Assembly (NCBI GenBank): GCA_944474755.1
Contig: OX104116.1
Location: forward strand, 7,195,547-7,259,546
Length of the DNA stretch: 64,000 nucleotides
Reading direction: 5' to 3'
Origin: Limnoperna fortunei
Lineage: Eukaryota > Mollusca > Bivalvia > Mytilida > Modiolidae
Shown: in pieces, positions 1 to 64,000 of the stretch
Layout of the letters: every line of letters begins with the position of its first letter
How positions within the stretch are numbered: the stretch's first letter is position 1
The notes under the pieces: model-generated
What the model was told of the DNA's origin: nothing
Database searches by the model: none
The model's input: the letters and a program-made list of their open reading frames with translations, nothing else
Position numbers and translations under genes: made by a program

Positions 1-56
1 AAAACAGACTCTCAAAATGCCGAAAGCAGAATTAATTTGAATTTTATTGTTTACAG

Positions 57-163
57 ACAAATATTGGAACAATAAAATGTATAGCATGGAAAGGAGACAA
101 TATAATATTTGGTGACATGGACGGACAACTGTCTGTATGGGATCTGAAGCTTAAAACTCAAAG
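57..163 (+). CDS. WDR11: WDR11 exon (first in window)
   Basis: The exon follows a TTTACAG acceptor and ends CTCAAAG|GTATTA in phase 2. It encodes a WD-repeat blade ending GDMDGQLSVWDLKLK. Phase 0 at the start is inferred from the open frame and its similarity to WDR11. Confidence 0.9.
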
Positions 164-3100
164 GTATTAATACAGGGATCCTCGTTTTGGTTTGAAATAC
201 AACTAGTCTGAGTTGACTCCGAACTTGGATAACTCGGGGGTCCTTGTTTTGGATTGAAATACAACCTAGTCGCAGTTGACTAAAAACCTTGGATAACTCA
301 AGGATGCTTGTTGTGGTTTATTATCCAACCAAGTCTGAAATACATGTACTGTTAATATTTTGGGATACATAAAAGGGAGAAGAACAAAATTTTTTCTTAA
401 TCCATTTTTAGGCCTTTTTATACCCCCAGCAAACTAGTTTGGGGGGGGGGGGGTATATAGGAATCACCCTGTCTGTCTGTCCGTCTGTCTGTCTTTCCGT
501 CTGTTCACATCCCTTGTTAGCGCTTCTCCTCTTAAACCGCTTGACAGATTTTGATGAAACTTTACATGAAGGAAGTACATCATATGTAGATGCGCATGAA
601 GAATTTTCGTCGCTGTTGGATATTATTCAGGGGAGATAATTGGAATTACACTTTTAGCTCACCTGAGGGTCATGTGAGCTATTGTTATCACTTTGCGTCC
701 GTCGGCGTCGTCGTGGGCAGCGGCGGCGGCGTCTGTAAACTTTTTACATTTTAATCTTCTTCTCTGAAACCACTTGGCCAATTGAAATCAAACTTGGCCA
801 TAATGTTCATTGGATGGACCTTTACAAAGTTTGTGTTTTTTATTTTGATTGGTAAACTAATATGGCCGCCACCTCAAGACTTAGTTTAACATAGGACCTA
901 TGGGAAAAAAGTTTAAAAGGGCTTCTTCTCTGAAACCGTTGAACCAATCAAAACAAAACTTACTAGCAATATTGTTTGGATGGTCCTCTATAAAGTTTGT
1001 GTTTTTGATGGGAATTGGAAATTCAAAATGGCCGCCACCGCAGGACTTAGTTTAACATAGAACCCTATGGGAAAAAGTTTTAAAAGGCTTCTTCTCTGAA
1101 ACCGGTTAATCAATGGAAACAAAAAATTACCAGCAATATTGTTTGGATGGTCGTCTATAAAGTTTGTGTTTTTTATGGCAATTGGAAATTCAAAATGGCT
1201 GCCACTGCAGGACTTAATTTAACATAGGACCCTATGGGAAAAAGTTTGAAAGGCTTCTTTTCTGAAACCGGTCAACCAATGGAAACAAAACTTACTAGCA
1301 ATATTGTTTGGATGGTCCTCTATAAAGTTAATGTTTTTTATCCCAATCGGAAATTCAAAATGGCCGCCACAGCAGGACTTAGTTTAACATTCGACCCTAT
1401 GAGAAAAAAGTTTAAAAGGGCTTCTTCTCTGAAACGGTTTAACCAATCAAAACAAAACTTACTAGCAATATTGTTTGGATGGTCTTCTATAAAGTTTGTG
1501 TTTTTGTTGGGAATTGGAAATTCAAAATGGCAGCTACCGCAGGACTTAGTTTAACATAGGACCCTATGGGAAAAAGTTTTTAAAGGCTTCTTCTCTGAAA
1601 CCAGTTAATCAATGGAAACAAAAACTTACTAGCAATATTGTTTGGATGGTCCTCTATAAAGTTTATGTTTTTTATGGCAATTGGAAATTCAAAATGGCCG
1701 CTACCACAGGACTTAGTTTAACATAGGACCCTATGAGAAAAAAGTTTAAAAGGGCTACTTCTCTGAAACGGTTTAACCAATCAAAACAAAACTTACTAGC
1801 AATATTGTTTGGATGGTCCTCTATAAAGTTTGTGTTTTTGATGGCAATTTGGAAATTCAAAATGGCTGCCACTGCAGGACTTAATTTAACATAGGACCCT
1901 AAGGGAAAAAGTTTGAAAGGCTTCTTTTCTGAAACCGGTCAACCAATGGAAACAAAACTTACTAGCAATATTGTTTGGATGGTCCTCTATAAAGTTAATG
2001 TTTTTTATCCCAATCGGAAATTCAAAATGGCCGCCACAGCAGGACTTAGTTTAACATTCGACCCTATGAGAAAAAAGTTTAAAAGGGCTTCTTCTCTGAA
2101 ACGGTTTAACCAATCAAAACAAAACTTACTAGCAATATTGTTTGGGTGGTCTTCTATAAAGTTTGTGTTTTTGTTGGGAATTGGAAATTCAAAATGGCAG
2201 CTACCGCAGGACTTAGTTTAACATAGGACCCTATGGGAAAAAGTTTTTAAAGGCTTCTTCTCTGAAACCGGTTAATCAATGGAAACAAAAACTTACTAGC
2301 AATATTGTTTGGATGGTCCTCTATAAAGTTTATGTTTTTTATGGCAATTGGAAATTCAAAATGGCCGCTACCGCAGGACTTAGTTTAACATAGGACCCTA
2401 TGAGAAAAAAGTTTAAAAGGGCTTCTTCTCTGAAACGGTTTAACCAATTAAAACAAAACTTACTAGCAATATTGTTTGGATGGTCCTCTATAAAGTTTGT
2501 GTTTTTGATGGGAATTGGAAATTCAAAATGGCCGCTACCGCAGGACTTAGTTTAACATAGGACCCTATGGGAAAAAGTTTTTAAAGGCTTCTTCTCTGAA
2601 ACCGGTTAATCAATGGAAACAAAAACTTACTAGCAATATTGTTTGGATGGTCCTCTATAAAGTTAATGTTTTTTATGGCAATTGGAAATTCAAAATGGCT
2701 GCTACCGCAGGACTTAGTTTAACATAGGACCCTATTGGAAAATGTTTTTAAAGGCTTCTTCTCTGAAACTGGTTAATCAATGGAAACAAAAACTTACTAG
2801 CAATTTTGTTTGGATGGTCCTTTATAAAGTTTATTTTTTTTATGGGAATTGGAAATTCAAAATGGCCGCCACCGCCGCAGGACTTAGTTTAACATAGGAC
2901 CCTATGGGCAAATAAAAAAAATCTTCTCTATACAACCGGTTAACCAATGATAAAGCTTTCTAGTAATATTGTTTGGATGGTCCTATTTAAAGTTTATTGA
3001 AAATTACAGGACTTACTTTACCATCAGGGAAATGCCATCTTCATTGCATATAAAATCAGGTGAGCGATACAGGCTCTTAAGAGCCTCTGGTTTAAATATA

Positions 3101-6100
3101 GTATTCAGGCCGGGACCTCGTAAACCATTTGACAGATTTTGATGAAACTTTACATGAAGGAAGTACATCATATGTAGATGTGCATGAAGAATTTTCGTCG
3201 CTGTAGGGTATTATTCAGGGGAGATAATTGGACTTGAAGCGAAGCGGGGGTATCCCTTTGTGAGCCTGCTCACAGTCCCCACATGTTTACTTTTCTTTGA
3301 CTTTTATTTTGGGCTCTTATTAACCATGATTCTTGATAAGTGCAAAATGTAGTTAGTTTTCATTTTCTTTGACCAATTGATTTGTTTTGTTTTAACACCA
3401 TTTGTAGCAATTTTTTTTAGCTGTATCGTGACATCCAGTAATATAGAACCTGCAACCTCGGGTTTGACAGGCACGTGATCAGTAGTTTGTGTTTTTTATT
3501 TTGATTGGTAAACCAATATGGCCGCCACCTCAAGACTTAGTTTAACATAGGACCCTATGGGAAAAAAGTTTAAAAGGGCTTCTTCTCTGAAACCGTTGAA
3601 CCAATCAAAACAAAACTTACTAGCAATATTGTTTGGATGGTCCTCTATAAAGTTTGTGTTTTTGATGGGAATTGGAAATTCAAAATGGCCGCCACCGCAG
3701 GACTTAGTTTAACATAGAACCCTATGGGAAAAAGTTTTAAAAGGCTTCTTCTCTGAAACCGGTTAATCAATGGAAACAAAAAATTACCAGCAATATTGTT
3801 TGGATGGTCCTCTATAAAGTTTGTGTTTTTTATGGCAATTGGAAATTCAAAATGGCTGCCACTGCAGGACTTAATTTAACATAGGACCCTATGGGAAAAA
3901 GTTTGAAAGGCTTCTTTTCTGAAACCGGTCAACCAATGGAAACAAAACTTACTAGCAATATTGTTTGGATGGTCCTCTATAAAGTTAATGTTTTTTATCC
4001 CAATCGGAAATTCAAAATGGCCGCCACAGCAGGACTTAGTTTAACATTCGACCCTATGAGAAAAAAGTTTAAAAGGGCTTCTTCTCTGAAACGGTTTAAC
4101 CAATCAAAACAAAACTTACTAGCAATATTGTTTGGATGGTCTTCTATAAAGTTTGTGTTTTTGTTGGGAATTGGAAATTCAAAATGGCAGCTACCGCAGG
4201 ACTTAGTTTAACATAGGACCCTATGGGAAAAAGTTTTTAAAGGCTTCTTCTCTGAAACCGGTTAATCAATGGAAACAAAAACTTACTAGCAATATTTTTT
4301 GGATGGTCCTCTATAACGTTTATGTTTTTTATGGCAATTGGAAATTCAAAATGGCCGCTACCACAGGACTTAGTTTAACATAGGACCCTATGAGAAAAAA
4401 GTTTAAAAGGGCTTCTTCTCTGAAACGGTTTAACCAATCAAAACAAAACTTACTAGCAATATTGTTTGGATGGTCCTCTATAAAGTTTGTGTTTTTGATG
4501 GCAATTTGGAAATTCAAAATGGCTGCCACTGCAGGACTTAATTTAACATAGGACCCTAAGGGAAAAAGTTTGAAAGGCTTCTTTTCTGAAACCGGTCAAC
4601 CAATGGAAACAAAACTTACTAGCAATATTGTTTGGATGGTCCTCTATAAAGTTAATGTTTTTTATCCCAATCGGAAATTCAAAATGGCCGCCACAGCAGG
4701 ACTTAGTTTAACATTCGACCCTATGAGAAAAAAGTTTAAAAGGGCTTCTTCTCTGAAACGGTTTAACCAATCAAAACAAAACTTACTAGCAATATTGTTT
4801 GGGTGGTCTTCTATAAAGTTTGTGTTTTTGTTGGGAATTGGAAATTCAAAATGGCAGCTACCGCAGGACTTAGTTTAACATAGGACCCTATGGGAAAAAG
4901 TTTTTAAAGGCTTCTTCTCTGAAACCGGTTAATCAATGGAAACAAAAACTTACTAGCAATATTGTTTGGATGGTCCTCTATAAAGTTTATGTTTTTTATG
5001 GCAATTGGAAATTCAAAATGGCCGCTACCACAGGACTTAGTTTAACATAGGACCCTATGAGAAAAAAGTTTAAAAGGGCTTCTTCTCTGAAACGGTTTAA
5101 CCAATTAAAACAAAACTTACTAGCAATATTGTTTGGATGGTCCTCTATAAAGTTTGTGTTTTTGATGGGAATTGGAAATTCAAAATGGCCGCTACCGCAG
5201 GACTTAGTTTAACATAGGACCCTATGGGAAAAAGTTTTTAAAGGCTTCTTCTCTGAAACCGGTTAATCAATGGAAACAAAAACTTACTAGCAATATTGTT
5301 TGGATGGTCCTCTATAAAGTTAATGTTTTTTATGGCAATTGGAAATTCAAAATGGCTGCTACCGCAGGACTTAGTTTAACATAGGACCCTATTGGAAAAT
5401 GTTTTTAAAGGCTTCTTCTCTGAAACTGGTTAATCAATGGAAACAAAAACTTACTAGCAATTTTGTTTGGATGGTCCTTTATAAAGTTTATTTTTTTTAT
5501 GGGAATTGGAAATTCAAAATGGCCGCCACCGCCGCAGGACTTAGTTTAACATAGGACCCTATGGGCAAATAAAAAAAATCTTCTCTATACAACCGGTTAA
5601 CCAATGATAAAGCTTTCTAGTAATATTGTTTGGATGGTCCTATTTAAAGTTTATTGAAAATTACAGGACTTACTTTACCATCAGGGAAATGCCATCTTCA
5701 TTGCATATAAAATCAGGTGAGCGATACAGGCTCTTAAGAGCCTCTGGTTTAAATATAGTATTCAGGCCGGGACCTCGTAAACCATTTGACAGATTTTGAT
5801 GAAACTTTACATGAAGGAAGTACATCATATGTAGATGTGCATGAAGAATTTTCGTCGCTGTAGGATATTATTCAGGGGAGATAATTGGACTTGAAGCGAA
5901 GCGGGGGTATCCCTTTGTGAGCCTGCTCACAGTCCCCACATGTTTACTTTTCTTTGACTTTTATTTTGGGCTCTTATTAACCATGATTCTTGATAAGTGC
6001 AAAATGTAGTTAGTTTTCATTTTCTTTGACCAATTGATTTGTTTTGTTTTAACACCATTTGTAGCAATTTTTTTTAGCTGTATCGTGACATCCAGTAATA

Positions 6101-9100
6101 TAGAACCTGCAACCTCGGGTTTGACAGGCACGTGATCAGTAGTTGAAGACTAACAACCTTAACCACTCAGGTAGCATGTTCTGATAAAAATTCATGTGTC
6201 AAATATACATATTTATTCACACTGAAGCCACAGCGGCCCCTTGACCTATGGATACTATGTGTTTATTTACCATTAAATGTGACCTGACCCCCTCGTTTCC
6301 CACCCCCACCCTTCATCAGATCAACAGTCAACATATTCTTCTGTAAGACCATTTGATTACTCTGTGATGGTTTCCATATTTATATTTATAGAACAATGCA
6401 CACTAAAAGAGGGTGTGTTAAAAGAATCCGGTTTGCCCCAGGGAGGGGAAACACCAAGTTTGTTGTTCTGTATAATGATGGACTGGACATCTTCGAATTG
6501 AAGGAAGGAAAGGTATGGATTGTAGTAGTTACTTACATTACATCTGACTTCATTATGATGAATGTGTGAGCAGACGGTAGGGAGAAGTCGAGCAGGTTTG
6601 GAAACCCTGGTCAAGGGTTTAAGTAATCTCATATTTTTTCCTTAGAGCTTTTAAACTTTGTAGTATAGTGGATTCCTCTTAATTGCATAACAAATTTGTG
6701 AGAGAAAAATAGGTCTTTAATAGGAATATGCAGTTAACAGAAAGGCAATACTTCAGCAAAAAATATACAGTTTTCACTTTAATTGTCTAATTAAAAGCTG
6801 TGTTGATACATAAAACAAGTTGACTCTTGTAATACCTTAATTCTTGTAACAACAAATATAATATAAAAGAAGGTTGTCAAACATGTTTTGATAGTTTCAG
6901 CAATTAACAGATAAGCAATTAAGGGAAACCCACTGTAATTTTATCATACCTTTGTATTTTTCTTATGATGTATTGTTGGATATAATATGTTGTCTTATTA
7001 ACTAGTTCAACACCACCACAAAAATTGTAATGTGAAACTTCTATACAGACATTTGATATTTTCCCGTTTTGAAGAAGAGGGGTATACCGTTTTTCCCTTG
7101 TCTGTTCATCTGTTCATCTGTAACAAATATTTACGATGCAGTTTTCTAAGCAACTACAATGTTTAGCATGCAGAAGCCTGATATTTTGCATATTGCTTTA
7201 TCCTATACTATACTATCCTAGTACTATATGGTGTAAAGCGATTTCATGCTCTTTAGTCCTCTACTTCCTGTTTACCGAATACTTAGATTTTTACACACAG
7301 TTGACATTCATACAAAATTTTTGGGAAAGCAGGGGTATCACTAGTGAGCATTTGCTTGTTTGTTTTTTTTCGTTAATTTGAGCTGATATGTTGTTCCCAT
7401 CATTGACGTTTGTGTTTGTATTGTCCCCTCTATATACATAAGGTGTCCATTTATAATTGCATAGGCTTTATCTATCAACTATGTCTGAGAAGAAAATTAA
7501 AAGTAAAATACTAATTAAATTCCTTTGTATAGCCCATTTATAGCGAATAGGACAGATGAAAAATAAGAATTATAAATGTTTGCTTCTGATTTATATACTT
7601 TACAGTACCAACGTTTTGTTTTGTTTTTCATCAATACATCTTATGACGTCACAATCAGTCATGTGCTGAAAAACCAAGTTAGCTTATACGAAATAACCAA
7701 CGAAATTAAAATATTTTTTAGTAAAATTTCAAGTATTCATGATTATTTTCATATAAACAAGGTTTGTAATAAAAATGGCTTTCTTATCTCATTCCAAGAC
7801 AAAACTTTTTCAATATTTCGTTTTATCCTTTTATCCTTGGTCTAGGACTGTGAAAGAAAAATCCATAAATTTGCTGCAACGTCGTATAAGTCGCATGGAG
7901 ACTTCCTGTGAAAAAAAGCTGTGACTTATTCCACGAAAAGTAGGATAGTTGCTTGCCTTACTTCTGTGTTTACATGTATTTATACTTTTTATTGGACATT
8001 TAACAAAAGTCAAAGCAATCAATCAATTATATTTATTTGTTTCAACAATGTAGTTAGAAATGCTGAGTTCCCTCAAAAGTCCAAAGGAGGTAGCCAAAAT
8101 AATAGATGTTGACTGGTCGGGATCTGACAGACCTGTTGTAGCTACTCATGATGGCTGTATTGTAGTGTTTGACATTTTACTCAAATTGTCACACTGTAAA
8201 ATTGAAGATATTGAACTTCCAGGTTAGTACAGAATTTTATTAACATGAAATTTGTATTGATAACATGTTGAGGTTTTTCATTTTAGGATACCAATATTCA
8301 TGGAGAGAGAGATGCTCTTTGTAGATTTAATTTTACCTATTAGTGCAACCAGGAAAGTTTATAAATAAGTTAGATGGGGTTAAAGGCCACTTTCGGCAAT
8401 TATTCAGCAATTTCTTGGCATCAGTTTTTATTGCGGAAGGAAGCAGTAATACCATATGAAAATTCCACACCTTTGGTTAGAAAACTCCACAGATCTAAAT
8501 CACTTTCTTATATCTTTGTCTGTGTCCTCAGTTGTCATGGTAATCACACTTGGCATTTAGACCAAACTAATCTGCTGGTCTTAATGCTTTATTCCAAATT
8601 CTTTATTAAGAACTTCAGATGTGTTCCATATTATTTAATTATGCTCTGAAAACAGTTCGGTTTGAAAGTAAGCGTTTTTTATTTATGTGAATGAAAAATG
8701 GGATAACTTCTTTTATATGCAACTTATAAATATCTTTTAACATATTTTATTAAAGATGCACACCATATTTGCTATGAACTGTCGATATGCACGTGTTGTT
8801 TCATTATGCCATGAAACATTTTTAAATGGATACACACACCATGTTTTCTATTTGTAAACTTACGAGGGAAGGAGCTTGCATCTTATTGGTTACTCATGCA
8901 TAACTATTATAAATTAATCCAGACATACAAAAATTATTTTTATCAACTCCTTATGTGCACAATTATTTATTTTTGTTTTGAAAAAAAATGTCACATTAGG
9001 TGCAGTGATGGCATAGCCATAGTCTGGCATAGACATAGATAGCAGTAAACCTAATAGCATCATTGAAATGCTTTCATGGCTTGGGAAAAACACTGCTCAT

Positions 9101-12100
9101 ACTAAAGATTTGTTTTCACAAAGACGTTTGTTTGTTTAACTCACTGATTTTTTTAAATTACATTTTAACGTAGATTTTTTGTTATTATTCAGAAAGCTTG
9201 TTTTCCCCACATATACTTCCATCTAAAGGATCACTGGTAATGAAGTACTTCCTCCATCATCAACCCTGGAATGGTGATTACCTGTATAAGTTAAACCCAG
9301 AACATTTTAGAGAAGAAGACAAAAGATTGATAGAAGACATCAATTCCCAGTTAAATATGATAGATCAGTATGTATTATAGCAGTACAGATCACTACATAT
9401 CAAAGAAATATGTCAGTATTATATGTCAGTATTATACAGGTTTTTCATCTAGTGCACTTGTGTCTTTATATAGTCCACGTTGTCTGTCAATACTGAGGTT
9501 GCTGGTTTGAGTCTAACTGCTGGCGTAGTGTATTTGATTCCAATTTTAATTGACAAGGATTGCCAGTTTTCCTATCGAAGGTTGGGGTTCTCTCTGGGTA
9601 CTCCGGCTTCCTCCCCCATTAACTGGACACCATGAAATAGCTGAAAAATTGCTGAAAGTAGCGTTAAACATCATTCAAACAAACAAAACATATAGTTTGT
9701 TTGTTTGTTTGATGGTGTTTTAACGCCACTTTCAGCAATTTTTCAGCTATATCATGGCGTCCAGTTTTTATTGGGGGAGGAAGTAGGAAGTAGGAAAACT
9801 GATTGGAGTCGAGTACACCCTGCCTGCAGTAAGAATCTAACCCCCAATCTCAGTGTCAAAACATATAGTCATTTGGTCAGTATTACATTGGTATTACCCT
9901 CAGTTCCTCTCATTATTACATTGATCATATATGTCAGTATTACATTGGTATTTCTGTCAGTATTACATTGGTATTTAAACCCCACACAAAGAAGTTGCCA
10001 GGGGTATAATGTTTTTGACCCGTCCGTCTGTGCAGGTGTCATGCTGTTGTCGCCTAGATAGCACTCTCTTAATGGATTTTAAAACTTTGGGAAATTGTTA
10101 TAGTATGTGCTTGGATGGGATTGATTATCAGGGCAATTTATCAAGGGGGACCATATTTTTGGGAGGAGGAATTAGTCAACTTTCATGTACTTTTATATTC
10201 AATGTTGTCACCTGGATAGCACTTTCATTTCTTCATGGATTTTCATGAAACTTGGAGAAATATTACTAATAGTAGGTGCTTGGATGGGATTGATTTTCAT
10301 AGAATATTGTCAAGGGGGACCATATTTTTGGGAAGGGGACTTAGTCAAATATCAGGTATATGTATATTCAATATTGTCGCCTGGATAGTTCTTTCATTTC
10401 TTCATGGATTTTTATGAAACTTCAATATACCAGTTTAAATACCACATAAGACCTTGATGTAATGGGAACGCCTGGGGTATTGTGAGCTTGCTCACTAAGG
10501 TTCTTTAATTCTGTCAGTATTACATTGGTATTCTGTCAGTATTGATTTGGTATTTCTGTCAGTATTGATTTGGTATTTGTGTCATTATTACATTGGTATT
10601 TATGTCAGTATTACATCTGTATTTGTGTCAAGATTACATTGGTATTTGTGTCAGTATTATATTGGTCTTTGTGTCAGTATTATATTGGTCTTTCTGTCTG
10701 TATTACTTAAGCATTTCTCTCAGTATTACATTGATATTTCGGTCAGTTTTACATTGGTATATTTGTCAATATTACATTCGTATTTCTGTAAGTATTAGAT
10801 TGGAATTGATGTAGTATAACATTGGTATTTCTGTTAGTATTATTTTGATATTTTTGTCAGTATTAGATTTGTTTTTCTGTAAGTATTACATTAGTATTTC
10901 CAATAAAAACTGGATGCCATGAAATAGCTGAAAAATTGGCGTTAAAACACCGTTCAAACAAAAAAACAAACATTTTAATATCTGTCAGTATTACATTGAT
11001 ATTCTCTGTCCATATTATATTAAGAATTCAACATTTTCAGTAATCCTTTCACTAAAGACAACAAATATTCACTAAAAAGATGTATGTTCCAGTCAGATCT
11101 AATTGAAATTTTGAAATGCTTTATAGTTTTAGCACCATTTTTTGCTTTTGAGGTAATGCAAACAGTTCTTTTTAAAATGAAATAAATATTATTAAGTTCA
11201 TGTTGTTCAGTGTTACAGAAAAAAGGCACTGATTTTTTTTACAGGGAACTGGCTGACTATTTACCTGTTTGCAAATATGGAGTGGCTGAGAGATGTCTGC
11301 TAGTATCAAGGTATGATATGCTGGTGAGCTGTGTGTGCTTGCACAGAATGCCTGAAATATCGCCACACAAAAAAATCAGTTTATCAGCTAACGAAGCCTA
11401 TTAAATATTCATTACTGCAGATCCAGAAAAATATTACCCGCTCCAGCCGAAGTTTGCCAGTAATATTTTTTTTTATTCCCAGCCACACGAAGTGGCGAGG
11501 TATTATGTTATACCCTCAGTTTCGTTCGGTGTCCGTCCTACTGTCCCCCAAAGGTTTCCAGATGATAACTTGAAAACGCCTAGAGGGATTTGAATGATAT
11601 TTTTATAAATTTTCAAATTTGACAATAATGAAATTTTCTGGTGTAAGAAAGATAACTCATTTCTTTCTGTCTCTATTTACAAGTATATAGTGGATGTATA
11701 GTATATACAGTATAGTATACTAGTATATACAAATATATTTAACTATTGTTGAATTTCGTGGCGGGGTATCATTTAATGTCCCATTAGTTGCCCTATTTTC
11801 TTTAAATATCCCCCACTTCAGACAAATTTTACTTGTTGTTTGTTTTTTTTTCTTTTCTACCCAAATGTGCACAAGAACAGATATATGAAAATGGTCAATT
11901 ATTATTTGGAAAAAAAACCTGTAGACAAACAAGCATTTTTTATTGAACGCATATTCCAGTTAAGTATCTTTATGGTTGTTCACATTACTTCTTTAGATAA
12001 TGCATTCAGTATAATTAAAATCATACTGCCCTTGAACGAGGGTGTAAGGGTACTGGTGTAGATTATCACCTGAAGGAAGAAATTGCTACCCACAACCTCG

Positions 12101-12569
12101 TTTTGGGTGATAATTTTCCTTCAAGTGATAATCTATAATAAAAACCCTTGTATAAGGGCAGTATGATTTTAACAGTAATCATGGTTTTTTTTTCAGTTTT
12201 GACTGTAATCAGCCATATGGTTCATTTTACCGGTGTACTATCATTATAGTTAATTTATTTATTGGTTTAAAATTCCAGGTTGTTTGGTGATGAGTCAGAT
12301 CTGTTGTTTTGGACTGTGGCCTTGTATTACTTGTGTACTGAAAAAATATCTCCAATTAAGGTAAGTCTGACAGAACTAATTGGTGATATTATATATATAT
12401 TGTGCAATTTTTTAAAGTGTAAAACTTTGTTTTCGCTTTAATTATGTATCTAGATGTTGTTGTACATATTTTTAAACGAATATATTATTATTTTAATCTG
12501 TACAGCATCGTTATCTACCGTAACGATCCAACATCCCGTACGAACAATTGTTGACTATTTCTTGAGACG

Positions 12570-12613
<44 letters not shown>

Positions 12614-15600
12614 TACAAGCCTAGAAGATTATGCAACGATACAAATGACAGTGTTTCTTGTCAAAAATTTAGACAAAGACTGACCAACGAATGGCCTTAG
12701 TCATTGAATGTCAATATAAATAAATGACGTAAACAAGTCCTAACATGTTGATCTTAAACTTTCTCACTCCAACTGAACCCAAAATAGTTGCTTCCCAGTA
12801 CGCCACCAGCGGACGGACGTGCCGTGCTGTTACTTGGCTTTGCTCAAATATTCCAACAAGATGTAATCAAAATTACCATTATTTTTTGTTCATGTTTGTC
12901 GATCCGATACTAAGTTTACTGGTTGGTACATTCTTTAGATTTTGTATATAATATTTTGAACTACCTGTATTGTGTATTTACACGATCCCAGTGGACTTAT
13001 ATTATTCCATCGCCAAATGAAAAAATACTTTAAGCATTTAGAGTTAAACGCCACTGATGAATCTTAAGTAGACAAAACGCACGTCTGGCGTATTGAATTT
13101 GTCACCTTGGTAATTTTAATAGTTCCTTGACATCATTTTTTCACCTTTTTTTTTCAAAACAGGTTATGCTCTATAATATGGTTTGGGTCTGTTTACACCA
13201 ATCATAAACCCCTTTGTGGTTTATTTGGTGTAAACAGACCATAACCATCTTATAATCTGTTCAGAAATTTGATGTATTCTTTTAATAAATTTATTTTTGT
13301 TACTTGTGCCTAAAGTAGAAGTACATCTGGAGATACTACTGGATATTTTTATTTATAAAATGTTTTCTTGACCTGGTAATAAGGATATTTTGCATATTTT
13401 AACAGAATAGCAGTCCATCAAGTCCAGGTGATATATTTGTGCCGCCTACACCAGCTTATAAGGAAACAAATGACCTTGTTGTCCTTGACAACCCTGAGGA
13501 AGAAGAAAGAAAGTTTCTAGAGAAACAACTGTACAAGTGTCATCCATTAGAAAGCTATTTTGATACCATCTGTGACAATGCTAGTTACCAGGTAGGTTTT
13601 CTGTGTTGAAAGCTGAGTCCAGATACAAGAAACAGCAGCAATATTTCAAATACATTTCTGTTATCTGTTAAGGTTTTTTTCTGTGTACTCCAGCTTCATC
13701 CCCCAATAAAAAAAAATCACCATTTAAACAAGGATTTCCATTATCGGGAATTTAATGCAATACTTGTAAATTATTTCCAAATAGACTATATTGATTAGAA
13801 ATAAACAGATTTTGATTGGATGATGACTGGCATCAATCTCAAGGCTGATATCAGACTGGTATTAAGTTATATTTCAAGTCATGTTAAAATAGCGAAGGTG
13901 AGGTGCAAAATGGTCAAATTCTGTTTAATTTCTTTACAAAAATCTTTTAAAGGTTTAAAGATTCATTCTTAAAGATAAAGGAAGATTTAAACAAATTATT
14001 ATTTTAGTTTTTTTTTTTTTTTGTACAAGAAGGGTCTTCATGCAATATAAACCAATGTAAATTAAATAGTTTTATTTGTTCATAAATTAGTAATTCTGTT
14101 TGTTATTTCGCAATTCTTTTAGAAATACCAGTTAGACAGAATTGCCTTGCATGACAGTAAGCGAGCAACATATGAACACACAAAGAAATGTGCTGAAAAT
14201 TATGTGATGTTAGGACAAACAGACAGAGCTGTACAGTTACTACTGGAGACAGAACCAGATAATGATGTTTACTATACAGATTGTCTGAGGTAGGTACCAG
14301 TAGTATTAGGACACACAGACAGAGCTGTATAGATACTGGAGACAGAACCAGATAATGATGTTTACTATACAGATTGTGATAACAATATTTATACCCCCAC
14401 TGGCCAATAGGAGCTAAAGGTATACTGTTTTCAGTCTGTGTGTTAGTGTGTGCATCATCACCTTTTTTCTCAGCAGTGATAAATGATCTCTCTGAAGTTA
14501 TTTCATCAAGGAACATAAGGTCACAACAAAACTTGTTTGGATTATTTACTTCAATGGTTTCTACAAAAACTTTTGATAAAGTAGGATAGACTTTTATTCA
14601 ATATTAAAGGTTAAAAAACATTGTAAGGTAGTTAACAAATTGTTTTACCAATAAATCTGTAAGATACTTATAGAGTTTATCAGTATGCATAAAACAGCTC
14701 CACCCAGCTGACGTATTGTATGGGTTGTATATTTCAGAGCCTGTTTAGTTGCCAGTATAAGATTTTCTGGTGCTTCACAGAGTACCATTAAACTGGTAGC
14801 AACCAATCTGATTGCAAATGGAAAACTTGCAGGTAAGTACTGTTGTAAAAGTCAGCATGATTGGCAGAGGTTTTTTAGCAACAAATAAAAACTGATTACT
14901 GCATTTGGTGGAGCTTATGGTCCTTTGTAGGTTGAAAAAGGTGTGAATTGAAATCAACAATTATTTTCCACATCTAATCAGTGTTTTGAAATGTGGTATT
15001 TTTTGTTTCATTATACCCCCCGCAAACTTGTTTGGGGGGTTATATAGGAATCACCCTGTCTGTCAGTCCGTCTGTCCATGTCCCTTGTAAGCGCTTCTCC
15101 TCCTAAACCGCTTGACAGATTTTGATGAAACTTTACATGAAGAAAGTACATCATATGTAGATGTGCATGAAGATTTTTTATTGCTGTTGGATATTATTCA
15201 GGGGAGATAATTGGACTTAGACTTTTAAAATATAGTATTCAGTGTGAGACCTCGTAAGCACACTCCTCCTAAACCGTTTGACAGATTTTGATGAAACTTT
15301 ACATGAAGGAAGTACATCATATGTAGATTTGCATGAAGAATTTTCGTCGCTGTAGGATATTATTCAGGGTAGATAATTGGACTTGAAGCGAAGCAGGGGG
15401 TAACCCCTTTGTGAGCGTGCTCATAGTCCACACTTGTTTTGATAGGACGATTTTAGAATGATACGGTAAGCTAGGAGCAGGCGATTGTTTTCTGTTCTAT
15501 ACCTTTCTGGAAAAATTTTGTTTGCGGGGTTGAGTTGGGAAAAGTCTCCTGTTTTTCCAAATACCATTGAACATCAAGAAAGCAGACAAACTTTTGTAAA

Positions 15601-18600
15601 CTCAGTAAGGTCCCCCTGCAAACAAAAATGGCTGACTTTCAATGTAAAACTCATGTAGCAAACAAGAACACATTGTGTAATGCAAACAGAAGAAAATTAT
15701 AAAATATGGACAGGTTATAGTGGATAAATTTGTTCTACTGGATTTTCATAATACAAATGTACAGTATTGAATAAGAAATAAATGCAAGCCAAAAAACACT
15801 CCACTGGGGTGTGATGTTAACTATAAACAACATGAAGAACAGGTACACTGATACATGGTGATCAACTACAGGTGGTATACCATATAATTACTGACTTTTT
15901 AAGTGCAGACTATTTACCAAGATGCTGTTAAATATCAATTACCATGCTTTTTTGTTTAGTAGAATTGTCACATGAAACTTTCTTATTTGTTTAAATATTA
16001 TTGGAACCAAGTATTCCTTTATGCAGCATAATAATGTAAAGTGACTGATTACAATCCATTTTCAGAGGGAATACAGCTGTTATGTTTGATAAACAAAGGT
16101 TTAGACGCATGTCGGTATCTACAGACTTACAGTGAATGGGACCAAGCTGTGTGGCTTGCTAAGGTAATCTATAAACATTCAGATGATTTTAAAACCAGAT
16201 TGAAAAATGATTTTATTTCACTGATGACCTAGAAAATGTACAGACAAAAATGACAGCAATTCTAAAAATGCCATGGGTGTTTTTTATTCTATCATGAATT
16301 GCCAAAATGAATGGTCTGCATGGTTTTCAGAAAATCATATACTTTAGTGGAAATGGTAGACTTTTGTAAACAACGCAATGTCCCTTTAGAAGCAAGAATT
16401 GCTGACTTACTATGTAAAATTTCCATAGCAAAAGTTAAGGACGATTTGTGGTATGTAAACAACAGAGGCATGGTATAAAATATGGTCAGGTAATTGTGGG
16501 AAAATTGTATCTATTGGATTTTTGTAACACAAAGGTACAATATGTGATAGTAAAAAGATTCATGCGAAAAACTGAGTGCACAGGGGGTGTGACTTTTAAT
16601 ATAGTTTAGAATTGTAGTTCTCCTCATACATTGAATAAAGATTTAATTGTGTTTTAAATTTTATTCCATTTAACCTTGAAATTATGATAACATATTGTGC
16701 CCTTGACTCTTGTTTCAGTCAACACTTAACTATAGTGATTGTGCAGAAGTAATGAAGAGATGGGTGGATCACTTATGTAGTCCTCATGTCAATCAAAAGG
16801 TCAGTGAAATAGATGGGTGGATCACTTATGTAGTCCTCATGTCAATCAAAAGGTCAGTGAAATAGATGGGTGGATCATCTATGTAGTCCTCATGTCAATC
16901 AAAAGGTCAGTGAAATAGATGGGTGGATCATCTATGTAGTCCTCATGTCAATCAAAAGGTCAGTGAAATAGATGGGTGGATCATCTATGTAGTCCTCATG
17001 TCAATCAAAAGGTCAGTGAAATAGATGGGTGGATCACTTATGTAGTCCTCATGTCAATCAAAGGGTCAGTGAAATAGATGGGTGGATCATCTATGTAGTC
17101 CTCATGTCAATCAAAAGGTCAGTGAAATAGATGGGTGGATCATCTATGTAGTCCTCATGTCAATCAAAAGGTCAGTGAAATAAATGGGTGGATCACTTAT
17201 GTAGTCCTCATGTCAATCAAAAGGTCAGTGAAATAGATGGGTGGATCATCTATGTAGTCCTCATGTCAATCAAAAGGTCAGTGAAATAGATGAGTGGATC
17301 ATCTATGTAGTCCTCATGTCAATCAAAAGGTCAGTGAAATAGATGGGTGGATCATCTATGTAGTCCTCATGTCAATCAAAAGGTCAGTGAAATAGATGGG
17401 TGGATCACTTATGTAGTCCTCATGTCAATCAAAAGGTCAGTGAAATAAATGGGTGGATCACTTATGTAGTCCTCATGTCAATCAAAAGGTCAGTGAAATA
17501 GATGGGTGGATCATCTATGTAGTCCTCATGTCAATCAAAAGGTCAGTGAAATAGATGGGTGGATCATCTATGTAGTCCTCATGTCAATCAAAAGGTCAGT
17601 GAAATAAATGGGTGGATCACTTATGTAGTCCTCATGTCAATCAAAAGGTCAGTGAAATAGATGGGTGGATCATCTATGTAGTCCTCATGTCAATCAAAAA
17701 GTCAGTGAAATAGATGGGTGGATCACTTATGTAGTCCTCATGTCAATCAAAGGGTCAGTGAAATAGATGGGTGGATCATCTATGTAGTCCTCATGTCAAT
17801 CAAAAGGTCAGTGAAATAGATGGGTGGATCACTTATGTAGTCCTCATGTCAATCAAAAGGTCAGTGAAATAGATGGGTAAATCATCTATGTAGTCCTCAT
17901 GTCAATCAAAAAGTCAGTGAAATAGATGGGTGGATCATCTATGTAGTCCTCATGTCAATCAAAAGGTCAGTGAAATAGATGGGTGGATCATCTATGTAGT
18001 CCTCATGTCAATCAAAGGGTCAGTGAAATAGATGGGTGGATCATCTATGTAGTCCTCATGTCAATCAAAGGGTCAGTGAAATAGATGGGTAAATCATCTA
18101 TGTAGTCCTCATGTCAATCAAAGGGTCAGTGAAATAGATGGGTGGATCATCTATGTAGTCCTCATGTCAATCAAAAGGTCAGTGAAATAGATGGGTGGAT
18201 CATCTATGTAGTCCTCATGTCAATCAAAAAGTCAGTAAAATAGATGGGTAAATCATCTATGTAGTCCTCATGTCAATCAAAGGGTCAGTGAAATAGATGG
18301 GTGGATCATCTATGTAGTCCTCATGTCAATCAAAAAGTCAGTGAAATAGATGGGTGGATCATCTATGTAGTCCTCATGTCAATCAAAAGGTCAGTGAAAT
18401 AGATGGGTAAATCATCTATGTAGTCCTCATGTCAATCAAAGGGTCAGTGAAATAGATGGGTGGATCATCTATGTAGTCCTCATGTCAATCAAAGGGTCAG
18501 TGAAATAGATGGGTAAATCATCTATGTAGTCCTCATGTCAATCAAAGGGTCAGTGAAATAGATGGGTGGATCATCTATGTAGTCCTCATGTCAATCAAAA

Positions 18601-21600
18601 GGTCAGTGAAATAGATGGGTGGATCATCTATGTAGTCCTCATGTCAATCAAAAAGTCAGTAAAATAGATGGGTAAATCATCTATGTAGTCCTCATGTCAA
18701 TCAAATGGTCAGTGAAATAGATGGGTGGATCATCTATGTAGTCCTCATGTCAATCAAAAAGTCAGTGAAATAGATGGGTGGATCATCTATGTAGTCCTCA
18801 TGTCAATCAAAAGGTCAGTGAAATAGATGGGTAAATCATCTATGTAGTCCTCATGTCAATCAAAGGGTCAGTGAAATAGATGGGTGGATCATCTATGTAG
18901 TCCTCATGTCAATCAAAAGGTCAGTGAAAAAGATGGGTGGATCATCTATGTAGTCCTCATGTCAATCAAAGGGTCAGTGAAATAGATGGGTGGATCATCT
19001 ATGTAGTCCTCATGTCAATCAAAAGGTCAGTGAAATAGATGGGTGGATCATCTATGTAGTCCTCATGTCAATCAAAAAGTCAGTGAAATAGATGGGTAAA
19101 TCATCTATGTAGTCCTCATGTCAATCAAAGGGTCAGTGAAATAGATGGGTGGATCATCTATGTAGTCCTCATGTCAATCAAAAAGTCAGTGAAATAGATG
19201 GGTGGATCATCTATGTAGTCCTCATGTCAATCAAAGGGTCAGTGAAATAGATGGGTAAATCATCTATGTAGTCCTCATGTCAATCAAAAAGTCAGTGAAA
19301 TAGATGGGTAAATCATCTATGTAGTCCTCATGTCAATCAAAGGGTCAGTGAAATAGATGGGTGGATCATCTATGTAGTCCTCATGTCAATCAAAAAGTCA
19401 GTGAAATAGATGGGTAAATCATCTATGTAGTCCTCATCTCAATCAAAAAGTCGGTGAAATAGATGGGTAAATCATCTATGTAGTCCTCATGTCAATCAAA
19501 GGGTCAGTGAAATAGATGGGTGGATCATCTATGTAGTCCTCATGTCAATCAAAAAGTCAGTGAAATAGATGGGTAAATCATCAATGTAGTCCTCATGTCA
19601 ATCAAAAAGTCAGTGAAATAGATGGGTAAATCATCAATGTAGTCCTCATGTCAATCAAAAAGTCAGTGAAATAGATGGGTAAATCATCTATGTAGTCCTC
19701 ATGTCAATCAAAGGGTCAGTGAAATAGATGGGTAAATCATCTATGTAGTCCTCATGTCAATCAACGTCAGTGAAATAGATGGGTGGATCATCTATGTAGT
19801 CCTCATGTCAATCAAAGGGTCAGTGAAATAGATGGGTGGATCATCTATGTAGTCCTCATGTCAATCAAAGGGTCAGTGAAATAGATGGGTGGATCATCTA
19901 TGTAGTCCTCATGTCAATCAAAAAGTCAGTGAAATAGATGGGTGGATCATCTATGTAGTCCTCATGTCAATCAAAAAGTCAGTGAAATAGATGGGTAAAT
20001 CATCTATGTAGTCCTCATGTCAATCAAAAGGTCAGTGAAATAGATGGGTGGATCATCTATGTAGTCCTCATGTCAATCAAAAAGTCAGTGAAATAGTGGT
20101 TGGATTATCTATGTAGTCCTCATGTCAATCAAAAAGTCAGTGAAATAGATGGGTGGATCATCTATGTAGTCCTCATGTCAATCAAAAAGTCAGTGAAATA
20201 GATGGGTGGATCATCTATGTAGTCCTCATGTCAATCAAAAAGTCAGTGAAATAGATGGGTAAATCATCTATGTAGTCCTCATGTCAATCAAAAAGTCAGT
20301 GAAATAGATGGGTAAATCATCTATGTAGTCCTCATGTCAATCAAAGGGTCAGTGAAATAGATGGGTGGATCATCTATGTAGTCCTCATGTCAATCAAAGG
20401 GTCAGTGAAATAGATGGGTGGATCATCTATGTAGTCCTCATGTCAATCAAAAAGTCAGTGAAATAGATGGGTAAATCATCTATGTAGTCCTCATGTCAAT
20501 CAAAGGGTCAGTGAAATAGATGGGTGGATCATCTATGTAGTCCTCATGTCAATCAAAGGGTCAGTGAAATAGATGGGTGGATCATCTATGTAGTCCTCAT
20601 GTCAATCAAAAAGTCAGTGAAATAGATGGGTAAATCATCTATGTAGTCCTCATGTCAATCAAAAGGTCAGTGAAATAGATGGGTAAATCATCTATGTAGT
20701 CCTCATGTCAATCAAAAGGTCAGTGAAATAGATGGGTAAATCATCTATGTAGTCCTCATGTCAATCAAAAAGTCAGTGAAATAGATGGGTAAATCATCTA
20801 TGTAGTCCTCATGTCAATCAAAGGGTCAGTGAAATAGATGGGTGGATCATCTATGTAGTCCTGATGTCAATCAAAGGGTCAGTGAAATAGATGGGTAAAT
20901 CATCTATGTAGTCCTCATGTCAATCAAAAAGTCAGTGAAATAGATGGGTGGATCATCTATGTAGTCCTCATGTCAATCAAAAAGTCAGTGAAATACAGTC
21001 TCGTGCCAAAAGTATTCACGGAAAAATGGCCGACGTTTTTAGATATTTCACTTCGCGCTGTTTTTATTTTATTTTTTTATACCAATTATCTTGCGATTTT
21101 TACTTTGAGAACTTCCCCGTGTACTTGAAAGCATTCCAAATCGATGACGTAAAAATCGTCTGCAATAAACTATTACATTGTAATATTTTTGATGTAAATA
21201 AACATGGGTCGCAAATCAAAAGAATTGTCACCGGACAAGAAAGAAGTGATCGTCAATTTAAAGTCTGATGGATATAGAATAAGTGAAATATCTAGGATGT
21301 TGGGAATACCTGAGAGTACTTGCAGATCGATTTTGAAAACTTACAAAGCACGGAAAAGTTTTGAAATAGGCCATCGTTCTGGACATCCAAGAAAAGTGTC
21401 AAAACGGGGCGAATCCCGATTGAAGCGTCTGGTGAAAAGGCATCGCGGAAAAGCACTAAAGGATATTACCACCGAATTTAATGTTGGAAATGGTGAAAAC
21501 TGTTTTAGTGCGAGGACTGTCCAGAGATTTTTGCACAGGAATCAGATTTACCGGCGAGTTGTGAAAAAACAGATGGTTGTCAAAGGGGCGAATAGAAGGA

Positions 21601-24600
21601 AGCGGATAACATGGTGTTTACAGAAAAGAAGATGGACCGTGAATGATAACTGGAGACATGTTATATTTAGTGATGAATCTCAAATAGTTATAGGCCAAAA
21701 CAACCGTGTATATGTGTGGAGATCGTCCCAGGAAGCGTATCGTCCAGAATGCATGTATGCAGAGTGTGTGCCTAAGGTTTCTGTTATGGTATGGGGTTGC
21801 ATCACTTGGTTTGGTGTCGGTACTCTTTGTAAGGTCGATGGAAGTATAAATGCCCAGAAATATATTTCAATACTTGACGATCAGTTATGGCCAGTTATAG
21901 CCCGTCATTTCCCAGACGATTCCTACACTTTCCAAGATGACAACGCCCCCGTCCATAGGGCTCGGATTGTGGAACGTTACAAGCATGAAAATAATATCCA
22001 TGGTATGGTATGGCCTGCCCAATCTCCGGACATTAATATCATAGAAAACTGTTGGCTTAGAATTAAAAGAACTCTACAAACACGTGTTAGGAGAATAACA
22101 AAACCCCAGGAACTGTTTGATGCAATTTTTGACATCTGGCAAACCTTCACGGTTGAATATGTACAAAACTTATATAATTCCATTCCAAGGAGAGTTTTGG
22201 CTTGCATTAGATCCAAGGGACACCTAACAAAATATTAAGGTAAGTCATAGCTTTATTTTAATATTTTTTGCTTGTTTTACTATTCAAGGCGAGATAACTC
22301 CAAGATGACGTCTGCCATTTTTCCGCGAATACTTTTGGCACGAGACTGTAGATGGGTAAATCATCAATGTAGTCCTCATGTCAATCAAAGGGTCAGTGAA
22401 ATAGATGGGTAAATCATCTATGTAGTCCTCATGTCAATCAAAGGGTCAGTGAAATAGATGGGTGGATCATCTATGTAGTCCTCATGTCAATCAAAAAGTC
22501 AGTGAAATAGATGGGTGGATCATCTATGTAGTCCTCATGTCAATCAAAAAGTCAGTGAAATAGATGGGTGGATCATCTATGTAGTCCTCATGTCAATCAA
22601 AAAGTCAGTGAAATAGATGGGTAAATCATCTATGTAGTCCTCATGTCAATCAAAAGGTCAGTTTAATAGATCTACTTAGCATTGTGTTCAGTAATGTAAG
22701 AAAATTGCCTGATATTTTTAAGACAATTTACATTTCTTATGCATTGTAGATCATTTGTGAACAGTTTCATTATCTGTCATCACTGTTCACTGATAGGAAG
22801 AAGAGAAGGGTTATCTAAGGGGAGATAATACAACAAACTTAGATGGGAGGTAATGAGGTCATTATCCATTTGGATGGCCTGTGCAAAAGTAACCGAACGG
22901 GCGAGACATCAAAATTTATTATTAAAAAAATCTTTCTTTCACCTAAAATTTTATATATGGGGCATTACACATATAATGCTAAATTACATAAAAATGGAGA
23001 AAAAAGTATACATGTCCACGGACTTTTTGTGGGAATTTTACCTTAAAGTTTAAGAATGGTTTTTCTACTTTCATTTCAATGTTGTGGTCACATTGTACCA
23101 CATTACACACTTTAGGAAGTGCTTCCACTGTAAAGACGTTGCCTGGAAAAAAAATTATATTTTCGTTCTACAGTAATGCCATACGTTTCAAAATATCCAA
23201 CTCTTCAGCAATAGCAGTTATAAGCAAAAGCAGAAACAAAAGAGAAAATTGGGACTATTTTTTTCATCCTGCCATGCTTTGACATGCACTGGAAATTCAT
23301 TCCATGAATAGGATAATGACCCCTAATCCTTGTATCTAAGGGGAGATAATACAACAGACTTAAATGGGAATTAATGGTTACAATAAACCATCTATTTAAT
23401 ATTGAATTTTCCATATGGGGTACCTGCAATTAAGATTTTATGTGTGGAAATCCTCTCAATTTAAACCTCGGAAAGCAGTTACTTGTGTATGTTGAAATGT
23501 TAGACTACATTATTAACAAATAAAAAAATATATTTCGTCAGCAAAAATTACCGAAAATGGTGAAAAAAATCATCACTGAATGAAACTAACAAAATTTCTA
23601 ACCCCCCCCCCCCCTCTTTTTTTTTAAAAATCTCTATTTTCCAGGCTCTTATAAATGCTCCCCCAGATATTGGAGATTTTCAATCAATAATGTTTTTATT
23701 TTTTTTAATTTTGATATTTTTAGATTGATTGATTGATTGATTAATGGGATATTTTTAGAACCCCAACATCCAATCAGATGCATCTGTGTATTTTCATCTG
23801 ATTACGATCTTGGGTTCAAATTTCCCGGTGTAATGTAAACAAATAATTGGTTTATTGTAACCTAATTCTTGTATCTAAGGGGAGATAATACAACAAACGT
23901 AGATGGGACGTAATACATGCATAGAAAGCTTACATTTTTGTATTTCTATATTTAGCTTTAAAAAATAATATATTTCTGTATGATTTGTCAAGTAGGCTAT
24001 GCTCATATAAAAAAGATATATAAACATATGTTTGTTTTGTAATTGGAGATAAAACAATATAATTGCTAGTACCAAGCATTGGAAAGCATGATATTAAATG
24101 TTTATTTTCTTCCATGAGCATAGGATATGAAAAAATGGGGCATTAAATGGTAACCTGCCACATTTTACTGCAGCCTACAGTTTATCTCAAAAGACAATTT
24201 TTACCTTGACCTTGGACCTATAAAAATAATTTTTCAGATTGGCACGACACAAAAACTACATATGGTATTGTGCTGAAAATTCAACTTGATTTTCATTTTA
24301 TAGTACTTAACAAAATTTGTTTTTCAAGTAATCTTGAAAAAAGCCAATTTAGAAACGGTCAACTGTTGACCAACAAAATTGGCCTAAGTCACTACTTAAC
24401 AGCTGTGCAAAGTTTAAACATCATTTCTTGACATGTTTTCAAGTAATCATCTGGAAACCTCCAACTGAAATGAAAAACAAAATAAGAATTGGTGTAGGTC
24501 TAAAACTACAAATTGGATTGTGCTGAAAATTGAACTTGATCTTTGTTTTATAGTACTTAACAGCTGTAAAAAGTTTAAACAAAATCTGTTGACACTTTTT

Positions 24601-27600
24601 CAAGTTATCATCTGGAAACCACAGAGGCACGGACAGATGGACCCTCATATTGGAGGGTATAACATAATACCCTGACGTTTTGTGTGGCGGTATATAAAAG
24701 TCGCAAATTTGAACTGGAGGGGTTGCGTAGCAAGTGCCTTAATAAATGGTGAATGATTTAAAATTTGTTAGAAGAAGATTCTGGGTCTGTGTCAAAAATG
24801 CAGAAGGAGTTGATTACCCAAAACAGAACCATCATGTATAAAGTGTGCTAAAAAAACTAAGTTCCTTTGACTAGAAAAAATGGAAAACTTTCCTTCAACA
24901 ATTCCATATTAGCAGGTGCACAATAGCAATATGTGTGCAATATTTCTGTGATTTTCAGGGTTGAAAGCAGAAGGAGGAGTATGTAGACTGATAAAGTTTG
25001 CTAACAAATGATCCCAAGTTCCTAAGTCTGCATAATTAGGAAAAAAATCCCATAAAAGTAGGTGCACAACTTCAATACATTTGCAATCTTTTTGTGAAGT
25101 TTTAGAGATCTGCAGCCATATTCTCAAAAAATTGTAAATTTACACTTACCTGTAAAGATAAGATAATCGTAACTTTACGTTTATGTCTACGATTGATTGT
25201 ATTCTCGAAAGTAATCGCAGTTTTGCACGTAAAACGACAATCGTAAATCTTACGTTTTGCACGTAGCGTTATCACGCATGCTCAGTTACTTCTTTCACTT
25301 TGGAAATAAACGTATTGAATGGGAAATAATTACCTCAAAGTACTTAAATTATTACAGTTTTTTAATTGCATAACCTCACAAAGCAGTTGACTGGTGGAAG
25401 GAAATACGGATTTATATTTGGCTAAAGTGATATTAAAAACAATTAATAAATAAATAAATAAATAAAATAAAGTCATGATATTAGTTGGTGTGTTGCATAA
25501 TTTTTAATATGTCAATTTACCGTAACGTGGAACAACACCTTTTTTAAAGTTATGTTTCTTCATTGTAGAAATTAACGAGTAGTTTCGTGTTATAATAAAG
25601 CAATAAATAACCTAATCAAATTTTAACATAAATAAAACAGCATGATGTAAAATCGCAAATCATATAGGAAACATTTAATTTCCGGAACGTTTTTTCATAA
25701 ATTCGGTTGTTGTTTCTTTCTTTTAAAATTTATAAATTTTTGTAAGAGTTATTCCCCATGAGTAACACATTTTCAAAATATTGGCAAATTTTGAATGTTT
25801 TTTCCGTCGTTCTATGTCACGTGCAACAAAATCAATGATGCTAAGTAGTGAATGGCTTGAAAAACGATTTCTCTTTGCAAAATTATGAGGGACGCTAGGA
25901 CTTACGAACGCTCAGGAGCAGACGTAAGTTCACGATCAATTTTACAGGTAACTTACATCTACGAATCTTTGAGAATATTAAAACACACGTAAACTTACGC
26001 TACGTTTAAAATTACGTCTACGATTTTTTGAGAATATGGCTGCTGGGTTGAAAACTGTAAGAGTTAATTACATAAATTAGTTACCATATTTTCCCTGACC
26101 ACACACCCATCTTCACCATACTATAATCTTGGTGCAACCCTGCAAAAAATACAGTTGAAGAAGAACATTCAAATTATGTAACCACTTATTCAATTTATTA
26201 CTTATTTTAAAAATGTCATATTGCTAATAATTTTTATACAAAAAATTTCAGAGTAAAGCAGTACTGGTGCAGCTGTCGTTAGGACAGTTTACCAAGGTTC
26301 TGGAGATGTTATATGGTATGAGGCAGTTTAACAGAGCAGCATGTTTTGCAGAGGCTTGTACACAGTTTGGACTCCTGGATAGCTCAGAAGAAACAGGTAT
26401 GGTCTTTATGTGTTTGTACACAGTTTGGACTGCTGGATAGCTCAGAAGAAACAGGTATGGTCTTTATGTGTTTGTACACAGTTTGGACTGCTGGATAGCT
26501 CAGAAGAAACAGGTATGGTTTTTATGTGTTTGTACACAGTTTGGACTGCTGGATAGCTCAGAAGAAACAGGTATGGTCTTTACTAGTGTGTACACAGTTT
26601 GGACTGCTGGATAGCTCAGAAGAAACAGGTATGGTCTTTATGTGTTTGTACACAGTTTGGACTGCTGGATAGCTCAGAAGAAACAGGTATGGTCTTTATG
26701 TGTTTGTACACAGTTTGGACTCCTGGATAGCTCAGAAGAAACAGGTATGGTCTTTATGTGTTTGTACACAGTTTGGACTGCTGGATAGCTCAGAAGAAAC
26801 AGGTATGGTCTTTACTGGCTTTGTACACAGTTTTGACAGCTGGATAGCTCTGAAGAAACAGGTATGGTCTTTATGTGTTTGTACACAGTTTGGACTGCTG
26901 GATAGCTCAGAAGAAACAGGTATGGTCTTTATGTGTTTGTACACAGTTTGGACTGCTGGATAGCTCAGAAGAAACAGGTATGGTCTTTATGTGTTTGTAC
27001 ACAGTTTGGACTGCTGGATAGCTCAGAAGAAACAGGTATGGTCTTTACTAGTGTGTACACAGTTTGGACTGCTGGATAGCTCAGAAGAAACAGGTATGGT
27101 CTTTACTAGTGTGTACACAGTTTGGACTCCTGGATAGCTCAGAAGAAACAGGTATGGTCTTTACTAGTGTGTACACAGTTTGGACTGCTGGATAGCTCAG
27201 AAGAAACAGGTATGGTCTTTACTAGTGTGTACACAGTTTGGACTGCTGGATAGCTCAGAAGAAACAGGTATGGTCTTTACTAGTGTGTACACAGTTGGGA
27301 CTGCTGGATAGCTCTGAAGAAACAGGTATGGTCTTTACTGGTTTGTACACAGTTTGGACTCCTGGATAGCTCTGAAGAAACAGGTATGGTCTTTACTGGT
27401 TTGTACACAGTTTGGACTCCTGGATAGCTCTGAAGAAACAGGTATGTTCTTTACTGGCTTGTACACAGTTAGGACTGCTGGATAGCTCTGAAGAAACAGG
27501 TATGGTCTTTACTAGTTTGTACAAAGTTTGTACTGCTGGATAGCTCAGAAGATACAGGTATGGTCTTTACTGGCTTGTACACAGTTTGGACTCCTAGATA

Positions 27601-30600
27601 GCTCTGAAGAAACAGGTATGGTCTTTACTGGTTTGTACACAGTTTGGACTCCTGGATAGCTCTGAAGAAACAAGTATGGTCTTTACTAGTTTGTACAAAG
27701 TTTGGACTGCTGGATAGCTCTGAAGAAACAGGTATGGTCTTTACTGGCTTGTACACAGTTAGGACTGCTGGATAGCTCAGAAGAAACAGGTATGGTCTTT
27801 ACTAGTTTGTACAAAGTTTGGACTGCTTGATAGCTCTGAAGAAACAGGTATAGTCTTTACTGGCTTGTACACAGTTTGGACTCCTGGATAGCTCTGAAGA
27901 AACAGGTATGGTCTTTACTGGTTTGTACAAAGTTTGGACTGCTTGATAGCTCTGAAGAAACAGGTATAGTCTTTACTGGCTTGTACACAGTTTGGACTCC
28001 TGGATAGCTCAGAAGAAACAGGTATGGTCTTTATGTGTTAGTACACAGTTTGGACTCCTGGATAGCTCAGAAGAAACAGGTATGGTCTTTATGTGTTTGT
28101 ACACAGTTTGGACTCCTGGATAGCTCTGAAGAAACAGGTATGGTCTTTACTAGTGTGTACACAGTTTGGACTCCTGGATAACTCAGAAGAAACAGGTATG
28201 GTCTTTATGTGTTTGTACAGTTTGGACTCCTGGATAGCTCAGAAGAAACAGGTATGGTCTTTACTGGCTTGTACACAGTTTGGACTCCTGGATAGCTCAG
28301 AAGAAACAGGTATGGTCTTTACTGGCTTGTACACAGTTTGGACTGCTGGATAGCTCTGAAGAAACAGGTATGGTCTTTACTGGCTTATACACAGTTTGGA
28401 CTCCTGGATAGCTCTGAAGAAACAGGTATGGTCTTTACTGGTTTGTACACAGTTTGGACTCCTGGATAGCTCTGAAGAAACAGGTATGGTCTTTACTGGC
28501 TTGTACACAGTTTGGACTCCTGGATAGCTCTGAAGAAACAGGTATGGTCTTTACTGGCTTATACACAGTTTGGACTGCTGGATAGCTCATAAGAAACAGG
28601 TATAGTCTATACTGGTGTGTAAAGAGAGAGAGCATTAGAGATTAAGGCTAAGATGAACCAGTCTTTGAAGCCGAAATTGATTATTCTAAAGTTATAAACC
28701 CGAGTGAAGATGTGTTCCCCTTATGTTTTTTTTTGGTGTTAAATCAAAGTTGTATTTTTATTTAATTTAATAGATAAAAAAATAAAATAATAGGCTTCTG
28801 AGACTCGTAAAGTTTTAACAACATTTCATCTTTTGACTTAATCAAATAATGCATACACACAGTTAAATCAGCAATACAAACAGGATGTCTGCTTAGCCAG
28901 TCTGTCAGCAATACAAACAGGATGTCTGCTTAGCCAGTCTGTAAGCAATACAAACAGGATGTCTGCTTAGCCATTCTGTAAGCAATACAAACAGGATGTC
29001 TGCTTAGCCAGTCTGTCAGCAATACAAACAGGATGTCTGCTTAGCCAGTCTGTCAGCAATACAAACAGGATGTCTGATTAGCCAGTCTGTCAGCAATACA
29101 AACAGAATGTCTGCTTAGCCAGTCTGTCAGCAATACAAACAGGATGTCTGCTTAGCCAGTCTGTCAGCAATACAAACAGGATGTCTGCTTAGCCAGTCTG
29201 TCAGCAATACAAACAGGATGTCTGCTTAGCCAGTCTGTCAGCAATACAAACAGGATGTCTGCTTAGCCAGTCTGTCAGCAATACAAACAGAATGTCTGCT
29301 TAGCCAGTATACATGAAACTCAAAGCAGAGTTCAACTGTGTAAGCCTATGTGCTAAAGTTCTGTTTCCTTGGTAACAACCTGTGATCTTCTGTCTGGTTA
29401 CCATGGTAAAACATGGAAAGGATTATACCCCCTGCTTGAAAAGCGGGGGGTATATAGTGTTCATGGTGTCCGTCCGTCCGTCTGTCCGTCTGTTACACTT
29501 TCTATTATTTGCAACTCCTCCTACACCACTGAAAGGAATTTGATGAAACTTACACAGAATCTTTGTCTCATAGTGCCATTGTGCAGGAGATATTTAACAT
29601 TTTGATCCGAATGATATTTGGGGTTTCCCATAGAAAAACATGGACTTTGTCATTGACCTAAGGGGGTCTCTATCTCTTATGTGCAACTCCTCCTACACCA
29701 CTGAATGGAATTTAATGAAACTTACACAGAATCCTTGTCACATAGTGCCATTGTGCAGGAGATATTAAACATTTTGATCGGATCGATATTTGGGGTTTAC
29801 CATAGAAAAACATGGACATTGTCATTGACCTAAGGGGGTCTTCATCTCTTATGTGCAACTCCTCCTACACCACTGAATGGAATTTAATGAAACTTACACA
29901 GAATCCTTGTCACATAGTGCCATTGTGCAGGAGATATTAAACATTTTGATCGGATCGATATTTGGGGTTTCCCATAGAAAAACATGGACATTGTCATGAC
30001 CTAAGGGGGTCCTCATCTCTTATGTGCAACTCCTCCTACACCACTGAATGGAATTTAATGAAACTTACACAGAATCCTTGTCCCATAGTGCCATTGTGCA
30101 GGAGATATTAAACATTTTGATCGGATCGATATTTGGGGTTTCCCATAGAAAAACATGGATTTTGTCATTGACCTAAGGGGGTCCTCATGTCTTATGTGCA
30201 ACTCCTCCTACACCACTGAATGGAATTTGTTGAAACTTACACAGAATCCTTGTCACATAGTGCCATTGTGCAGGAGATATTTATTATTTTGATCGGAATG
30301 ATATTTGGGGTTTCCCATAGAACAACACGGACTGTCATTGACATAAAGGGGATACCCATTTCTTATGTGCGACTCCTCCTACACCACTAAATGGAATTTG
30401 ATGAAACTTACACAGAATGTTGTCACATATTGCCATTGTGCACTAGAAATATAACATTTCGATTGTAATGATATTTGGGGTTTCCCATAGAAAAACATGG
30501 ACTTTGTCATGGACATAAGGGATACCCATCTCTTATGTGCAACTCATTCCTACACCACTGAATGGTATTTGTTGAAACTTACACAGAATCCATGTTACAT

Positions 30601-31247
30601 AGTGCCATTGTGCAGGAGATATTTAACATTTTGATCGGAATGATATTTGGGGTTTCCCATAGAAAAACATGGAGTTTGTAATGGACATAATGGGATACCC
30701 ATCTTTTATTTGCACTTCCTCCTACACCACTGAATGGAATTTGTTGAAACTTATACAGAATCTTGGTCGCAAATTGCCATTGTGCATTGGATATTAAACA
30801 TTTTGATCAGAATATTATTGGAGGTTTGCCATAGAAAAACATGGACTTTGTCATTGACATAGGGGATGCCATTCTTTGGGGGATTGGGGAGGGTTACATG
30901 TATTATCTGCAATTTCGCCTTCACGTTTAACTAGATAAAGTTTCAATTTCATAAATAATTAAGAACACTTGAATTTTCAAAGTTATTGTGAAGCGGGGGG
31001 TATCAATGGTGAGCATTGCTCACAGGTGTTTTTACTCTAGTTTAATATATATTAAAAAGTACATAAAAAATATTGTACTATATTTCTGTTATTATATATT
31101 TCAGTTTCATTGGTGGAGGCTATATATTTAGAGTATGCAAGATTCTTGTCCAATCTGGGTTACAGAAAAGCTGCAGAGTTCTATTGTAGTAAAGCTGGAG
31201 ATAAAGGGGAACAGTTCTTGAAAGAAGTTGAAATTTTATTTACATAA
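57..31247 (+). CDS. WDR11: WDR11 orthologue, C-terminal 13 exons (5' end outside window)
   Basis: Joined exons are 57-163, 6392-6512, 8054-8222, 9193-9367, 11245-11310, 12279-12360, 13406-13591, 14123-14289, 14738-14832, 16066-16163, 16719-16799, 26252-26396 and 31105-31247. All are bounded by AG/GT and all phases agree, giving 545 codons including TAA. The translation follows vertebrate WDR11 in order: the last WD repeats (GDMDGQLSVWDL), then an alpha-solenoid with HQPWNGDY, CLLVSRLFGDES, LGQTDRAVQLLLET, VDHLCSPHVNQK and NLGYRKAAEFY. The vertebrate protein has about 1,220 residues, so this is roughly its last 45%. In vertebrates WDR11 works with FAM91A1 in tethering endosome-derived vesicles at the trans-Golgi and is linked to Hedgehog signalling and hypogonadotropic hypogonadism; that role is carried over by homology only. 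The introns are unusually repeat-rich, and three exons have their 3' ends tandemly copied into the next intron. Identification is firm; exact exon edges are inferred by eye. Confidence 0.93.
176..350. repeat. Three tandem ~62-64-bp intronic units
   Basis: Units starting near 181, 243 and 307 share CTTGTTTTGG, GAAATACAAC and CTTGGATAACTC. They begin about a dozen bases after the splice donor at 164 but do not resemble the exon. The third unit is the most diverged. Confidence 0.7.
421..656 (+). mobile_element. Left part of a satellite-core element (GGGGTAT family), interrupted
   Basis: The element starts at a hairpin-forming end, TACCCCCAGCAAACTAGTT followed by a run of G, then (C)TGTCTGTCCG repeats and a segment containing TTGACAGATTTTGATGAAAC. 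The same text is uninterrupted at 15012-15440. Here another element is inserted after 656, and the right part resumes at 3091 and ends near 3285 with GAAGCGGGGGTATCCC and a GTGAGCCTGCTCAC hairpin. Confidence 0.75.
657..3090 (+). mobile_element. Non-autonomous element with tandem ~167-bp satellite core
   Basis: The ends are GCTCACCTGAGGGTCATG on the left and, on the right, TCAGGTGAGCG followed by a GGCTCTTAAGAGCC hairpin and CTCTGG. GCTCACCTGA and TCAGGTGAGC are inverted repeats. The interior holds about 13 tandem monomers of 165-168 bp, each with GGACTTAGTTTAACATAGG, GAAATTCAAAATGGC and ATTGTTTGGATGGTCCTCT. A higher-order period of about 667 bp (four monomers) is visible: the text at 1246 recurs at 1913. 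TTTA flanks both sides (653-656 and 3091-3094), and the related element at 15012 shows the empty site. The architecture resembles bivalve pearl/Helentron-type elements, but the TTTA duplication leaves the class open. Open frames inside are repeat text, not genes. Confidence 0.75.
828..6144. repeat. 2.66-kb tandem segmental duplication
   Basis: Segment 828-3483 is repeated at 3484-6140 with a period of 2656-2657 bp and only scattered single-base differences, for example TAGGGTATT near 3206 against TAGGATATT in copy 2. The unit runs from inside the satellite element to inside a SINE fragment. At the junction the four bases AGTT are shared by both breakpoints, pointing to microhomology-mediated duplication or an assembly duplication. 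Open frames at 1234, 1913, 3891 and 4570 are copies of the same monomer text. Confidence 0.85.
3091..3285 (+). mobile_element. Right part of the interrupted GGGGTAT-family element (copy 1)
   Basis: The text resumes with AAATATAGTATTCAGG, contains TTGACAGATTTTGATGAAAC again, and ends GAAGCGGGGGTATCCC plus the GTGAGCCTGCTCAC hairpin. The duplicate lies at about 5748-5942. Confidence 0.7.
6064..6180 (-). mobile_element. tRNA-headed SINE fragment, minus strand
   Basis: Read on the minus strand it begins CTGAGTGGTTAAGGTTG, a tRNA-like A box, followed by TGATCACGTG and ATAGCTAAA-type text as in the complete SINEs at 34657 and 56127. The duplication breakpoint near 6141 lies inside it, so the copy at about 3407-3487 lacks the tRNA-like head. 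Confidence 0.6.
6392..6512 (+). CDS. WDR11: WDR11 exon
   Basis: The acceptor TTTATAG precedes the exon and the donor is AAG|GTATGG. The first base completes an Arg codon split across the intron. The peptide includes IRFAPGRGNTKFVVLYNDG, a WD-repeat strand pair that matches WDR11. It ends in phase 0. Confidence 0.92.
6666..6935. mobile_element. 270-bp MITE with TA flanks
   Basis: The left end TAGTGGATTCCTCTTAATTG and the right end (inverse CAGTGGGTTTCCCTTAATTG) are imperfect inverted repeats flanked by TA at 6664-6665 and 6936-6937. This is consistent with a Tc1/mariner-type non-autonomous element. No coding content is seen. Confidence 0.7.
7070..7352 (+). mobile_element. Diverged GGGGTAT-family element
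   Basis: It starts GAAGAGGGGTATACCG, then CTGTTCATCTG repeats, and ends GCAGGGGTATCACTAGTGAG with a decayed GTGAGCATTTGCTT hairpin. It contains about one internal unit. The open frame over it looks like repeat text. Confidence 0.55.
8054..8222 (+). CDS. WDR11: WDR11 exon
   Basis: The exon follows CAACAATGTAG and ends CTTCCAG|GTTAGT in phase 1. It encodes VDWSGSDRPVVATHDGC, a WD-repeat blade near the end of the second propeller. An alternative acceptor four bases downstream would break the frame with the previous exon. Confidence 0.9.
8373..8460 (-). mobile_element. SINE 3'-end fragment, minus strand
   Basis: On the plus strand it reads GGCCACTTTCGGCAATTATT and a decayed CATCAGTTTTTATTG, the inverse of the AACTGG..GCTGAAAAATTGCTGAAAG tail of the window's SINE family. 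Confidence 0.55.
9193..9367 (+). CDS. WDR11: WDR11 exon
   Basis: The acceptor is TTATTCAG and the donor GATCA|GTATGT (phase 2). Two bases complete a split Glu codon. The peptide contains KYFLHHQPWNGDYL, a highly recognisable WDR11 motif at the start of the alpha-solenoid. Confidence 0.93.
9478..9868. mobile_element. Two SINE copies in inverted, tail-to-tail arrangement
   Basis: A plus-strand copy (9478-9689) ends GCTGAAAGTAGCGTTAAAC plus CAAACAAACAAAA. A minus-strand copy (9697-9868) starts TTTGTTTGTTTGATGG and AACGCCACTTTCAGC. The pair can form a stem of about 170 bp in the WDR11 pre-mRNA. Confidence 0.75.
9874..11020. repeat. ~22-24-bp minisatellite, split by an element
   Basis: The core GTCAGTATTACATTGGTATT repeats with drift at 9874-9975 and 10513-11020. 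Degraded early units appear near 9410. A satellite-core element (9985-10500) interrupts it, and a partial SINE tail (10906-10975) lies inside. The open frames over it (10547-10814) are low-complexity artefacts. Confidence 0.8.
9985..10500 (+). mobile_element. GGGGTAT-family element with ~2.5 internal units
   Basis: It starts GCCAGGGGTATAATG followed by CCCGTCCGTCTGTGCAGG and ends GCCTGGGGTATTGTGAGC with a GTGAGCTTGCTCAC hairpin. Inside, about 2.5 copies of a ~170-bp unit share TGCTTGGATGGGATTGATT and CAAGGGGGACCATATTTTTG. These monomers are unrelated to those at 657-3090. Confidence 0.7.
11245..11310 (+). CDS. WDR11: WDR11 exon (66 bp)
   Basis: A T-rich tract and ACAG precede the exon; the donor is TCAAG|GTATGA, phase 2. 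It encodes YGVAERCLLVSR, matching the vertebrate LLVSRLYG region, whose remainder continues in the next exon. Confidence 0.92.
11470..11775 (+). mobile_element. Repeat element with TGGCG..GGTAT ends
   Basis: It begins CGAAGTGGCGAGGTATTATG and GTTATACCCTC, continues with CCGTCCTACTGTCCCCC and GTTTCCAGATGATAACTTG, and ends CGTGGCGGGGTATC. An inverted relative lies at 24170-24715. Confidence 0.6.
12017..12170. mobile_element. 154-bp foldback MITE
   Basis: The ends AAAATCATACTGCCCTTG and AAGGGCAGTATGATTTT are inverted repeats. Pairing extends through ATTATCACCTGAAGGA and TCCTTCAAGTGATAAT, so nearly the whole element folds into one hairpin. Confidence 0.75.
12279..12360 (+). CDS. WDR11: WDR11 exon (82 bp)
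   Basis: The acceptor is AATTCCAG and the donor AATTAAG|GTAAGT. One base completes a split Arg codon. The peptide RLFGDESDLLFWTVALYYL matches the WDR11 GDES..FWTVA motif. Confidence 0.93.
12569..12608. repeat. (TA)n microsatellite
   Basis: About 19 perfect TA dinucleotides follow GAATTATATA. Confidence 0.9.
13055..13140. repeat. Interspersed repeat with AAACGCACGTCTGGCGT core
   Basis: The core ACAAAACGCACGTCTGGCGT followed by ACCTTGGTAATTTT recurs at 37310-37375. This motif is, from memory, very common in mussel genomes. Confidence 0.6.
13178..13250. repeat. Foldback palindrome
   Basis: GGTCTGTTTACACCAA and TTGGTGTAAACAGACC are perfect inverted arms around a short loop that itself contains TAAACC/GGTTTA. 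The outer arms (ATAATATGGTT and its decayed partner) extend it. Confidence 0.75.
13406..13591 (+). CDS. WDR11: WDR11 exon (62 codons)
   Basis: Acceptor TTTTAACAG, donor TACCAG|GTAGGT, phase 0 at both ends. The peptide has a Ser/Pro-rich linker, an acidic helix (NPEEEERKFLEKQL) and ESYFDTICDNASYQ, which aligns with the vertebrate CYDVLCENAYFQ segment. The linker is the least conserved part. Confidence 0.9.
14123..14289 (+). CDS. WDR11: WDR11 exon with partial 3'-end duplication
   Basis: The acceptor is TTCTTTTAG and the donor CTGAG|GTAGGT, phase 2. The peptide includes LGQTDRAVQLLLETEPDN, near-identical to vertebrate WDR11. The last 75 coding bases recur just downstream in the intron. Confidence 0.93.
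14306..14377 (+). repeat. Second copy of the exon 3' end (intronic)
   Basis: Positions 14210-14284 of the exon recur at 14306-14377 (offset 96, then a 3-base deletion) with TTAGGACA, CAGACAGAGCTGTA and CAGATAATGATGTTTAC. The copy reads GATTGTGATAAC where the exon has GATTGTCTGAGGTAGG, so it lacks the splice donor and is not a usable exon end. Confidence 0.9.
14390..14480 (+). mobile_element. Left-end fragment of a GGGGTAT-family element
   Basis: TATACCCCCACTGGCCAATA followed by GTATACTG and CAGTCTGTGTGTTAG resembles the left end of the satellite-core elements. No right end is seen before the next exon. Confidence 0.4.
14738..14832 (+). CDS. WDR11: WDR11 exon
   Basis: Acceptor ATATTTCAG, donor GCAG|GTAAGT, phase 1 at the end. 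The peptide STIKLVATNLIANGKLA matches vertebrate WDR11 almost residue for residue. Confidence 0.94.
15012..15440 (+). mobile_element. Complete short GGGGTAT-family element
   Basis: It begins ATACCCCCCGCAAACTTG and a G run with (C)TGTCAGTCCG repeats. It carries two copies of a ~165-bp unit (TTGACAGATTTTGATGAAAC ... GGGGAGATAATTGGACTT) and ends GAAGCAGGGGGTAACCCC with GTGAGCGTGCTCAT. It is the uninterrupted relative of the element split by an insertion at 656/3091. Confidence 0.8.
15590..15820 (+). repeat. Interspersed repeat, first of a pair flanking a WDR11 exon
   Basis: Shared landmarks with 16365-16600 include TTTTGTAAAC, GCTGACTT, ATAAAATATGG, CAGGT, ATTGGATTTT (or CTGGATTTT) and GGGTGTGA in the same order. 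By eye the copies look diverged, and exon 16066-16163 lies between them. Confidence 0.6.
16066..16163 (+). CDS. WDR11: WDR11 exon
   Basis: Acceptor CATTTTCAG, donor GCTAAG|GTAATC, phase 0 at the end. Two bases complete a split Glu codon. The peptide LLCLINKGLDACRYLQT and WDQAVWLAK matches vertebrate WDR11. Confidence 0.94.
16365..16600 (+). repeat. Interspersed repeat, second of the pair
   Basis: This is the partner of 15590-15820 in the same orientation, on the other side of exon 16066-16163. No coding content is seen. Confidence 0.6.
16719..16799 (+). CDS. WDR11: WDR11 exon whose 3' half seeds the 53-bp array
   Basis: Acceptor TTGTTTCAG, donor CAAAAG|GTCAGT, 27 codons in phase 0. The peptide ends RWVDHLCSPHVNQK, as in vertebrate WDR11, and joins in frame to SKAVLVQLSL of the next exon at 26252. 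The last 41 bases of the exon are the first part of array unit 1. Only this first donor gives the conserved junction: reading past it meets TAG after about two extra units. Confidence 0.95.
16759..20995 (+). repeat. 53-bp exon/5'-splice-site minisatellite, 80 units
   Basis: The unit comprises 41 bases of exon 16719-16799 (GATGGGTGGATC ... CAATCAAAAG) and 12 bases of intron (GTCAGTGAAATA). Unit starts at 16759 and 16812 fix the 53-bp period, and 4,237 bp equals 80 units less three deleted bases (short units near 19765 and 20095). Nearly every unit retains a donor-like GTCAGT. Variants are GGTGG versus GGTAA at the start, CACTTATG versus CATCTATG, and AAAAG, AAAGG or AAAAA before GT. The array resumes at 22351 beyond a transposon. 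Copy number could be affected by assembly. Confidence 0.97.
20996..22348 (+). mobile_element. Intact Tc1/mariner (DD34E) transposon inside the array
   Basis: The element is 1,353 bp. Both ends begin CAGTCTCGTGCCAAAAGTAT on their own strands and the inverted repeats continue to about 42 bp with two or three mismatches. TA flanks it at 20994-20995 and 22349-22350, and the TA belongs to the array unit (GAAATA|GATGGG), so it inserted after the array had expanded. It contains one uninterrupted transposase frame. Confidence 0.96.
21204..22238 (+). CDS. Tc1-family transposase, DD34E, 344 aa
   Basis: The protein cuts and pastes its own element by recognising the terminal inverted repeats. Visible parts in order: a paired-type helix-turn-helix region (about residues 8-50; ISEISRMLGIPESTCRSIL), a basic linker with GHRSGHPRK (about 56-64) in the place of the GRPR motif, a second helical DNA-binding part (about 70-120), then the catalytic core. 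The catalytic acids are D157 in FSDES, D246 in FQDDNAPVH and E281 in SPDINIIENCW, with 34 residues between D246 and E281 (DD34E). Length is typical for Tc1 transposases. The start is the ATG of MGRKSKELS, about 208 bp inside the left end; no frameshift or stop is present. All motifs are intact, so it may be active; it could also have been captured recently. Confidence 0.96.
   Translation: MGRKSKELSPDKKEVIVNLKSDGYRISEISRMLGIPESTCRSILKTYKARKSFEIGHRSGHPRKVSKRGESRLKRLVKRHRGKALKDITTEFNVGNGENCFSARTVQRFLHRNQIYRRVVKKQMVVKGANRRKRITWCLQKRRWTVNDNWRHVIFSDESQIVIGQNNRVYVWRSSQEAYRPECMYAECVPKVSVMVWGCITWFGVGTLCKVDGSINAQKYISILDDQLWPVIARHFPDDSYTFQDDNAPVHRARIVERYKHENNIHGMVWPAQSPDINIIENCWLRIKRTLQTRVRRITKPQELFDAIFDIWQTFTVEYVQNLYNSIPRRVLACIRSKGHLTKY
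22351..22668 (+). repeat. 53-bp array, last 6 units
   Basis: Units start at 22351, 22404, 22457, 22510, 22563 and 22616. The last reads AAAAGGTCAGTTTAATAGAT and leaves the array. AGAT at this exit matches AGAT at the array entry in the exon, suggesting a microhomology origin. The total is 86 units on both sides of the transposon. Confidence 0.95.
22669..24160. other. Intron with three spaced copies of a GGGGAGATAATACAAC motif
   Basis: CTAAGGGGAGATAATACAAC occurs near 22816, 23338 and 23876, each followed by a variant of CTTAGATGGGA and TAAT. The intervals are about 520-540 bp with little similarity between. There is also a GATTGATTGATTG run near 23723. No coding exon is supported. Confidence 0.55.
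24170..24715 (-). mobile_element. Inverted relative of the 11470-11775 repeat
   Basis: On the minus strand it begins with CCGCCACACAAAACGTCAGG and ATTATGTTATACCCTCC, then CATCTGTCCGTGCCTCTG and GGTTTCCAGATGATAACTTG, the same order as at 11480-11575. CAAGT[TA]ATCATCTGGAAACC occurs twice (near 24440 and 24602), about 160 bp apart, so the interior is a short tandem repeat. Confidence 0.65.
25113..26042. mobile_element. 930-bp non-autonomous DNA transposon
   Basis: The terminal inverted repeats CAGCCATATTCTCAAAAAAT and its inverse are nearly perfect for about 23 bases and are flanked by CTG on both sides. Subterminal regions are rich in ACGTAA/TTACGT motifs (CTTACGTTTTGCACGTAGCG). No reading frame of note is present. 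The superfamily is not clear; a 3-bp duplication would fit PIF/Harbinger by size but not by its usual TWA. Confidence 0.75.
26252..26396 (+). CDS. WDR11: WDR11 exon whose 3' end seeds the 58-59-bp array
   Basis: Acceptor AATTTCAG, donor AAACAG|GTATGG, phase 1 at the end. The peptide starts SKAVLVQLSLGQF and ends EACTQFGLLDSSEET, matching the vertebrate SKALLVLLSLG..FVEAC segment. Reading past the donor meets TAG in the second unit, so only the first donor is productive. It joins 31105 to complete Val. Confidence 0.93.
26357..28620 (+). repeat. 58-59-bp exon/5'-splice-site minisatellite, ~38 units
   Basis: The unit is 40 bases of exon 26252-26396 (TGTACACAGTTTGGACT ... GAAGAAACAG) plus 18-19 bases of intron (GTATGGTCTTTATGTGTTT or ..TTTACTAGTG, ..TTTACTGGCT). 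Almost all units keep the CAG|GTATGG donor. Subtypes (CTCAGAAG versus CTCTGAAG, CTCCTGG versus CTGCTGG) are clustered, as expected from unequal exchange. Open frames at 26700-26963 and 28093-28353 only read the repeat. Confidence 0.96.
28869..29308. repeat. 37-bp minisatellite, ~12 units
   Basis: The unit contains CAGCAATACAAACAGGATGT and CTGCTTAGCCAGTCTGT and is almost invariant. It does not match any WDR11 exon in the window. Confidence 0.93.
29424..31028 (+). mobile_element. GGGGTAT-family element with ~8 satellite monomers
   Basis: The left end forms a hairpin, TATACCCCCTGCTTGAAAAG then CGGGGGGTATATAG, followed by GTCCGTCCGTCTG repeats. The core is about 8 monomers of ~170-178 bp with CAACTCCTCCTACACCACTG, CATAGTGCCATTGTGCAGG and TTTGGGGTTTCCCATAG. 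The right end is GAAGCGGGGGGTATCAATGG plus a GTGAGCATTGCTCAC hairpin. The monomer is unrelated to those at 657 or 9985. Confidence 0.8.
31105..31247 (+). CDS. WDR11: WDR11 terminal exon
   Basis: Acceptor ATATTTCAG. Two bases complete a split Val codon and the frame runs to TAA at 31245-31247. The peptide includes YARFLSNLGYRKAAEFY and SKAGDKGEQFLKE, matching the vertebrate YARSLKNLGFKQGAVLFASKAG..GKDLL segment. The vertebrate acidic tail is replaced by a short VEILFT. Confidence 0.94.
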
Positions 31248-31422
31248 TAAATTTGTTAAACTTCTTGACACGTGGACCAAATTGTTGTAGTGCTTTTATA
31301 ACTCTGTTTTAGTGCAATACTGTACTGGTATATGATTGAAAATTTAAATTTTACTTGTTAATTATTTTAAAGCAGATGTTAATATGTGATATTGTCAAAT
31401 TTATTTATTGTTAATTTCTCTG

Positions 31423-31428
31423 ATTAAA
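31423..31428 (+). promoter_or_regulatory. Candidate WDR11 polyadenylation signal ATTAAA
   Basis: ATTAAA lies about 175 bp after the WDR11 stop in AT-rich sequence, with T/GT-rich text (TGTTGTTATTTAG) downstream. An AATAAA directly after the stop (31247-31252) would give an implausibly short 3' UTR. Confidence 0.4.
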
Positions 31429-31562
31429 TTATAAGTCTGCAAATGTTGTTATTTAGTATTTGTTCAGTATCAAATTAAGATTATCTTCTCCTTTTGTTGA
31501 GTAAAATACCTTTTAGGAGGGTTGCTGGATTATAGAATCCTTCCTTTGGAGTACAGTAACTT

Positions 31563-32175
31563 TTACTAAGGGTGCTGAACTTGATGGACATACAATCATT
31601 TTTAACTCAACTTCCTGAAGATTCATGGGAGCTATTGCCATCAGCAGCATCTGTAAACTGTTTAATGTCAATCTTCTTCTCTAAAGCCACTGTGCAAAAT
31701 GAAACCAAACTTGATCAGAATGTTCATAAGATGGACCTTTACCAAGTGTGTGTTTTTAATTCTGATTGAAAACCAATATGGCCACAACTACAAGACTTAG
31801 TTTAACATAGGACCCTATAAAATTCAAAATAGCTGCCACTACATGACAGTTCAACATAGGACCCTATTGGAAAAAGTTTTAAAAGGCTTCTTCTCTGAAA
31901 CCGGTTTACCAATAGAAACAGAACATATCACAAGTATTCATAAAATGGCCTCAATAAAGTTTATGTTCTTTATGCCAATCTGAAATTCAAATGGCTGTCA
32001 CTGCAGGATTTAGTTTAACTTGGGACCCTATGGTAAATGTTTTTTAAGGCGGCTTCTCCGAAACCAATTGACCAATCGAAACAAATGTTAGTTTAACATT
32101 AGGGAAATGCCATATTTTCATTGCCCATATGAATTGGGTGAATAATAAAGGCCCTAGAGAACCTTTTGTTAGGAG
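31563..32175 (+). mobile_element. Diverged relative of the 657-3090 satellite-core element
   Basis: It carries CTGTAAACTG, TCTTCTTCTCTAAAGCC, AACCAATATGGCC and about three monomers with TTTAACATAGGACCCTAT. It ends with a decayed GGTGAATAATAAAGGCCCTA hairpin region, as in the 3' end of the 657-3090 element. Confidence 0.7.
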
Positions 32176-32319
32176 TACAATACCTGTGACCAGAATTTGA
32201 TTGGATGTATAAATGATTAATGCTGGCATTGTTGATATGCTTTTGGGTGCAGAAGTTCTTGCTTGGCTATGATATGTCGTAGTTTTGGATGCAGAAGTTC
32301 TTATTGACAGATGTACCAG

Positions 32320-33780
32320 ACAAGGTTTAAACATGTTCGTGAGCGGATGTTGTAGACTAGATTTGATTATTTTGGTTTGCTTATGTCCCAGACCAGGTAT
32401 ATTGTTGTCAGCAAAGACATGTAATTATATGTCTCTGATGTCAGTGAGCTGATGTTCCATTCTAGTTTTGATAATGTCCATTAGCAGATTTTCCAGATTC
32501 ATTTTAGACGTCTTCAGTTACCTGATGCTCAAGACGTTTTAAGGATGTTATCAATTATCTGAAGGTAAATGTGTGTGATCTGATCTTGCAGACTTATTGA
32601 ATGTGTTTTTGTTTTTCTCACCGACTTTTGTTGGATGTTGTTAGGTAGGCTGACTTTCCAGACTTTATGAGGATCAATTCTGGCAGCTGATATGTCAGAC
32701 AAGCTATATCTTGTCTGTTGGCTGGTGTAATAAACTTCTGGTTAATGATGTCAGTGTGCTGATGTCACAGACTTGCGGTGGCTGTATTTTCAGTGAGGTA
32801 ATGTCACAAACTTGTAGAGGATGATAAATATCAGTGAGCTGATGTCCCCGATTTGCAGTGAATGTCAGACGGCTGATGCCTCAGACTTGTGGTGGATGGT
32901 ATCAGTGAGCTGATGTCCCCAATTTGCAGTGAATGTCAGAGAGCTGATCCCCCGACTTGTGGTGGATGATATCAGTGAGCTGATGTCCCTGATTTGCAGT
33001 GAATGTCAGAGAGCTGATCCCCCGACTTGTGGTGGATGATATCAGTGAGCTGATGTCCCTGATTTGTGGTGAATGTCGGAGACCTGATGACCCAAACTTG
33101 TGGTGGATGGTATCAGTGAGCTGATGCCACAGATTTGTGGTGAATGTCAGAGAGCTGATCCCCCAGACTTGTGGTGGGTGGTATCAGTGAGCTGATGCCA
33201 CCGATTTGTGGTGAATGTCGGAGGGCTGATCCCCCAGACTTGCGGTGAATGATATCAGTGAGCTGATGTCCCTGATTTGTGGTATATGTCAGAGAGCTGA
33301 TCACGCAGACTGGTGGTGGCTGGTATCAGTAAGCTGATTTCCCCGATTTGTGGTGAATGTCAGAGAGCTGATTTCCCAGACTTGTGGTGGATGTTGTCAG
33401 TTGGTGTCCCAGACTTCGGATGTAACTAGTGAGCTCATTTCCCAGACTAGCGATGGATACTGTTAGAGAGATGACGCTCAGACTTGACGTGTATATATGT
33501 CACTGCTTGGGGGTTGATGTTGTCAGAGAGATGATGCTAGACTTGTGGTGATGATATCAGCAAGCTGATGTTCCACTCTAGTGGTGCGTGTTTTCAGTGT
33601 CGCAGAGGTTTTGTCGTACATTTGTGACTGGTTTTGGTAAAAAAAAAAAGCAGGAACCATGTAGCTGATTTTTTCGGATATCTTCAGTTGGTTTTACGAA
33701 GTTTATAATTACAATTTTTATATTCACGTTTTTAGGGCTTTGATATTGAGTGTGTAACAGAACTGTTTTAGATTGTGTTA
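32320..33780. repeat. ~35/70-bp minisatellite with decayed edges
   Basis: Two alternating half-units (CTGATGTCCCTGATTTG.. and CTGATCCCCCGACTTGTGG..), each followed by AATGTCAGAGAG or GATATCAGTGAG, form a ~70-bp dimer. It is most regular at 32860-33370; units become degenerate toward both edges. The minus-strand open frame at 33113-33304 is a by-product. Confidence 0.85.
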
Positions 33781-34640
33781 TCATTTGGGGTCAAAACCAA
33801 ACAGTTCATTGATATCAGCTACTATGCCACTCGCGAATTCAAATCAGTTACTTGTTTTACTCATAATACAACATTGCAGTAAGGAAATACACTCACTGCC
33901 TCTTTCAGCAATTCGTCAGCTTTATTGAAGTAGTCAGATGTTTGGCAGAGGTTACATTAGGAAGAGGTGGAAAGCGTTTGATTAACTTGTAAATTTTGTC
34001 GTACGTTTATAATTGCTGTCATTTTGACTAAGATACAAGACAACTGCAAACTCGAACTTGCTCTGAAATAAAAAGGAATAATAACTAATCTATTACTAAC
34101 GAGGTCCCTGATGTGTGATAGGTTATAATGTTTTACCTGCTGTTATAACATATCTTGTTTTGGCTTGGTGCAAAGCAATATTATCTTTACGAGATCAAAT
34201 TGTTGTCTAAATATAGCTCAACAATTGGCAATAAGTAACAATGGTTCGTCATGACATTATTTCATCATGACATCCCATTACTACATGACGGAGCAAGGTG
34301 AATCTAAACAAGAGAAGATATGGTTGAACCATATCGGGGAAACTCAATTAAAGTAAATGGAGGATTAAAACAGGAACCCATTTTGTATTGTAATATGAGA
34401 GATTATTAAAATACAAATACAAATACAAATATAAATAATTTTATTGGCTCAAACTCATCTACAATAAATAGTGTAATGGAAAATAATATATAACATCACA
34501 TGTAATGTAACGTAAATTACCGTTACATACATTAACATTACGTACATTATATGTTACGTACAATAAAGGCACTGCATTTTAAATTATTTTGCCTTTAAGT
34601 GCTAAATATAAGTAATATATTAATGATGTTCTGAAGTGCT
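33781..34640. other. Intergenic, no gene seen
   Basis: AT-rich sequence with a pentameric ACAAATACAAATACAAAT run at about 34410 that could be the tail of a minus-strand LINE, and TTACGTACATTA-type text near 34530. Nothing coding is supported. Confidence 0.5.
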
Positions 34641-34656
34641 TTTCAATGTATTTTAG

Positions 34657-34922
34657 GGGGGCCTCGGTGGCCGAGTGGTCAAGGTAGTTCGTCTACTATT
34701 GATCACGTGGTCAGTCAACACTGAGATTGCGGGTTCGATTCTCACTGCAGGCAGGGTGTACTCGACTCCAATCTTAATTGACAAGGATTGCCAGTTTTCC
34801 TACCGCAGGTCGGGGGTTTTCTCCGGGTACTCCGGCTTCCTCCCCCAATAAAAACTGGACGCCATGATATAGCTGAAAAATTGCTGAAAGTGGCGTTAAA
34901 CACCATCAAACAAACAAACAAA
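34657..34922 (+). mobile_element. Full-length tRNA-headed SINE with 13-bp duplication
   Basis: The tRNA-like head has GGTGGCCGAGTGGTCAAGG (A box) and GCGGGTTCGATTCTC (B box). The body has GACAAGGATTGCCAG, and the 3' domain has ATAGCTGAAAAATTGCTG and GTGGCGTTAAAC, ending (CAAA)n. The 13-base CAATGTATTTTAG flanks it exactly at 34644-34656 and 34923-34935. From memory it resembles molluscan V-SINEs such as RUDI. The open frame at 34788-35003 is SINE text. Confidence 0.9.
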
Positions 34923-35278
34923 CAATGTATTTTAGCAGTTATGACACATTATTTAAATGTCTTTAAGTGTTTTAGCGCTCACAAACGGTGTTACGGACCT
35001 TAATTTCTTAAACGTGACGCAATAAATTTCGCTGTTTTATTCGTTGCTGACAACAATTTAAATGAAACATAGATAAGCATTTGTTATGATGATAATTGGA
35101 TTCAACTTGATCTAAAACCAATAAAAGAACGTCAATAAACGTGTATTGGTCATGCTTTATAGAGAAAATAGATTGATTGTTTGATAAAGGTCATCAACAG
35201 TTTATATTCTGGAAAATAATTGTAGAAGTTAATAATCTCATCAATTGTTTTGCAAAATAAGACTCTTCTTCTAATTGT

Positions 35279-35298
35279 TTTTTTTTTTTTTTTTTTTT
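35279..35298. repeat. Poly-T tract
   Basis: An uninterrupted run of about 20 T follows CTTCTAATTG. Confidence 0.85.
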
Positions 35299-35656
35299 AA
35301 ATTCTGAAAATTTTATAAAGTTCTTAGCAATCGGTTTATGCACATGAATGCTAGTTTGACGTTTAAAATACATTTAATTGCAAATCCTTTGAAACAATTG
35401 TAATTACAGTAAAAATTGTAACTTGTCGGTATGTTTTCTTTGATTTTCCGAGGACGCGATAACTGCCGATCTTACATTCACATTTTCCCCCACAGAACCA
35501 CTTGACTATGGTCAATGTATTTTTATTGGTAAACAATATATATATGTTCTTCGAAAACTTTGCTTTTTTTATTACAGTACTCTTCTCAAAGTTGAGATAT
35601 TATAATCAAGATGATTATTTCTTGCCTTTCACAATCGTCTATATTTGCATCCCTTT

Positions 35657-35883
35657 CAGGGGCGTAGCTGCCTATACGCGAGTACGCGGCTGAATCCACA
35701 TTATTTTAAGAACAAAATTGCAATCTATCCCTTTAATCAATAAACTGTCCATTTCAGTTCTAAATAAACCACTCTAGAGTTCTCCAAATTGCACAATTGT
35801 TTTCAAAAATATTCCGGGGTGCATACCCGGACCCCACTAGTTCTTTGTGAATCCACATTGTAACTAGTCTAGCTACGCCCCTG
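35657..35883. mobile_element. 227-bp hAT-like MITE
   Basis: The ends CAGGGGCGTAGCT and AGCTACGCCCCTG are perfect inverted repeats of a hAT type. Flanks ATCCCTTT and CCTTTACA are only partly alike, so the 8-bp duplication is not confirmed. Confidence 0.75.
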
Positions 35884-36434
35884 CCTTTACAGCATATGAT
35901 AAAATTTTAAATAAAACAAATTGAAAAAAAACTATTAAACCAAATGGGATACACCTATAACATATAAATCGAACATCTCTGGATATGGGTTTAACGCATA
36001 CCTTTTCTTGTTATATAATTAAATTCAGATGAGAGCAGATTTAATGTGCATTTACGATAATAGTACGAAATGTTTATTTGTTCAACACATTTACAACACG
36101 TGATTTACAATAAATGGTTATGACACATAATCACGTGCACATAATGTAATGAATACAACACTAGCCAGCTTGATCGCGTACGAATATATGAACAGAATTA
36201 TATTTTTATTCAAATGCAAAGAACAAAATTATTACATTTCGCACTACAAAACATACTGTTTTTCACCTGAAAAATAGTCAAAACAATATTACAGATAGAA
36301 AGTATTTACTTCGGTAAATGCAAACATCGAACTAATTATCGCGCAATAGCTCAGTAAACCGTACCTGAAATTAGTTATAACGCCACGTGTGATACAATGC
36401 AATGATTTGAGTTATGAATATGAGATAGAAATGT

Positions 36435-36674
36435 GTGTTGTGGTGTTTAACGCCACTTTCAGCAATTTTTTAACTATTTCATGGCGTCCATTTTTTGTGG
36501 GGAGAAGCTAGAGTACCCGGAGAAAATCCCCTTGACCTTCGGAAAACTGGCAATCCTTGTCAATTAGGATTGGAGTAGAACACCATGCCCGCAGTGAGAC
36601 TTGATCCGGCTCCCTCAGCGTTGACAGACACGTGATCTATAGTAGATGGCTAACTATCTTAATTGGCGCCGGTG
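36435..36674 (-). mobile_element. SINE, minus strand, 9-bp duplication
   Basis: On the plus strand it starts GTGGTGTTTAACGCCACTTT and CAGCAATTTTTTAACTATTT and ends at a decayed tRNA-like head (TAACTATCTTAATTGGCGCC). TAGAAATGT flanks it at 36426-36434 and 36675-36683. Confidence 0.85.
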
Positions 36675-37309
36675 TAGAAATGTACAAAACGTCAAAAGTC
36701 CATGTTAATGCCACACGGTGAATGACTAGTAGAATTTTTCGTTTAAAAATATCTAATTCAAGAACACATCAACGTTATATTATTTTATTTCTTGACTTTG
36801 AAGTTTAAACTACTCAGTACATCAAACCCGACTCTAAAGGTTGAATGGCATAGTTCTTCTTTGACAACAATGGTACGTGACTACCTCTTACATCAAGGAG
36901 TACCTGTACTGTATAATGGCCAACATTATAAACAAAGATATAAGATACAGTTGAGACTTATTACGATAAGTAAGTTAATTTGAGCAATTACAAAGGTCTA
37001 GATCTCGCCAGACGTTTATCTATATGGTTTGAAGTTTATATAGACTAAGGAATAAAGATCTTTCTGATCTAATTAACTTATCTCTGACTTATGTCATTTT
37101 GGTATCTGTAAGAAGATTAATTATTCTTTTGTTGGGAACTAATTATGTTTAAAGACTTGTAACATACTGACATCTTGATCGGGACACCTACGTCAAGTTT
37201 CAAGAGCTATATTCATTTGGAAAATAATTACTCTGCAATAGTTTGCTTGTATTTTAAAATATGAAATGAACCGAGTTTATGAAAGTGTAAATTGTATGAA
37301 AAACTAAGG

Positions 37310-37375
37310 AGTCCTGATTAGACCAAACGCGCGTCTGGCGTGGTAAATTATATTAACCTTGGTATCTTTGATGAC
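37310..37375. repeat. Interspersed repeat with AAACGCGCGTCTGGCGT core
   Basis: GTCCTGATTAGACCAAACGC, GCGTCTGGCGTGG and CCTTGGTATCTTTGATGA correspond to the copy at 13055-13140. Confidence 0.65.
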
Positions 37376-38044
37376 ATTTTATTTACTGTTGTTTAAAATA
37401 TTAATTTCAGTCGTGTTAAGATATTTTAAAATATTTTGATAATGCAGCAGACCAGACATGGGAGAGAAGCTATGGCACGGACTAGATTAAGTCGTACGGA
37501 CACGAGGACAGATTCGTCCATATAGGACACTAACTTTAAAATAGTAGCCATGTTCCGTCAAGCTCCAATATATATATTTATATAGTGTACCGTTGGCATA
37601 AACTAGACAAACATAGAACATTAAACAATTATAGTCGAGTGCATAGTATCACTTTAATAGATATAAGTATAAGTATAAGAATTTTATACCAATCAAGAGG
37701 CCCTCAATGGGACAAAATGACAATACAATTACAGATAATAATTATTCATACAACACACATATAACCAAACAGATTAGATTTTACAAGTTCCAAGACTTGG
37801 GTTTTATCCAGAGCAGCCCTCACCAGACATCTATGCATATAGGGATTTAAATTTAAAGGATTATTTTGTTAAAATATAGTTTAGAGTTTGGTTATATACA
37901 GACCTGCCCGTGACTGATGCACAATGCTAATTAATCTGTTAAATATCAATTTTGTGCAGAAGTCACCAGGGGACGTTGCTTATATTTTAATATGCTTGCT
38001 TTTTACGTTAAAATAAATTGTTTGTTGATTCAACATAAAAGTGT

Positions 38045-38400
38045 CATACTGTGAGGGCTTCTAGTGCCCGACCCATAGAGTTGAGCGAGTCAACAGGGGA
38101 CCAATAAGGTATGACCTCGCGGTTTAGGGGGCTGTTACGTCATAATAATGAAAATCCTGACCGCGGACCGTAGTAGGTATCGTATTTGGAGAGTGTCACG
38201 CTCCTTTCAGGATAAAAGACCCCTATTGCAAATTTCGTAAAAGAAAATGCCAATTTTAGCCGCTGCAAAATCTCTACATAATTCTCCGTACTTTAGTAGT
38301 TGCAGACGAAATTTGTTTCATTTGGCTCACATCCCCATCCCGTTTTTTTATAACTTTTTTAAATCCTGAAAATAGCTGAAATATTGCTCACTGCAATGGA
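38045..38400 (+). mobile_element. Interspersed repeat family B, copy with (AATC)n tail
   Basis: GTTACGTCATAATAATGAAA, CCTGACCGCGGACC, GTGTCACGCTCCTTTCAGGA and AATTCTCCGTACTTTAGTAG parallel 44540-44790. It ends AATAGCTGAAATATTGCTCA and GGACGTCAATC, a SINE-like 3' end leading into (AATC)n. Confidence 0.7.
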
Positions 38401-38401
38401 C

Positions 38402-38402
38402 G

Positions 38403-38473
<71 letters not shown>

Positions 38474-38505
38474 GTCAATCAATCAATCAATCAATCAATC
38501 AATCT
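38402..38505. repeat. (AATC)n microsatellite
   Basis: About 25 tandem AATC units with two interruptions (CAGTCAATC and CTCGATC) follow the family-B tail. Confidence 0.95.
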
Positions 38506-38975
38506 CGATCAATCAAAAGGAACTGAGTAAAACTTAAAGGATAAATGTTTTAATCATTGTTTTATACGTAATGTTTACAAAGTTAACCATACCGTTACTA
38601 CGATATAAAACCAGCTTTTGTGACATTAATACAAACTTCCGCTCGGCTCAGGTATCTTTTTACGTATGTTCTGAAACATTTCTGGCTGCTAAGTATACGA
38701 ACCAAAAATGATTGCATTCATTCCTTGCATGCATGTCGTACACATTCCGTTTTCATAAATCATGCATGTTTTATCTCAGAACGCTAGCATTATACTGTTA
38801 TAAATTGCCTTACTTCTTAAATCATTGTAGGTGTTTACTAATAACTGATCCAGATTTAGAGGATTCACCAGGGGGCGCATAGCAATAAAATTGTCACTTT
38901 CTGTGCTATCTTTATCTAATGCATTCTGCAGGTTATCAATAAAATAATATTATAACAAACACTACCATGAAGAAA

Positions 38976-39549
38976 AAACCGAACCCTAGCAAAAAGTATT
39001 AGGCCGAACCCTAGCAAAAAGTATTAGGCCGAACCCTAGCAAAAAAGTATTTGACCGAACCCTAGCAAAAAGTATTAGACCGAACCCAAGCAAAAAGTAT
39101 TAGGCCGTACCCTAGCAAAAAGTATTAGGCTGAACCCTAGCAAAAAGTATTATGCCGAACCCGAACAAAAAGTATTAGGTCGAACCCTGGCATATAGTAT
39201 TAGGCCGAACCCTAGCAAATAGTTTTAGGCCGAACCCTAGCAAAAAGTATTAGGCCGAACCCAAAATAATAGTATTAGGCCGAACCCTAGCAAAAACTAT
39301 TAGGCCGAACCCTAGCAAAAAGTATTATGCTGAACCCTAGCAAAAAGTATTATGCCGAACCCTAACAAAAAGTATTAGGTCGAACCCATATAGTATTAGG
39401 CCGAACCCTAGCAAATAGTTTTAGGCCGAACCCTAGCAAAAAGTATTAGGCCGAACCCAAAATAATAGTATTAGGCCGAACCCTAGCAAAAACTATTAGG
39501 CCGAACCCTAACAAATAGTATTAGGCCGAACCCTAGCAAAAAGTATTAG
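38976..39549. repeat. 25-bp minisatellite, ~23 units
   Basis: The unit is GCCGAACCCTAGCAAAAAGT plus ATTAG, with drift (AATAGT, GAACCCAAAATA). Blocks around 39120-39240 recur around 39320-39440, showing a higher-order duplication. Confidence 0.93.
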
Positions 39550-39574
39550 CAATATATGTGGTTTAACAATTAAT

Positions 39575-39935
39575 ACAGTTGGGCCGATGATTTATTGGTC
39601 CGGGGCATTGCTTTGTTGGGTCGAGGCTTTGTTGGGCCTAGGCTTTGTTGGGCCGAGCGAGGTTTTTGGTTTTAGTTGGGCCGCGGCTTTGTTGAGCCGA
39701 GGTTTTTGGATTTAGTTGGGCCGAGGCTTTTGGTTTTAACTGGACCTAGGCTTACTTAGGTCGAGGTTTTGTTTGGCCGGGGCTTTGTTGGACCGAGGCT
39801 TTGTTGTACGGAGGCTTTTTGCTTTTAGTTGGGCCAAGGCTTAGTTGGACCGAGGCTTTTGGTTTTAGTCTGACCAAGGCTTAGTTGGGACGAGGCTTTG
39901 TGCCTAGCTAGGCTTTGTTGGGCCGAGTCTTTTGA
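39575..39935. repeat. Degenerate GGCCGAGGCTTTG minisatellite
   Basis: Variants of TTGGGCCGAGGCTTTG separated by GTTGGGCC or GGTTTTAGTTGGGCC occur about 16 times. It lies 25 bp after the 25-bp array and shares the GGCCGA core with it. Confidence 0.85.
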
Positions 39936-39949
39936 TTGTGATATATAAC

Positions 39950-41090
39950 TATAGAATCGCCTCAAAAATCTTTAATATTTTCTCTCTTTTTTTGCTATTT
40001 GAATTTTACATTTTTATTATCAGCATTTACCTATACTATCCTCTTGTGCACACCTTAAATTTGTACATAGATGGATAGTACTATAGATGTCGATAATAAA
40101 GCCAAAATATTCAAAAGGACTTGTAACAATAGTCTAATACAACATGTCGGTATGCATCCACCTCTGGCTCCCGATAAAGAAATGGTCGGTTTTTTACTTA
40201 CTTTTTGTTTACTTTAATGCTCGATATTTTTGTAAAGGGACGTCATGTTGTAGTAGTTCCAGTTCAATAACGTGTACTTTAAATCCTTCCCAATTCTTCA
40301 CACATTCTTAAAGTACTCACAAACCGAACACGATCGTGTTAATGAACACGTAAAACTTGCCTGGAATTTACTATATAAAACAAAGACAAAAGGACAGATA
40401 ACATTTCCTAAGAATCTCATCATAGCATCACTGTGATACGAGAGAAAAAAATCTGTTAACAATTATAGCTAGTTTGGCTTATTAGCGGCCTGATTCAAAT
40501 CGTAATCAGATAAAAACACAAACCTGAGATGAAAGCGACCGGCGTTGTATTGCAAACGAAAGACTGGGAGGGTCGTGTTCGTGAATGAGTTGTTTTGAAA
40601 GGATTACAGGCTTTGGTTTCATGTTAGGTCACATTGTTAAAGTTATTTAATGTTTTTCTTCTGAATAGATTTAAGGTTTTAAATTCAAGTCAAAATTAAA
40701 GTGTAGAATCAATTATCGTATTGAAAAGATACAGTTTCAGATTGTTTAACACTTAAGACAGGAATAATTATGAGCACGCTATGTTATTTTACATTCGGAC
40801 TATTATAAAGTTTTGTAGTAATAAATTTGTTGCATATTTGGTCGCTGGTTAGGGTGTCATGACACGAAAAGTAGTCAGCACGACAATAAATTAAATATAT
40901 TAAGTAGGATGGATGTATTTTTTAATATTATATACAAATTTCTTGATTTACACGCACGTGTCTTGTACAATAAGACATACGATACGTTTAATATTTATTG
41001 CATACCAGAACCATGACCAGAACTTACACTCCATTTATTATCGTTTCACGAGCCATACAACGAAATTAAATTGGTAATATTTTGTGTGTT
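39950..41090. other. Intergenic, no gene seen
   Basis: AT-rich sequence without long open frames, tandem repeats or recognisable element ends. Confidence 0.5.
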
Positions 41091-41091
41091 T

Positions 41092-41322
41092 GTTTGAATT
41101 GGGATTTACGCCACTTCAGTAATTCGCAGGTATATCATGGCGAACAGAATGGGGAAGAAGCCGAGTACCTCGAAAACCCCGACCTTTGGCAGAATATCTA
41201 ACCAGCCTTATCCTTTATCGCACCCTGCCGCAATAAGGCTCAAATCCGAATTTCAGTGCTGACGGCAGACTCATAGTCAATATAAGATGACGAACTACCT
41301 TAATCGCTCGATAATCGAGGTT
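41092..41322 (-). mobile_element. Diverged SINE, minus strand
   Basis: On the plus strand: TGTTTGTTTGAATTGGG, ACGCCACTTCAGTAATTCG, AGGTATATCATGGCGAACAG, then CTACCTTAATCGCTCGATAA at the tRNA-like end. Confidence 0.7.
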
Positions 41323-41464
41323 CCTTGTTTAATTTAGGACGAGCCTAAAAGTCCTTACGTTCTCCATGTAATTGAGTTGAATCGAATGGATTATCTCCTC
41401 CTGATATATTATCATATACGAAATATTGTTTTAAATATTCAAAAATCACCATATTGATCTGCTG

Positions 41465-41740
41465 TGTAGTGGGGCGGATCAACACACAAAGCTCCTTAGC
41501 TTGTCCCCGGGTGGCGGATAGGATGTGCCCATAGCTGTTGACGTATTTGAGAGTGCCATGGTTAATGCAGGTTACAGCCTCATTTGTCGATGTTATACAA
41601 ATAGGGAGGAGCCTCGTAGCAGCTACAAAAGTAATTCTGTACCTAAATCTAATATTTATGTTGATGGTCCTCCCTATATCTCCACACTGATATGTTATTT
41701 TAACTGAATATAAGGAAACAATGCTACGTGGACGTTAAAC
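41465..41740 (+). mobile_element. Interspersed repeat family B, diverged copy
   Basis: CCCCGGGTGGCGGATAGGAT, TCGTAGCAGCTACAAAAG and GCTACGTGGACGTTAAACAG match landmarks of the copies at 38045 and 44540. The open frame at 41525-41707 is inside it and is not considered a gene. Confidence 0.5.
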
Positions 41741-43395
41741 AGGCATCTTATCACTCAAATCACGTGACGGTGTATTATGCCACTGTATCGGTTGCTGACA
41801 TTTTGAGTCCAACGTACGCTTTACCTTGCAATTTAAAGAAACTCTTATTTCTGTCTAATTATACGGTCGCTTGATAGTATGTCTTCTAGTACAGAAAAAA
41901 AGACTCGAGTATAGTTTTGTCTGAAATGGTTTAACCAATTTTAATCAAAGCTCCCACGGTATACCGTATAAGTCCGGTGTAAAATAGAGTTCCGACTGAG
42001 GCAATGATCGCCATCCAAAATGGATACCTTGTTATGAAGAAAAGAACATAGAGAAAATAGTTTATTTATAAATGCTATAATAATTTGAATAAAGTGCATC
42101 GGAAGGTCAATTTTATCGTTAACAAAGACAAAGTTTCTCTTTAAAATTTGATATCCGGAGCTCAAAACACGCTTATCGACAGTAAAGTGAGGGCAAAGCT
42201 AATTTTAATGCTTTGTAATACTTAACAATTAGCTTTGTAACGAGATTTTTTATCAGCTGTAACTTAACACGGATAATTTTCATAATGAACAAGACAATCG
42301 TGTAATTGCAGATGGTAACGTCAAAGAATGTAATAATGAGGTAACAAGGGCTATAAGATGATGATATAGATAGACTTTAATTCAGTCTTCCTCTACTTGT
42401 ATGTAATTCTGCGCAATCAAATATCAATATTTTGTCCGTTGTAAAGAAATAGTTCTTAATTTGTCTGCATTCCCAGACCATACTCATATTAATTTACTTG
42501 TCTAGGGTATATCAAGGAAAATCATACACCGTTTTAATGATAGAAGCACACTTCCACTGACTTTGTTTGAAAACTAATTAGTTTTCAAAGTCAATGATTA
42601 TTTTTGTTTTTAAATTGCACTGTTAATTTTGCAAAGAAATACAAAATTAGAAAGTGAACTTCGTGTAATTTGCCCCTGGTTTATAATCTGACTTTCTACA
42701 GATAATATTATGCATTTCATTTTTATTGTTATAATATTGTTATTCGACCAATTAGAAAGCTATTAATTTCTATAGACAGAACAATATTTATTAAGATTTT
42801 GCGTGCTAAATATATGAATATGATTCTGCGATGATATAAATTGAGACATATTTAAGATGACAAATGTGACACAAGGTGCATTCAAAGGTTATGGCTTTTG
42901 TTATGTAATGGTTCAATCATTCATAAATTTGATATGTTAAGACACAATTTGGCGACCATCTTGCAGATAAAGATTTCGGTTTATCTGTCACATTGTCGTC
43001 TAAATCATCCACAACAGAGCGTAGATTTCCTGATAAAACTTTGTCTGATTAATGGGTGCATGTGTTTTGCACCCTGAAAACTCTTAAGTTAATTAATTTT
43101 TGTAATTAAAATGACATAAGATATTCTTTATTTCTAGACCGTATATAAGATTTCTAAATGATTTTTGCTCCTCAATTACTCGTTTGATTAGTGATAAGTC
43201 ATTTCTAGGTCAAATTTAACTGCCAATACTTTGACGTCAATAAATCAATCAATCAATCATCAATGCAGAAAAATCCTAACGAAATCGTAAACAAGTATAT
43301 GTCTGTATAAATGGCTATTGAACACAGCAGACGCCATTATGTTGTATTAAAACAATCAGGTATAGAAAGTATATGTCGAGTTTGAAATTACAACC
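41741..43395. other. Intergenic, no gene seen; contains a 24-bp perfect palindrome
   Basis: TTTGAAAACTAATTAG and its continuation at 42566-42589 form a perfect palindrome, with TGACTTTG and AGTCA extending it imperfectly. A short (AATC)n run lies at about 43240. No coding evidence is seen. Confidence 0.55.
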
Positions 43396-43399
43396 TTTG

Positions 43400-43536
43400 C
43401 AGTGGCGAATCCAGAATGGGGTACATTTGGCGGATGCACCCTATTTCTTAAAAAAAGTATTCACCTTATGTGACCCTCCCCCTCCCCGACCTCCTGTAGA
43501 GCGGATCCCTTATGAGAAATCCTGGATCCGCCATCG
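43400..43536. mobile_element. ~137-bp hAT-like MITE
   Basis: The left end CAGTGGCGAATCCAGAATGG and the right end CCTGGATCCGCCATCG form an imperfect inverted repeat of the CAGTGGCGGATCCAGG type. The interior contains a C-rich CCTCCCCCTCCCCGACC tract. Confidence 0.6.
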
Positions 43537-43539
43537 TTT

Positions 43540-44380
43540 TGTCTTTAATGTTGTAACAACATATTTATCTTTGTTTTACTGTAATTTCTGACAAACATAC
43601 ACACTTCACGTCTGCTAGTCTTCTTCTGTGTACATTTTGTATAAGCCAAGATGATATAATATAATTCTGAGGGATAAAATAATTTTGATGACATAATAAA
43701 TATTGCATTTATATAAAATTAGAAGTGTTTATTTGCAGACTCCCCAAAGCGCACATGTCTGAATAAAAAGCTTTGATGTTTTAATGATAGATTAAGTAAA
43801 TAATTTTCCTTAATGTTGATAAACTAGTGTTTTATCGTTAAATACATGGAATCATAAAGGATAAAGTTCATTTTCAGCTCAATTGCACCTTGTAAAACAA
43901 GGCACCGACCTGTGACTGCAGAATGCTATGCCCATTTTAACCAGCACCTTTCAGGGAGCTCGACTCGGTCAATCCGCCTTCCAGTAACAAATAACTGCCC
44001 CTCTCTTTTGTCCCCCCCACCCCCTCATGATCTACGTAAATTGAATGTTATATGGTGAGAACATACACCTGCTTTAATTCTTTTAATTCAACAAACGGTT
44101 TTTATTTCAAGTAATAAGATGTTACATTGGCTTCTTAAAGCAAAACAAACGGTTATCACTCCCGTATCACTCTACAATTTACGTTCCGCTATATGGAATA
44201 ATACAAAATTCAGTGACTCGTATCTACACCGCTGAATTTTAAATTAGTGACACCACACAGACATTTAGATCCGCCTCGTACCTTTGCCTACATCTAAACA
44301 TCTAACCACGACAAATTGATACGGTACACAACATTCCGTATTTCCTATCCATATTTTCTTTATAGAGGGTGTCTGCTCTC
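43540..44380. other. Intergenic, no gene seen
   Basis: AT-rich sequence with a CCCCCCCACCCCC tract near 44013. No repeats or frames of note. Confidence 0.45.
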
Positions 44381-44384
44381 AGAA

Positions 44385-44790
44385 AGCTTTAACCTGTTAA
44401 CAAACTAAAGGGTTCCATCCTGAGTGATACAATGGGTGCCACTCGTGAAAAAAGCTGTTGCTTACACTTCCAGGACACCTGTACTCACCTGGTTTTAGTT
44501 GGTGTTGTGTTACTACATTTTTTTCTGGGACCATACTGGGACGGTTCCCACAGAGCAGTCCAGCGCGTCTCCGGGTGGCGGATAGGGGAGACCCTCTTTG
44601 GGGGGTTGTCAGGTCATAATACGGAAAGCCTGGCCGCGGACCAATAGTGAGTAACGTGTTTGGTAGATTGCCACGCTCCTTGCACGATAAAGATCTCTTT
44701 TGAGTAGGCTCGTTGTGGCCGCTACAAAAGGCTAAATTCTCCGACCCTACCCAATACTCCGTACTTTTCCAGTTGCAGTCAAAATTTTGT
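44385..44790 (+). mobile_element. Interspersed repeat family B, longest copy
   Basis: CTCCGGGTGGCGGATAGGGG, GTCAGGTCATAATACGGAAA, CCTGGCCGCGGACC, TTGCCACGCTCCTTGCACGA and CTCCGTACTTTTCCAGTTGC are shared with 38045-38330. The 150-codon minus-strand frame here (44397-44849) lies on the repeat and is probably fortuitous. Confidence 0.65.
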
Positions 44791-44799
44791 TCCCATTTT

Positions 44800-45617
44800 G
44801 TAATAGTAGTTAACACGTATTTCTTGTTGTTTATACTTTGTATTGGCAAAATAATGGTTATCCGAAATAATTACCAATTAACTCAGTCTGCGGATTGATA
44901 GTAAATCAACGAAAAAACTGTGAGAAACCTTTTATAAAATAAGGTGACTATCTGTATTACGTAATGCTGACGTGAAGAATAGTGAAGTTACATGATACAG
45001 CTCTATGGTCATATTTGCTTTCAAATAGCAGAAACAAAACTTCCTATCCCATGGGAAATAGCAACAGCGAAACAAGTGCACGTGGGAAAAAGCAAAATGA
45101 TTATCACGAGAATTAATTAAGGTAACGTTTCATCTAAATACTACCGTGTTACATGTACCTGTTTAAAAAGATAACGAAAAAAGTATAGAAAAGATGTGGC
45201 ACAAAAACGAGAAGTGCTTATCGTTCTAAGTCACACTAGATTGGAGTAATCTCCGGTTGTATATTTTTTAATGTTTTGTTTTTGTTTTTCGCGAATGGTT
45301 TGGTCAGCTTCCGGCAGCGGTGTGACATGCGTTCTCCCGTTTATTATATTTTATAATAGTTTGCTTCAGTGAGACGTTTAATGTATGAAAGAAGATAAAC
45401 CAAACACACACATCCCAGGTAAACAAAACATTAACTGTAAATAAATAAAATAGGACAAACATTGGAGGCATAAATTACAGTCGTATAAAACATCATGCTG
45501 AACGCGTGATGCTGAACCGGTTACTTATTTAATCTTCAAAACGTTTTGACCGGTGTGTTTGATGCTAACTAACATTTTCTTGTGTTTTACTTGATATTAT
45601 TCCGCATTCCAGTGTAT
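44800..45617. other. Intergenic, no gene seen
   Basis: No reading frame, repeat or element end is recognised. Confidence 0.45.
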
Positions 45618-45626
45618 TTGATTTTG

Positions 45627-45906
45627 CATCGTCGGAAACCCACGTCCGGTCGCGTTCTCGCTTTGCTGCCACTTACCGACCGTGGGCACACTTGTAGATA
45701 TTTTCTCGTTTTCATGAATATTCTTGGAACGATGTTTATTGGAGAAAACTATTTTTATTAGTTCAAATGCTTCGCCGGAAGAACAAGCGACCAATCAAAA
45801 TAGGACATTGAATATTCATGAAAACGAGATAATAATTACAAGTGTGTCCACGGTCGGTAGGTGGTAGCAAAGCGAGAACGCGACCGGACGTGGGTTTCCG
45901 ACGATG
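45627..45906. mobile_element. 280-bp MITE with ~100-bp inverted repeats and 9-bp duplication
   Basis: The arms begin CATCGTCGGAAACCCACGTC on each strand and pair for about 100 bases with a handful of mismatches, including GTCCGGTCGCGTTCTCGC and CTCGTTTTCATGAATATTC. TTGATTTTG flanks it exactly at 45618-45626 and 45907-45915. Long inverted repeats plus a 9-bp duplication fit a Mutator-like non-autonomous element. Minus-strand frames here are repeat text. Confidence 0.88.
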
Positions 45907-46139
45907 TTGATTTTGATGAATAGAAAAAAGTGATGATTTAATTTGGCAGCTATTACAGGGCAAAGTTTTCATATCGCACGAAGGTTTACATCACAAGAGT
46001 TTATAGCATGCATTAATTAAGTTGTAGATTTTAGTAGTATTAAACTATTGACATATCTTTTTTTAAGTTTCTTTTAAATTGTAAATATGTTGTTTGTATT
46101 ACATAGACAACATTGTGACCCACATGTGTTAAAGTGGGC

Positions 46140-46340
46140 GGGGTATTGATTGTTTGTATCAGCGATTTCAGGCTATATCGTGGCGTCCAGTTTTTTATGG
46201 AAGGCAAAGTATCCACTGAAACCCACCGACTATCGTGCAGGAAAACTGGCAATCAATACAGTGATGAAGTCGTGCTCTGTGTGTCAACAGTAAGGCTTGA
46301 CACGGCGAAGATCATGATTAAATATCTTAAACAATCAATG
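46140..46340 (-). mobile_element. Diverged SINE, minus strand
   Basis: On the plus strand: CAGGCTATATCGTGGCGTCC, AGTTTTTTATGGAAGGC, GGAAAACTGGCAATCAATAC, in the order of the window's SINE family. Confidence 0.65.
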
Positions 46341-46344
46341 ACCG

Positions 46345-47984
46345 AGAGTTCCGAAGTGGTATTATGGTACATATATTTCCTTGTCCAACGAATAACATAA
46401 AAAAGGTGCACTCGACAAGTTTGCAGTGTGAAATTATATCACGGATGTCTCACGTTAGCTTCATTATTGTAGCTATAGTCTCCCGTGTAACAACTGAGAT
46501 GAAAATATTTATTTTCGCCACCAGTATGACACTAGTGTTAAAGCGAACGAAAATTCTTACAATCTGCAATACAAATAAAAATACAAAGCAAATATATTAA
46601 TCTCAAAATGTTAGAAACGTTGGTGTCGTCACAAACCAGTAAAAATGTTGTTTTCATTCTTATCATGTTAGCTATTATTTCAGCAACTTGCCTTCCTAAA
46701 CATATGATAAAAACTATCTAATGGGAACTGTCGATCTCGGCTTTTGATTGATTAATGTTTGCACGTGAGTATAGTTTGCTTGTTAAATTTGTCACATGGC
46801 AAAATACCGTTGGTGTAGATCGAGAATTATAATTACTGTCAATAGGCCGAACGTTAAAAATGTCTCAGGTAAAATTATGTTTACTTGTAATAATGTGAAT
46901 TAAATAAAATTGAAGCATTTTAATCTTTGAAGTTGTATAAAAATTGTTTTCTACTCATCTTGTAACCTTCTAAGGGGTGTTTGGTACAATTAACGACGGT
47001 GACAGAGAAAACTCCCATCGACGGCTATTAGCAGACATAATACAAACAAATTAAGCGTAACAGACCAAGTTCACAGAGGAGAAATAAGATTTGTACATAT
47101 TTGATCAAGGACATCTTCACCTAAGAAGTAGGTTGTGCCCAATTCACATGTATATATAAGTTTTATATTGTTTACGAATCGACATTTAATCTTAAGATTA
47201 AAGTATACATTGAAACAGTAATTGTATTGTATTCAATGTGAACTATACTGTAAATGTAACCAATATTTTTGTGTTTTGTAGACGTGCTTTGTATCATGAC
47301 AACGTGCATTAAATACTGCAGAACTTATATCACACTGTGCATTCCGCTATGACTTAGTTTTCTAACCACAAAATTGCTGTTTAGCAGGTGCGCGACGAAA
47401 ACGCCCCCAAGTTGATAAAGATAAGTTGCTGATTCTGACGTTTTAATGTTTCGTTTCTTGTTTCTCTATCGGTCAACGTTTCTAAATGCCGTTCATTCTA
47501 TATGAATGGGGCAGACACGTTAAGGATTAATACTTCAATCTCGTTATTATGTTTTGAACAATACAATTTTAAGATTTTTTGTGAGTGGTGATTGGCAACC
47601 TAGATGTTGTAGATGATTTATTGTTATTTTTATGCTTAACTAGACAAATTATTAAACCATTGGCGAGATAAGTTGTTTTAATCTTCCGGATCATTTTATG
47701 CACACCTATCTATTGAAGTCTTCAGGTGTTTAGACACTGCTAATTTAAGTCAAAAGTTTTAAATTTCCATGACCTCTAACTTAACATGGGTCATGTGGCA
47801 CGCGCTTGTAGAGCATTAAGACAAATGCACGGCATTCAAATGCTGTAGATGGCTCCGTGACTGACACAGTGGTTGGAGGATATTAGCTGGCAGTTGCTGG
47901 GAGTTGACGACAGAACATTTAGTGATTTTTATTGAAATTTAGTAATTTTGAATTTAAAACGCTAATTGCTTTAATTCATTTGAA
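46345..47984. other. Upstream region of the SRCR gene
   Basis: No coding evidence. A TATATAAG sequence lies at 47153-47160, about 830 bp before the start codon; it could serve a promoter only with a long or spliced leader. The start codon context is TTTGAAATGG. Confidence 0.35.
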
Positions 47985-48240
47985 ATGGATTTACCTAGTG
48001 TGATTATGTTAATATTAGGTGTGGGATATGTTTATTGTTACCCTTTTAATGAGGGTGATATTCGGTTAGTAGGAGGATCTAGCGACAGTGAGGGAACAGT
48101 GTTAATATTCCATGACAATCTGTGGGGAGCTATTTGTGATTATAACTGGGACATACGAGATGCTAATGTCGTCTGCCGTCAACTCGGTTACCCAAGGGCA
48201 CTGCAGTATATCCAAGGGAGTAGATTCGGTAGAGGAAGGA
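47985..48240 (+). CDS. SRCR gene exon 1: signal peptide and first half of SRCR domain
   Basis: ATG with G at -3 and +4 opens a hydrophobic signal peptide. DIRLVGGSSDSEGTVLIF, NLWGAICDYNWD and NVVCRQLGYPRA are the standard first half of an SRCR domain (C51, C64). The donor is GGAAGGA|GTAAGT, phase 1. Reading on gives only intronic text to a stop near 48336. Confidence 0.92.
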
Positions 48241-51200
48241 GTAAGTCTGTATTTGTCTTTATAATTATTATTATTGTTTTTGGCCGTCTGTCTTTTCGGT
48301 TTTTTCATGTTATCAATAGTTTAAAAATTCATTATTAAAATTTAGACATTTTTTTAACTTCAAATATTCTGACTTAGTTAAAACATCAGAATTCCATCAT
48401 ATGATATTCTGTAATAAATTACATGACAAATTGTTTCAGATGAAGTTTACCATTAAGTTTAGCGTTTAAACTATTTATTAGTTGTATTAGAATGGTTTTC
48501 GCTACTTGCGGTTTCAATATAGAAGAATCGGGCAATAACACTAACACTTAGGTCATTGTATTGCGTACGTACGTTTAGAAACCCTTCATAAATTCTTGTC
48601 AATTATAAAGAATAATGACGTCTGATGTCAGCCTGTGATAAGACTCAAACGGAATAATGCATTCACGCATGCTGAGAAGAGTTAATATGAATTCATAGTT
48701 TTGTTAATGGTTTAATTTGGCATCTATTTTTAACACAGCTAATTAAATTGTATCACTAGTAGATGTTTTGCACATCATACTGTTTTAATAGAACTGATAA
48801 TATCCAAATAAAAGAAAACTAGAAATAAGATTACACAAGACAACAAAAGCTGAGTTTACCATTTGGATAAACCTGCAGTTTTACACACAGCGTTTAATAT
48901 ACTGCTATCATTACAATTAATTCTTTTATCATAAAACATTTGCAGAACCCTTAAAAAACAACGATCATATCTAACTTTAATTAAAAGTGTTAAAACTCAA
49001 ATTCAATAATAAGGAATGTGCTGACAGATGCATTAACGGCATGTTTGTATCAATGTTTTAATGTTGTTTACGGTTAATCTTTGTGGGGATCATTAATGAC
49101 TTACAAATTAAAATATCTGTATGTTTTCACGAAGTTCGTGATTTTTTATTTGGCTTATTGCCAAATATTTTATGATTATTTGTGTCTTTTTGCTACTCAG
49201 GAACGGTTTCGTACATTGCTGTTATACGGCAATGCAGCTATTCTATGGGGACACGTTCTAAAAATGATCCTCTTTTAACTTCTGTTTCTCAATTTATTTT
49301 GTAGAATCGAATTCAAAATATTGATTTAAAATATTTCTAGTTTGTATTTTTACATACATGAGCATTAATTTTTTATGCATTGTGTATCTGTCTTTTCAGT
49401 TTCAAATTAAGATATATTTATACTCGACGAGTCTTATCGAGATATGCTTAGATAATAACTCATCTTACATGTTTGTATGTGTATTAACATGTTTGTATGT
49501 GTATTAACACTTAATTTAGTGCAACAATCTGTTGATATACTAAGGCTTATCTCTTTCTTATTCATAGGTATCGTTTTAAGGATTTCAATTTTTTTATTTG
49601 AATGTTCTTTAATTTGTAATCTTTAATAACATCCCAAAACTTTGTAGTAGTACAGATGAGACATGAATACTAACATGGCAGTTATAATTAACATTAATCA
49701 CAATGTTTGCGGTGTTCAGTTAGCCATGTCTTTGCAATTTTGAACTTCGGATTTTGTTCTTTTGGTTTCGCCTTTGTAGACTTGTACATGTCCGTTTTAA
49801 TTTTTTTTTGCTATTAAAGAGTTAAATATTTACTACCATCATTTACTATATTATGTACATTTGTACAAAGGGAAGTCTGCAGTGTTTAAAAATTATGCCC
49901 TTTATAAAAACAAAGATTCCTGATAGATGTTGTTTGTTTAAATTTTATTAATTGATGTTGTACTTTATTTTAAAATGGAATAACAAATGCAATTGGTGCA
50001 ATTGGAAATATTTTTGTAATTTTGTACTTCGGTTTTGTTCTTTTTTTATTACGCCTTTTAAGACTTGTTACAAGTGTCTTTGAATGTTTGTTTGTCCTAT
50101 CAGAGAGTGATTGTTTTCTATATTTCTATCAGATCTGGAGAACTATTTTAGTGCAAAAAATATTACTGGTTTATCAAATATAACTTCATTAATGAGTGAC
50201 GATTTGAGAATATATGTATTAATATTTGTACTGTTATATGCAGATGACACTATTATTTTAGCTGAGAGTGCAAAGGACTTGCAGGATTCGTTAATTGTTT
50301 TTGAAAACTATTGTATACAATGGAAACTATCTGTAAATGTTGATAAAACCAAATCTGTTATTTTTTCTAAAGGAAAATGTAGAAAAAAGCATGAATTTAA
50401 ATTATGTGGACAAATTGTAGAAATTGTTGATAATTTCTCATATCTAGGAACTATTTTTAACTATAATGGAAAATTTTCTTTAGCGAAAAAGAAACTGTGT
50501 GATCAAGCTCAAAAAGCTGTTTATGCTCTGTACGGGAAAATTAGGAATATTAATATACCGATCGATCTTCAATTGAAACTTTTCGAATCTCTTATTGAGC
50601 CTATTTTATTATACTCAAGTGAAGTCTGGGGATTTGAAAATTCTCATTGTATAGAAAAGATCCAACTTAAATTTCTTAAAAATATTCTATCAGTTCGACT
50701 GAGCACGCCAAATTATATGGTTTATGGAGAGACCGGTACATCTCCTATAGAAATCAAAATTCAGACACGAATGTTAAATTTTTGGAGCAAAATTTTAATT
50801 AACACGGATAAGCTGTCAGGAAAACTATATCAGTTACTATTACACCTGCATAACACAGGGGTATGCAATTCCCGTTGGATCTCGCACATAAAATCTATAC
50901 TCGATCAAACGGGATTTAGCTTTGTTTGGGCCATTCAAAGTGCACTCAGTAAGAATGATACTAAATTATGTATTAAACACGTTTTATTGAACCAGTTCAT
51001 CCAGAAATGGTATAGTGAAATGCAAAACTCTTCAAGAGGTCAGTTTTATTCCAAGATAAAAACTAATTTTGGCATAGAAAAATATCTGACAGCCTTGCAG
51101 AAAAATCGTAGAATATATATCACCAAACTTCGATGTTCTAACGTCAAAATTCCAATAGAAACTGGGCGCTGGAACAAAACTCCTCAAAACGAACGTCTTT

Positions 51201-54200
51201 GTACCCTATGCAATTTAAGATCGATTGGGAATGAATCTCATTATCTTTTTTACTGCAATAATGAACAAATACAACATATTCGGTTGAAGTATATTCCTGA
51301 GTATTACCGCAAATCACTCCGTGAAGACAAGATTATTGGTATTCTTTCATTATGTAATATACCAGTTTTGAACAATTTGGCCATTTTCATTCAAAAATTA
51401 TCTAGGATCTTTTAAAATCAACAAATACTTACATACTTATGAACACTTATATTCCATTCACATTTATCAAATACTATCACACTTTATTATAGCACGTGAA
51501 AAGACTGTGTCAGTATTACGAACAAGGGATTAAAACTGTTCAACTGAATCAATTGTATGTGTATTGAGATCTAATGTTATTTGTTACCACCCTGTCTTTG
51601 TTTTGCCATGTTGTATATATGTTATTTTCATGCTGTCCTCTTGTTGCAGTGTATACTGCCAGAGTGTATCAATAAAATCTTGTCAACATTTCCAATGCTA
51701 TTTATATGTGTACAGTGGGACATGTCGAATGTATCTTAAAATAAGGTCAGAAAACAAAACGAATAAATTTAATAAATTTTAACAAATTTGTAATAAAGTT
51801 GAAATAAAACTAGGTATAATTGATGGTAATGTCTTAGTCTTACTGATGACAATATCCCGAACGCATGTTGTTATTTTATTACACATTTAAGATTTTTACT
51901 AGTTTTTAGAACATTGTAGTATATATAAATAAGTATGTAAAGGCTTTTTTACCCCTTATGTCTTTCATCATCCTTCCAAGTGAAGAGTTCAGATAACACG
52001 TTCGATCCATCGTCGAGGAAGCGGACGTGAAATCAGAACCAATGACGTGTGAGGATGGTCTTTCACCATAGTCCGAGAATCCTCTGCCGTCCAACGCTTT
52101 TTTTGGCGTGGGACGGGGGACGCAAAAAAGCGTTGGACGCAGAGGATTCTCGGACTAGTATCACCATATATCTAAACCCACCCACCATGACATAAAGAAG
52201 GAATTTTTGTTTATTATTTGGAAACTTAAATAAAAATGCTTTTCTTATTCGAACATATCTAAATACAGCCAAAAATATAGATTATTTACATCAACCTCGC
52301 ATGAATTTCTCATTTTGATTAATTTAAAAACACTCTTGTCTTGAGTAGCAAACTTTTTCAGATTGGCATCTTTGATTACACCGATTATACAAGTCCCTTC
52401 ATTATATCCTTTTTGTAGTCATTGTGATATCGGAAAAATATTATTTTATCAACAGTGTGCTTCGTTTAACTATTATCTGAGGTATCCTGTTTTATGCCTT
52501 ATGGCTTCTAAATACGAGGCATCTGAAACATTGACGATGTAAGTGGTATGGTGTCTTTCAAAGAAATTACATTCAAATACTTTTCTATAACACTGTGAAC
52601 TGACTGTTGAAAATAAGTAAAAATAAATTACCAATTGATTGTTTTTTCATTATTTTAAAATTAATTGCAAATGCAAACATTGTATTTTCAAATATAAGGT
52701 ACTGGAAGCAACAAGAAAAGCTAATAAATGTGATTCTTGACAAGTTCGTTTTGGTCAGATTTAATATCAACATATTTATGTTTCATCAGTCCTGACAATC
52801 AATTATTACTGATATTTTTATATCTTCAATGATCATTTATATTATATATAATATATAACGACAGGTGATCACTTTTATACTTTGGAAGTGTATCCTATGT
52901 TTTCTGTAATATGACACCTCCAACATCATGTAAAATTAAAACGAGTTTTGCTATCAGTCCAAATTGAAAAATTTATTATCTTTCACTTAGACTTGCTACG
53001 CGTCTCTTTCAAAACTGTGTTTGTGCTATTAAAGAGTTACATCTATATGGACATTTTTCCTATACACCTATGGCAAAGCAAAACTTGTGCCAAGTCTATT
53101 TTTCGACTGAAAATATTTTAGATTTTTATGGGTTTTATTTATAGATGACTGGAATATGTAATATGCCTCTGCAGACGTCTCATTGTTCCACATGCGGATA
53201 TTGAAAATGTTAATACTACTCTCAGAGCAAAAACAAATCTAAAGGACTTGTGGCAAGTCAACCGGTTTGTAATCTTCCGCTTTACTGTCATATACATTTT
53301 TATAAACGTAAAGGAACCCTTAAAATAGTGCAAATATATCATTGTCGAATCTGACTTTCCTGAAGTATTAGACAAACTAACTAGTAACCAGTAGGACTAC
53401 ATAGGAATTTTGGAAACCAAAAATTTAGACATACTCGTCCAAAGCACCTAATCAACCCACGTTTTGTTATTCGGTTTGGTCAACTAACTTACTGGATTTT
53501 TGTTTGTTTTTTGTTCTAGCGTAGTTGCAATCAGAACGTTGTCACTATCCTATGCATCGATTCTTTTTTTTATTTACCAACCGGTTTTCTTACCTGTTGC
53601 TTCAGTATTGCAGAAACTATAATAACTGGGCAAAGCAAACAACAAATACATCTAATTAGTGTTTACTAGTTACGTAACCTAAGCATTCTATAGTTTTATA
53701 TCCACAATTTTATTTTGATAATTTATATTTCTATTAGTTTCCGAACGCTATCAATATAGAAAAATGTAAAAATCCGTATAATAATGTCAAAAATGAATCA
53801 GTTGTTACCTGACTATACGCCTGCAGAATTAAGTTGTTACATCGATGCCATATAACAAAAGCGTTTACGATTCATTTCATTTTTTTCAAAAATTCGTAGA
53901 GGTCTTTTTAAAAAAAATTATTGTATTAACTCACTTTTTTCATGGTTTACATTTATAAATATAAAATAATTAACTAGGATTTTGTTGGTCATATTTATAT
54001 GTGTATATTGCAATGCTATAATAGCATAGGAGAAATGCACATTAATCAACATGTTGCCAACAATCAACACAGTAATTCATAAATAGCATTTTATTAGTGT
54101 ACGATAAACAGAATGGATTTCAAGCGCTAGTGCGAATGTCTTGAAACTAATCTTATGAGTTAATTATACTTGGCTTTGTTGATTCACTGGCAGTCATGCC

Positions 54201-57200
54201 GTGGTCGCCAATCAGTAACTAATTCACTTCACTGATTTACACTTTGTCCATTGTCGTCCTTAGAGCATATAATAGTACATCCATCAGTGGTTATAAATAG
54301 ATTAAAACATTCCATTCAATTGAAACAAATATATATTTCTTTTCACATGTTTTATAAGAAAAGACTTTTTGATTTGTGTAAAACTACCCATGTAAACACA
54401 TCTAAGACTTGATGACAGATATACAAGTAAATACAACCAAACGACTTGAAGCACGCGACACCTCCATTAATGACTCGTAGATGTGTCATCACCCAGATGT
54501 GTTTTGGTATGTGTCACCCGATGCCTTACTACCCTTAGTGCAGATATTCTCGTGGCTGTATTTGTAATGTTTATTATAGAAATAAACAAATGTATGTTAT
54601 ACAGTATTTAACATAATATATTTTCCTATTGGAATAAAAACTACATCACTGTTATTTAATTCTTTCCCCAAATTTCTCATAAAATCTATATATTATGTCG
54701 CCCTGGATATAGCTGAAATGCTGCTAGCTGGACGTTAAGCCAACATCCAATCAATCAATTAATCAATCAATCAGTCAATATATATTATGTTTTGAGTAGA
54801 GCAGATGAACATTGCATATTTCCAATGGTGTACGTAGCAGTACAATTAAATTTGGTATTTAGTGGAATTTGATAAAATACATCAACTTATTTGTTGTTAT
54901 TTCACCTGTATAGCTTTCTTTGTAAGTCTGACGTTTGTTTCGATGTTACTGGTTTTTATTATATTGTTTGGTTTGATGTCCTTTGGTTTTCTGTTAAAGG
55001 TCACATATATACAAACTATCAAAACAACATAAACCCGATGTCAAGTGTACAGGAGTAGTATATAAGTCTTCAATGACCTTTAATTTAGTTTTAGTTTGTA
55101 TAAAAACGTAATTAGTTATTGGGATAGATTGGCGTTGTGCTGGAAAACTTCCTGACTATAAAGAAAAACAGAAGATGAAACGAGCTTAACCTGTCTAAAC
55201 TTTACAATTAGGGCTTTTTATTTCCTTGTTTTAAGGGGTACTTGATGACATAAACAGTTTTGAAATGTTTGGTACATGTATGACTAAAGGGTAAATGGTG
55301 TAATGATTTCTGCAATAATATACCTTGTCTGAACATCAAAATAATGTACAAGTAAATAAATCATTCTTATAGGATGGTGATTATAACGACGATTCTGATT
55401 GCACGACATTTACTACTGGGGATATAGAATATCATAAGTCTAAAAGGGTCTATTAGAATCTGATTAATTTCAACAAAGTCTAAGACCATTTTAATGAATT
55501 TACTTATAATGATGTACTAAAAAATCCATCTCAACGCTGTACTAATCTATTATTTTAATTGATTTTATGTTCTCAGTGACATATACAGAACCAACTTTTA
55601 AAATATTCATCGTTTTTGTGCTTTCTTGGATTAAAAATGAGAAACTTTTTTTACATACACGATGCAGTTTAGGTTTTAAACTAAAATGAAATTAATTATC
55701 AGATTACAATATACCTTTATAAATTATGGAATGAGTTCGGGACATCTCAGTCAGGTTTTTCTTGAGTAAAGAAGAATATTCATCATTTTATGCTCATCAT
55801 TGAAACAATCCCGAGACTTTGTCTTACAAATTTTAGACACGCGTACCTAGGGTAATCATGTTCATTTATAAATGCTTACTATGAGAATTTCACTTCGAAC
55901 AAATAAAAATCGTTAAACAAAAAATCACAGGATCAGTAAACATTAGTAATCATTGTAACAACCTTATTATCATATGAACATTTATTTATGTATACAAAAT
56001 AACATTTCATTTTCAGTTTAAACATGATTGTGAAGATTTTATATATTTTGATATATCTATAGAGTTCGGCAACCAATATAAAAATGGAAAACAAATCCAT
56101 GTAGATATTAATGTATAGAAAGCTTGCGTCTTGATTGTTTGAATGGTGTTTAACGCCACTCTCAGCAATTTTTTAGCTATATCATTGCGTCCAGTTTTTA
56201 CTGGGGGAGGAAGCCGGAGTACATGGAGAGAACCCCCGATCTGCGGTAGGAAAACTGGCAATCCTTGTCAATTTAGATTGGAGTCGAGTGCACCCTGCTT
56301 GCAGTGAGAATCGACCCCGCAATCTCAGTGTTGACAAACCACGTGATCAATAGCACACGAACTACTTTTACTACTAGGCCACTGAGGCCCCTAAGAAAGT
56401 TTGTATTATAGAACAAATAAATAATAAGGTGTACTTTTATTATAATTTCAGCTATTTATATCCAATGTTGCTTTTCTAAATTTGCATATAGAACATGACA
56501 AAATGCTACTATATGTACTGATCATGACAACTTGTTCACCATCGCTATATCGCATCATGGTTACTCAGATATATATATTTCGAGAACACCTAGGCGGGTT
56601 TGTACAAGACAAACCGGCCGCTATATTTTTTGTAAGCTCAATAAAGTAAATTACTGTTGCTTTATAAACGTTCCATATCCATAGTGATACGGATAATCTG
56701 AAATGTTCGCTTGGGTAATTGGCGGGATTATATGTGGTCCCACAGAGAAGTGGGCTCCACAAGAGGGAAAATAGTGCATAAATACTTCATTTTTTCCTTT
56801 TGTTACCTTTATTCTTATGAAAGGCTCTTGAAATATCGACGGTATGCGAACACATATATGTCTTAAATAAACAGCTTTTAATGGTATATCGGTGCAAAAA
56901 TACGAAAAGTTATATAAAAGCGCAAAACCTGTGAAAAAAATATAAACGAAAATTTGACATTAAAGTTGCTGGAATTTCATCTGTTGATCGTCTGTGATGT
57001 AATATATTGTAAACAGTCAATCCAGTGGTATGCAAATTCACTCATGTCTAGTCAATTCCGACAGGTCATGATTTTTATCTCTCACGATGAGGGAATGGTT
57101 AAGCTGATTAGTATATACTGATGACAACCAGAGTGTCACTAATTTTGCGAGTTCGAGCCCAATTTCCGATAGGTTGAATAGCTAATTTTTCTGACGTAAT

Positions 57201-60200
57201 CGTAGTTTTTCACCTGTTCATCGGGGTTTCTCAACAAATAAAATATGGGCGCTATGATAAAGCCAAAATTTACTGAAGTGGCTTAAAACTCCAATCAGAC
57301 AATTTAAAAAAAAATTGCGATGTTTATGAATTTTCAGTTGTCTTAATTCTGATGCAGTTTATAGGATTATACCAAGTTACTTGTTTACTTTAAAAAAACT
57401 TTGAACTAATGTTAGCAAAGAAATTTTTAGTTCGGATAAGTTTATATGTACTTAATGACCAAATTAAATTATTATTACGACGTGATATCTTCTGGTTTTG
57501 TGATATGATAACTGCTTGTTTTATATCGAGTTTTGTTATTGTATAAACTTCTGCCGATATTTCTTTATATATATGCTTGTCTGTATGATATGTAAGTTGT
57601 TCGTGATATCTGCTTAACTTTTATATCATACGACGTAATTAAGCTGAGATGTTTAATTTTTCAATTGATATTTATATTCATTTATATTAAATAGAAATTC
57701 GTTTTATCTTGCAATTATTAAATTTGCTGGAATAACGTTTTTGATTATTCGGTAGTGCCAAATAAATTCTCCTGGTACCATTGACCTCACTTCTGGTATC
57801 AGTTAACTATTCTGTTCTGGTTTACGACGTTTGTGACGTAAGTACCACTTGAATACGAAACGAGCGAAAATATCATTTTCAAAATAGCATTTATTATTAA
57901 ATCAGAAATCGGCTAGAAGTGAGCGTTTTTCAGTAATTTAAAATGTATCTAAAATTCCTTTCTACCTGTTTCTAAGGCTCGTACAATTAAATTTATATTT
58001 TCTGACAATATACAAATATTGTATGTACTGGGCATACGTGCACAATTATTAGGCCAGTTTCGAACTATTTCGACTAAAAGAAACAATACAGCAGTGATGA
58101 GCATTTTTAAAATATATATTTTTTTTAGAAAAAAACATCCAAATTACACTTATTAATTGTTAGTAAGCATTAAATGATTTGAGTTTTACTATCTTGATAT
58201 TTGACTTCAGTAGCATTTTAAAATCGTGGCAGTTTAGCATTTAACATTAGGGAAAATCAACATTTTAATAAATTCTCCATAATTCATTATAATAACAAAA
58301 TGCAGCTACATATTCTTGTCTTGTTATTCAATTAAACAGTTTACTTTGTACCTAATGTTTTTATTATGAAATATTTAATATATATTTCATAATAAAAATA
58401 TATATAGCGGATTTGGCCGAGGGGTCTAGACCGCTGGACATAGTGCAGGCGAATTGGTGCCACAGTGTCACAACGGTGTGAGTTCGAATCCCGCTGAGGG
58501 AAAGCAAAAATTTGACAGTGTTAAAAATCTAATTCAAACAGTGTTGGGCCATATATATATATATATATATATATATGCCGAGTCTGCATTTTTTGTTACG
58601 TAATTGAAGACAACGTACAACGTTTAGCTGTTTCTTCAGAAATCTAATTAATTTTTCTTATCGTTGCGGCGGTAAATAAAACTATTATCATTCTGGGATT
58701 GTTTGGTGATAAATAAACATCTGGGCTGAATTAAGAACCTATTCTCATTGCGAGTATACTAGATATATATTATAGCTATGAACTTCTGTGAATTAAAACA
58801 AATGATTAAATAAAAATAATATTATGTGATAAATTAAATTTTCATTTCACAAGAGACATTTAATTACATTTTGTAATTATATTTCTCTGATTTCACGATG
58901 TTTGTTGGAGCCTTTTCGCACTATCAACTTCATATCCATTTAATTTATTATTCATTTCTCAAAATTTTGACTTGTTGGAGTATTCGAATAATTAAATATA
59001 AAAAGGAAACAAAAGGTAATGGAAATTGTTCAAATCTAATGAAAAAAGGAGGGACTGAAGTATGTATCGTTAGGCGCAAATATACACAAGAAACGTCACT
59101 ACAGATATTTAAGTGCGTTCGTCATTCATATATCTTCATATATCTTAAAGACATCCACTTTTCCACTTTGGTACACATTTTACAATAGCCCGTCAATATT
59201 TGAAGACTTCCCAATCAATAATTACACGGAATAACGTATGCATTATCATTTAGGGTCAAAGGTTAACTGCACCATGAATAACACCGAGTTGACAATCTAC
59301 CCGTTTGATCTTTTGTATGCAAATCGTTATAAAATATACAACAAATCATAACTGGGTGGTCTGCGTAGCTGTTGCATTTTATTTGTGCAAAGCTATAGAG
59401 TTTTTTAAATCTTCAAATTTCATAAATAATTCTGTAGAGATTTTGATCAACGTCTCAAACTTTGTTTTATTTATGACAATTTCTAATTTATGAAAAAATG
59501 GCGACTGCACTAAAATATATGTTATGCTGTTTTTGTATTGATGTGCAACTTAACACTAAAAATGGCTAAATCTAAAGAGATAACATTCTGAATATATGTC
59601 CATCAGTGATTACTATATTCCCCTAATGTTTTATGTTAACAGATCTTGCATTAGACACGTTGTCTTACGGAGCAGTCATTATTTCAGAATGAAATCTATC
59701 ATGTGATTCATGCAGAAACCGATTATACCTCTGACATATAAACGTAATTTAGCCAATTTTAGCTGATAAATTTCTGTTTAATATAAATCACATTATGTAA
59801 ATAATTTTTATTTCCACATACCTTTCCTTTTCACAACCTACGTTGCTAAGCCTTGTAACTTTATTTGTGTGTAAGTTTATAAAAGGGGATATTCAATTAA
59901 CCTTATTGAGTCACAAAATAGTAACATTCCTTCAAAATACTAGCATATTATTCGTTCGTGTTTTTAGAAAACATGATATGGCTACCTGCTGTTAAATGAC
60001 CAGTGGGTTTGGTCAGTCCGTCTTAATGGCGGCTATATATCACGGTTAACATTTAAAAATGTTTTTTCTAACGATATTTCTTGTTCCATAGGACGAGTAT
60101 GGTTAGTGGACGTCTACTGTCGAGGTGGAGAAACATCTCTATCTGAGTGTTACCATCCGGGATGGGGTAGACTTTTCCGTCGCCATCATAGTGAATGTAG

Positions 60201-63200
60201 AGGACATAAACATTCCGCAGGTGTCGTCTGCTTGAATATTGAAACAACGACGCCAAGTACTGTAGCTACAACCACTACAGATTATAATTTTTTAGATATA
60301 GCTGAAATTCAAAATAACGACGTTGGAGAATTTAGTATTCCTTTAGATCCCAGCGATGTACTGCTAGGGGACGAAGCTAACAATATACCTCTTAGGCATA
60401 GGTCAGAATTTTTAGAACCTGATTTAGAGCACATACCATCAACTACTCGAAAGACTACAACGACACCTACAACAACATTTACTACACCTACAAAGACGAC
60501 CCCTACAACTACCACCACAACGCCGACAACTACAACAACGACCCCTACAACAACCACAACGACCCCTACAACAACCACAACGACACCTACTACTACCACG
60601 ACGACACCTACAACGCCAACAACGACAACGAAAAAACCAACGACGAAACCGACCACACAAAGATCCCCAACTACAGTATTTGACATAGCTGCAAATTTAC
60701 CGGAATTAAAATTAAATCAATGGGTTATGGATAAAGACATTGAAAGGTGGGTTTTAGTGTTAAGGAACGATAAATATCTGGTAGCAGTTCCCGGTGGATC
60801 TCCTAAAACTATGATAAAAGAAGAATATATTAATCTCAGACGGCACATAATAAAGCCCCCTACAACAACGTCTTCATCATACGTTTTTATTTCAAATGCA
60901 GTATCAGATGAAACAAATGAGGAAAAGGCTAGTGAAAGGATGAAAGCAGACGATCCATTAGTACAAAGTACTGGCGTCGATTTAGTTGAAACAAACGAAA
61001 GCGTCGATTCTTCAGCAGATATTCGTATCAAACAGGACAACGATAAGAAAGATGATGTCGACAAAGATGTCAGTGATATGCTAAAAGAAAAAATAGAGGA
61101 AGACGATCTGGCAAATAATTCATTCAAAGTTGAGGTAGGTAGCGTTGGTTATATATTTTAGAATAAGTGCATACCGGTATATTGTATATGTAGCCTGACG
61201 AAAGACCAATTTGGTCCCAGTAATTAACTGTTTCTTTTTTGTGTTTTTACGTTGTAAAACATGTCGCCCTTTTTTATGCATGTCTACACATATACGTTGA
61301 GAATTTTTATATATGTTGTCGCATAATAGAGAAATATTTCTGTATTTCTGAAACGTTAATATTGGGTGTCCATTTTTTACAATTCGAGGATTGTCTCAGA
61401 TGTAGGACATATACACATATGTGCACATATACACGTCAATCATTGGAAGAACCCACATGATTGAGTCGGCCTTTTAAAATATAATGTTTAAACGTTATTC
61501 TGCAGATTCGAAATTAAATTTATGTTAGCCAATATTTATGTTGTTTTACCACTTAAATCAATAGTATTATATGACTTTTATCATTCTTTTATTTGATTGG
61601 CTTAAACTGACTTCAAAAGTAATGATCAGAACAACCTAAAATGGGCTTAAAATAGAACCAGCTGTCAAGCCAAGTGCGCTGAAAAGTTATGTCAACCTGG
61701 AGTATCCTAAAAATAGATTCCAGTGTCTAAAAATAAATATGTATGATGCTGTTGTCTTAATGAACTTTGAACTACATATCGTTACTTTCATATTAAATTT
61801 ATTCATTTAATTATTCATACAATAAAACATTTATCGACTTTAACATAGGTTGATTATAATTTTTATCGTCCTTCATAAAAATATATTTACCTCGTCTAAC
61901 GGCTCGGTGATTATATTTTTCTTTGGGTTGATTAAAATAGATGTCAACCTATGTCAAAGTCAATCATTGTATCTTGTAACCCTCTTGCTCTCTCGAGTTA
62001 AGTTAATTGGAATAAACTGTCAACGCATGATAAAAAAATAACGGGATCGATATAAATCATTTTTGAACTAAATGTTATAAAGAGATATAAAAGAACTATA
62101 CACTTCATTCCTAGTCCGGGAATCTCCTGCATCTCACGATTTTATAAAAATGTTCGTGTGGGTCAACTATATCTAGAGTAGCGATTTATATACAGGTGAC
62201 CCACACGAACATTTGTTATAAAATCGTGATATTGTGAAATGTGCCATCTCAAACCCGTTTCGAAAAATCCAATGTTTTGTCTGGAGCGTTGGACGGCAGA
62301 GGATTCTCACACTATTTATTCCAAGAAAAATTTAACTCGACACTGTCATTCCATCAAATACCAAAGCTTAAATTTTCACAGCCACACTGTTAACATTGAC
62401 ACTTTTCATTCCATCGTACCACACAGCTTTATGCCTCAAAATCACCATGTTTTACACTAATCATTTGATTATCTTCATATTTTGAATGAATGACGGTTAA
62501 TACTATACAGTAGTGTGTACTATACCGAGAACAAGGCTAATAAGACTTAGTTAATATTAGATCTACTTTTAATGGTACATACTTCCCGCTAAATTGACCA
62601 AATGACTTTGTGACATGTCGACAAGGTATATACATTACTTGAAACACAGACGAACGCACAGAAAGCCTGTCTAGACGGACAAATAGTAAGCTATTTATAT
62701 GGCCGCACAGTAAAGGCATACAAACAGTAAGAAAAACTATACGGATCGACCTACAGTCAGCCAGTGTAGACGGATACAGAGTAAGCCAGTCTAGACGGTA
62801 ACTAATATATGCCAGTCTAGCGGACACACAGTAAGCCAGTCAGACGGACACAAAGTAACCCAGACGGACTCACAGTAAGTCAGTCAGACGGACACAAAGT
62901 AACTCAGACGGACACGCAGTAAGCAAGTCTGGACGGGACAAACGAATTCGATGACTTATTTCCAGGAAAGCAGTGTTTATTGTACTTTAATTTTATACTG
63001 AAACCAAATATATAACAATATTTCTATTTACTATTACTATCTATGAGTTGATAGTTGTGTGGACTGGGTTCCTGGATAATAGTTTCATGATTACATTTGC
63101 CGCGGTTTTAAATATTTGCAGATAAAGCGCGTAGCTTATTCATATTTATAGGAATTATGTTGATGGTATTGCATGGGTTTTTCCATATTTGGATAATAAG

Positions 63201-64000
63201 GCGTGACCATTTGACATTGATCAGAATTTCACTGATTACTTTTCGCGCGGCTTTCCATACAATTTCGACGAAATTCATGATAACTTGAATTTTACACTCT
63301 ATATTATTTCATTTATCCTAATTAAAAATTTATTAGAATAATAAAACAGTTATTGAACAGCACCTCTGGATATAACGTTTTATTTGTCTCTCAACACTGT
63401 ACTATTTCCCTCCGCCGCAGCGTAGGAAAATAGTGTTCGTTTCAAGACATTTATTTCCCCAGTGCCATTTAATAACCGTATATTTAAATGCTATTAAATA
63501 TTGTTTATATTTCATCGGATCACATTCTCTCACTGTTAATGTTAATTTTAATTAGCACAAAGTTCACACTTTTTGAAACATTTCTTATGTAAAGATTACT
63601 GTTTTTGTACACGTGGTTTATTTTAGTTTTGAAATATTAAAATGCGTCGCTATTGCCTGATTTATTACTATATGTATATTAAGTATGGCTTTGCTTTACG
63701 CATGTTTCATGTATGTGCTTAGTTCTACAACACGCCTCACTGCATGTATTTTAAATTTCTTTAAATATGTATTTACCGCCGTTTTAAGTTTCTAAAATAG
63801 TTTTTCGCATTAGTTGCATGAGTTTGTCTTTCATTTAGCAAGTATCCACCGTATCAAAACCACCACCAACAACATCACAGATACCGACAACAACAGCACC
63901 GAGGCCAACAACAGAGCGACAAACAACAACAGCACCGAGGCCAACAACAACAGAGAGACCAACCACAACACCGACACCGACATCAACAACACAAACAACA
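47985..64000 (+). CDS. SRCR-domain protein with mucin-like Thr/Pro stalk (3' end outside window)
   Basis: Exons are 47985-48240, 60092-61134 and 63839-64000 (running off the end), with phases 1 and 0 agreeing at the two introns; 487 residues are visible. In order: signal peptide (about 1-19, MDLPSVIMLILGVGYVYC), one SRCR domain (about 25-132), an acidic linker, a Thr/Pro stalk (about 190-250), a block with LNQWVMDKDIERWVLVLRND (about 265-310) I do not recognise, an acidic Lys/Asp-rich region, then another Thr/Pro stretch. The six SRCR cysteines (51, 64, 95, 105, 121, 132) are those of group A, and group-A domains are typically split over two exons, as here. SRCR proteins act as extracellular recognition or matrix proteins; this one is probably secreted or anchored further on. 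Its partners are unknown, and the exact function cannot be read from the sequence. Confidence 0.88.
48241..50110. other. SRCR gene intron 1, first part
   Basis: AT-rich, without exons. A ~20-bp tandem repeat (AACATGTTTGTATGTGTATT, two copies) lies at 49469-49508. Two similar stretches (GAACTTCGGATTTTGTTCTT near 49742 and GTACTTCGGTTTTGTTCTT near 50025) suggest an old repeat. Confidence 0.5.
50111..51415 (+). pseudogene. 5'-truncated non-LTR retrotransposon, reverse transcriptase C-terminal half
   Basis: A 434-codon open frame without stops. It begins inside the palm (FSIFLSDLE), has the catalytic box LLYADDTIIL (YADD at residues 43-46), the thumb region (about 70-170, with WKLSVNVDKTKSVIF and NFSYLGTIF), a long C-terminal part and a cysteine-histidine cluster C364-X2-C367-X9-H377-X4-C382. 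A complete ORF2 would have an endonuclease and the rest of the polymerase in front, about 500 more residues, so the element was truncated at insertion and cannot move by itself. The open frame shows it is young. It lies in sense orientation in an SRCR-gene intron. The clade is not assigned; the TTG at the frame start is not a true start codon. Confidence 0.92.
51416..51785 (+). mobile_element. Probable 3' UTR and tail of the LINE
   Basis: Non-coding AT-rich sequence follows the stop, including GAACAAGGGATTAAAACTG and ending in GAATAAATTTAATAAATTT, a plausible A/T-rich LINE tail. No target-site duplication was identified by eye. Confidence 0.5.
52071..52155. mobile_element. 85-bp hairpin MITE with TA flanks
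   Basis: The arms GTCCGAGAATCCTCTGCCGT and CCAACGCTTTTTTT pair with AAAAAAGCGTTGG and ACGCAGAGGATTCTCGGAC, a stem of about 32 bp with one bulge and a 19-nt loop. TA lies at 52069-52070 and 52156-52157. A longer relative is at 62114-62312. Confidence 0.8.
52160..56116. other. SRCR gene intron 1, middle part
   Basis: AT-rich, no exons seen on either strand. A SINE-like 3' tail (ATATAGCTGAAATGCTGC, GGACGTTAAGCC) with (AATC)n lies at about 54703-54778. A TATATTATATATAATATATA stretch lies near 52838. Confidence 0.45.
56127..56393 (-). mobile_element. Full-length SINE, minus strand, ~10-bp duplication
   Basis: On the plus strand: GATTGTTTGAATGG, GGTGTTTAACGCCACTCTCA, GAAAACTGGCAATCCTTG, and at the tRNA-like end AGGCCACTGAGGCCCCT. 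AGAAAGCTTG (56117-56126) and AGAAAGTTTG (56394-56403) flank it with one mismatch. Confidence 0.87.
56404..58357. other. SRCR gene intron 1, further part
   Basis: No exon is recognised. A decayed SINE copy on the plus strand is likely at about 57140-57300 (GAGCCCAATTTCCGATAGG ... GCGCTATGATAAAGCC ... GAAGTGGCTTAAAACTCC). Confidence 0.45.
58358..58398. repeat. AT-rich hairpin
   Basis: The arms TTTTTATTATGAAATAT and ATATTTCATAATAAAAA are perfect inverted repeats around a 7-base loop, just ahead of the tRNA-derived repeat. Confidence 0.85.
58406..58550 (+). mobile_element. tRNA-derived repeat (Leu/Ser-like head)
   Basis: ATTTGGCCGAGGGGTCTAGA (A box) and GTGAGTTCGAATCCCGC (B box) are tRNA-like, with a long variable region as in Leu or Ser tRNAs. 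The T stem has an A-C mismatch and the acceptor arms do not pair. An unrelated tail of about 50 bp and a TA repeat follow, so a SINE is more likely than a working tRNA gene. Confidence 0.65.
58551..58576. repeat. (AT)n microsatellite
   Basis: Thirteen AT dinucleotides directly follow the tRNA-derived repeat. Confidence 0.9.
58580..60091. other. SRCR gene intron 1, last part
   Basis: AT-rich, no repeats or exons recognised. The acceptor at the end is TTGTTCCATAG. Confidence 0.45.
60092..61134 (+). CDS. SRCR gene exon 2: second SRCR half, Thr/Pro stalk, unknown block
   Basis: Two bases complete Arg86. RVWLVDVYCRGGETSLSEC, YHPGWGRLF and HSAGVVCLN give the second half of the SRCR domain with C95, C105, C121 and C132. 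A stalk of TTPTTTTTTP repeats follows, encoded by a 21-bp repeat (about 60480-60640, CCTACAACAACCACAACG variants), then RWVLVLRNDKYLVAV and an acidic tail. The donor is GTTGAG|GTAGGT, phase 0; without splicing the frame ends 27 bases later. Antisense Val-rich and Arg/Cys-rich frames are mirror images of the stalk. Confidence 0.9.
61135..62110. other. SRCR gene intron 2, first part
   Basis: AT-rich with no exon evidence. CATAGGTTGATTATAA near 61845 and TAGATGTCAACCTATG near 61938 are related inverted words that may mark a small foldback repeat. Confidence 0.4.
62114..62312. mobile_element. 199-bp MITE related to the 85-bp hairpin
   Basis: The ends GTCCGGGAATCTCCTGC and GAGCGTTGGACGGCAGAGGA with TTCTCACAC correspond to the ends of 52071-52155, and TA flanks it (62112-62113 and 62313-62314). 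An internal palindrome spans 62134-62229 (TCACGATTTTATAAAAATG and GTTCGTGTGGGTCA with their inverses). Confidence 0.75.
62640..62945. repeat. Degenerate ~25-bp minisatellite
   Basis: Variants of AGTAAGCCAGTCTAGACGGA with ACACA or ACAAAGTAAC spacers recur about 10 times and decay leftwards. Confidence 0.8.
62946..63838. other. SRCR gene intron 2, last part
   Basis: Nothing recognisable; the acceptor is CTTTCATTTAG at the end. Confidence 0.45.
63839..64000 (+). CDS. SRCR gene exon 3: second Thr/Pro region (continues beyond window)
   Basis: In phase 0 after TTTCATTTAG the sequence reads QVSTVSKPPPTTSQIPTTTA, APRPTTERQ and PTTTPTPTSTT without stops to the last base. Same composition as the stalk in exon 2 and the same frame support the join, though the exon end is outside the window. 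Confidence 0.8.

Follow-up and report, generated by a model that had tools for sequence, protein, structure and literature searches.

Two donor-spanning tandem arrays in the WDR11 gene of Limnoperna fortunei resemble the mirage minisatellites of amphioxus

Introduction

The original report of mirage minisatellites is said to be that of Canestro in 2002. As described in the available excerpts of two papers on amphioxus, mirages consist of tandemly duplicated exon-intron boundaries and are found in Adh3, the globin genes BflGb6 and BflGb9, the troponin C gene and PGBD5, and they are said to leave regular splicing undisturbed (PMC3087553; PMC3902484). According to the same excerpts, they show length instability between haplotypes and concerted evolution inside the array, from which the edge units are excluded (PMC3087553; PMC3902484). 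Several related cases are described in sources of which part of the text was available. Boundary internal tandem repeats occur in human genes within segmental duplications (PMC2812944), and introns are gained when a segment containing or spanning splice signals is duplicated in tandem (PMC3443670). The minisatellite of IFI6 repeats a splice donor, and two of its downstream units are said to be used as donors, giving three mRNA species. Among the open-licence literature matches listed (titles and starts of abstracts), no bivalve case of such repeats was found, and the available part of a paper on tandem repeats of Daphnia yielded nothing on exon borders (PMC3152781).

Here we describe two large arrays of this kind in a bivalve gene. 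The window, i.e., the whole stretch of DNA that was analysed, comprises 64,000 nucleotides of contig OX104116.1 of Limnoperna fortunei.

The WDR11 gene and its exons

The gene that carries the arrays was identified as WDR11 (WD repeat-containing protein 11) by a PDB match of the translated exons near the arrays (E 2.4e-81). Among named homologues, WDR11 of Mytilus edulis comes closest, at 71% in the search and 80% in the alignment. Twelve exons, whose borders were set by eye, were mapped from 6392 to 31247 and join into a single open C-terminal frame of 508 residues followed by a stop codon. The exons that matter most here, with a slash marking the exon end, are:

14123 to 14289, + strand: exon E7; donor GAG/GTAGGT; open in the joined frame, with WDR11 homology
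16719 to 16799, + strand: exon E10; its last 42 nt (16758 to 16799), with the donor AAG/GTCAGT and 11 nt of intron, form unit 1 of array B
26252 to 26396, + strand: exon E11; its last 40 nt (26357 to 26396), with the donor CAG/GTATGG and 18 nt of intron, form unit 1 of array C
31105 to 31247, + strand: last coding exon, with the stop codon; assigned by in-frame join and homology

Neither of the two array junctions carries an insertion in the six WDR11 homologues aligned. In the WDR11 model of Mytilus edulis, the counterparts of the E7 end, of the whole of E8 and of part of E9 (here 14123 to 16163) are missing and a few unrelated residues stand in their place; the structure or the annotation of that gene may also be disturbed in this region. 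Elsewhere in the window, open frames with SRCR domains are found at 47958 to 48338 and 59977 to 61161, the second of which contains a coding tandem repeat (60457 to 60631), and an open frame at 50111 to 51415, which encodes a reverse transcriptase domain, is probably a retroelement.

Two donor-spanning arrays and one partial exon copy

Tandem repeats found with TRF and a blastn comparison of the exons with the window gave the following features:

16758 to 20995, + strand: first 80 copies of array B (53-bp unit; TRF), with a copy of the GT donor in each
20996 to 22348, + strand: Tc1/mariner-type DNA transposon within array B; its inverted ends agree at 38 of 40 bases, TA stands on both sides and the transposase frame is open from 21204 to 22235
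22349 to 22671, + strand: last 6 copies of array B (TRF), with donors; the array breaks off after the first 4 nt (AGAT) of a new unit
26357 to 28621, + strand: array C, 39 copies of a 58-bp unit (TRF), with a copy of the GT donor in each; the array stops 4 nt (TGTA) into a new unit
14306 to 14377, + strand: single partial copy of E7 (exon bases 88 to 162 of 167; 92% identity over 75 columns in blastn), without the donor

Both array units thus span the exon 3' end and have the donor within them, with 42 exonic and 11 intronic nt in array B and 40 exonic and 18 intronic nt in array C. TRF gives 80.0 and 6.1 copies for the two parts of array B on either side of the transposon, i.e., 86 copies with the exon's own included, 85 of which are intronic; 85 donor-bearing copies were recognized by an ungapped core, and one copy with an indel lies in the sole gap of 104 bp between them. 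Array C has 39 copies with the exon's own and 38 intronic ones, by TRF and by ungapped matching of the donor. The copies are alike (94-96% TRF matches in both arrays). Pairwise differences between units are nearly flat with increasing lag in array B and rise from 3.6 to about 5 in array C. The units of array B nearest the exon resemble the exon; the exon's AAG precedes the donor in 16 of the first 17 units, and AAA and AGG are mixed in further along. A search of viral contigs with one 21-base core from the array B unit gave no exact match.

The transposon in array B carries the Pfam domains DDE_3 and HTH_Tnp_Tc3_2, with HTH_SB slightly below the cut-off, and is apparently a young insertion. 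An assembly artefact is an unlikely source of the arrays because the units are not identical and array B is interrupted by a transposon.

The copy of E7 differs from both arrays. It breaks off 5 nt short of the exon end, is not a repeat array and does not span the exon-intron boundary. The other nine of the 12 mapped exons matched only themselves within the window (blastn, E 0.001). A common origin of the E7, E10 and E11 cases was considered and rejected, the sequences being unrelated and E7 being of a different kind; the E7 copy would instead have arisen on its own, by one short-range duplication of part of the exon.

An earlier note on this DNA had placed duplicated exon ends at 14289, 16799 and 26396, which is correct, and had stated rightly that the repeat sequences are unrelated and that two of the three cases include the donor, namely arrays B and C. 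Its figure of about 38 downstream copies after E11 agrees with our count. The 86 copies that it gave after E10 are reached only with the exon's own copy, and in place of its two copies after E7 there is one. Its view of the three cases as events of one type does not stand, given two donor-spanning arrays on the one hand and one partial, donor-less copy on the other.

Donor use, frame and conservation

Only the first donor of each array leaves the protein open across the next exon, a result obtained with none of the 84 later donors in the ungapped copies of array B and none of the 38 in array C. Donor 2 of array B causes a frameshift, the 83 later donors tested lead to a stop within the extension, and all 38 later donors of array C lead to a stop; neither 53 nor 58 bp is a multiple of 3. 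In splicing, donor 1 is probably the one used and the array would be removed as intron. Where identical 5' splice sites are duplicated, the intron-proximal one is often preferred, and such a preference would disfavour donor 1. Of the two forces that the earlier note had offered for the repeated donors, tolerance is supported by the presence of both arrays in a gene that is open across 12 exons with the frame kept by the first donor only.

The other force, selection for repeated donors, would mean that these donors are functional, either by binding U1 or by feeding a poison-splicing switch that lowers WDR11 output. Consistent with this, GT is retained in all 85 and all 39 ungapped donor copies of arrays B and C, as well as in the indel copy of array B, and the later donors lead to truncated or frameshifted proteins, as those of a poison switch would. 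In array C, variation is also lower at the donor positions than elsewhere in the unit (a mean of 0.56 vs. 2.49 changes per position), which would fit constraint. However, an invariant GT is ordinary in units as homogenized as these, in which 24 of 52 dinucleotide positions of array B and 19 of 57 of array C are invariant, GT included, and conservation equal to that of donor positions +1 to +6 is found in 22 of the 53 six-base stretches of array C. In array B, positions -2 and -1 of the donor vary in 27 and 29 of 85 copies, respectively, and are among the four most variable positions of the unit; in 56 of the 85 copies the AAG of the exon is altered at -2 or -1, with a lower donor-matrix score as the result. 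Conservation specific to the donors is not seen in the arrays. Selected donors were therefore rejected on conservation, GT being no better kept than many other dinucleotides, and we regard functional donors maintained by selection as highly improbable.

Origin of the arrays

From the observed anatomy, copy numbers, array ends, frame loss and donor conservation, we infer how the duplications arose, by which route they expanded and which donor is used. We propose, with good confidence, that arrays B and C are two independent mirage-type minisatellites, i.e., tandem duplications across donors that expanded and are tolerated with the first donor in use, and that the E7 copy is separate from them. 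The tandem duplication of a 53- or 58-bp segment across the exon 3' end and its donor would have come first, probably through a 4-bp microhomology present once in the exon and once in the intron (AGAT in array B, TGTA in array C). Slippage or unequal exchange would then have multiplied the duplicate, leaving the genuine exon end as unit 1, and the arrays would be tolerated passengers that are spliced out as intron rather than selected donors.

The array ends are consistent with such a seeding, which is reconstructed solely from them. The arrays start in the exon with AGAT at 16758 and TGTA at 26357, and the matching word closes each of them in the intron, so that both close at their starting phase, 4 nt into a further unit. 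Such ends would be expected if a duplication had been seeded between 4-bp repeats and then multiplied by whole units, and the probability that two array ends lie within 4 nt of the starting phase by chance is 0.008. The 4-bp words are weak evidence when taken alone, because array B has further matches between the exon and the exit at other unit lengths (45-57), namely four 4-mers and one 5-mer, and array C has none; the case for microhomology consequently rests on the phase. After seeding, the arrays may have been cut back.

Chance of arrays on donors

The existence of arrays of 86 and 39 copies is plainly not due to chance. Whether they fall on donors by chance is a different matter, which was addressed by a placement test with each array collapsed to one unit in a gene stretch of 14,643 bp with 11 donors, E7 being left out as it has no array. 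The probability that at least two of seven arrays with a unit of at least 20 bp lie on donors is 0.051, 0.027 and 0.013 at an exon overlap of at least 1, 20 and 40 nt, respectively, and with nine arrays it is 0.057, 0.028 and 0.013; all these values stand before correction for picking this window. The falling of arrays on donors is thus weakly significant locally. When random units of 53 or 58 bp are placed, donor borders (4082 per 100,000 placements) are about as likely to be hit as acceptor borders (4113), and mid-exon positions are likelier (5972).

These numbers bear on the suggestion that a genome- or lineage-wide tendency to form repeats at exon-intron borders exists, like the one proposed for amphioxus, of which WDR11 would be one instance. 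Three of the 11 donor-bearing exons are affected, two by donor-spanning arrays and one by a partial copy. This count and the P values of 0.013-0.051 for two of seven arrays point in this direction, as do the several such loci of amphioxus listed in the available excerpts. However, the P values lack the correction just mentioned, both 5' and 3' borders are affected in amphioxus as far as these excerpts go, and the units of four other arrays in the gene and of one downstream array have no convincing match among the 12 exons (best E 0.097, with the small array at 9910 outside this comparison). We therefore consider such a tendency improbable. The local process favouring duplication across exon-intron borders that the earlier note had put forward is likewise not shown, the local statistic being weak and E7 being of another kind.

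Two other arrays in the window may be recorded here. A 37-bp array of about 12 copies at 28868 to 29308 shares the intron of array C and has no convincing match to the mapped WDR11 exons. A tandem array at 756 to 5652, with a 167-bp unit and 26-29 copies by differing TRF rows, lies upstream of the mapped exons.

Possible exchange between exon end and array

The differences between the exon and its copies were compared in 84 of the 85 intronic copies of array B and all 38 intronic copies of array C. A difference was called common when its site was seen in at least five copies, a cut-off that we chose, and rare otherwise. Synonymous sites make up six of the eight common differences and three of the 26 rare ones (Fisher P 0.0014, nominal), or four of six vs. 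three of 26 when adjacent co-occurring changes are merged (P 0.012). Two intron-derived columns at the unit junction of array C were dropped for these counts, and keeping them gives seven of 10 vs. three of 26 (P 0.0013). The synonymous fraction expected is 17% (array B) and 24% (array C) for random changes and 33% and 37%, respectively, for transitions alone. Five of the 26 rare variants are stops, and the array as such is therefore free of coding constraint.

The synonymous bias is suggestive of sequence exchange between exon and array. The exon end may then be an exchanging member of the array, through unequal crossing-over or conversion filtered by coding selection, which would add to the origin proposed above rather than replace it. 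Several further observations fit such an exchange: units identical to the exonic part recur at copies 2, 13 and 21 of array B and copies 7, 14, 29 and 34 of array C, the exon's synonymous pair CAC TTA is confined to the first 21 copies of array B, and the mismatch to the exon grows along array B (Spearman 0.61, nominal P 9e-10). However, the gradient is weak in array C (Spearman 0.26, P 0.11), non-synonymous changes account for two of the eight common sites (both of array B), and synonymous substitutions in the exon after seeding would give part of the pattern; moreover, the numbers are small and the copies are not independent, which makes the P values nominal. We hold exchange to be a tentative addition, somewhat less probable than its absence.

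A broader and rather unlikely extension is that a conserved coding exon end here serves as unit 1 of a large, recombining minisatellite and exchanges sequence with it, evolving partly in concert with its dozens of intronic copies under coding selection, and that donor-spanning arrays arise repeatedly in this bivalve lineage. If confirmed in populations, the synonymous bias would demonstrate concerted evolution between a coding exon and an intronic minisatellite.

Comparison with known systems

The earlier note knew of no described class of this kind. The mirages of amphioxus (PMC3087553; PMC3902484) and the boundary repeats of human genes (PMC2812944) had, by the available text of these papers, already been described, and on the same basis the WDR11 arrays belong to a described class, with more copies than in the BflGb6 globin case and two arrays per gene. 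As in mirages, the units of arrays B and C are tens of bp long, span an exon-intron border and carry a splice signal, which is present in many units of mirages and as GT in every copy of arrays B and C. Normal mRNA is reported for mirages, and WDR11 has an open protein frame. The WDR11 arrays differ in being found in a bivalve rather than in amphioxus, in their 86 and 39 copies, compared with six and three in two BflGb6 haplotypes in the available excerpts (PMC3087553; PMC3902484), and in the presence of two arrays in one gene, one of them with a transposon.

The other systems are more distant. In the human cases, as in WDR11, tandem repeat variation sits at exon-intron boundaries; the available text gives 27 intron modifications in recently duplicated paralogues, nearly all with transcript support (PMC2812944), whereas our arrays are read from genomic sequence. 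Like the IFI6 minisatellite, as described in the part of the source available, the WDR11 arrays repeat a donor, but their 53- and 58-bp units break the frame, with 0 of 84 and 0 of 38 later donors staying open. Intron gain likewise involves tandem duplication over splice signals in the available part of its description; a new intron arises there, whereas in WDR11 an existing intron is lengthened (PMC3443670). If our reading holds, mirage-type boundary minisatellites extend beyond amphioxus and reach up to 86 copies, and WDR11 offers a natural test of how the spliceosome chooses the first among many near-identical donors.
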